NCBI GenBank assembly: GCA_029246865.1 | Contig: JAQWMI010000001.1 | Span: 1 to 45,869, forward strand | DNA from: Alphaproteobacteria bacterium | GTDB lineage: Bacteria; Pseudomonadota; Alphaproteobacteria; HIMB59 | Direction of reading: 5' to 3' | DNA: 45,869 nt | Part shown: positions 1 to 45,869 of the stretch, piece by piece | Layout of the letters: each line of letters starts with the position of its first letter | How positions within the stretch are numbered: position 1 is the first letter of the stretch | The notes under the pieces: generated by a model | The model's input: only the letters and a program-made list of their open reading frames with translations | What the model was told of the DNA's origin: nothing | Database searches by the model: none | Program-made: the position numbers and the translations under genes

Positions 1-78
1 AAGAATATTCTTGATAAGGAAAATAGTTGGTTTGTTATTTATTTTGATAAGTGTTGTTTTAATGATTAATCTACTTAA

Positions 79-1584
79 ATGAATCCCTATTTATTAGAAA
101 TTAATGATATTTGTAAAAAATATCCTGGTGTTATAGCAAATAACAATGTTTCTTTTAATATAAGAGATGGAAAAATTCATGCACTTCTCGGTGAAAACGG
201 AGCTGGAAAATCAACACTTGTAAAGATCCTCTTCGGACTTGTGACATCAGACTCTGGGAATATTTTACTTAACAGGGAAGAAATTAAATTTAAAAATCCA
301 TCTGAAGCTAAGGCGACTGGAGTAGGAATGGTTTTTCAACATTTTTCTCTTTTTGAGTCATTGACGGTTTCAGAAAATTTGATTTTAGGACTTGAAGAGA
401 ACATATCTTTTAAAAAATTGAAAAATAGAGCAATAGAAATTTCAAAAAAATATGATCTCACATTAGATCTTGACTCTCCTATTAACAATTTATCTGCAGG
501 AGAAAAACAGAGTGTTGAGATTGTCAGAGCTCTCTTACAAGAACCTAAAATCTTAATAATGGATGAACCAACTTCTGTTTTAACTCCTAATGAGTCTGAT
601 AAATTGTTCGTAATCCTTAAAAAATTAACTAATGAGGGTAAAACTATTCTCTATATTACTCATAAGTTAGACGAAGTTATTAAAAATTGTGATGAAGTCA
701 CTATTATGAGAAATGGTGAGGTTATTACCACTTGTAGTGCGGAAGCGGAAACAAAAGAAACTCTGGCAGTTAAAATGTTGGGCTATAAAGTCAAATCACA
801 AGTAACTGATTATAAGTCAGTTAAAAATAATATTTTATTTCAAGTTAAAAATTTATCAAAAGAATATAATGACCCATTTCTTACGGATATAAAAAATATT
901 TCTTTTTCACTAAAAGAAGGTGAAATATTTGGAATAGCTGGTGTAGCAGGTAATGGACAAAAAGAATTGATGGAATTATTAACAGGAGAAAATATCGATA
1001 ATATTCGAGGTGAAGTGCTATTTGACAATACAAATATTACTAACTTACCTACAAAATTTAGAAGAGAATTAGCTATAGGATTTGTTCCTGAAGATAGATT
1101 AGGTCATAGTGCTGTTCCAGAATTATCCTTAAGTGAAAATATTTTACTCAGTCAGTTTGCAGGCAATAAATTTTCTAAGATGGGAATACTAAATTTTGAA
1201 GAAATAGAAACCTACACAAAAAATGTAATTAGCAATTTTAATGTTAAAACACCCAACGAACTAATTTCAGCTAAAAATTTATCTGGCGGTAATTTACAAA
1301 AATTTGTTATAGGAAGAGAAATAAGTTCAAATCCTAAATTATTAATTGTCTATCAGCCCACTTGGGGTGTCGATACAGGAGCTGAGTCATTTATTAGAGA
1401 GTCTCTGATTAAATTGTCAAAAGAAGGTACATCGCTATTAATTATTTCTCAAGATCTTGACGAGCTTATTGAAATTACACATTCAGTTTCTGTAATCTCA
1501 AAAGGAAAATTATCTGAGCCTTTTGAAACTAAAAATTTAAATATTGAAAAACTTGGAATTATGATGGGTGGAGAAATTGATTAA
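79..1584 (+). CDS. BMP-type (nucleoside) ABC transporter, duplicated ATP-binding protein
   Basis: Two NBDs: Walker A GENGAGKST and GVAGNGQKE, signatures LSAGEKQ and LSGGNLQK; followed by two permeases and a BMP-family SBP. Confidence 0.92.
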   Translation: MNPYLLEINDICKKYPGVIANNNVSFNIRDGKIHALLGENGAGKSTLVKILFGLVTSDSGNILLNREEIKFKNPSEAKATGVGMVFQHFSLFESLTVSENLILGLEENISFKKLKNRAIEISKKYDLTLDLDSPINNLSAGEKQSVEIVRALLQEPKILIMDEPTSVLTPNESDKLFVILKKLTNEGKTILYITHKLDEVIKNCDEVTIMRNGEVITTCSAEAETKETLAVKMLGYKVKSQVTDYKSVKNNILFQVKNLSKEYNDPFLTDIKNISFSLKEGEIFGIAGVAGNGQKELMELLTGENIDNIRGEVLFDNTNITNLPTKFRRELAIGFVPEDRLGHSAVPELSLSENILLSQFAGNKFSKMGILNFEEIETYTKNVISNFNVKTPNELISAKNLSGGNLQKFVIGREISSNPKLLIVYQPTWGVDTGAESFIRESLIKLSKEGTSLLIISQDLDELIEITHSVSVISKGKLSEPFETKNLNIEKLGIMMGGEID

Positions 1585-2632
1585 ACTTGTTCCTAGAGGT
1601 AGTAGTTCTCAATCTATGTTTATATTGGCACCAATTTTTGCTATTTTCCTGACACTCCTTACAGGGTCAATTATCTTTTTTTTGATGGGATATAATCCTT
1701 CAAATGCCCTTAAGATTTTTTTTATATCTCCTATTTCTAATGCATATGGAATATCCGAACTTTTGGTAAAGGCAACTCCCCTAGCCTTAATTGCAATGGG
1801 ACTATCTTTTTGCTTTAAAAATAATATTTACAATATTGGAGCTGAAGGTCAACTCACTATGGGTGCAATTTTTGGGGGCGGAGTAGGAATTTATTTTTAT
1901 GACATTAGCTCTGTTTTAATATTACCTGGAATGATAATTGCCGGAGCATTAGGTGGCGCATTATGGGCAATGATACCCGCCCTTCTCAAAACAAAATTTA
2001 ATACTAATGAAATTCTAACAAGTTTAATGTTAGCTTACATCGCTCTCTTAATTTTAGATTATTTAGTTGTTGGTCCATGGAGAGATCCCGATGGTTTTAA
2101 TTTTCCAAAAACAAGACCTTTTGGAGAGTCTGGAAGGATGCCAATTTTATTTCAAGGCTTAAGAATTCATTTTGGTTTAATTATTACTTTAATTCTAATA
2201 GCATTTTCTTGGTTTATTTATTCAAAAACTATATTTGGTTTTCAATTAAAAGTTTCAGGATTCAGTCCAAAGGCAGCAAGATTTGCAGGATTTAATAAAA
2301 ATTTTTTGATATTTTCTGCCTTTGCTATAAGTGGTGCTTTTGCAGGTTTAGCTGGCGTGGGCGAAGTTTCTGGTCCTATTGGTCTAATATATAGAGACAT
2401 TTCTCCTAATTATGGATTTACAGCTATTATTGTTTGCTTCTTAGGGAGGTTACATCCTCTAGGTATAATTTTTGCTTCACTAGTTATTGCTCTAACTTAT
2501 TTGGGCGCGGAGGACGCACAGTTATTTCTTCAAATACCAGCTGCTGTTGGATTTGTTTTTCAGGGACTTGTTCTATTTTTTCTTCTTGGTAGCGATTTAC
2601 TTGTTAATTTTAAATTAAGGTTAAACAATTAA
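1568..2632 (+). CDS. BMP-type nucleoside ABC transporter permease
   Basis: Polytopic membrane protein with NIGAEGQLTMGAIFG motif; overlaps upstream ATPase by 17 bp. Confidence 0.9.
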   Translation: MEKLIKLVPRGSSSQSMFILAPIFAIFLTLLTGSIIFFLMGYNPSNALKIFFISPISNAYGISELLVKATPLALIAMGLSFCFKNNIYNIGAEGQLTMGAIFGGGVGIYFYDISSVLILPGMIIAGALGGALWAMIPALLKTKFNTNEILTSLMLAYIALLILDYLVVGPWRDPDGFNFPKTRPFGESGRMPILFQGLRIHFGLIITLILIAFSWFIYSKTIFGFQLKVSGFSPKAARFAGFNKNFLIFSAFAISGAFAGLAGVGEVSGPIGLIYRDISPNYGFTAIIVCFLGRLHPLGIIFASLVIALTYLGAEDAQLFLQIPAAVGFVFQGLVLFFLLGSDLLVNFKLRLNN

Positions 2633-3502
2633 ATGGATACGAATATGATTTTTGGAATAGTTAATATCATTCTTATAGGAACTACTCCTTTAGTATTTGC
2701 TGCAATTGGAGAATTGGTAGTTGAAAAATCAGGAGTACTTAATCTAGGTTTAGAGGGTATGATGTTGGTAGGAGCTGTTTCTGCTTTTGTAACATTAGTT
2801 CTTACGGACAGTTATCTTGCAGCACTTATTGTTTCTTTAATTTCAGGACTAGTGATGTCAGGATTATTTGCTTTTTTAGTTCTTTATTTAATGGCTAATC
2901 AAGTAGCAACGGGTTTAGCACTTACGATATTTGGCATAGGCATTAGCTCAATGATTGGTAAAAAATATGTTGGAACTCCTATAGATGGATTAAGCCCGTA
3001 TTTTTTGATTATAATTTCATTTTTAGTCGTTATTTTTATTGGATATTTTTTCAAGAAAACAAAATTAGGTTTAATAGTCAAAGCTGTTGGAGAGTCTCAT
3101 CACTCTGCTCATTCATTAGGCTTTAATGTTATAAAAATTAGATTTATATCAATATTATTTGGTGGAGCAATGAGTGCATTAGCAGGTTTTTATTTCTCCA
3201 TTTGTTATGCTCCAATGTGGCAGGAAGGAATGATTGCCGGTAGAGGTTGGATAGCTCTTGCTTTAGTTGTATTTGCAACATGGAAGCCAGAAAGGATACT
3301 TTTAGGAGCTTATATATTTGGAGGAGTAGCAATTATGCAAATGAATTTGCAAGCTTTTGGCGTTAAGTTTCCGGGTCAATTTTTCAATATGATGCCTTAT
3401 CTAGTTACAATTTTAGTTTTAGTAATAATCTCGGGTAATAAATTAAGAATTAAATTATCAGCCCCTGCATGCTTAACATTACCGTTTAATAAAAATCAGT
3501 AG
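2633..3502 (+). CDS. BMP-type nucleoside ABC transporter permease (second subunit)
   Basis: Polytopic; VLNLGLEGMMLVGA motif; directly follows first permease. Confidence 0.9.
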   Translation: MDTNMIFGIVNIILIGTTPLVFAAIGELVVEKSGVLNLGLEGMMLVGAVSAFVTLVLTDSYLAALIVSLISGLVMSGLFAFLVLYLMANQVATGLALTIFGIGISSMIGKKYVGTPIDGLSPYFLIIISFLVVIFIGYFFKKTKLGLIVKAVGESHHSAHSLGFNVIKIRFISILFGGAMSALAGFYFSICYAPMWQEGMIAGRGWIALALVVFATWKPERILLGAYIFGGVAIMQMNLQAFGVKFPGQFFNMMPYLVTILVLVIISGNKLRIKLSAPACLTLPFNKNQ

Positions 3503-3584
3503 GTTATCCACTATTTATTAATTTTAACTAACACGAATCTATTTTTTTTTTGTTATAAATAATGATCATCAAAAGGAAAATATT

Positions 3585-4691
3585 ATGAAAAAAAACACTT
3601 TACCCATTATTATAATCTTAGCTGTTTTACTTGGAGCTGGCGGCTTTTTTATTTCTAATCAAAATAATGTTCAAGATACGGCTTCAGATCAGAAAAAAAT
3701 TGGATTTATTTATATCGGCCCTCCAGGTGATCATGGATGGACTTATATGCACGATCAAGGCAGACAAACTATGGAAGCAGAGCTTGGAGATAGCATTACT
3801 ACGACTTACATCGAAAATGTTCCGGAAAATGCGGATGCTGTCAGAGCTATAAGAAAATTAGCTGAGTCTGGTCACGATTTAATATTTACAACTTCATTTA
3901 ATTACATGGATCAAACACTGGAAGTAGCTAAGGACTTCCCTGATATAAAATTTGAACATGCCACTGGTTATAAAAGAGCTGACAACGTAGCTACATATAA
4001 CTCTAGATTTTATGAAGGTAGAACTATAATTGGTCATATTGCAGGTAAAATGACTAAAACCAATACAATTGGTTATATAGCATCCTTCCCTATTCCCGAA
4101 GTTATCAGAGGAATCAATTCATTTTATTTAGCGGCATCTAAGGTTAATCCCGATATTAAGATAAAAGTAATTTGGGCTTACACTTGGTATGATCCTGCCA
4201 AAGAAGCTGATGCTGCCAATACATTAATTAATCAAGGAGCGGATATTATAGTTCAGCACACCGATACATTTGCACCCTGTCAAGCTGCTGAAAAAGCTGG
4301 AGTATTAGCTTTTGGTCAAGCCTCTAATCAAGAGCAATTTTGTCCAAATGCGCATATGACAGCTATCGAGGATGTTTGGGGACCTTATTACGCTGAAAGA
4401 GCTAAGGCTCTGGTTGATGGCAGTTGGGCTTCTCAAGATACTTGGGCCGGTATGAAAGAAGGGCATGTTGTTATGTCTGATTATAATACCAAAATTCTAC
4501 CTGCAGATTTGATTGCTGAAGCTAAAGCTATGGAAGCTAGAATTATAGATGGAAGTCTTCATTCATTTGCTGGACCTATCTACAATCAAGATGGTGAATT
4601 GGTAGTTCCTGAAGGTTCAGTAGCTGATGATGGAATGCTTGCTGGTATGATGTTTTATGTTCAGGGAATTGAAGATCAAGTACCTCAATAA
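3585..4691 (+). CDS. BMP family (basic membrane protein) substrate-binding protein
   Basis: Signal peptide, FIYIGPPGDHGWTYMHDQGR and FEHATGYKRADNV motifs; SD-like aaaagga upstream. Confidence 0.93.
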   Translation: MKKNTLPIIIILAVLLGAGGFFISNQNNVQDTASDQKKIGFIYIGPPGDHGWTYMHDQGRQTMEAELGDSITTTYIENVPENADAVRAIRKLAESGHDLIFTTSFNYMDQTLEVAKDFPDIKFEHATGYKRADNVATYNSRFYEGRTIIGHIAGKMTKTNTIGYIASFPIPEVIRGINSFYLAASKVNPDIKIKVIWAYTWYDPAKEADAANTLINQGADIIVQHTDTFAPCQAAEKAGVLAFGQASNQEQFCPNAHMTAIEDVWGPYYAERAKALVDGSWASQDTWAGMKEGHVVMSDYNTKILPADLIAEAKAMEARIIDGSLHSFAGPIYNQDGELVVPEGSVADDGMLAGMMFYVQGIEDQVPQ

Positions 4692-4705
4692 TTATTAACT
4701 TAATA

Positions 4706-4729
4706 GTGCCCTGTTGATTGACAGGGCAC
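4706..4729 (+). terminator. Perfect 9-bp stem / 6-nt loop hairpin between SBP and phosphoribosyltransferase (no U-tract)
   Basis: gtgccctgt-tgattg-acagggcac. Confidence 0.6.
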
Positions 4730-4752
4730 AAAATAACCTTTATTAAAAAACT

Positions 4753-5274
4753 ATGTCAGATATCTTTATTTCAACAGAAGAATACAATCAGAAAATAGAA
4801 CAGTTAGCTATTAAACTTTATGACGATGGCTGGGATTTTAATCAAGTCATTTGTATTGCTAAAGGCGGTCTAAGAGTTGGAGATGTTCTTGCTAGAATTT
4901 TTGATGTCCCTTTAGCTATTCTTTCAGTGGAGTCTTATAAAGGCGATGGTGTAAAAAACAAGAGAGGTTCTATAACATTTTCAAGAGATTTGGCTAAAAC
5001 CACACCAAATATTGGTTCTAGAGCTTTACTTGTTGATGATTTAGCTGACTCTGGAGTTACACTTCATAAAAGTAAAAAATGGTTAGAGCATTTTTATGGC
5101 TTTTATTTTGATGAACCAATGAGATCTGCAGTTTTATTTTATAAAGAAGTTTCTACATTTAAACCAGACTATTATGTTGACCACTACAAAGACTCACCTT
5201 GGATTCATATGCCTTTTGAAAAATATGAAGAAAAAGGAATTATTGAAAAAATTAAAAAAGAGTCTCTGAAGTAA
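4753..5274 (+). CDS. Purine (xanthine/hypoxanthine-type) phosphoribosyltransferase
   Basis: PRTase motif ALLVDDLADSGVTL; WDFNQVICIAKGGLRVGDVLARI. Confidence 0.82.
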   Translation: MSDIFISTEEYNQKIEQLAIKLYDDGWDFNQVICIAKGGLRVGDVLARIFDVPLAILSVESYKGDGVKNKRGSITFSRDLAKTTPNIGSRALLVDDLADSGVTLHKSKKWLEHFYGFYFDEPMRSAVLFYKEVSTFKPDYYVDHYKDSPWIHMPFEKYEEKGIIEKIKKESLK

Positions 5275-5282
5275 AATATAAT

Positions 5283-5708
5283 TTAATTAATCAAGTAAAT
5301 TAAGAATATATACCTAGAGACTTTAGATATTGTTACAAGAATTGTAAACTTCAGTAAATCTACATTTAATACTCCAGATAATACTGTAATAGGATCTCCG
5401 ATGATAGGCACCCAAGCAAATAAAATTGACCAAGACCCATATTTATTAAATATTTTTTGACTTTTATTTAATTGATTTGAGTTTACAGGAAACCATTTTT
5501 TACTCTGAAAAATTAAAATCTTTTTTCCAAGATACCAATTTACAATCGAACCACAGATATTTCCAAAACTGGCAAAAAAAAGCAATAGTCCTAATTCATA
5601 TTTCTTTGATAAAATCATCACAGATAAAAAAATCTCAGAAGAGAAAGGTAATATTGTTGCTGCTAAAAAACTAATTATTACTAAGTTAGCGTAAGCAAGA
5701 ATTATCAA
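5283..5708 (-). CDS. YqaA/DedA-like small membrane protein
   Basis: FAATILPFSSEI...GNICGSIVNWYLGK...GDPITVLSGV membrane motifs. Confidence 0.75.
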   Translation of the reverse strand: MIILAYANLVIISFLAATILPFSSEIFLSVMILSKKYELGLLLFFASFGNICGSIVNWYLGKKILIFQSKKWFPVNSNQLNKSQKIFNKYGSWSILFAWVPIIGDPITVLSGVLNVDLLKFTILVTISKVSRYIFLIYLIN

Positions 5709-5730
5709 TATAATAATTTGAATATAACTT

Positions 5731-7554
5731 TTATTCTAGAGATTTAGAGTGTTTTTTTCTTTCGTTAGCGTCTAAAAATTTTTTTCTCAATCTTAAACTC
5801 TTAGGAGTTACTTCAAGTAATTCATCAGGGTTAATATAAGTCATCATTTCCTCCAAAGACATAATCTTTGGTGGAGCTAAAGTAACAGCATCGTCAGTAC
5901 CAGAAGCCCTAACATTTGTTAGTTGTTTTCCTTTTAATACATTAATTTCTAAATCATTATCTCTGTTATGCTCACCTACGATCATTCCGACATAGACGGG
6001 TGAATTGTGCTCTACAAACATAATTCCCCTTTCCTGTAATTTCCATATCGCATAAGCAACCGCCTTACCTGAGCCTGTAGAAATTAAAGCACCACTTCTT
6101 CTTCCAGTTATATCGCCTTTAAAAGGTGCATAAGAGTGAAATACACGATTAAGAACACCAGTACCTCTTGTTTCAGTTAAAAATTTATTTTGATAACCTA
6201 TTAATCCTCTTGAAGGTGCTAAAAAAATAATTCTTGTTTTACCTGCACCAGCTGCCTTCATATCTAGCATTTCGCATTTTCTTTGGTTCATACCGTCAAT
6301 TACAGAGCTAGAATATTCTTCGTCAACGTCAATTGTTACTTCTTCGAAAGGTTCAGTCTTATTGCCATTTTCATCCTGCTGAAAAAGTACCTTTGGTCTT
6401 GAAACAGTAACTTCAAAACCTTCTCTTCTCATAGTTTCTATCAATACTCCTAATTGTAGCTCGCCTCTTCCACCAATTTCAAAGGCATCTTTATTTTTAT
6501 TTTCATTAAATGTAATAGCTACATTAGTCTCAGCCTCTGCCAATAGTCTATTTCTGATAACCGTTGAGGTAACTTTCTTACCTTCTGTACCTGCAAACGG
6601 TGAGTCATTAACCATAATGGTAACTGACATAGTTGGAGGATCAATAGGGGTTGAGGGAATAGGTTGATCGACCTCAGTAGAACAAATTGTATCTGCAACA
6701 GATGCATCTGTTAATCCAGCAATACAAACGATATCACCTGTATTTACTTCATCGACAACAATTTTTTTTGTGCCCTCAAATTTTAATAACTTTGTAAGTC
6801 TGCCTGTCTCAATAATTTTACCATCCAAGTTAATGGCTTTTACTGGATCATTAATCTTAGCAGAACCTTGCTCTACTCTTCCAATTAAACATCGGCCTAT
6901 ATAAGGATCAGACTCAAGAAGAGTTGCTAACATAGCAAAAGGTTTAGTGGTGTCGACAGTAGGTTTTGGGACATGTTTAAGAATTAAGTCTAATAATGGA
7001 GATAAATTTTTTCTATCATTCTCAAGCTCATTCACACACCAACCATTTCTTCCTGAAGCATATAATATTGGAAAATCTAGCTGTTCAGTAGAAGCTTCAA
7101 GGGAAACAAATAAATCAAATACTTCGTCTACTACCTGTTCAGGCCTGCTGTCAGACTTATCCACTTTATTGATAATAACAACTGGCTTTAGTCCTTGTTT
7201 AAGCGCTTTACCTAAAACAAACTTAGTTTGTGGCATTGGGCCTTCAGCAGCATCGGTAAGAAGAATTACTCCATCTGCCATTGATAATACTCTCTCAACT
7301 TCGCCACCAAAATCAGCATGACCTGGCGTATCAATGATATTAATTCGAGTTTCATTCCAAATAATAGAAGTTGGTTTTGCTAAAATTGTAATACCACGTT
7401 CTTTTTCTAGATCGTTAGAATCCATCATTCTCTCTGATGTTTCCTGATTGTCTCTGAACATACCACTTTGCTTCATGATATTGTCAATTAAGGTTGTTTT
7501 TCCGTGATCAACGTGTGCAATAATAGCTATATTACGTATTTCTTGTAATGACAT
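5731..7554 (-). CDS. typA: Ribosome-associated GTPase TypA/BipA
   Basis: AHVDHGKTTLIDNIMKQSG, full-length 607 aa, EF-G-like domains, GRGELQLGVLIETMRREGFE. Confidence 0.97.
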   Translation of the reverse strand: MSLQEIRNIAIIAHVDHGKTTLIDNIMKQSGMFRDNQETSERMMDSNDLEKERGITILAKPTSIIWNETRINIIDTPGHADFGGEVERVLSMADGVILLTDAAEGPMPQTKFVLGKALKQGLKPVVIINKVDKSDSRPEQVVDEVFDLFVSLEASTEQLDFPILYASGRNGWCVNELENDRKNLSPLLDLILKHVPKPTVDTTKPFAMLATLLESDPYIGRCLIGRVEQGSAKINDPVKAINLDGKIIETGRLTKLLKFEGTKKIVVDEVNTGDIVCIAGLTDASVADTICSTEVDQPIPSTPIDPPTMSVTIMVNDSPFAGTEGKKVTSTVIRNRLLAEAETNVAITFNENKNKDAFEIGGRGELQLGVLIETMRREGFEVTVSRPKVLFQQDENGNKTEPFEEVTIDVDEEYSSSVIDGMNQRKCEMLDMKAAGAGKTRIIFLAPSRGLIGYQNKFLTETRGTGVLNRVFHSYAPFKGDITGRRSGALISTGSGKAVAYAIWKLQERGIMFVEHNSPVYVGMIVGEHNRDNDLEINVLKGKQLTNVRASGTDDAVTLAPPKIMSLEEMMTYINPDELLEVTPKSLRLRKKFLDANERKKHSKSLE

Positions 7555-7573
7555 ATGAGTTAAGGTCTCTTTT

Positions 7574-8239
7574 CTAATTTTTGTTTATTAATGTATTTTT
7601 AGCTTCAGTAATTAAGTTTGCCAGATAATTATTACCATCTTTATCAGGATGAAACTTCTTCATCAAGCTATAATATGCTTTTTTTATATCCTCTTTTGAA
7701 GCGCCCTCATTAAGACCTAAAATAGAGTAAGCGTTTGTTTCAGTTAATTCATAATTATTAGAAGATGGATTGTGTGCAAAACTAGACTGAGAAATTATCA
7801 TTTTGATTAAATTGTAGCCTTTAGGATCTTGAGATTTTAGTTCCTCCATAAGTAAATCCTTATTGTTTTGAGATAATGATGAATAGTTCTTTCCAGAAAA
7901 TGATCCTTTCAGGATTTCAATAGTAACAATTTTAGATTTTAAATTTATCTTAAAATTTAAATAAGAAGTAGAAAAGTTAGGACTAAAACTTCTACCAAAT
8001 GATGATTTAGTTAAAAAATTAAAAATACTTAAGAGTCCTGTAATTCTTCTAAAAAATAATAATGCTGGAGCTAGGGCAACAGGAAGAAAATTTAACTTGC
8101 CACTAAAAATAAGAAAAAAACCAATTATCGCAATGAAAGCGATAATAACACTCCTCTTACTTTTAGGTCCTAATTTGCCACCAAATACAAAATAAAAAAT
8201 TAAAAGACTGCAAAAAAGTATTATAAAAATTTTACTCAT
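7574..8239 (-). CDS. Membrane-anchored DnaJ-domain protein
   Basis: N-terminal TM segments; C-terminal J-domain with HPD (YYSLMKKFHPDKDG). Confidence 0.85.
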   Translation of the reverse strand: MSKIFIILFCSLLIFYFVFGGKLGPKSKRSVIIAFIAIIGFFLIFSGKLNFLPVALAPALLFFRRITGLLSIFNFLTKSSFGRSFSPNFSTSYLNFKINLKSKIVTIEILKGSFSGKNYSSLSQNNKDLLMEELKSQDPKGYNLIKMIISQSSFAHNPSSNNYELTETNAYSILGLNEGASKEDIKKAYYSLMKKFHPDKDGNNYLANLITEAKNTLINKN

Positions 8240-8810
8240 TAAATATTATAGATAATTGTTTAAGTCTCTTCACCCTACCGCATCCTTTTTTATAGTAATT
8301 ATAACGGATTGGGTTTTTAATATAAAAATCTTGGTGGTAATCTTCTGCTTCGTAAAATTTATCAAATTCTAATACTAAAGTTTTAACTTTCTTTTCATAA
8401 TTGTTTTCAATAATTGAAATATACTTATTAACTAAAGTTTGGTTTATATTAATGTTCAGAAATATAGCACTTTGGTATTGATATCCTTTATCACAAAATT
8501 GTCCATTCTCGTCGAAGGGATCTATGTTTTTGAAAAATATATTTAAAATACTATCTGAGTTAATTATTTCATCATCGTATATTATTTCTAAAGCCTCTAT
8601 GTGACCAGTTTTGCCGGTTGAAATTTTTTCATAAGTTGGATTTGTTGTATGTCCGCCCGAGTAACCAGATATGGCCGATATTACCCCATCTACACCTTGA
8701 TAAGCTTCCTCAAGACACCAAAAACATCCTCCTGCAAGATATATTTTCTTTTCCTCTGCATTAGCATTGAATGCACATAAAAAGATAATTAATAAAATAA
8801 ACAATCTCAT
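8232..8810 (-). CDS. msrA: Peptide-methionine (S)-S-oxide reductase
   Basis: AGGCFWCLEEAYQGVDGVISAISGYSGG; signal peptide. Confidence 0.95.
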   Translation of the reverse strand: MRLFILLIIFLCAFNANAEEKKIYLAGGCFWCLEEAYQGVDGVISAISGYSGGHTTNPTYEKISTGKTGHIEALEIIYDDEIINSDSILNIFFKNIDPFDENGQFCDKGYQYQSAIFLNININQTLVNKYISIIENNYEKKVKTLVLEFDKFYEAEDYHQDFYIKNPIRYNYYKKGCGRVKRLKQLSIIFNE

Positions 8811-9652
8811 TTAATAGCTTGTAAATACTGCTTACGAAGTAATAGTGAAATTACTCCAGGTAAACCTTTTCCAATTTTGATTTTATCGACTTTTATTATT
8901 GGCATTATAAAGTTTGTTGCATTGGTCATAAATACCTCATTAGCCTTAAAGAGTAATTCTTTTTTAAAAATTTTTTCTTCAAAAATCAAATCATTTTTTT
9001 TAATTATTGAAATTAGTTTTTTTCTAGTAACGCCATTCAATATTTTATTAGTTAAGGGGTGAGTGATACATTTATTTCCTTTAATAATCCAAATGCTAGA
9101 TGAATTTCCTTCTGTGACATTGCTATTTTGGTCAATAAGTATTGCCTCATGGCATTTCATATCTTTTGCTTTATTAACAGCCATAACATTGCCTAAAAGA
9201 GAAATACTTTTAATATCTGCTCTTAGCCATCTAATATCTGGATATGTTATAACTGGAACACCCTTATTAGATAATTGGTCATTTGCTTTTAAATCTTTTT
9301 GAATGGAATAGATAATTATATTTGGTTTTAAGTTATTGGCATATTTATGATCTCTTGGGTTTTGATTTCCTCGTGTAACTTGTATGTAAATTATTCCAGT
9401 TTTTAAATTATCCATTGATTGAATTTTATTTGATATTTTTAGTATCTCTTCAATCGATAGATTAATTTTAATATCAATTTCTTTTAGAGATTTTTTTAAC
9501 CTTTTGAGATGTAAGTCTATGTCTATTAAAGTTCCATCATAGCTAGCTATTACTTCATACACACCGTCTGAAAATTGAAAGCCTCTGTCAGTAACACTAA
9601 TTTTGGCTTTAGATAAAGGTAAGTATTTTCCATTGAGATAACAGGTTGCCAT
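8807..9652 (-). CDS. D-amino acid aminotransferase-like / class IV PLP aminotransferase
   Basis: YLNGKYLPLSKAKISVTDRGFQFSDGVYEV; EGNSSSIWI; NGVTR. Confidence 0.85.
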   Translation of the reverse strand: MATCYLNGKYLPLSKAKISVTDRGFQFSDGVYEVIASYDGTLIDIDLHLKRLKKSLKEIDIKINLSIEEILKISNKIQSMDNLKTGIIYIQVTRGNQNPRDHKYANNLKPNIIIYSIQKDLKANDQLSNKGVPVITYPDIRWLRADIKSISLLGNVMAVNKAKDMKCHEAILIDQNSNVTEGNSSSIWIIKGNKCITHPLTNKILNGVTRKKLISIIKKNDLIFEEKIFKKELLFKANEVFMTNATNFIMPIIKVDKIKIGKGLPGVISLLLRKQYLQAIK

Positions 9653-9681
9653 AATTGATTTGTTTGGAATATACTACAATT

Positions 9682-10482
9682 GTGAATCAAAATAGAAGAG
9701 CTTTTTTAAAAACATTAGGATGCACTTGTTGTGTTCCATTTCTCTTACCTTCCTGTACACAAGTAGCCATAACTGAAAGAAATCAATTATCGATATATCC
9801 AGAATCTGTTATTAACCAAAATGCTCATAATGCTTACCAAAATATAAAAAAAGAATCTAAACTCAGTATAAATAAGTTACATAATCGTCAATTAAACACA
9901 GTTGGTACGAGAATCACTAAAGCAGTACAAATATATTTTGAAAATATTGGTAAAAAAGAATCTTTAGATAACTTTGACTGGGAATTTATATTAATTGAGG
10001 ATGATAGCCTTAATGCTTGGTGCATGCCTGGTGGTAAAATTGCGTTTTATACAGGAATATTGGATATAACTAAAAACGAGGACGGAATGGCCGCTGTAAT
10101 GGGTCATGAAATAGCTCACGCTGTTGCGAAACATTCAGTTGAAAGAGCGAGTCAAGCCGTATTATTCAACATTGGCTCTACTATATTAGATAGTGTCTTA
10201 GATGGTGCTCTCAGTGCTTCTAGGGTTGATGATTATGTAGTTCAACTAGGTATTAATCTTCCTTTTGGAAGACTTCAAGAATCAGAGGCTGATTATCTAG
10301 GGCTTATCTTCATGACGTTAGCTGGATATGATAATACAGCATCTATCGGGGTGTGGGAAAGAATGCAAGAAGCAAGTAAAAGCAGAACTCCACCAGAATT
10401 CCTGTCAACACACCCTACTCCTGGCAATAGAATTAAAAAATTACAACAATGGATACCGGAAATAAATGCAAAATATACTTAA
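9682..10482 (+). CDS. M48 family metalloprotease (TAT-like lipoprotein signal)
   Basis: HEIAHAVAKH zinc motif; start proposed at GTG 9682 giving NQNRRAFLKTLG...LLPSC lipobox (ORF track start 9655 is TTG). Confidence 0.85.
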   Translation: MNQNRRAFLKTLGCTCCVPFLLPSCTQVAITERNQLSIYPESVINQNAHNAYQNIKKESKLSINKLHNRQLNTVGTRITKAVQIYFENIGKKESLDNFDWEFILIEDDSLNAWCMPGGKIAFYTGILDITKNEDGMAAVMGHEIAHAVAKHSVERASQAVLFNIGSTILDSVLDGALSASRVDDYVVQLGINLPFGRLQESEADYLGLIFMTLAGYDNTASIGVWERMQEASKSRTPPEFLSTHPTPGNRIKKLQQWIPEINAKYT

Positions 10483-10526
10483 TCCCAGTTTCATTTTAAA
10501 ATTTATTCTATAAGTTAATCTCATAA

Positions 10527-10748
10527 ATGCCCGTTAAGAAAAAAAAAATATCCAAAAAGGCCTCTCTCAAACCAAAAAAAACTTCAGACCAAAATATCAA
10601 GATTGCTCATTTGGAAAAAAAAATAGACAAACTGTACTCTAGGTTAGACGATCACATAAATAAGATTGATGGTGTTTACGCTAGATTAGAGTCAAATTTT
10701 TCTGGAATTGAAAAATTACTTTCTTTTTTTAGATTAAATAAGCGCTAG
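10527..10748 (+). CDS. Small lysine-rich coiled-coil protein, unknown function
   Basis: 73 aa; basic N-terminus then heptad-like HLEKKIDKLYSRLDDHINKIDGVYARLESN. Confidence 0.55.
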   Translation: MPVKKKKISKKASLKPKKTSDQNIKIAHLEKKIDKLYSRLDDHINKIDGVYARLESNFSGIEKLLSFFRLNKR

Positions 10749-11833
10749 ATTTTTCTTGAATTCAAGTAATTAGAAATATCAAAATCACTAAACGATTTCC
10801 TTTTATCGAGAAAAGTAAAATAACTATTCCTGACTCTGGTAGAAATGTCATCTACTGCGTAATTATCGATAACAGACTTAACATTTTTGTTAGCTTCTAC
10901 AATTATCTCTTCAGGAACTTTTTTAAAAATAACACCAAGAGATTTGAGTTTTTCGATAGCAAATACTTCTTTATTCATAAAATCAGATAACATTTCTTGA
11001 TTCTCTGCCTGACAGGCAGTTTGAATAATCGATTGGTGTTGAGAGGACAGAGAATTCCATTTATCAAGATTAAAACCGAGTGATATTGATACTGTTGGTT
11101 TTTTAAAATCAGGATAGTAACAATATTTAGCTACCTTATAAAAACCAAATGCTAAATCCATGACAGGATTAGACCAGTCTGCAGCATCTATAGCTCCACT
11201 AGTTAGAGAAGGTAATATTTCTCCACCAGGTAGGCTTACTGGAGTTGCACCTAAAGTTTTTAAAAGTTCACCACCAAACCCAGGACTTCTTATTTTAATC
11301 TTAGAAAAATCTTCTAAATTTTTAAATTCATCTTTAAACCATCCAAATAATGTTGTTCCAGTGTTGCCTACAAGAAAATGTTTCATATTAAATTTTTTGC
11401 CAAGCTCATTCCACAATTGTTGCCCTTCATTAGCATATATCCATGAGCTAAATTCATCGGCGGTCATACCAAATGGGACTGATGCAAAAAAGGGATAAGC
11501 TTTGTTTTTTCCAGTCCAATAGAAATCTGCAGAGTGGTACATGTCAGCAGTACCTGATGATGTAGCGTCAAAAACACCAAATGGTGGGACTAACTCTCCC
11601 GCAGAATAAACATTAATATTAATTTCATTATTTGAAAGTGATTGAATTCTATTAGCTAATCTATTGGCTCCAAGACCAATACCAGGAAAATTCGAAGGCC
11701 AAGAAGTAACAAGACTCAATTCCACTTTAGTCTTAGCACTTAATACGGCTGGATGAGAAATTAGAGCTGATGCCGCAACAGGAATAGCAGCTTTTTTTAA
11801 AAACTTTCTTCTATTTAATTTAAATGTTTTCAT
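10745..11833 (-). CDS. TRAP transporter DctP-family substrate-binding protein (TAT signal)
   Basis: NRRKFLKKAAIPVAASAL; GGEILPSLTSGAIDAADWSNPVMDLAFGFYKVAKYCYYP. Confidence 0.9.
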   Translation of the reverse strand: MKTFKLNRRKFLKKAAIPVAASALISHPAVLSAKTKVELSLVTSWPSNFPGIGLGANRLANRIQSLSNNEININVYSAGELVPPFGVFDATSSGTADMYHSADFYWTGKNKAYPFFASVPFGMTADEFSSWIYANEGQQLWNELGKKFNMKHFLVGNTGTTLFGWFKDEFKNLEDFSKIKIRSPGFGGELLKTLGATPVSLPGGEILPSLTSGAIDAADWSNPVMDLAFGFYKVAKYCYYPDFKKPTVSISLGFNLDKWNSLSSQHQSIIQTACQAENQEMLSDFMNKEVFAIEKLKSLGVIFKKVPEEIIVEANKNVKSVIDNYAVDDISTRVRNSYFTFLDKRKSFSDFDISNYLNSRKI

Positions 11834-11965
11834 AAATTTTTATATTCTTTAAAAAACTAACTGAATTATCTTTAAAACTAAAGATACAAGAGCTTATTAA
11901 AAATAAACATATTAGTAGTATTTGAATATTTAAAGCCATATGTATATATACTATATTATATTAAT

Positions 11966-12484
11966 ATGACTGATAGTATTAAGCAATTATTTGACAAATT
12001 ATCACACTTAAACATTGATTATAAGCTATTTGAGCATGAGGCTTTTTATACTGTAGATGAGTCTAGCAAACTTAAATCTGATCTTGATTTAAAAGGAGCT
12101 CACACTAAAAATCTTTTTCTTAGAGATAAAAAAAGAAAAATATTTTTACTATCATGTATGGATAATGCTGATGTTGATTTAAAAATTTTAAAAAATATTA
12201 TTCCCGCCCAAGGTAATCTTTCATTTGGTAATCCTGAACTTCTAAATGACAAACTGGGCGTTAAGCCCGGATCAGTAAGTCCTTATGCATTAATAAATAA
12301 TCATGAAAAAGATGTTAATTTTTATATAGATAAAAATATTTTAAATGAAAATTTGTGTAATTTTCATCCATTGATTAATACTAAAACAATTCAATTAGAA
12401 ACGTCAGATTTTATAAAATTTATACAAGAGATTCATAGTCTTCATGTAATTGATTTTGATAGTTATGAATTAATTAATCTCTAA
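11966..12484 (+). CDS. YbaK/ProX-type prolyl-tRNA (aminoacyl-tRNA) deacylase
   Basis: GAHTKNLFLRDKKRKIFLLSCM; LLNDKLGVKPGSVSPYALINN. Confidence 0.9.
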   Translation: MTDSIKQLFDKLSHLNIDYKLFEHEAFYTVDESSKLKSDLDLKGAHTKNLFLRDKKRKIFLLSCMDNADVDLKILKNIIPAQGNLSFGNPELLNDKLGVKPGSVSPYALINNHEKDVNFYIDKNILNENLCNFHPLINTKTIQLETSDFIKFIQEIHSLHVIDFDSYELINL

Positions 12485-12959
12485 AATTTATATATTGTAG
12501 AGGTAATTTAATATCTGCAGATTTGAGTACATCAATCATATTCTGTAAATCATCAATTTTTTTTCCAGTAATTCTAACTTCATCACCTTGTATAGATGAT
12601 TGTAATTTAAGCTTTGAAGATTTAACAAGATTTGTAACCAATTTCGCATCCTCTTTAGAGATACCATTTAGTATTTCTATATGCTGTCTGATCCTATTGC
12701 CTGATGATGTTTCAGTATCTTTAATATGAATAAATTTAGGATCAATTTTACGACGTACAATATTATTTTTTAGTATATCATTGAACTGACTTAACTTAGT
12801 CATATCAGCCGTATCCATTGTTATAAGAAATTCTTTTCGCTCTATAGTTGAATTTGAATTTTTAAAATCAAATCTATTATCAACTTCTCTTTTTGTATTA
12901 TTAATGGCATTATCAATTTCTTGTAAATCGGGTTTTGAAACTACATCGAAAGAAGGCAT
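12474..12959 (-). CDS. YajQ family nucleotide-binding protein
   Basis: MPSFDVVSKPDLQEIDNAINNTKREVDNRFDFKNS; likely start at 12959 rather than 12977. Confidence 0.92.
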   Translation of the reverse strand: MPSFDVVSKPDLQEIDNAINNTKREVDNRFDFKNSNSTIERKEFLITMDTADMTKLSQFNDILKNNIVRRKIDPKFIHIKDTETSSGNRIRQHIEILNGISKEDAKLVTNLVKSSKLKLQSSIQGDEVRITGKKIDDLQNMIDVLKSADIKLPLQYINFRD

Positions 12960-12963
12960 ATCA

Positions 12964-13839
12964 ATGAATAATACCATTTTTCTCTTTTTAGCAACACTTT
13001 TTTGTTGGTCCCCTACTTGGTATATAATTAAATTTCAACTGGGAGTTGTAGATCCTTTGGTTTCTGTTTTCTATCGCTTTTTCCTTGCTGCAATTATTTT
13101 AATTATTTTTTGTTATTCTAAAAATATACAATTTAAATTTTCTCTAAAAAATCATTTTTATATATGTTTATTAGGAATTTTACTCTTCAATATCAATTAT
13201 GTTCTTTTTTATATTTCCACCCAATATCTCATTAGTGGTTTAGTTTGTTTGTGTTTTTCTGCGCTTCTAATTATGAATATTTTTAATTATTTTATTTTCT
13301 ATAAAGAAAAACCCTCACTTATGACCGTGCTTGGAAGTTCTTTTGGATTAATTGGTTTAGTTATTATATTTAATAAAGAAATATTTAATTTTGATTATAA
13401 AACTGGAACATCCTTTGGTATATTGGTGGGATTAATAGCAACATATATTGCTTCCCTTGGCAATATTGTTTCTATCAAAAACTCTAGAGACAAACTTAAT
13501 GTAATATCAGTCAATGCATTAGCCATGCTTTATGGCTCAATTTCTTTATTTGTTTTCCTATTCATTACAAAATCAAACTTTAATTTTGAAATTACGACTT
13601 CGTATATCAGTTCTTTGCTTTATCTATCTATTTTCGGAAGTGTTTTAGGTTTTAGTTTTTATTTAACACTGATTAGAAATATTGGACCAAATAATGGCTC
13701 CTACATTTCTGTTATTATGCCATTAATGGCTTTAATAATTTCTACTTATTTTGAAAATCTAGAATGGACATATACTCTAATATTTGGAGGTCTTTTAATT
13801 TTAATTGGCAATTTTTTTATTATAAAAAGTTCTAATTAA
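12964..13839 (+). CDS. DMT/EamA family transporter
   Basis: About ten hydrophobic segments, paired EamA-like halves; ORF track start 12904 would extend antisense into yajQ, internal ATG 12964 preferred. Confidence 0.85.
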   Translation: MNNTIFLFLATLFCWSPTWYIIKFQLGVVDPLVSVFYRFFLAAIILIIFCYSKNIQFKFSLKNHFYICLLGILLFNINYVLFYISTQYLISGLVCLCFSALLIMNIFNYFIFYKEKPSLMTVLGSSFGLIGLVIIFNKEIFNFDYKTGTSFGILVGLIATYIASLGNIVSIKNSRDKLNVISVNALAMLYGSISLFVFLFITKSNFNFEITTSYISSLLYLSIFGSVLGFSFYLTLIRNIGPNNGSYISVIMPLMALIISTYFENLEWTYTLIFGGLLILIGNFFIIKSSN

Positions 13840-14483
13840 AAATTTTGTAATGCATCCGACTCATAAATTATTTGTGAGTTACCATTTTTTGCAATAAATG
13901 CCATTGCTTTTGCAACTTGCTTTGAGTTAATAGGTTTAAACTTATTTAAAGGTCCTAGAAAAAGAAAAGACAAGAAGACAAATATTCTTTGACTCAAAAA
14001 CTCACCCAATCTAAATTTAGAACGTTTTCCTAAAAGTATTGAAGGTTTCACAATAGTTAATTGCTTAAAATTCAAACCTTTTAATTTTTCCTCAACTTCT
14101 CCCTTATTTTTTAAGTATGTATTATTTGTATTGGGATTTGATCCTAATGATGAAATGTATAGAAAACAATTAACATTATTTTTTTTCGCTATAGATGCTA
14201 TTTGAACCGGAATATCATATTCTATTCTTCTGTATTCACTTTTATTTGGTGATTGTGGCTTTGTTGTCCCAATACAAAAGAAACAGCGATCTCCTGAAAT
14301 ATTTTTTTTTAATGAACTGATATTAGTTAAATCGTTAACGATAACTTCAAGTTTTTTATGACTTACTGATAAGGGAGATCTTACTACAGCTTTGATTGTT
14401 GAGTATTCATCATCTTGAAGTAAAATATTTAGTAATTGGCTACCAATTAGACCTGTTGATCCAAAAATAATTGCAGTTTTCAA
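13836..14483 (-). CDS. NAD(P)-binding oxidoreductase (atypical SDR, NmrA-like)
   Basis: TAIIFGSTGLIGSQLLNILL; FLYISSLGS. Confidence 0.82.
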   Translation of the reverse strand: MKTAIIFGSTGLIGSQLLNILLQDDEYSTIKAVVRSPLSVSHKKLEVIVNDLTNISSLKKNISGDRCFFCIGTTKPQSPNKSEYRRIEYDIPVQIASIAKKNNVNCFLYISSLGSNPNTNNTYLKNKGEVEEKLKGLNFKQLTIVKPSILLGKRSKFRLGEFLSQRIFVFLSFLFLGPLNKFKPINSKQVAKAMAFIAKNGNSQIIYESDALQNF

Positions 14484-14489
14484 TAATTT

Positions 14490-14927
14490 TTACCATCCAC
14501 CATCATCATCTTTTAGTTTTTGTGAAATAGATTTAGGTAGTTTCTTATTCATAACCTTCCAAATACCATTACCAGAGGCAATAATTTGATTATTACAGAG
14601 AACTTCTGCTTTCATAAAACATAGAGAATTTGTTTTTTTCTCAACTATGGGCTTAATAATTAACTCATCTCCATTTGATGCCGCTTTAATGAAATGGGTA
14701 GTCATAGAAATTGTAACACAAGGGTTTTTTTCAAAAGCTAAATAGGAAGCATTACCCATCGTATTATCCAATAGTGACATTAGGAAACCACCATGTGCGT
14801 AATTAGCTGAATTTAAATGCTTATCTAAAACGGTTGTTTTAAATACAGGATTATTTCCATCCATTTGCATTAATAGATCTCCTAACAAGACGCTGTAATT
14901 AGAATTTGAAATTGACTTCCAAGACAT
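14490..14927 (-). CDS. PaaI family hotdog-fold thioesterase
   Basis: NYAHGGFLMSLLDNTMGNAS; TISMTTHFIKAASNGDELI. Confidence 0.88.
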   Translation of the reverse strand: MSWKSISNSNYSVLLGDLLMQMDGNNPVFKTTVLDKHLNSANYAHGGFLMSLLDNTMGNASYLAFEKNPCVTISMTTHFIKAASNGDELIIKPIVEKKTNSLCFMKAEVLCNNQIIASGNGIWKVMNKKLPKSISQKLKDDDGGW

Positions 14928-14963
14928 TTATGACTTTATAGACTAAAGAAATGAATTTTTAAA

Positions 14964-16289
14964 ATGATTTATGATTTAATTGTAATTGGTGCTGGTTCGG
15001 GCGGAGTTAGATCTGCAAGAATAGCTGCCACGCATGGGGCTAAGGTTGCAATAATAGAAGGGAGTAAGTTTGGGGGCACATGTGTGAATTTAGGCTGCGT
15101 ACCAAAAAAACTTTTTTATTACGTCTCTCAATTCAATAAAGATCTGGATAATTACGCCTCTTATGGATGGAATGTAAAAGAAAAGAAATTAAATTGGAAA
15201 AAATTTATTACTAAAAAAGATAATGAAATCAATCGATTAAATAGCATTTATAAGAACTTACTTCTTAAAAATAAAGTTACGATCATAAATGGATTTGCTA
15301 GTTTTATAGACAAAAATACCGTTAAAGTAGGAAATAAAAAATTTAAATCTAAGAAATTTATTATTGCTACTGGAAGCAAGCCTAGAGTTTTAAATAACTT
15401 TCAAAAATTTGTTCACTCCAGTGATGATATTTTTAAAATACCTACGTTACCCGAAAGAATGTCGATACTTGGAGGAGGATACATAGCTATTGAATTTGCA
15501 TGTATATTTTCAAATTTAGGTGTCAAAGTTGACCTTCTCTATAGAGGAAATAAAATATTAAAAGAATTTGATCAGGATTTAACTGAAAAACTTCAGGAAA
15601 ATATGAAAAACTCAAAAATTAAGATACACCTAAATGTAGAAATTAAAGAGATATCTAAGTCAGACAAAAAGAATCTTGTTATTAAAACAAATAATAAAAA
15701 AATTAAAACTAACTATATTTTGTCGGCTATTGGTAGAGAACCTAATGTTGATAAATTAAACCTTTCCGAAGCTAAAGTTCAAATTAATGATGATGGTTCT
15801 ATAAAAGCAAATAGAGATTTTCAAACAACAAATGAAAATATTTATGCTATAGGCGATGTTTTAAATTATTTAAATCTTACACCTATGGCTATAAGACAAG
15901 GGCATTATATCTCTGAAAAAATTTTTAATAAAAAAACTTTAGAATATGATTTTAAGAATGTTCCCACAGCAGTTTTTTCATCTCCTCAGCTAGCTAGTGT
16001 CGGACTAACATTGGATGCGGCAAGATTAAATAGAATGGAATGTTACGAATTAAAAACTGAATTTAAATCAATGAAAAAAAGCTTTAAAACGAATATTAAA
16101 GATACTTTTTATAAGCTTGTTGTTGAAAAAAAATCACAAAAAGTAATCGGAGCACATATTTTAAGCGATGATGCTGGAGAGCTGATTCAGTTATTAGCTA
16201 TTTTAATTGTTTCTGGCGCAACATTAGATGATTTTAAAAAAACTGTACCAGTCCACCCTACTTCAAGTGAAGAGTTTATTACAATATGA
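14964..16289 (+). CDS. gor: Glutathione-disulfide reductase
   Basis: GGTCVNLGCVPKK redox-active cysteines; HPTSSEEF C-terminus. Confidence 0.9.
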   Translation: MIYDLIVIGAGSGGVRSARIAATHGAKVAIIEGSKFGGTCVNLGCVPKKLFYYVSQFNKDLDNYASYGWNVKEKKLNWKKFITKKDNEINRLNSIYKNLLLKNKVTIINGFASFIDKNTVKVGNKKFKSKKFIIATGSKPRVLNNFQKFVHSSDDIFKIPTLPERMSILGGGYIAIEFACIFSNLGVKVDLLYRGNKILKEFDQDLTEKLQENMKNSKIKIHLNVEIKEISKSDKKNLVIKTNNKKIKTNYILSAIGREPNVDKLNLSEAKVQINDDGSIKANRDFQTTNENIYAIGDVLNYLNLTPMAIRQGHYISEKIFNKKTLEYDFKNVPTAVFSSPQLASVGLTLDAARLNRMECYELKTEFKSMKKSFKTNIKDTFYKLVVEKKSQKVIGAHILSDDAGELIQLLAILIVSGATLDDFKKTVPVHPTSSEEFITI

Positions 16290-18040
16290 GCAATAGATCA
16301 TTTAAATTTCAAAGCAATGACTCTAATAGCTTTATACCTGAGTATATGGGTATGAACGGTTGTATAGCCACTCATTCCAATTTATCTGCGCAAACAGCAT
16401 TCATGATAATGAATAACGATAATGGGAATGCTTTTGATGCTGCGGCTGGTGCTATGTTAGTTGAGTCATTAGTGAATCCGCAGATGTTTAGTCTTGGAGG
16501 TGAGAGTATTATGATTATTAAACCTTATAACAAGAATGTAACAGTACTCAATGGGAATACAAAATCTCCTAAAAATTTCAATTTTACAAACCTCTTAATG
16601 CAAGGTTACCGAGAAGTGCCAGATAACGGAATTCATTCATCTGGAGTACCTGGTGTTTTTTCATCTATTATTAATTTATTAAAAGCTCATGGGACCTTAT
16701 CTTTCAATGAAATATCAAAATATGCTTATGAATATGCAAAAAATGGCTTCCCCATTCATCCAGGATTAATTTTTCAAGAGGGTAATGGTCTAAAAGACCT
16801 CCAACAAAAAATAAGAAAAGATTTTCCAAATACACAAAATCTATATTTTAAAAATAGAAAATTACCTGATCCTTATTCAATTCAAAAAAATATAAAATTT
16901 GCAGATTTTTTAAATTTCATCAATAATCATGAAAAAAAACTAAAATTAAAAAGAATAGATGCTTTAGATAAATTACATCAATGTTTTTATAAGGGTGATA
17001 TTGCAAATACTATTATCAAATATTCAGATCAAAAAAATGGATTTTTAAAAAAAAGTGATTTTGAAGATTTTTCTGCTTTTTTTGAAAAGCCTGTAAGTAA
17101 GACTTTTGGCAATTATACAATTTATAAAACTGATACTTGGGGTCAAGGAGTTACAAGTTTGATGATGATGGCAATGGCAAAAAGTAAAAAAATATACTCC
17201 CTTGATAATGAAAAAAATATTCATCATTTTATCGAAATACTAAAATTAGTTTTTGCTGATCGGGAGATGTATTTTTCAGGAAATCCAAAAAATACTGTAA
17301 GAGCCCAAGATCTTATTCAAGATAATTATTTAAATAAAAGAATAAAGTTAATTAGCGAGAGAGCATCGGAAATTTTAACTCCAGGTGACCCTTTAAATGG
17401 TAATTCTTTAATGCCTATTAGTAATGAAATTAAACCCTGGGGCTCTGGAACTGTTCACATTGATATAATTGATAAAAAAGGGAATGCTATATCTTGTACC
17501 CCAAGTGGTGGTTGGTTAAAAGCCAATGACGTGGTTGAAAATTTAGGATTTCCATTAAACAACAGACTAATGACCTTTTACATGAGCAAACCGGAACACA
17601 TTAATTTTGCTCTACCTGAAATGCAGCCGAGAACCACCTTAAGCCCTACTTTATGTCTAAATAAAAAAAATAAAGAAATTTTAGTGTGTGGAACAATGGG
17701 CGGTGATGCACAAGATCAATGGCAATCACAATTTCTAATGAATTATATATTTAATCAAAAGTCGCTTACAGATGCATTAAATATGCCGAGAATATCCTCC
17801 GAACATTTTCCTGCTTATTTTCATCCACATGATGGAAATATTAAACAAGTTCTCCTCGAAGAAAGGCTTGAAAATTTTGTCAAACCACTCAAAAAAAGAG
17901 GACATAAAGCTATATCTACAACTGATTGGAGTGAAGGTTTTTTATTGTGTGCTAGAAAAAAAGATAAAATTTTTGATGCATATGCTGATATTAGAAGTTA
18001 TAAAAGTCAAATATTTCAAGCTCAGGCACTTGCATGGTAA
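16286..18040 (+). CDS. Gamma-glutamyltransferase-like Ntn hydrolase
   Basis: GNAFDAAAGAMLVESLVNPQMFSLGGE; GSGTVHIDIIDKKGNAISCTPS around probable catalytic Thr. Confidence 0.85.
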   Translation: MSNRSFKFQSNDSNSFIPEYMGMNGCIATHSNLSAQTAFMIMNNDNGNAFDAAAGAMLVESLVNPQMFSLGGESIMIIKPYNKNVTVLNGNTKSPKNFNFTNLLMQGYREVPDNGIHSSGVPGVFSSIINLLKAHGTLSFNEISKYAYEYAKNGFPIHPGLIFQEGNGLKDLQQKIRKDFPNTQNLYFKNRKLPDPYSIQKNIKFADFLNFINNHEKKLKLKRIDALDKLHQCFYKGDIANTIIKYSDQKNGFLKKSDFEDFSAFFEKPVSKTFGNYTIYKTDTWGQGVTSLMMMAMAKSKKIYSLDNEKNIHHFIEILKLVFADREMYFSGNPKNTVRAQDLIQDNYLNKRIKLISERASEILTPGDPLNGNSLMPISNEIKPWGSGTVHIDIIDKKGNAISCTPSGGWLKANDVVENLGFPLNNRLMTFYMSKPEHINFALPEMQPRTTLSPTLCLNKKNKEILVCGTMGGDAQDQWQSQFLMNYIFNQKSLTDALNMPRISSEHFPAYFHPHDGNIKQVLLEERLENFVKPLKKRGHKAISTTDWSEGFLLCARKKDKIFDAYADIRSYKSQIFQAQALAW

Positions 18041-18807
18041 AAACAAAATCAAAAATCGAAGACATTGTTGATGTCGTTAAAAAACTCAGAAATCCAAAAG
18101 ATGGTTGCCCTTGGGATATAAGTCAAAATTCTAAGTCATTAGCTAAATATACATTAGAAGAAGCTTATGAAGTCGTAGAGGCAATAGAGCAAAATAAAAC
18201 AGACGAACTTAAAGATGAACTAGGTGATTTACTCTTACAGGTTGTTTACCACTCAGTAATTTCAGAAGAAAAAAAACAATTTAATATCAATGATGTAATT
18301 GCTTCTAGTGTAAAAAAAATGAAACTCAGACATCCTCATATTTTTCTAAATAATAAAAATATTAAAACAATTAGTGATGTAAATGATTTTTGGGAATACC
18401 AAAAAAAAATTGACCGAAAAAAAAAAGGAGCAACTTCTGTAATTGATGGGATTAGTGAAACTCTTCCAGCTGTCACAAGAGCTGTAAAAGTTCATAAAAG
18501 AGCTGCAAAAGAAGGTTTCGATTGGCCTACTACTGAAGCTACAATTAAAAAAGTCAAAGAAGAGTTAAAAGAGTTAGAGGTCGAGATTAAGAATAGAAAT
18601 AAAAGTAAGATTGAAGAAGAATTAGGTGATTTATTTCTTTCTTGTATTAATTTATCAAGAAAACTAAAATTGGATACAGAGACTGTTATTAGAAAATCTA
18701 ATAGGAAGTTTGATAAAAGGTTTAGAAAAATGGAAAAAATAATGAATAAAAATAATTTGGAGTGGAATTTAAAAAATTTGGAGAAGATATGGCAAAAAGT
18801 AAAATAG
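18034..18807 (+). CDS. mazG: Nucleoside triphosphate pyrophosphohydrolase MazG
   Basis: LRNPKDGCPWDISQNSKSLAKYTLEEAYEVVEAI; duplicated ELGDL motifs. Confidence 0.95.
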   Translation: MVKTKSKIEDIVDVVKKLRNPKDGCPWDISQNSKSLAKYTLEEAYEVVEAIEQNKTDELKDELGDLLLQVVYHSVISEEKKQFNINDVIASSVKKMKLRHPHIFLNNKNIKTISDVNDFWEYQKKIDRKKKGATSVIDGISETLPAVTRAVKVHKRAAKEGFDWPTTEATIKKVKEELKELEVEIKNRNKSKIEEELGDLFLSCINLSRKLKLDTETVIRKSNRKFDKRFRKMEKIMNKNNLEWNLKNLEKIWQKVK

Positions 18808-20054
18808 TAATTTTTTTTTCATTTCTGTTCTTTACTTTCAACACAGTAAATAGTTACGAAATTGAAGAGCTAATTAATATACTAAAAACAAAAAATCAAA
18901 ATGAATCAGTTTTTTTTTATGACCAAAAGATCAATGAATTAGATATTAAAAATAGCTACTCTTCTTTTTATCCGACAATTTCATATTCAAATAAAACTTC
19001 TGATACAACCACAAAAACCACCTCTTCAAGTTCTATAAGCTCTAATACCCATAGTTTAAGCTTAGATCTTAATCTTTATAACGGAGGTTACAGAGATCAA
19101 AATATTGTTGAAATTGAAAATAAAAATAAGGCTAACATGGCATTAAATACATATAAAAAAAGTTTATTAATAAAAGAATTAATACTTGGTTATTATAACT
19201 TAAAATCACTGCATAATCTCAAAGCAACATCTAAAAATAATATTAACTTTTATTCAAATAAGTTAAAAGAAGCTGAAATTTTATTTGAAGCTGGAAGATT
19301 ATCAAAAATTGATCTTTTGAATTTTAAGAGTGCTAAAATGAATTCTGAGAATAACTTATTTGATATTAACAACGAGATTGAAAATCTAACCCTAGAACTC
19401 TCAGATTTATTAGATATGGAAATAAAAGTTAATGAAATCAAACTTGACTACGATGTCGATATACCCTCCTCTTTAATTCAGATGAGAACATTATCCCATT
19501 TAATGAGTTCTTCGTATGGTCAATACCTTACCTTTATGGAAAAAACTTACTTACCAGAATTAGAAAAAAACAAAATTGATTTAATGCCTAGTGTAGATCT
19601 AGATTATGATTACTCAAATACTGATAAATTTAGTTCTACAATTGGTAAAAGATCATCTTCTTCAATATCACTAACACTTACAGTTCCTTTATTTAATGGT
19701 TTTAAAAAAGAAAATAATTTTGATATTTCAAAATATGAATATGAAAAAAAACTATTAGATCACAAGGATATGGTTCAAAAGTTTTATACAGACTACAAAA
19801 TTAGTTTTAATAATTATCAAAATATAACAAAAAAAATTATTTCACAGAGAGTAATAGTAGAAAGTAACCAGCTTAAATATGAGGGTAGTAAAATTCTTTA
19901 TGAAGCTAATCGTGTTGATGTAAATGATTTGATTGACTCTCAGGCATCATTAGATCAATCAATCAATACTATGAATCAGTTAGAAATTGATCTTAAAAAT
20001 ATTTCTTTAAGTATTTTAATTTATAACGGTAATTTTTCATCTATAGTTAATTAA
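18789..20054 (+). CDS. TolC-family outer membrane efflux-like protein
   Basis: Signal peptide MAKSKIVIFFSFLFFTFNTVNS; repeated helical hairpins; VNDLIDSQASLDQS; start at 18789 preferred over 18762. Confidence 0.78.
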   Translation: MAKSKIVIFFSFLFFTFNTVNSYEIEELINILKTKNQNESVFFYDQKINELDIKNSYSSFYPTISYSNKTSDTTTKTTSSSSISSNTHSLSLDLNLYNGGYRDQNIVEIENKNKANMALNTYKKSLLIKELILGYYNLKSLHNLKATSKNNINFYSNKLKEAEILFEAGRLSKIDLLNFKSAKMNSENNLFDINNEIENLTLELSDLLDMEIKVNEIKLDYDVDIPSSLIQMRTLSHLMSSSYGQYLTFMEKTYLPELEKNKIDLMPSVDLDYDYSNTDKFSSTIGKRSSSSISLTLTVPLFNGFKKENNFDISKYEYEKKLLDHKDMVQKFYTDYKISFNNYQNITKKIISQRVIVESNQLKYEGSKILYEANRVDVNDLIDSQASLDQSINTMNQLEIDLKNISLSILIYNGNFSSIVN

Positions 20055-20950
20055 TGGATTGGGACAGACTTAAAACTTTTTATCATGTTGCCTCTGTTGG
20101 AAGTATATCAAAAGCCATTCCAATTATTAACTTAAGTCAGTCAGCTATTACTAGACAAGTTCAATCATTAGAAAATAGCTTAAAAACAAAGCTTTTTAAA
20201 CGTCACACCAAAGGCCTGACATTAACAGAGCAAGGATCTATTTTGTTTGAAGAAACAGAAAAAATATTTATTGATCTTAATTCATTAGAAAGAAAAATTA
20301 TTGAATTTAAGAAAGTTCCTTCAGGAAGCTTATCAATTAATACTACAGTTGGATTTGGCTCTATGTGGCTAAGTCCTAGAATTAATCAATTTGTTCAAGA
20401 CTATCCAGATATTAATTTAAAACTCAATTACTCTGAAGACGAACAAGATATGTTAAGACAAGACTATGACGTGGGTATTTGGATGAGAAGACCAAAACAC
20501 CTAGACTTAGTCTCTAAACAAATAGCTACAATAAAATATCATATTTATGGATCGTCTCAGTATATCAATGAAATGGGAATGCCATTAAGAAGATCGGAAT
20601 TAAGTAATCACAGACTAATTACATACGGCTTGAAAGGAAAACCCTCCCCATTATCAGATACTAACTGGTTACTTAGAACAGGTGTTAAAAAGGGATCCCC
20701 TATAAGAAAACCTCATGTCACAATTAATAATTTATACGGATTATTAGTTGCCGTTGAAACAGGTACGGGATTGGCTGCTCTACCAGATTATATGGTTCAG
20801 CATAAAGCCCACTTAGTGAAAATATTACCAGAAGTTGAAGGTCCTGCTTACGAAGTTCATATGGTTTATCATGAAAATCTTAAAGGGAGCTTGAAAATTA
20901 TTGCTTTCAGGGATTTCCTCATGAAAAAAATTGATGAATGGAGATTCTAG
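20054..20950 (+). CDS. LysR family transcriptional regulator
   Basis: N-terminal HTH LKTFYHVASVGSISKAIPIINLSQSAITRQVQSLENSL. Confidence 0.95.
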   Translation: MDWDRLKTFYHVASVGSISKAIPIINLSQSAITRQVQSLENSLKTKLFKRHTKGLTLTEQGSILFEETEKIFIDLNSLERKIIEFKKVPSGSLSINTTVGFGSMWLSPRINQFVQDYPDINLKLNYSEDEQDMLRQDYDVGIWMRRPKHLDLVSKQIATIKYHIYGSSQYINEMGMPLRRSELSNHRLITYGLKGKPSPLSDTNWLLRTGVKKGSPIRKPHVTINNLYGLLVAVETGTGLAALPDYMVQHKAHLVKILPEVEGPAYEVHMVYHENLKGSLKIIAFRDFLMKKIDEWRF

Positions 20951-21037
20951 TTATTACTTTTTATTTAAAATCACAGTTACTCTAATAGGAATAATTGGAA
21001 TATTATCAATAACCTAATAGATTGATGACAAACATAA

Positions 21038-22201
21038 ATGCATAAACTATTTAATACATATAATTTTACAAACTTTTCTATCACAAAAGGAAATGGATCT
21101 TACCTTTTTGACAATAAAGGTAAAAAATATTTAGATTTTTCAGCAGGAGTTGCTGTAAACGCACTTGGTTATAATCACAGCATTATTAATAGATCAATTA
21201 AAGATCAACTAAAAACTGGCATTATGCATTTATCTGGATCTCAGTTGCATAAATATAAAACTGATCTTGCAAATATTCTCTCTAAAAATTCCAATAAGGG
21301 TGATGTTTTTTATTCCAATTCTGGTGCAGAGAGTATTGAAACAGCAATGAAAATAGCTAGATCCGTAGGAAGTAAAAATAAAAAAACTCAAATTATTAGT
21401 ATGACATCTTCTTTTCATGGAAGAACTTTAGGTGCTTTATCTTTAGGACATAATAAAAATTATAAATCAAACATAGGCCCTATACCTGGAGATGTTATTT
21501 TTTGTAATTTTAATGATTCAAAAGATTTGAAAAAAAAAATCAATCCAAAAAAAACTATTGCTATTATTATCGAATTTGTTCAAGGAGACGGTGGAGTTAA
21601 TATATGCACAAAAGAATTTGCAAAGACCATAGATGATATATGTAAAAAATTTAAAATCTTATTAATAGCAGATGAAATTCAAGCAGGTGTTGGTAGAACA
21701 GGAAAAATGTTTGCCTATAAAAATTATTCAGTTTCTCCAGATATTATTACAATGGCAAAAGGACTTGGTTCGGGAATTCCTATAGGTGCAACAATTATTA
21801 AAAATACTATTAGCAAAAATTTTAATATTGGCTTTCATGGCTCTACTTATGGCGGTGGTATGCTTCAAACAAGAATAGCTTACAATGTCTTCAACTTTAT
21901 TAATCAAAAACCTTTTTTAACTGCAGTTCTAGAGAAATCTAAAATTTTAAAGTTAGGATTAATGAAAATAAAAAATGAACATGAAGATAAAATTAAGGAA
22001 GTAAGAATATTGGGACTAATATGCGGTTTAGAATTTCATGAAAAAAACTATGCTCTAAAAATCTTTAATACTTTAATGAAAAAGAGCCTTATTACGACAA
22101 TAGTTCAAGGAAATACAATAAGAATTACACCGCCTTTAACAGTTAGTAAAAAAGAAATAAAAGAAGGTCTTAAAATTATAGCTAGTAGTCTAAGTCTTTA
22201 G
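21038..22201 (+). CDS. argD: Acetylornithine aminotransferase-like class III PLP aminotransferase
   Basis: YLDFSAGVAVNALGYNH; LLIADEIQAGVGRTGKMFAY; MAKGLGSGIPIGA. Confidence 0.92.
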   Translation: MHKLFNTYNFTNFSITKGNGSYLFDNKGKKYLDFSAGVAVNALGYNHSIINRSIKDQLKTGIMHLSGSQLHKYKTDLANILSKNSNKGDVFYSNSGAESIETAMKIARSVGSKNKKTQIISMTSSFHGRTLGALSLGHNKNYKSNIGPIPGDVIFCNFNDSKDLKKKINPKKTIAIIIEFVQGDGGVNICTKEFAKTIDDICKKFKILLIADEIQAGVGRTGKMFAYKNYSVSPDIITMAKGLGSGIPIGATIIKNTISKNFNIGFHGSTYGGGMLQTRIAYNVFNFINQKPFLTAVLEKSKILKLGLMKIKNEHEDKIKEVRILGLICGLEFHEKNYALKIFNTLMKKSLITTIVQGNTIRITPPLTVSKKEIKEGLKIIASSLSL

Positions 22202-23033
22202 ACTGAAACACAGTACCTATACCATCTTCAGTTTCTAATTCTGTTAACAAAGCATCATCAATGTCACCGCTAATAATATGAACTTTATCTACTCCTCTAT
22301 TAACAGCATCAAGAGCATTCTCGACTTTTACAATCATTCCGTCCTTGATGATATCTTTAGCAACTAACTCTTGAGCTATTTGATCATTAATCACAGATAT
22401 TCTGGCATCATCTTGGTTTTTAACAAACGGTACATCTGATATAAAAACTAATTTTGAAGCTTTTAAATTAACGGCTAGCTCTTTAGCTATTGTGTCAGCG
22501 TTAACATTTAAAACATCTCCGTTATTCTTATCCAGTACTAAGCTAGGCATAACAACTAGATCATGATCTTTGAATAATTTTTGTATTTCTAAAGCATCAA
22601 TCATAGAAACATCACCAACTAACCCGAAATCGACACCATCTTTAACTTCTCTTTTTTTTGCAATAATAAAATCTTTTTTGGCTATTGGTATTGGAAAACT
22701 TCGAATATTAAACTTTGAACATAGCGAAAAGATATCAATTAGAATTTGACCAGATATTTTTTTTGCAGCCTCTATTTCAATAGAAGTTGTCACTCTTCTT
22801 CCATTTAATTTTGTTGACTCTTTATTATGTACTTCTTTGATGTAATTATCTAATTGTCTTCCAAATCCAAATACTAAAACAACCTTTAGCTTTGTTATTG
22901 TTGAAAGTAATTTCTGAATATTTTCTACAACATTTGATACTTTTTTTTGATCATCACATATCTTGCCACTCACTTTTATAATCAAAGTAGAGTTCTGGAG
23001 AATAGATTGATAATAATTTTCTTCTTTTATCAT
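22182..23033 (-). CDS. argB: N-acetylglutamate kinase-like amino acid kinase (divergent glycine loop)
   Basis: LIIKVSGK; NGRRVTTSIEIEAA; NVNADTIAKELAVNL; GMIVKV; GIGT; usual HGGGP-type loop reads FGFGR. Confidence 0.8.
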   Translation of the reverse strand: MIKEENYYQSILQNSTLIIKVSGKICDDQKKVSNVVENIQKLLSTITKLKVVLVFGFGRQLDNYIKEVHNKESTKLNGRRVTTSIEIEAAKKISGQILIDIFSLCSKFNIRSFPIPIAKKDFIIAKKREVKDGVDFGLVGDVSMIDALEIQKLFKDHDLVVMPSLVLDKNNGDVLNVNADTIAKELAVNLKASKLVFISDVPFVKNQDDARISVINDQIAQELVAKDIIKDGMIVKVENALDAVNRGVDKVHIISGDIDDALLTELETEDGIGTVFQSKDLDY

Positions 23034-24026
23034 TTATAAATAAAAAGGCATTAAAGACCCTACTCCTTCATTATACGGTAAATTGTGCATTAAGTTAAAA
23101 CATTCAACTGCATTTCCTGAAGCACCCTTCATTAAATTATCAAGACTTGCTTGTACAATTATTTTTTTATTACTATTTTGATGAATGGAAATATCGCAGT
23201 AGTTAGACCCAGAAGTATTAACTAAATTAACATTTTCTTGATATCTAATGAAACTCTCATTTGAAAAAGTATTTTGAAACTTATGTTTCAATTCTTCTAA
23301 AGAAAAATCACTTTTTAAAGTTAATTCAGCTGTAAGAAAAATCCCTCTTACAAATGGACCTGATGTTGGTATAAAGCTCAAATTACCCTCTAAGTCGGGA
23401 AAAGATTGATAAATTTCTGCTAAATGCCTATGAGAATTAATACCATAAGAAAACATATTTTTTGACCTAATTGAGTGATGATTCTTAATTGAAGGATCTT
23501 TACCACCACCACTTGACCCTGTTACAGCAGTAATAAAAGCAGATGTAGCAATATCTTTAAAGGGTAATATGCTTAATTGTGCACAAAGAGCAAAGCATCC
23601 AGGATTTGCAATGTTATTTGAAGTTTTAATAACTTCTTTATTTTTTTCAACAAAACCATAAGTAAACTGTTTTTGAATATCTTCATTCATTTCATTATTA
23701 TAATACTGTGAATACAGTGATTTATTTGAAATTCTTGAGTCAGCACTTAAATCTATTATCTTTACCTCGCCTAATAACTCTTTTACATAATCATAAGAAT
23801 GCCCATGTGGCAGTGATAAAAATACACAATCTAATTTTTTAAAATCTTCAATGTTAGAAGTAAGAGTGCTATTTAAAGATGTGTCTAATAAATGACGAAA
23901 TTCATTTTCAATTAATGTGTCCCTTTTGAAAATATGCTTAATATTTACTTTAGGATGTACTTTAAGAATTCTAATCAATTCTATTCCCAAATAACCATTT
24001 GCTCCAATTATTCCAATATCAATCAT
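23034..24026 (-). CDS. argC: N-acetyl-gamma-glutamyl-phosphate reductase
   Basis: IGIIGANGYLGIELIRIL; NPGCFALCAQL catalytic Cys; GSSGGGK...HRHLAEI. Confidence 0.9.
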   Translation of the reverse strand: MIDIGIIGANGYLGIELIRILKVHPKVNIKHIFKRDTLIENEFRHLLDTSLNSTLTSNIEDFKKLDCVFLSLPHGHSYDYVKELLGEVKIIDLSADSRISNKSLYSQYYNNEMNEDIQKQFTYGFVEKNKEVIKTSNNIANPGCFALCAQLSILPFKDIATSAFITAVTGSSGGGKDPSIKNHHSIRSKNMFSYGINSHRHLAEIYQSFPDLEGNLSFIPTSGPFVRGIFLTAELTLKSDFSLEELKHKFQNTFSNESFIRYQENVNLVNTSGSNYCDISIHQNSNKKIIVQASLDNLMKGASGNAVECFNLMHNLPYNEGVGSLMPFYL

Positions 24027-25068
24027 GAGACTTTACCTTATTTATTATTTTAGCAAAAATATTAGCATGATTAACATTATTATAAATATTTAGATACTCT
24101 GAGTTAATAGGGCCAAATTTTGATAATGACTCACGAAATGCAGTGATGTTATTTGTCACTGGACCACTAATGATAATTAGACAATCCTTAAAGCCTGAAA
24201 CGTTCAAATTCTCTAATATATTAACTGCTCCTGAAACATCATATGCGCAAATAACAATTATTTTAATATTTTCAGATATTTGCTTACTTTCAATAATTTC
24301 TTTAGTTCCGTACTGTCCGTGATAGCCATCACCTAATTCAACAAAAACTATATCATTTTCTTTAACAGCTTCGTTGACAATAGATGCTGAAGATTCAATG
24401 ACTTGATCATGATCTATAAGACAAGTACTAGGTAAGCCATAATCAACAAAATCTAATACTTTATTTGCACCACTATCTTCATAAGAGTATAGATCTTTCT
24501 GTGAAGCTGTCCCTGCAAGCTTGCAAGCGCTTATTTTATCAATGTAATTAGACAAAGACTTTATTAAAAAAGAAGTAACGGTAGTTTTACCTGAGTCAAT
24601 ACCTGTACCAAGAACTGCCACCAAAGGCTTACTAATAGTTTCTAAATCTTTTTTTACCACCATAAAATCTTTTAAATTCAATGGTTTATTTGATTTACCT
24701 ATAACAGATCCTAATAATTCACATTCTGTTGCAGATCCCATTAAAACATTATGGTCTTTGCTAAGACCAATAACTCCACCTAAATTTAGCAAATTGATTT
24801 TATCAAATTTATTTAATTCATCAGGTACGTAGCCACACATTCCAGTTGATGCGAGTCTATTACCTAGTGCCCCAATAACAATATCACCTTCAGATAATTC
24901 AACATTTCTACCTGTAGCGAGTTCTAATTTATTATAATTTTGGTTTACAGATATTACTTTTACAGCAACAATTGACCCTATTTTAGCAACAACATCATCT
25001 ATGATTTCATAATCAGAAATATCTGAGACATGCTTAAGCACGGATCCTATTTTTTTTGTTTTTATCAT
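24019..25068 (-). CDS. Unassigned P-loop NTPase with BioD/DUF1611-like Walker A, linked to arg genes
   Basis: VAVLGTGIDSGKTTVTSFLI (GTxxxxGKT); N-terminal non-Rossmann-looking domain; overlaps argC by 8 bp. Confidence 0.7.
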   Translation of the reverse strand: MIKTKKIGSVLKHVSDISDYEIIDDVVAKIGSIVAVKVISVNQNYNKLELATGRNVELSEGDIVIGALGNRLASTGMCGYVPDELNKFDKINLLNLGGVIGLSKDHNVLMGSATECELLGSVIGKSNKPLNLKDFMVVKKDLETISKPLVAVLGTGIDSGKTTVTSFLIKSLSNYIDKISACKLAGTASQKDLYSYEDSGANKVLDFVDYGLPSTCLIDHDQVIESSASIVNEAVKENDIVFVELGDGYHGQYGTKEIIESKQISENIKIIVICAYDVSGAVNILENLNVSGFKDCLIIISGPVTNNITAFRESLSKFGPINSEYLNIYNNVNHANIFAKIINKVKSHD

Positions 25069-25120
25069 TTGGGGTTGTTTTTTATATTATTATCAAAAAT
25101 ATAAGCAATACTATAATTTA

Positions 25121-26317
25121 TTAGAGAAGTAATTTCTTTATATTTTTAGCAGCCTGTCTTATTCTTTGCTCATTTTCAACTAGGCCAATTCTCACAAATC
25201 CCTCTCCATATTCACCGAAAGCAATACCTGGAGCAACTGCAACATGAGCTTTTGTCATTAAATCCTTTGCAAATTTTAAAGAACCTTTCTTTTTGTATTT
25301 TGTTGGAATGGGAGCCCATGCAAACATACTAGCCTCAGGACTAGGAATGTTCCAACCTGCTCTAGACATAGACTCAATTAAAACATCTCTTCTTCCTTGA
25401 TAAATAGATCTAATTTCTGAAACACATTTTTGAGGACCGTTCAAGGCAGCTGCAGCCGCTACTTGCACTGGAGTAAAAGCTCCATAATCAAGATAGGATT
25501 TAATTTTAGTTAAAGCGGCTATTAATTTTTGATTACCTACTGCAAAGCCTATACGCCATCCAGCCATTGCGTAAGTTTTAGACATGGAAGTGAATTCAAC
25601 AGCTATATTTTTTGCATTTTTCACTTGCAGAATAGATGGAGGCGGTTTCCCGTCAAAATATATTTCTGCATAAGCTAAGTCAGATAAAATATATGTTTTA
25701 TGTTTGCGAGCTATTTTAACAACCTCTTCATAAAAATCTAATCCTACAACTTGCGCAGTTGGATTAGATGGAAAAGATACTATAAGAGCAACAGGTTTAG
25801 GTGAAGAATGTCTAATAGAACGATCTAATCTTTCTAAAAATAATTCTGGATTAAAAATACCATCATCCATTGTAGGTAAATGTCTTAATGATGCGCCTGC
25901 TATAATAAAACCATATGGATGGATGGGATAAGATGGATTTGGGGATAGAATAATATCACCTGGGGTAGTCATAGCTTGAGCTAAATTAGCTAGTCCCTCT
26001 TTAGAACCAAGAGTAACTATTACCTCTTTTTCTGGATCAAGATTTACATTAAATCTTTTTTTATAATATTTACTTTGAGCTTTTCTTAAGCCTGGAATTC
26101 CTCTGCTTACAGAATATCTACCAGTACCTGGTTTAATTACAGTTTCTTTTAATTTTTCAATTATATGACTTGGTGTTGGCATATCGGGATTACCCATACC
26201 AAAGTCAATAATATCTTCACCTTTAGATCTTAAATCAGCTTTAATTCGATTAACTTCAGAAAAAACATAAGGAGGAAGCCTTCTTATACGATCAAATTCT
26301 TCAGCCATTAGCTTCAA
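25121..26317 (-). CDS. Class I/II aminotransferase, AlaC/YfdZ-like
   Basis: FDRIRRLPPYVFSEVNRIKADLRSKGEDIIDFGMGNPDMPTP; SMSKTYAMAGWRIGF. Confidence 0.92.
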   Translation of the reverse strand: MKLMAEEFDRIRRLPPYVFSEVNRIKADLRSKGEDIIDFGMGNPDMPTPSHIIEKLKETVIKPGTGRYSVSRGIPGLRKAQSKYYKKRFNVNLDPEKEVIVTLGSKEGLANLAQAMTTPGDIILSPNPSYPIHPYGFIIAGASLRHLPTMDDGIFNPELFLERLDRSIRHSSPKPVALIVSFPSNPTAQVVGLDFYEEVVKIARKHKTYILSDLAYAEIYFDGKPPPSILQVKNAKNIAVEFTSMSKTYAMAGWRIGFAVGNQKLIAALTKIKSYLDYGAFTPVQVAAAAALNGPQKCVSEIRSIYQGRRDVLIESMSRAGWNIPSPEASMFAWAPIPTKYKKKGSLKFAKDLMTKAHVAVAPGIAFGEYGEGFVRIGLVENEQRIRQAAKNIKKLLL

Positions 26318-26645
26318 TATAAGAGCAACAATAATTAGTTTCTTTATTAACCTTTACTTTAAAGGAACTATTTGCCGGAACTTCAAAATAAGTTCCCTCT
26401 TTATAAATTTTCCAATCAACTTCTCCGTTAATAAGAACATTTAGCTCACCACTTGTTATTTCCATGATTTCTTTTTGTGAAGTATTAAATTCATATTCTC
26501 CCTCAAGCATTAAGCCAAGAGTTTTGGTAGAACCATCATCAAAAGTAATATTTCTGCTAGTGACTTTTCCATCAAAATATACATTTGATTTTTTATCGAC
26601 TGTTACATTTTTAAAATTCATTTTAATCTTATTGATTAATAACAT
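26301..26645 (-). CDS. ppnP: Pyrimidine/purine nucleoside phosphorylase (DUF1255, PpnP-like)
   Basis: NVYFDGKVTSRNITFDDGSTKTLGLMLEGEYEFNTSQKEIMEITSGELNV cupin. Confidence 0.9.
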   Translation of the reverse strand: MLLINKIKMNFKNVTVDKKSNVYFDGKVTSRNITFDDGSTKTLGLMLEGEYEFNTSQKEIMEITSGELNVLINGEVDWKIYKEGTYFEVPANSSFKVKVNKETNYCCSYIEANG

Positions 26646-26671
26646 AATTAGAGGGTTTTAAAATATATAAT

Positions 26672-26878
26672 TTAATAATGAGGAGGAAGTGGATCATTTT
26701 TAGAATCATATTTATTAGTATTTTCTTCAAGGCTTATAATTTTAGATTTAATTTGTAAAATCTCTTTCTTTTGGTTTTCTATTTCTTTTTGTTGTGAATA
26801 TAGCTCTTCGCTCATTTGAGAAATCTCATGTTGTAGAAAAGTAATTTGTTCTTCTAGTTTTTTAATTAAATTATCCAT
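26672..26878 (-). CDS. SlyX-like coiled-coil protein
   Basis: 68 aa, LEEQITFLQHEISQMSEELYSQQKEI... ending NDPLPPHY. Confidence 0.8.
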   Translation of the reverse strand: MDNLIKKLEEQITFLQHEISQMSEELYSQQKEIENQKKEILQIKSKIISLEENTNKYDSKNDPLPPHY

Positions 26879-27004
26879 TAATTTTATAAATTAGGCAATG
26901 TCATTTAGACTGTATAAGAAATAATTGCATTATCTTATTATACATACTTTTTTTTCCACTTTGTAAATACTTTGTAATATTTTAATAGGTTGTTAAACTT
27001 TTGT

Positions 27005-27499
27005 TTATCCTAGACTTAACATAATGATTAGTAATAAGCTGACAAAAAAGGCAATAGCTGTTCGGATGTTATTGAAGTAATTCCATTTTGTTTCAAATTT
27101 TAACCTCTCTTCACTTAACAATTGGTCATTTAACTCATCAATTTTCAATTTTTGAATATGATTATTTAAGGGTAAGTGGATTGAAATGGTTATACCCTGC
27201 ACACCAACCAAATAAACAATGCCAATGAGAATTATTAACCAAGTCTCTGATAATCCAACATTTACTATTGAAATTAAAATTGTACTCAATAAGGAAATAA
27301 TAGAACCCACCCAAGTTAAAATGAATATTGGCTGATTATTTTGTATTACATTATCCATCACCTGAAATGCTTTTAAAAAATCTTTATTGTTTAGATTAGA
27401 TAGACCGGGCATTACAATATTAGCATATGTGAAAATGAATCCAGTAACCAAACTACAAGATAAGATAGAAAATATTAATGAAATATCCTTCAAGTCCAT
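27005..27499 (-). CDS. DUF1772-like small membrane protein
   Basis: Four TM segments; GFIFTYANIVMPGL; QGITISIHLPLNNHIQ. Confidence 0.72.
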   Translation of the reverse strand: MDLKDISLIFSILSCSLVTGFIFTYANIVMPGLSNLNNKDFLKAFQVMDNVIQNNQPIFILTWVGSIISLLSTILISIVNVGLSETWLIILIGIVYLVGVQGITISIHLPLNNHIQKLKIDELNDQLLSEERLKFETKWNYFNNIRTAIAFFVSLLLIIMLSLG

Positions 27500-27548
27500 T
27501 TTATTTTATCCTCTCTTCTAGTATTTAAGTTTTAATAAGATCATTGGC

Positions 27549-30577
<3,029 letters not shown>

Positions 30578-30622
30578 TTAATTTAAAATCAAGAATATTT
30601 AGAAATTAGAGAGGTGAACTTT

Positions 30623-30967
30623 TTAAGATAACTTTTTTCCATCAGCTAATTCCGAGACAAAAGATAGTGGATCTATATTTTCAATACAGCCAAGATTAAC
30701 ACCCATTTTAGTTTCATCACTTCTTGTATTGTGATGAGTGTAGATACCACATTTTTTACAAAAATAATGTTTAGCTATATTTTTATTAAACTGATAGAGA
30801 GATAAACTCTCACTTCCTTTTAAAAGTTGAAAATTTTCTTTTGCAATAATTGCCATTTTAGCATTTTTTCTAATACATATAGAGCAGTTACATTGTCTGA
30901 TAAAACTTAAATCACTTTCAATTTCAAATTCAACAGACTTACAATGACAAGATCCCCTATAAATCAT
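30623..30967 (-). CDS. GFA (glutathione-dependent formaldehyde-activating) family protein
   Basis: GSCHCKSVEFEIESD; CNCSICIRK; CKKCGIYTHH. Confidence 0.9.
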   Translation of the reverse strand: MIYRGSCHCKSVEFEIESDLSFIRQCNCSICIRKNAKMAIIAKENFQLLKGSESLSLYQFNKNIAKHYFCKKCGIYTHHNTRSDETKMGVNLGCIENIDPLSFVSELADGKKLS

Positions 30968-30997
30968 AACAATATAATGAGTGTTTTATGTGGTTAG

Positions 30998-31873
30998 TCA
31001 ATTGCTAATGGAAGAGATATGATCAGGGTAAGTTTCACAACATCCACCTACAATTGAAGCACCATTTTTAATTTCATTATCAACAAAAAGCTTAAATACC
31101 TCAGGCGTAAAATCAGATCTAAAACCTAAAGCTTCATTAGGATTAGAATTCGTAGCTTTATTCCAAGAGTCAGGAATATTTTTAAAAGCATTGACTTTAA
31201 ATCCATAGGGAAGTTCTAAGGATCTTAAATCATTTACTATTTTAGCATAAATTTCAGGAGATATACATGCGCCTATGATACCCATAATATTATAATTAAT
31301 TAGAATAGATTTAATTTGTTTAATGTTCTCTCCACTAGGCAAAAGTCCAGTATCTTTAAAATGAGCTCCTATCAAAATAGGTTTGTCAAAAACTTTAACG
31401 GCTTCTAGAGCGATATGTATTTCCTCTATACTGCATAGCACATCTAAATAAAAAAAATCTGAATAAGGGTTTAAAATAGAACCTGTATGATAAAATAAAC
31501 TTTGCATTTCACTTTTTGTTTGAAAAATTTCAGCAGAATAAGTTTCACCTTGTGTGGGCATTGAGGCGCCTATCAAAACTTTCTTACTTGATTTTTTAAC
31601 TGCAGATTTTGCAATTTTACCAGCTGCATTTAAAAGATAATCTTTTTTTTCAAGAACAGAATTATCAATAAGCCTTCTATCTCTAACTGTAAAATTATTT
31701 GTAATTATAATATTACTTCCTGAATTAATAAAATCTAAATGAAGATTTTCAACCATATGATGTTGAGATTCATCAATAAGAGCTGACGCTGACCATAACG
31801 AACCATTGGGCGCCATTCCTCTTTGTAATAGAGCTTGACCCATACCACCATCTAAAATTAGTGTTTTAGACAT
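30998..31873 (-). CDS. Homocysteine S-methyltransferase family protein
   Basis: LILDGGMGQALLQRG; GACISPE and GGCCET zinc-cysteine motifs. Confidence 0.88.
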   Translation of the reverse strand: MSKTLILDGGMGQALLQRGMAPNGSLWSASALIDESQHHMVENLHLDFINSGSNIIITNNFTVRDRRLIDNSVLEKKDYLLNAAGKIAKSAVKKSSKKVLIGASMPTQGETYSAEIFQTKSEMQSLFYHTGSILNPYSDFFYLDVLCSIEEIHIALEAVKVFDKPILIGAHFKDTGLLPSGENIKQIKSILINYNIMGIIGACISPEIYAKIVNDLRSLELPYGFKVNAFKNIPDSWNKATNSNPNEALGFRSDFTPEVFKLFVDNEIKNGASIVGGCCETYPDHISSISN

Positions 31874-32076
31874 TAAATTGTACTGAGTTCTAACTTCTTT
31901 GAATATTTTTTTATTGAAGTTTTAATTACAGCTTGGCCACAACGCATTTTGCCTGTTTTATTGTTAAAAACATATTGAGGCTCACCATAGAGTTTCCATC
32001 CACTTGATAGTGCCTCAGTGACACGATGACAAAACACAGAGGTGTCATTGTCTGTAATAAATCTATAGCCCTTCAT
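31873..32076 (-). CDS. DUF1737-like small protein
   Basis: Y-F/I-T-N-D...ALSSGWKLYGEP pattern; 67 aa. Confidence 0.72.
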   Translation of the reverse strand: MKGYRFITDNDTSVFCHRVTEALSSGWKLYGEPQYVFNNKTGKMRCGQAVIKTSIKKYSKKLELSTI

Positions 32077-32186
32077 GTAATGATTCTAATATAAGTGATA
32101 ACCATATCATTAAAATTACTATAATTACGCAATCAATTTAATTTATTTGACTTGCGCAACGAATTAATTATTTATAATGACTCATT

Positions 32187-32651
32187 ATGATTAAAGAAAA
32201 ATTGAAAGCTCCAAATTTTAAATTACCAAGCACTGATAATACTGAGTTTGAACTTTCAAAGCATTTGGGAAAAAATATAATTATTTTTTTCTATCCAAGA
32301 GATAACACTAAAGGATGTACCTTAGAGGCTAATGAATTTAGTTATTTAAGTAATAAAATAAAAAAAAATAATTCTATTGTTGTTGGGATATCAAAAGATA
32401 GCTTAGAGAGTCACTTAAAATTTCATAAAAAATATAAATTTAAATTTGAATTATTATCAGATATTGAAGGTAAAATTATTGAAAAATATAATGCTTGGGG
32501 AATGAAAAAATTTCTAGGAAAAGAGTATATGGGAATCATCAGAACAACAGTATTGATTAATACTAAAGGTAAAATTCATAAAATATGGTCAAATGTAAGA
32601 GTTAAAGATCATGCTGAGATTGTAGTAAAAGAGCTCGAAAATCTTCAGTAA
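32187..32651 (+). CDS. bcp: Thioredoxin-dependent thiol peroxidase (peroxiredoxin, BCP)
   Basis: IIFFYPRDNTKGCTLEANEFS. Confidence 0.95.
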   Translation: MIKEKLKAPNFKLPSTDNTEFELSKHLGKNIIIFFYPRDNTKGCTLEANEFSYLSNKIKKNNSIVVGISKDSLESHLKFHKKYKFKFELLSDIEGKIIEKYNAWGMKKFLGKEYMGIIRTTVLINTKGKIHKIWSNVRVKDHAEIVVKELENLQ

Positions 32652-32657
32652 AAAAAT

Positions 32658-33092
32658 TTAATAATTATCAACTATATGCTTAAGTGCAAATAAATACCCG
32701 TCAAGACCCATTCCTAATATAGAACTAGTACAAGCTGGAGCTACAACAGATTTTCTTCGAAATTCTTCTCTTTTATAAATATTAGATAAATGAACTTCAA
32801 CTTTTGGTAAACTTTTAATCTCGAGTGAGTCATGAAGAGATATGGAGCTATGTGTGAGACCACCAGGATTGATGATAATGCCTGAAAACGAGTCATCTAA
32901 ACTATTTATTTTATTAATGATTTCTCCTTCAATATTACTTTGAAAAAATACAACTTCACAATTTAGTTCTAAAGATTTATCAGTAATAGTTTTTTCAAGA
33001 TCTTTAAGAGTAAAATCCCCATAAATATTTTTCTCCCTTTTACCTAACATTTCAAGGTTAGGTCCATTTATTACTAATATTTTATGAGTCAT
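32658..33092 (-). CDS. aroQ: Type II 3-dehydroquinate dehydratase
   Basis: ILVINGPNLEMLGKRE; IINPGGLTHSSISLHDSL; EVHLSNIYKREEFR. Confidence 0.97.
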   Translation of the reverse strand: MTHKILVINGPNLEMLGKREKNIYGDFTLKDLEKTITDKSLELNCEVVFFQSNIEGEIINKINSLDDSFSGIIINPGGLTHSSISLHDSLEIKSLPKVEVHLSNIYKREEFRRKSVVAPACTSSILGMGLDGYLFALKHIVDNY

Positions 33093-33148
33093 ATGTTTAG
33101 TTTATAAATTATTATTAAAAATAACCAAGAGTTTTTGATATGTAAGTA

Positions 33149-33667
33149 TTACTTATGAAATTTCTTAGTTTTTTCGACAATATAATCCATGTAAGCGAGT
33201 ATGACACCACTAAAGACAAAAGTTAAGTGCACGGCTATAAAGAGTGTTATTTGTTCTTTTGTATAGTTATTTAAATTAAAAAATAATTTCAATAAATGAA
33301 TACCAGATATAGCAACTATTGAAGATATAAGTTTTAATTTAAGACCACTAAAATCTACTGTTCCCATCCAAGATGGTTTGTCTTCATGATTAGCTACATC
33401 AATCTTAGATACAAAATTTTCGTAACCAGAAAAAATTACAATCAAAAGTAAATTGCCAGTAAAAGATAGATCAATAAGAGTTAATGCGAAAAGAATAATT
33501 TCTGTTTCTTCGAAAGTCATACCGCCTGTGAAAAAATGAATTAATTCACTACAAAATGTAATTAACAAGACTATTAAACATATTATAAGCCCTAAATAAA
33601 AAGGAGCCATGAGCCATCTAGAGGCAAACATTACTTTTTCTAAAATATGTTCTAAGTTTTTAAGCAT
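33149..33667 (-). CDS. YqhA/TIGR00645 family membrane protein
   Basis: EKVMFASRWLMAPFYLGLIICL; DLSFTGNLLLIVIFSGYENFVSKID. Confidence 0.9.
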   Translation of the reverse strand: MLKNLEHILEKVMFASRWLMAPFYLGLIICLIVLLITFCSELIHFFTGGMTFEETEIILFALTLIDLSFTGNLLLIVIFSGYENFVSKIDVANHEDKPSWMGTVDFSGLKLKLISSIVAISGIHLLKLFFNLNNYTKEQITLFIAVHLTFVFSGVILAYMDYIVEKTKKFHK

Positions 33668-33723
33668 ATTTATTCATAACATTAATTCTATAATGACAAA
33701 ATATAAAATTTCATTGATAAAAA

Positions 33724-34524
33724 CTAGCTAATACAACGTATTATAGTCTTTAAAGAGCTCTTATGGCCAAAATAATTGTATAAATTATAATTCATTGGAA
33801 CAAATATATTTTCAATATTTTCTGGCACATCTTTAAACTCATCATCAAAATCTTTTTTAACAAAAAAAGCGTTAACTCCTGTAGCTGAATTACAACAAAC
33901 TAATTTGTAATTATATTTTATGAAAAGTTCATTTAAGGTAGTCAAAGACGCCCCTTGATAATCGTCCCCTTCCCAATGATTTTTAGGGTTGTATTCAATA
34001 GAGAAATGAATGGGTGGTATGAATTTTGCATTATATTCAGTCACAAAAACTTTAGGTTGCACTCCCCTTTTTAATAGCTCTTCTATGAAATAAAAATCAT
34101 TACCATCAAGATCTAATGATATAAGATCTAAATCACTTTTTTTAAGCCTTTGAATAGCATCGGTGGTGAGTTTAAAAATATTCTCTCTTGTTATCCATTC
34201 TTTAGAAAAATTTAATCTAGGACTATGTGTGGTATCAAATGATAAATCTTCTCCACCAAACCATTCCCCTTTCCAGCCACAAGCTAGAAGTGCTAAGGTG
34301 TTATTTTCCATCCCATTAGCAACACCAAATTCAATAAACGTACCATTTTCTATTTTTAATCTTTTACATATTTCTAAAGTAATACCGTCTTCATCTGATT
34401 GAGAAAAAACTTTACTACCATATCTTACTAATGGATTAGGATGATTTAATTTTCGCATTTCATATAATTGCTGTAACTGCAAATTATAAAGTCTTTGTTC
34501 GACTGTATCTTCGATTTCTATCAT
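33724..34524 (-). CDS. FkbM-like methyltransferase-fold protein
   Basis: TFIEFGVANGMENNTLALL; LDLISLDLDGNDFYFIEELL. Confidence 0.65.
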   Translation of the reverse strand: MIEIEDTVEQRLYNLQLQQLYEMRKLNHPNPLVRYGSKVFSQSDEDGITLEICKRLKIENGTFIEFGVANGMENNTLALLACGWKGEWFGGEDLSFDTTHSPRLNFSKEWITRENIFKLTTDAIQRLKKSDLDLISLDLDGNDFYFIEELLKRGVQPKVFVTEYNAKFIPPIHFSIEYNPKNHWEGDDYQGASLTTLNELFIKYNYKLVCCNSATGVNAFFVKKDFDDEFKDVPENIENIFVPMNYNLYNYFGHKSSLKTIIRCIS

Positions 34525-34632
34525 TTTAAAAAAAAGAGATTAGATTGTTTTTACTATCTATCAATACTCATATTTGACTTTTTTATATTTTTAATTAATT
34601 AATAATACAAAAGAGAAAGAGAGATAAATAAT

Positions 34633-34818
34633 ATGAAGATATTAAAAGTTTTAGAAGATGCAGAGTTAATAATAGTTGACCTAGAGGTGAATTTAGGAGA
34701 TGAGGTAAGAAGTGCCCCTACTTTATGCGCAAGATATAAAGGAAAAATTATTCCACTCAACACAGCACACGATGGAAGGCCTATTTTAATGAAAGATGAA
34801 AATTCAATAGATACCTAA
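34633..34818 (+). CDS. Small protein of unknown function
   Basis: 61 aa, purine-rich SD-like gaaagagaga upstream; not antisense to another CDS. Confidence 0.5.
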   Translation: MKILKVLEDAELIIVDLEVNLGDEVRSAPTLCARYKGKIIPLNTAHDGRPILMKDENSIDT

Positions 34819-34819
34819 T

Positions 34820-35071
34820 TTAATTACTATTATTTTTATCAACTTCATCTGAGTTAATTTCTATAATTAAATTTTTAAGATCTTCTGGGTTACTTAGCTC
34901 TTCTTCGATAGATGTATGATCATTTTTTTCTACCCTATAAATCGCTAAAATAAACCAAACAAAAGCTACTACTGATATTAAAAACCATAAACCTTCAGAG
35001 CCTGAAAAAATATATATAGAATTTATTTCACTCAAATCAATTAACCAGTTATTTAAATCAGATCTTGTCAT
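34820..35071 (-). CDS. Small single-TM protein downstream of Amt
   Basis: LWFLISVVAFVWFILAIYRVEK; overlaps the Amt gene by 14 bp. Confidence 0.65.
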   Translation of the reverse strand: MTRSDLNNWLIDLSEINSIYIFSGSEGLWFLISVVAFVWFILAIYRVEKNDHTSIEEELSNPEDLKNLIIEINSDEVDKNNSN

Positions 35072-36461
35072 GATTGTTCCTTGTTAATTCACTAATTATT
35101 TCTGTTTCTGCTTCAATTAAATCTTGATTTTGTATGAATTTATCTCTTTTAAAAGATATGTCCTCACCGGTCAGCTGTATAGTTGTAGAAGTTTCTAAAA
35201 TATTAAAAAACTTTAAAACTTTTGTTGATAGGAAACCTGGAATGAAACCTAAAATCCAAAAGAGAATTAATGCGCCTGCAAATTGACCAAATGGATTAAT
35301 ATGAACAGAGCCTTCGTAATAAGAGGATGGATATCCCCACAATAAAATACCCGAGATAATTAAAGACCAAAATCCTGCAAATCCATGCATGGCAACTAAG
35401 CCTGTTATATCATCAATTTTATATCTTTCTTCTAAGTATGCATGTGATTTTATAACAACAAAAGTAATTATCATTCCAATTATAAAGGATTGAAGGGGAA
35501 AATAATAGTCTGCTCCTGAAGAAACAGCTATTATTCCAATAATACCTCCTGAAAACATAAATTTAGGATCACGAAATTTTACAATAGAAGAAATAATTAT
35601 ACCTCCTGATAAAGCTAGAAGTAAATTTATCATTGAACCTGAAAGAGAAATTGGAGTTCCAAAAACATTTAATACTTCCATATAGTTTCCGGTTTCATTG
35701 TTTATCTCATAGAAGATTAAAATAGAACTGAGAGATAGGCCTATAAATCCAAATAAGATTAAAAAATTACCTAATATTGAATTTGTGTGACTATGTATAG
35801 GAAATGATCTAGGTTTTTGAAAATCATTAAATTTAGCTAATCTAGATTTAATTTGGTATAAGACCCCTAAAGCAAAACCTCCCAAAAGAGTGTGGAAAGC
35901 ACCAGCTCCAAAAGCATCATGATATCCAAAAACTCTAGCCATCCATCCAGAATTTGACCAAGACCAAGAGTATGCAATAGGCCAAAAAACCGATCCAAGA
36001 ATAATTACAAGAATTAAGTAAGCGCCAATTCTTATTCTTTCTAATAAAGAAGAACCAAGGAATAAAACTATAGACCAAGATAAAAGTATAAAAGTTATAA
36101 ATTTAATATTTGTTAATCTATAAAAAGATAAATCTGGATTTAAATTCAAGCTTGGTCCCATATTTGAACTCCAAGGTAAAGCAAAATAGAACTGACTAAA
36201 ACCTCCTGTAATACCAGGTCCATTTGTAAAAGCAAAACTTATAGCCCATCCAAATAAGTAAGTTGAAATAATAATAATAGGTAGTGATAAAAATAATATT
36301 ATTATGGATGAAATTGAGAATTTTTCTCTAGAAATGCCATAAGATCTTAAAATTACACCTATAGGTAAAAAGACTAAAAATAAAATTACAATTAAAGAAA
36401 AAATATCATTTAAAAAATAGTCTTTTGTATTAAGAATTATTTCATTCATTTTCATTACCAA
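35058..36461 (-). CDS. Amt-family ammonium transporter (divergent)
   Basis: Eleven or so TM segments; DAFGAGAFHTLLGG and DDITGLVAMHGFAGFW match the Amt twin-His regions. Confidence 0.85.
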   Translation of the reverse strand: MVMKMNEIILNTKDYFLNDIFSLIVILFLVFLPIGVILRSYGISREKFSISSIIILFLSLPIIIISTYLFGWAISFAFTNGPGITGGFSQFYFALPWSSNMGPSLNLNPDLSFYRLTNIKFITFILLSWSIVLFLGSSLLERIRIGAYLILVIILGSVFWPIAYSWSWSNSGWMARVFGYHDAFGAGAFHTLLGGFALGVLYQIKSRLAKFNDFQKPRSFPIHSHTNSILGNFLILFGFIGLSLSSILIFYEINNETGNYMEVLNVFGTPISLSGSMINLLLALSGGIIISSIVKFRDPKFMFSGGIIGIIAVSSGADYYFPLQSFIIGMIITFVVIKSHAYLEERYKIDDITGLVAMHGFAGFWSLIISGILLWGYPSSYYEGSVHINPFGQFAGALILFWILGFIPGFLSTKVLKFFNILETSTTIQLTGEDISFKRDKFIQNQDLIEAETEIISELTRNNHDKI

Positions 36462-37650
36462 ACTTTTTTATCCATTTACCTCTTTTTAGATATTTAGATC
36501 TATCACTTTTAATAAAATTTTTAATAGAAACTCTATCTTCATTTTCTTTTTTATTTGGACTCCAATTAAAAATATTTGACAGTAGTCCTATTAAACCATT
36601 TGGTAAAAATATCATTGCAAAGAGTATAATTAGTGAAAGGCCTGCAACTCTTAACTGGCCAAAATCTCTTAAAATAGTATCAGCTAACATTAATGAAGCA
36701 GCTCCTATTAGAGGTCCCCAGTTAGTGCCTCTTCCCCCAACAACAATCATAGATAAAAGAAAAAGAAGCAAACTTAATGATAAAACATTAGGACCCATTG
36801 TAGTTTGTAAACCTGCAAACACTCCTCCTGCTAAACCTGTAAAAATGCCTGAAACAGTAAATACAATTAGTTGATACTTAATTCTATTAACTCCCCTAGA
36901 TCCTGCTGCTATTTCATTGTCTCGAATTGATCTAAAAGTTGAACCTAATGGACTATAAATTACAAATAAGGCAAATAATGTACTTAATACAAGTAGTGTT
37001 AAAGATAAATAATACTCACCGTAGATTTTTCCTTTATATCCTAATAATTCTTTAAAACCAAAGTTACCATAACCAAATAAGCCTTTAGCACCGCCAGTGA
37101 AATTATAGCAAATCAAATCTTTTGTAACAAAACAATCAACATCACTAACAATGAGTTTTTGTATAACTATAGCTATAGCTAGTGTCATTATTGCGATGTA
37201 TGGGCCTCTTAATCTAATTATAGTAGCCCCTAATAAAAAACTAAATACAACAGCTGCCAAAGCCCCGACAGGAAGTGCTGCCCATAAATTCCAACCCATA
37301 TATAAAGCAATCATTGAAGTAATATATCCACCCACTGCAAATACAGCCATATGACCTAAAGTAAAGATTCCCGCTATACCAAAAATTAAATTCCATTGTG
37401 TAACAACGGCAGCCCAAATAAAAAATAAAACTATCTGACTTAACAAGTATTTTCCTGCTCCAAATGCTGGAAATATAAGAGCTAAAGCAAGAAGTATCAT
37501 GCCTATCCAAAAATCTTTCCAAACGTTGGATGTTCTGTTATCAATTTTTATAAATTCTTTAGTACTATGACTTGTGCCCCAAAAAAAAGCTATAATAGCA
37601 ACAAGAATTCCTAGAACAGCAATTAATATTGAAATTTGAGAAATTGACAT
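36442..37650 (-). CDS. Branched-chain/urea/amide-type ABC transporter permease (LivM/UrtC-like)
   Basis: FTLGHMAVFAVGGYITSMIA; LRGPYIAIMTLAIA; GGRGTNWGPLIGA. Confidence 0.9.
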   Translation of the reverse strand: MSISQISILIAVLGILVAIIAFFWGTSHSTKEFIKIDNRTSNVWKDFWIGMILLALALIFPAFGAGKYLLSQIVLFFIWAAVVTQWNLIFGIAGIFTLGHMAVFAVGGYITSMIALYMGWNLWAALPVGALAAVVFSFLLGATIIRLRGPYIAIMTLAIAIVIQKLIVSDVDCFVTKDLICYNFTGGAKGLFGYGNFGFKELLGYKGKIYGEYYLSLTLLVLSTLFALFVIYSPLGSTFRSIRDNEIAAGSRGVNRIKYQLIVFTVSGIFTGLAGGVFAGLQTTMGPNVLSLSLLLFLLSMIVVGGRGTNWGPLIGAASLMLADTILRDFGQLRVAGLSLIILFAMIFLPNGLIGLLSNIFNWSPNKKENEDRVSIKNFIKSDRSKYLKRGKWIKKFGNENE

Positions 37651-37652
37651 AA

Positions 37653-38531
37653 TTAAACTCTATTTACAACTTCCTTACCAAAAAAACCATTCGGCTTAAA
37701 GAGTAAAACAATTATTACAAAACCTAACATGGAAGGAAATCCATACCGAGAGCCAAATAGATAATTAACGCCCATTTCTAAAAAACCTAAAGCAAAAGCC
37801 ATAAAAATACCTGCTCTCAAGTTTCCTAAACCTGCAACAATTAAAATTATAAGAGCCTTTACGGTAGCGTCTCCACCAACTGAAGGAAATACTTGAGAAG
37901 CTCCTGTTACCAGAACGCCTGTGATCGCAGCTATACTTCCATAAAGCATCATCGCTTGAGCAAATGACTTCTGAACATTTATTCCCATAAGTTTAGCTGC
38001 ATCTGGATTTTGAGAAACCGCTCTAATAACCTGACCTAATTTACTTTTTGACATTATTAAAGCCATAATCACCATTAAAATGATAACCATTATGAATGTA
38101 AAAATAGTTTGATAAGGCAAAACTACTCCAATAATTTTTAGTCCACTTGTGAACTGGAAAGGCTGTCTTAAAGCTTCACCACCCGCTAAATTTAGAAAGG
38201 TATTTTCCCCTAAGGCTGCTATAGCTACTGAAGCTATAATGATATTTACTGAAAAATTTTGATTGGCATAAATATGTCTAATAACAAGGTGATAATAAAT
38301 ATATCCCATTACTAGGCCAGATAAAAAAGCAAGAGGTAAAACAAAAAACCAACTAGCATCTATAACAGACATACAAAAGTAAGCTACATAACCACCTAGA
38401 GCAATAAAAGTAGTGTGTGCTAAATTTAACATTCCCATTGTTCCCCATAACAACGATAAAGCTAAAGCTCCAACCGCATACATGGAACCAACAGCAAGTC
38501 CGCTAAATAAAATTTGTAAAAAAATATCCAT
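37653..38531 (-). CDS. Branched-chain/urea/amide-type ABC transporter permease (LivH/UrtB-like)
   Basis: GLAVGSMYAVGALALSLLWGTMGMLNLAHTTFIALGGYVAY. Confidence 0.92.
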   Translation of the reverse strand: MDIFLQILFSGLAVGSMYAVGALALSLLWGTMGMLNLAHTTFIALGGYVAYFCMSVIDASWFFVLPLAFLSGLVMGYIYYHLVIRHIYANQNFSVNIIIASVAIAALGENTFLNLAGGEALRQPFQFTSGLKIIGVVLPYQTIFTFIMVIILMVIMALIMSKSKLGQVIRAVSQNPDAAKLMGINVQKSFAQAMMLYGSIAAITGVLVTGASQVFPSVGGDATVKALIILIVAGLGNLRAGIFMAFALGFLEMGVNYLFGSRYGFPSMLGFVIIVLLFKPNGFFGKEVVNRV

Positions 38532-39248
38532 TTATATTCCTAAGTAGGTGTTTAACATATCTTCATTTTTCTTAAGTTCTGAAGGTGTTCCACTCCAAAT
38601 AAATTCACCATCATCTAATAAGTAGATTATATCTGCTATATTTTGCAATCTAGTAGGATTTTCTTCAATTACTAAAAGAGTTGGACTTATTTGTCTAAGT
38701 CCAGCTATAATTTCATAAACTTGATCAATAATTTTAGGAGCAAGTCCTAATGAGGGCTCATCTAATATCATCATGTAACCTTCACTCATAAGACCTCTAC
38801 CTATACTCAGCATTCTTCTCTCACCACCTGATAAGGTTCTTGTAATTTGTTTTCTTCTCTCAAGAAGTCTCGAAAAAATTCCATAGACTTTTTCTAATCT
38901 TCTACTGAGTTCTTCTTTATCAAAAATTAAATATCCACCAAGCATTAAATTTTCTTCAACAGTCATATCAGGAAATATTAAATCTCCTTGTGGAATTTGA
39001 ATTAAACCTTTTTCAACTCTCTCATGAGCAGGTAAATTATCAATAGATGTATTTTTTAAAAAAACTCTTCCCTCCCAAGTACTTATTAGCCCAGATAAGG
39101 CTTTAACTAAAGTTGATTTACCATGACCATTTGGACCAATAATACCAACAACAGAGCCCTCCTCAACAACCATTGAAAGATTTTTCAAAACTTTCCTTCT
39201 TCCATAACCAGTAGTGAGGTTTTCAATTCTTAAAGACTCTGTGGGCAT
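38532..39248 (-). CDS. ABC transporter ATP-binding protein (LivF/UrtE-like)
   Basis: GIIGPNGHGKSTL; LSGGERRMLSIGRGLM; MILDEPSLGLAP. Confidence 0.93.
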   Translation of the reverse strand: MPTESLRIENLTTGYGRRKVLKNLSMVVEEGSVVGIIGPNGHGKSTLVKALSGLISTWEGRVFLKNTSIDNLPAHERVEKGLIQIPQGDLIFPDMTVEENLMLGGYLIFDKEELSRRLEKVYGIFSRLLERRKQITRTLSGGERRMLSIGRGLMSEGYMMILDEPSLGLAPKIIDQVYEIIAGLRQISPTLLVIEENPTRLQNIADIIYLLDDGEFIWSGTPSELKKNEDMLNTYLGI

Positions 39249-39255
39249 AATTTAA

Positions 39256-40599
39256 CTAACTTGTTTGCTCCTTATCTTCAAGTTTCCATGAAAGTGCTTT
39301 TTCTAGCTTTTCTATATCAATCTGACTCACACCACTCTCGTTATTGGCATGTAATAATTCTAAAGCTGCTTTTTCAATTAAATTAGATCTATCTTTGTTA
39401 TTGTCAGAGGTGATTGTCTTTAATGAAGGAATTCTTTTTCTTAATTCTGATGTCTCTTCGAGCATTCGTTCAAGCAACTCAAAATGTTGATTTAAATTTG
39501 AAGACTCACTATGAGCTTTGATAAGGCCTTCAGCTGCTCTAGATATTTTAGTTGATTTTTTTTTATCAGTTTTTTGGTTTAAGATTTTTTCCAAATTCAT
39601 ATAATCAATTGGATAAATTTTTCTTGATTTTTTTTGATCAACTAAATTTCTAGAAATTTTCTCTACTGAAATAGACCATTCATCCATAATTTCATTTTCG
39701 ATATTTGTATCTGCTAATGGTATTTCTTTTTTTAGTTTTTTAGAAGCTTGCATCTTTTCAAAATTTGCTGAAGTACCCTCACCTAAATACACATCAACAA
39801 CTGTTTTATCTTCAGCCATTTTTTCAGGCAGACCCTCATAGAGTTTTTCGCCGTGGTTCATAATCATAACTTCATCTGATAAGCCAACTAAAAAACGCAT
39901 AACATGCTCGATCAAAATAATAGTCATTTTTTTTTCTTGTGTAAGCCTACTTACAACTTTTTCAACTTTTTCAATTTCATTTGGAATTAAACCTCCAACT
40001 GGCTCATCTAAAAGCAATAATTTAGGATTAGTTGATATGGCCGAAGCTATCATCAATAATTTTAACTCTAAATGAGTTAAACTAGATACTACTTTATCTT
40101 TGATATTTTCAAGACCAACAAAATTTAACGCATGATCAGCATTGTTAATATCTTGATTGCTAAAATATAGGCTTGGGATTTCATTATTTTGTATACCGTG
40201 TTGGATGCCTATTAAAACATTTTCTCTTACTGTCATAGTCTCAAATGCTGCATTTAGTTGAAAAGTTCTAGCAATTCCCGCATGACATATTTTATATGAG
40301 TTTTCATTAGTGATATTTTGTTTATTAAAAATAATTTCACCATTATTCACTTTTTGAACTCCTGAAATTAAATCAAATAAAGTTGTTTTACCTGCTCCAT
40401 TAGGTCCTCCAATTCCATACACAATACCCTCAGGTATTTCAAAACTTAATTTATTGACAGCACTAAGTGCCCCAAAAGATTTAGTCACTCTATGACAAGT
40501 TAAAATCGAGTTGTCATTTGTAGACTTAGTCTCTTCTTTTGGTTTAAAAAAATTTAATCTCTTTTTGACATTAATAGTTTTAAAAGATGTTTCTTTCAT
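39256..40599 (-). CDS. ABC transporter ATP-binding protein (LivG/UrtD-like) with long C-terminal extension
   Basis: GGPNGAGKTTLFDLISG; LLLLDEPVGGLIP; signature region reads LTHLELKLLMIAS; about 170 extra C-terminal residues. Confidence 0.88.
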   Translation of the reverse strand: MKETSFKTINVKKRLNFFKPKEETKSTNDNSILTCHRVTKSFGALSAVNKLSFEIPEGIVYGIGGPNGAGKTTLFDLISGVQKVNNGEIIFNKQNITNENSYKICHAGIARTFQLNAAFETMTVRENVLIGIQHGIQNNEIPSLYFSNQDINNADHALNFVGLENIKDKVVSSLTHLELKLLMIASAISTNPKLLLLDEPVGGLIPNEIEKVEKVVSRLTQEKKMTIILIEHVMRFLVGLSDEVMIMNHGEKLYEGLPEKMAEDKTVVDVYLGEGTSANFEKMQASKKLKKEIPLADTNIENEIMDEWSISVEKISRNLVDQKKSRKIYPIDYMNLEKILNQKTDKKKSTKISRAAEGLIKAHSESSNLNQHFELLERMLEETSELRKRIPSLKTITSDNNKDRSNLIEKAALELLHANNESGVSQIDIEKLEKALSWKLEDKEQTS

Positions 40600-40630
40600 A
40601 AATATATCTTACCACTAAATAAAAAATTGT

Positions 40631-40664
40631 TTAGTGGGCAACTTGTATTGCTATTGCCCACTAA
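40631..40664 (-). terminator. Intergenic hairpin plus U-tract (intrinsic terminator/attenuator) between SBP and LivG-like gene
   Basis: On minus strand: TTAGTGGGCAA-N12-TTGCCCACTAA followed by ACAATTTTTT; 11-bp stem. Confidence 0.75.
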
Positions 40665-40676
40665 TAATAAAAAGAC

Positions 40677-42113
40677 TTACTTAAACCAAGATGGAACTTG
40701 ATATTTACCAACTACATATGGTTCAGGATAAATAACAACTGGATCTTTTGTTTTATCTTGAATTTGTTGTAGTGTTTGAGGATGACCTAGTGAAGGGTCT
40801 CTCGTCCATGTTGGATAAGGCATAGTTGCTTGATGTTCAGGATGATACCAATAAGATCCATTTGGACCTCTATAAGTAAAATTCTTGAGTGCCCATGCAA
40901 TTTTTCTATTTTGTTTATCATTACCCGGTTCACCAGTACCACCAGCAATTGCAGCAGCAAGAGCAAAGTGGTGCATAGGTCCGTAACTTAAACCACCTGG
41001 TTGATAATCGGCATCATCACCAAATTTTTTCTTATGAGCATTTACATAAGATCTGGAATAATCATCCGATAATAATCCATCAACAGTTCCTGTCATTGCT
41101 CCAACAGAAGCGTCACCAGCTATATCTCTGAAAGATTTTAATAGTGCACCATACTGATAATAAAAAAGACTATTAGTTGGATTTTCAACGAATTGAACTT
41201 GGCACTGTGCAATATCTCCAGCAAAGAAGTGAGTATTAGCAATCGCACCAGGATTGATCTTTCTAACTTTTGAAAGCACTGGACCCCATTCTGTTGTAGG
41301 AGTTTGAACTACTTCATCAAAGGCAACCTCAAATCCAGCTCCAGGAGCTGCATCTTTCATAGCATTAGCTACAACAACTGAATACGGTATTGAACCAATT
41401 ATTAGAGCTAACTTATTATTTGGCATATCCCAAACACCTTGATCTCTCAAGTCTGCAAGAGCGGTGACGTAACCTGCACCATACCAATACTCAGCAGGAT
41501 CAGCCATAAAACATCCAAAGTATCTATCTGGATTAGAGGCAACAGTGTTATGATGTTGAATAGCTGTATTTACATGCATATAGATAATACCTGCATCTGC
41601 AATAGGTTCATATTCTGCATCGTTTGGGCCAATGTTGTAACCATTAATAATTGCATGAACTTCATGCTTATCAATTAGATAATTTGCGGCCGCCGTAACT
41701 TCTGCAGCACTCATATCTTTTGTGTCAACATAATGATTTTCTAAAGGTCTACCAAGAATTCCTCCGTAATCATTTATTTCTTCACAAGCAAGTTCGATAC
41801 CTCTTTTGTATCCAATACCATCAGCTGCTGCCCATCCTGTCAAAGGATACATTGAGCCAATCGGTATAGGCTTACCTGATGCAGCGGAAGCAGTAGAAAC
41901 ACCAGCATTCAAAGCAGCAAGAGCGCCTAAACCTAAACCGGCACCACCACCAAGTTGCAATAATTTTCTTCTTGTAATACCTTTATCTTCATCACTGACA
42001 CCATCACTTACTTCAGATAGTTTAGCCTTACCTTCTTTATCAGCAATTAATGAAGCTGTGTTGTATGCCTTGTGAGATTTCCAGGCATTTCTAATTTTGT
42101 CTTTAATCGACAT
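40677..42113 (-). CDS. Amide/urea/branched-chain-type ABC substrate-binding protein (TAT-like signal)
   Basis: TRRKLLQLGGGAGLGLGALAALNAG; IPIGSMYPLTGWAAADGIGYKRGIELACEEINDYGGILGRPLE. Confidence 0.88.
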   Translation of the reverse strand: MSIKDKIRNAWKSHKAYNTASLIADKEGKAKLSEVSDGVSDEDKGITRRKLLQLGGGAGLGLGALAALNAGVSTASAASGKPIPIGSMYPLTGWAAADGIGYKRGIELACEEINDYGGILGRPLENHYVDTKDMSAAEVTAAANYLIDKHEVHAIINGYNIGPNDAEYEPIADAGIIYMHVNTAIQHHNTVASNPDRYFGCFMADPAEYWYGAGYVTALADLRDQGVWDMPNNKLALIIGSIPYSVVVANAMKDAAPGAGFEVAFDEVVQTPTTEWGPVLSKVRKINPGAIANTHFFAGDIAQCQVQFVENPTNSLFYYQYGALLKSFRDIAGDASVGAMTGTVDGLLSDDYSRSYVNAHKKKFGDDADYQPGGLSYGPMHHFALAAAIAGGTGEPGNDKQNRKIAWALKNFTYRGPNGSYWYHPEHQATMPYPTWTRDPSLGHPQTLQQIQDKTKDPVVIYPEPYVVGKYQVPSWFK

Positions 42114-42386
42114 TTAGGTTTCCTCCTTTAATAAATATTCCTTTTTAACAATAGCAACTAAAGTTAGAAAAACAAAAAAATAATTTTTATTAATGTGATT
42201 AACATAAATAAGTACTGGTATTGAACAAAAATAGAGCATATGTGTTATTCATTGTTAAAACTAAAATTCATATGTAAAAGAGGAAAGAAAAATAAAAATA
42301 AATTTTTATTTTTTTTATAGAATTTTTGAAAAAAAAATATTTAATATTCAATGGAATAGAACTTAAGTTAAGTTTGAGGAGAGAAA

Positions 42387-44120
42387 TTGTTTAATTGGAT
42401 ACTGATCGGTCTGGTAGTATTACTCATACTACTAGTATTATTTGCTAAATTTTATCAAAAAAGCTCAAAAGATGTTGCATTTGTAAGAACAGGAATGTTT
42501 GGTCAGAAAATAGTACTTACGGGTGGTGCTTTGGCTATACCTATATTTCACCAAACAACACCAGTAAATATGAATACCTTAAAACTTGAGATAGAAAGAA
42601 AAGAAAATAATGGTTTTATAACAAAAGATAAAATGCGTGTTGATATTAAAACTGATTTTTATGTGAGAGTTATTGGTGACAAAGAAAGTGTAAGTCTCGC
42701 CGCTCAAACCTTAGGAGCAAGAACTTTAAGTCCTCAATCTGTAAAAGAATTAATGGAAGGTAAATTTGTTAGCGCTATGAGGTCTGTAAGTGCTGACATG
42801 AGTTTAGAGCAGTTACAAACTAGTGGTCTAAAGTTTACGACTGAAGTTCATAAGTTAATTGAAAATGTTGTAACTAAAAATGGCCTTGAATTAGAATCTG
42901 TTTCTTTGTCCAAATTAGATCAAACTTCAAAAGAGTTTTTTGATCCAAGTAATACTTTTGATGCAATAGGACTTATTAAAATTACAGAAGAGACAGAAGC
43001 AAGTAGAAAAAAAAGAAATGAGATTCAGAAATCTACAGAATTAAAAATTGAACAAACAAATTTAGAAACTGAACAAAAATCTTTAGAAGTCAATAAACAA
43101 TCTGAATTTGCTAGAATTCAGAAGGAAATGGAAGTGTCAAATAGAAGATCTGAGCAGTCAGCAGCTATCGCCAAATCACAGGCAGAAAATAAGAGAATTT
43201 CATCAGAAATAGAAATCAAAGAAAATAATCAAATTGAAAAATCTAAAATTAAATCTGAGGAAGATTTACAAAAAGATAGAATTGAAACAGAAAAAAATCT
43301 TAGACAGTTAGAACTTGATAAGCAAAAAAATATTAGAGTTAAAGAAATTGAAAATCAAAAATCAATTCAAATAGAAGAAGAAAATCAAACAATTGATTTA
43401 TTTGCTAAGCAAAAGGAAAGGTCTGATAGCGCCGTAGCCACTAGAGATGCGGAATCTAAGGCTGTAGTTGCAGAGGAGAAAATTATTACAGCAAAAATGT
43501 TAGCACAAACAGAAAGAGAAAAAGCTGTAGCGTTAATAAAGTCTCAAAGAATTGCTGAAGAAAAATCTATAGCAACAACACTAGCAGCTGCCGCTGAAAA
43601 AACTGCTGCCTTGGATATTGGTAAGGCAAAAGAAATTATAGCAAATGCGGAAGCGTTAGCTCAAAAAGTTAGATTACTTGCTGAGGCGGAAGGTATTAAG
43701 AAATTAAATGAAGCTTCTAATATTTTAAAATCTGAACAAATTGCCATGAAGGTAAAACTCGATATTATTCAAAAACTTCCTGAAATTATAAAAGAAAGTG
43801 TCAAACCAATCGAAAATATTGATGGAATTAAAATTGTTGATGTTAATGGATTGGGAATTAATAAAGATACTGTTAATACATCAACAGGCACAGTAACTTC
43901 CAATAGTAGTGATGATATTGTAGATAGAGTTGTTACAGGTGCTATGAAATATAAAACTCAAGCTCCAATTCTTGAACAATTAGTTAAAGAAGTTGGCTTA
44001 GTAAATGATGGTGAGACATTTAATGATTTATTAACTGGTAAAAGCTCTTTTGTTACAGGTGATATAAAAAAACAAGATAAGCCTAACTTATCTGCAAAAG
44101 GTAAAGTAAAAAAGCCTTAA
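42387..44120 (+). CDS. SPFH/flotillin-like membrane protein
   Basis: N-terminal TM (TTG start with gagga upstream); VAFVRTGMFGQKIVLTGGALAIPIFHQ; long Glu/Lys-rich coiled coil; AEGIKKLNEAS. Confidence 0.85.
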   Translation: MFNWILIGLVVLLILLVLFAKFYQKSSKDVAFVRTGMFGQKIVLTGGALAIPIFHQTTPVNMNTLKLEIERKENNGFITKDKMRVDIKTDFYVRVIGDKESVSLAAQTLGARTLSPQSVKELMEGKFVSAMRSVSADMSLEQLQTSGLKFTTEVHKLIENVVTKNGLELESVSLSKLDQTSKEFFDPSNTFDAIGLIKITEETEASRKKRNEIQKSTELKIEQTNLETEQKSLEVNKQSEFARIQKEMEVSNRRSEQSAAIAKSQAENKRISSEIEIKENNQIEKSKIKSEEDLQKDRIETEKNLRQLELDKQKNIRVKEIENQKSIQIEEENQTIDLFAKQKERSDSAVATRDAESKAVVAEEKIITAKMLAQTEREKAVALIKSQRIAEEKSIATTLAAAAEKTAALDIGKAKEIIANAEALAQKVRLLAEAEGIKKLNEASNILKSEQIAMKVKLDIIQKLPEIIKESVKPIENIDGIKIVDVNGLGINKDTVNTSTGTVTSNSSDDIVDRVVTGAMKYKTQAPILEQLVKEVGLVNDGETFNDLLTGKSSFVTGDIKKQDKPNLSAKGKVKKP

Positions 44121-44135
44121 GCTTAAATAAAATAA

Positions 44136-44564
44136 ATGTCCAGAAAGCATAAAAATCCAGACACCTCTATTCATAGAAATGACAGTTTTGCTGCTGTAGA
44201 TGATTATGATACTAGAATGTACATATTGCCTTATCTTATTGATGAAGATTCAAGAAAAGAAATTATAGCAGAACACGAAGCTAATCCTTTATACTCAGGA
44301 ACTAAACCTGGAGAACCTGCGCCAATGTACAGCAAGGCTTTAGTTAGATTAATAGATAAACTGAGAGTAACTCCACAAAAGAATAAATTAACAATAATAG
44401 AGTCTAAACCTTGGGAAGAATATAAAATAGGAATTTTACCTGGTAACAGAGGTGGAAAAATACAAATCACAGATGAATCGTATGTATCAAGAGAAAAAGC
44501 AGAACATGCAATTTTTCTTAAGAGGTTAAAGGTACTTTTAGAACAATATGGAATTAATCTATAA
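44136..44564 (+). CDS. N,N-dimethylformamidase small subunit-like protein
   Basis: EHEANPLYSGTKPGEPAPMYSKALVRLIDKLRV...WEEYKIGIL...YVSREKAEHAIFLKRLKVL resembles the remembered DMFase small-subunit pattern; followed by large subunit. Confidence 0.7.
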   Translation: MSRKHKNPDTSIHRNDSFAAVDDYDTRMYILPYLIDEDSRKEIIAEHEANPLYSGTKPGEPAPMYSKALVRLIDKLRVTPQKNKLTIIESKPWEEYKIGILPGNRGGKIQITDESYVSREKAEHAIFLKRLKVLLEQYGINL

Positions 44565-44593
44565 CATGTCACTTTATAAGGAGTCATTTAAAA

Positions 44594-45869
44594 TTGTCTG
44601 ATAATAATAAACAAGAATCGATGTTAAGAATAACTGGTTACTCAGATAAATTTTCTGCTAGACCCGGTGAAGAAATTTCTTTTTATGTAAATTCTGAATT
44701 CGATGAACAATATCAAGCTGATATTGTTAGACTAATTCATGGAGATACTAATCCTGAAGGTCCCGGCTACAAAGAAGAATTAATACATTCAAATATAAGC
44801 GATATGCACGCTGGAAAAAACCAGCAAATTTATGGAGGCAGTTATATTTTTGTTCCCAATAACGAAATATTTAATGTTAGTAGTTTTACTCTATGTGCTT
44901 ATATCTACCCTACTACTCCTTATGTTGATGTTGAGGGTGTTGAGGTTGGAGAGCAAGCTATACTTTCAAAATGGGATGCAGAAAACGAAACTGGATATGG
45001 CTTGTTTGTTAATTCTGATGGAGAACTATGCCTTAGAATAGGTCATGGAAAAGGCAAAGTTGAAGAATTTTCAACAGGCAAACCTTTGTATAGAAAAGTT
45101 TGGTATAAGATTGGAGCTAGCTTTGATGTTAATACTGGAAAAGTTTTTGTTTTTCAAACACCGTATGTGACTCATACTAATAGTGGTCATGGTATGAGTA
45201 TGTTGCATCCAAAAGAGGATACTTATGGAAGTTATCATGGCACAAGTCTTATGGGTGGACCTGCCATTAATGACTGCCCTTTTTTAATGGCATCAAGTAC
45301 ATTAAAATCTAATTCAGGTAGATATTTAACTGGCGGTCACTTCAATTATCTTGATAAGCCCCATGAAATACCAATCCATACCCATAAATATAATGGTAAA
45401 ATTGAAAGACCTAAGATTGCTAATAAAGCTCTAGAACTTCATGAAATTGAATTATTACTAAGTTGTCAAGGTATTGAAAATATACCCAATGAATTAAAAG
45501 AAGTTGTTATTGGCGCTTGGAATTTTAATGCAAATATAACTCCTAATGCATCTTCAACAAAAATTGTTGATGATAGCTTATGTAAGATAGATGGATGTGG
45601 GGTTAATTTACCAGTAAGAGGAGTACCTGGTTTTAATTGGAGTTCAGATTACATGAGCTTTCTTCATGGCCCTCAAGAGTACGGGGCGATTCACTTTCAT
45701 GATGAATCGGTAGATGACGCTAGATGGGATGTTTCTTTTAAATTTAAAGTTCCTGAAAATCTCAAGTCGGGTGTTTATGCTGCCAGACTAAGAATTAACA
45801 GACTTACCGACTCTGAAAATGAAGATTATATTCCCTTCTTTATTAGACCAGCTAAAGATGCAAAAAAAG
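44594..45869 (+). CDS. N,N-dimethylformamidase large (beta) subunit-like protein, 3'-truncated by window end
   Basis: Open frame from TTG 44594 (aaggag 44577-44582) to window end, 425 codons: MLRITGYSDKFSARPGEEISFYVNSEFDEQYQADIVRLIHGDTNPEGPGYKEE...; LamG-like segment; not listed in ORF track. Confidence 0.78.
   Translation, partial: MSDNNKQESMLRITGYSDKFSARPGEEISFYVNSEFDEQYQADIVRLIHGDTNPEGPGYKEELIHSNISDMHAGKNQQIYGGSYIFVPNNEIFNVSSFTLCAYIYPTTPYVDVEGVEVGEQAILSKWDAENETGYGLFVNSDGELCLRIGHGKGKVEEFSTGKPLYRKVWYKIGASFDVNTGKVFVFQTPYVTHTNSGHGMSMLHPKEDTYGSYHGTSLMGGPAINDCPFLMASSTLKSNSGRYLTGGHFNYLDKPHEIPIHTHKYNGKIERPKIANKALELHEIELLLSCQGIENIPNELKEVVIGAWNFNANITPNASSTKIVDDSLCKIDGCGVNLPVRGVPGFNWSSDYMSFLHGPQEYGAIHFHDESVDDARWDVSFKFKVPENLKSGVYAARLRINRLTDSENEDYIPFFIRPAKDAKK

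Follow-up and report, generated by a model that had tools for sequence, protein, structure and literature searches.

N,N-Dimethylformamidase (DMFase) is known from bacteria that degrade solvents. Genes of this family in a lineage of marine type raise the question of what role the family had before N,N-dimethylformamide (DMF) was manufactured. The window analyzed here, a stretch of 45,869 nucleotides that represents an entire contig (C1) of a 1.29-Mb HIMB59 genome in 53 contigs, ends inside such a gene pair. We asked what these genes encode, which genes accompany them, and which substrate the encoded enzyme is likely to hydrolyze.

The gene pair at the contig end and its complete orthologs

A preliminary description of this DNA, made from the sequence alone, had reported a small (alpha) subunit ORF followed by a large (beta) subunit frame that begins at a TTG codon with an aaggag 11 nt upstream; the coordinates, translation, and aaggag were all reproduced (Table 1). 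The large frame is missing from the ORF list solely because it is open at its 3′ end. It matched the DMFase large subunit (PDB 6lvb_A) at an E value of 1.7e-57 and scored above the cutoffs of the Pfam models DMFA2_C (3.6e-13) and Laminin_G_3 (1.4e-7), in agreement with its description as a DMFase large subunit with a LamG-like part. The small ORF, described as the other DMFase subunit, gave no Pfam or NCBIfam match. It is nevertheless homologous to DMFase alpha: phmmer aligned it with the small subunit 6lvb_B (E = 4.8e-7), an alignment with 10 relatives contained an invariant EH...HA.F..R pattern, and a Foldseek search with its AlphaFold (AF2) model returned only DMFase small subunits below 0.001 (6lvb_B, 6lvv_B, and 6lvd_B; E values of 4e-6 to 6e-5, TM scores of 0.59 to 0.74). 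The case for membership of the pair in the DMFase family is strong.

The beta fragment in the window comprises an Ig-like domain, a pentraxin/LamG-like domain, and the start of domain III; it stops at the equivalent of Paracoccus aminophilus DmfA2 residue 384, short of the iron ligands. A search for its C-terminal half in the remaining contigs of the same assembly found nothing, so the truncation reflects the end of the assembly. Searches of named genomes retrieved three orthologs of the window type (L008, L009, and L010 in Table 1). The TTG start is retained in L008, and an ATG occupies that place in L009. Residues 13 to 807 of L008 align end to end with residues 5 to 760 of 6lvb_A (E = 1.5e-165), spanning all three domains. 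Truncation by the contig end could suggest that the large frame is spurious, frameshifted, or a pseudogene; we rule this out, with negligible residual probability, on the strength of intact orthologs of 803 to 807 aa that are 96, 81, and 60% identical to the frame over its whole length.

Table 1. Features of the window, complete orthologs of the window-type large subunit, and the second DMFase locus of the same genome
Feature	Location	Strand	Remarks
Putative Amt-family ammonium/methylammonium transporter, divergent	35058..36461	-	Ammonium_transp 2.5e-37; 34% identical to DMFA1 Amt
Second putative ABC importer permease	36442..37650	-	56% identical to DMFA1 cassette permease
Putative ABC importer permease, UrtB-like	37653..38531	-	UrtB best NCBIfam model, below cutoff; 58% identical to DMFA1
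Putative ABC importer ATPase, LivF/UrtE-like	38532..39248	-	NCBIfam models; 61% identical to DMFA1
Putative ABC importer ATPase, UrtD/LivG-like, C-terminal extension	39256..40599	-	UrtD best NCBIfam model, below cutoff; 49% identical to DMFA1
Putative ABC importer substrate-binding protein (SBP)	40677..42113	-	Peripla_BP_6, Peripla_BP_5; divergent from flotillin; 73% identical to DMFA1
Flotillin (SPFH), 577 aa	42387..44120	+	Pfam Flot 6e-34, Band_7 2e-13; 15 nt upstream of small subunit
DMFase-family small (alpha) subunit, 142 aa	44136..44564	+	
DMFase-family large (beta) subunit, partial	TTG 44594 to window end	+	425 codons without a stop
L008 large subunit	L008 (PAHR01000049), 8610-11033		Complete, 807 aa; 95-96% identical to window
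L009 large subunit	Single-cell genome AG-313-A14		81-82% identical to window
L010 large subunit	Gammaproteobacteria bacterium Ga0077536		60-61% identical to window
Flotillin-associated rhodopsin (FAR) cluster	L003 (G000:C14), 8457-19026		Complete

In Paracoccus DMFase, iron is bound by Y399, Y440, and E521, and H519 is catalytic (PMC7686228). All four residues are kept in every complete row of a 12-row alignment, and the complete orthologs contain both the C-terminal domain and the two-tyrosine, one-carboxylate ligand set that the preliminary description had singled out for checking beyond the contig. L008 keeps N547 as well. The window type has N at this position, where the FAR paralog of the same genome (see below) and P. 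aminophilus pAMI5 have D; at position 693, the marine rows have F and both Aminobacter rows have Y. Compared to the characterized DMFase, positions 438, 443, 447, and 518 near the iron site differ, with the changes S438G, H443Y, and S518H. The window's own iron ligands lie off the contig, and their presence is expected from the 96% identity to L008. Given the homology and the kept ligands, the chemistry to be expected, by extrapolation from the Paracoccus enzyme (PMC7686228), is hydrolysis of an amide at a mononuclear Fe3+ site.

The importer cassette and a second, rhodopsin-linked copy

The preliminary description had recognized the gene pair and overlooked its surroundings: the two genes are part of a cassette of ten, which comprises a flotillin, the DMFase genes, a urea/amide-type ABC importer, and an Amt-family transporter. 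Since every NCBIfam Urt equivalog model fell below its cutoff for the importer proteins, we do not claim urea as the ligand and describe a putative, related importer. The Amt protein is 31% identical to the other Amt of the genome. In a set of 52 genomes of the family, all of which fall in one genus, three carry the DMFase and the flotillin of the window type; the SBP occurs in the same three, and none of the three proteins is found in any other genome of the set. Orthologs of the window flotillin at 83 to 92% identity were confined to the two other cassette genomes, the remaining congeneric flotillins being 42 to 45% identical. A phylum-level search of 399 genomes (E ≤ 1e-200) retrieved no further member outside the genome itself; the cassette is therefore rare in that sample. 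In AG-313-A14, the region 3′ of the cassette (L009, 13126-20565) encodes GcvT-like proteins, one of them a DUF1989 fusion, as well as an ABC transporter apparently of the glycine-betaine type, which suggests a one-carbon/methylated-amine island.

The same genome carries a second, complete DMFase pair on contig C14, within a FAR cluster that encodes, in order, a rhodopsin, a flotillin, a hypothetical protein, an alpha/beta hydrolase, a sodium:solute symporter, DMFase alpha and beta, a third gene, a small ORF, and a metallo-beta-lactamase-fold hydrolase. A DMFase gene was already listed in the published FAR cluster of HIMB59/Pelagibacterales (PMC10308929). Of the 52 congeneric genomes, 43 encode a DMFase of the FAR type, versus 3 for the window type; this lineage of small marine-type genomes has a near-universal copy in a rhodopsin/flotillin cluster and a rare copy in an importer cassette. 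The two types share a flotillin in their clusters and fall within one three-gene clade. FAR beta is 52% identical to the window beta, and in place of the ABC importer and Amt, its cluster encodes a rhodopsin and a sodium:solute symporter. We rejected the idea that the window cassette is the FAR cluster itself, as a divergent SBP gene lies upstream of its flotillin and the rhodopsin is found on C14 instead. The FAR flotillin has been reported as the sole flotillin copy in the genome (PMC10308929); the present genome encodes two, 35% identical to each other, and departs from that statement.

Two further FAR-type loci were observed. In Ga0077536, FAR-type and window-type three-gene sets lie in tandem with genes resembling type-III glutamine synthetase (GS-III) on the flanks (L010, 6179-12837). 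In another genome, a FAR-type large subunit gene (G008:C125:16598-18958) contains two in-frame TAA codons and is either a pseudogene or affected by sequencing error.

A third gene directly after beta

The preliminary description had proposed a two-subunit N,N-dimethylformamidase. While the family assignment stands, the two-subunit composition is probably incomplete, as an alpha-like third gene follows beta. An ORF of 119 to 177 aa directly follows beta in L008, L009, L006, L007 (where it was recognized by HMM), both L010 cassettes, and the FAR clusters. No complete member of the clade lacks it next to beta. Of the 44 genomes in the genus that carry a DMFase, 43 have it, and in the single exception (G004) the DMFase frame is truncated close to where a contig ends; none of the 8 genomes without DMFase has it. 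In a maximum likelihood tree, the rows with a third gene next to beta form one clade (support, 100/99) that splits into the window type (100/100) and the FAR type (94/95), with Paracoccus, Methylobacterium, pAMI5, and other rows outside. Long-branch warnings concerned outside rows only, not the three-gene clade.

The third gene belongs to no Pfam family. Compared using hhalign, its profile matched the small-subunit profile with a probability of 92.8 and a score of 48.3 at 7% identity; with reversed columns the score was 12.1, and none of 100 column shuffles exceeded 19.5. Smaller alpha panels matched more weakly (in-clade, 67%; FAR, 83%; two classical-type alphas alone, 16%). Single ORFs recognized by both the alpha and the third-gene HMMs (L063, L007, L067, L069, and L076) link the two families, and the models of the third protein and the window alpha have a common order of helix, three strands, and helix. 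A fold search with the AF2 model of the third protein yielded no significant match, which we attribute to the low confidence of that model (pLDDT, 61). One of the doubly recognized ORFs lies in an alphaproteobacterium (L067; G213:C12, 6688-14017) beside several adjacent DMFase-large-like genes.

We consider it likely from these profile comparisons that the third gene is homologous to alpha, i.e., a divergent alpha paralog. Alternatively, it could encode an unrelated small protein, such as a regulator, beside a plain alpha2beta2 enzyme, a reading that bears on the subunit claim only and is compatible with any substrate. The missing Pfam match, the 7% identity, the negative fold search, and the weak match to the two classical-type alphas would fit an unrelated protein; the margin of the profile score over all shuffled and reversed controls, the doubly recognized ORFs (L063, L007, L067, and L069), and the shared order of secondary structure elements speak against it, and we hold it to be improbable. 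With less confidence than in the homology, we propose that the third, alpha-like protein is probably a physical part of the enzyme. The gene thereby offers a direct prediction on enzyme composition: a recombinant enzyme produced without it may be inactive or altered.

Proposed pathway, competing substrates, and known systems

The reading we favor, with moderate confidence, is that the cassette serves to import a small amide, probably one of the formamide type, and to hydrolyze it in an iron-dependent reaction. The ABC importer would take in the amide, most likely formamide, N-methylformamide, DMF, or a natural N-substituted formamide. Its C-N bond would then be hydrolyzed by the DMFase-family enzyme, putatively composed of alpha, beta, and the second alpha-like protein encoded right after beta, at a mononuclear Fe3+ center that two Tyr residues and a Glu coordinate, assisted by His519. 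Formate could enter formyl-tetrahydrofolate via the genome's formate-tetrahydrofolate ligase (FTHFS), and ammonia or a methylamine could be converted to gamma-glutamylmethylamide and N-methylglutamate by a GS-III and glutamate-synthase-like genes. Amt may retain or recapture the amine, and the flotillin may hold the importer and the enzyme at the membrane. The nearest characterized enzyme, the kept F693, the urea/amide type of the importer, and the genomic routes for the products all support a substrate of the formamide type. The GS-III model TIGR03105 scored over its cutoff at C45:29396-30679, and the genome also encodes a glutamate-synthase-type three-gene set and FTHFS. The classical formamidase FmdA/AmdA was searched for in the genome and is absent. 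No clear dimethylamine monooxygenase was found in the genome; a 236-aa HODM_asu-like ORF (G000:C34:4701-5411) covers only part of the model and is possibly a remnant or a divergent oxidative N-demethylase. SAR11 likewise is without a dimethylamine monooxygenase (PMC5520151).

Amide- or amine-related neighbors also occur in relatives, as with the GS-III-like genes around the two tandem cassettes of Ga0077536. On P. aminophilus pAMI5 (L014, 4106-10343), a DMFase-like pair is accompanied by a divergent SBP, a histidine kinase, and a response regulator, with an AmiS/UreI transporter downstream. On plasmid 2 of the haloarchaeon Halalkalicoccus jeotgali (L013, 3166-8286), a pair adjoins a primary-amine oxidase, its small subunit being annotated as an inner-membrane translocator.

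Two other substrates have to be weighed against this reading. That the enzyme is a true N,N-dimethylformamidase with DMF as its physiological substrate is suggested by its nearest characterized relative, the Paracoccus DMFase, all of whose tested active-site residues are kept, and by a syntenic cassette in Aminobacter niigataensis DMFA1, a strain absent among the top matches listed for a pAMI2-type DmfA2 search. The strain name is a hint of DMF use, and only a hint; a literature search found no paper on this strain, including its phenotype. DMF, however, is an industrial chemical, and the genomes with the cassette are single-cell and metagenome genomes of marine-type lineages. For the Paracoccus enzyme (parDMFase) itself, N-methylformamide is the better substrate, by ~24-fold in catalytic efficiency (PMC7686228, Table 1), and the pAMI5 pair discussed below, the substitutions near the iron site, and the lack of a clear dimethylamine monooxygenase (Dmm) argue further against DMF. 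We therefore regard DMF as an unlikely physiological substrate.

That the enzyme is instead an acylase or amidase with this fold, for a larger N-acyl compound such as an amino acid or amine derivative, appears comparably doubtful. N-Acetyl-(R)-beta-phenylalanine acylase (PDB 8huy/8i5a) matches L008 at 3e-109, the importer ATPases score on Liv amino-acid models too, and the solved structure closest to the SBP carries the annotation of a putative branched-chain amino acid ABC protein. Yet the match to DMFase is better by ~185 bits, an alpha subunit is present as in DMFase, and the marine orthologs retain F693, the residue that makes the DMFase pocket narrower. The pAMI5 pair has not been linked to DMF use (PMC4543880) and, at ~40% identity to DmfA2, is no closer to it than the window type is. 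With this pair and the acylase at a similar distance, the name N,N-dimethylformamidase presumes a substrate. Returning to the formamide-type reading, its most far-reaching form would be a membrane-scaffolded amide-scavenging machine of streamlined ocean bacteria, in which an alpha-beta-alpha′ iron amidohydrolase with its own flotillin, dedicated importer, and Amt acts on a natural N-substituted formamide of seawater, the rhodopsin-linked version being a sister module; we offer this as a long shot. In either form, the SBP together with the enzyme provides a concrete route to the natural substrate.

The closest counterpart of the whole cassette is found on plasmid p1 of A. niigataensis DMFA1 (NZ_CP132959.1), where all cassette genes are present and syntenic at 34 to 73% identity, in the order flotillin, small subunit, large subunit, third gene, SBP, two ATPases, two permeases, and Amt. 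Across Alphaproteobacteria, the rare copy is shared with this Aminobacter plasmid. The SBP is the best conserved of the cassette proteins, and GC content is 57% in the DMFA1 cassette versus 32% in the window. In DMFA1, the genes are codirectional, and a response regulator, a histidine kinase, and a second SBP lie upstream, a regulatory layout that the one on pAMI5 resembles. In Aminobacter MD1, a metformin degrader that lives on dimethylamine (PMC9699525), a small plasmid encodes the enzyme together with a LuxR regulator; no flotillin accompanies them, so a flotillin is not obligatory.

With DmfA1A2 (Paracoccus sp. DMF parDMFase, PDB 6lvb/6lvv; P. aminophilus pAMI2), the window type shares the alpha-then-beta order and full-length homology, and its marine orthologs have Y399, Y440, E521, H519, N547, and F693 in common with it. 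It differs in its overall sequence (~41% identity), in the changes at positions 438, 443, 447, and 518, and in the additional alpha-like third gene. DmfA1A2 is surrounded by LuxR and a transposon, whereas the window type is surrounded by a flotillin, an ABC importer, and Amt. N-Acetyl-(R)-beta-phenylalanine acylase, of the same large-subunit family, is the weaker match and has another substrate. The enzyme family and one copy type in marine genomes were known before; new here is the rare, importer-linked three-gene form.
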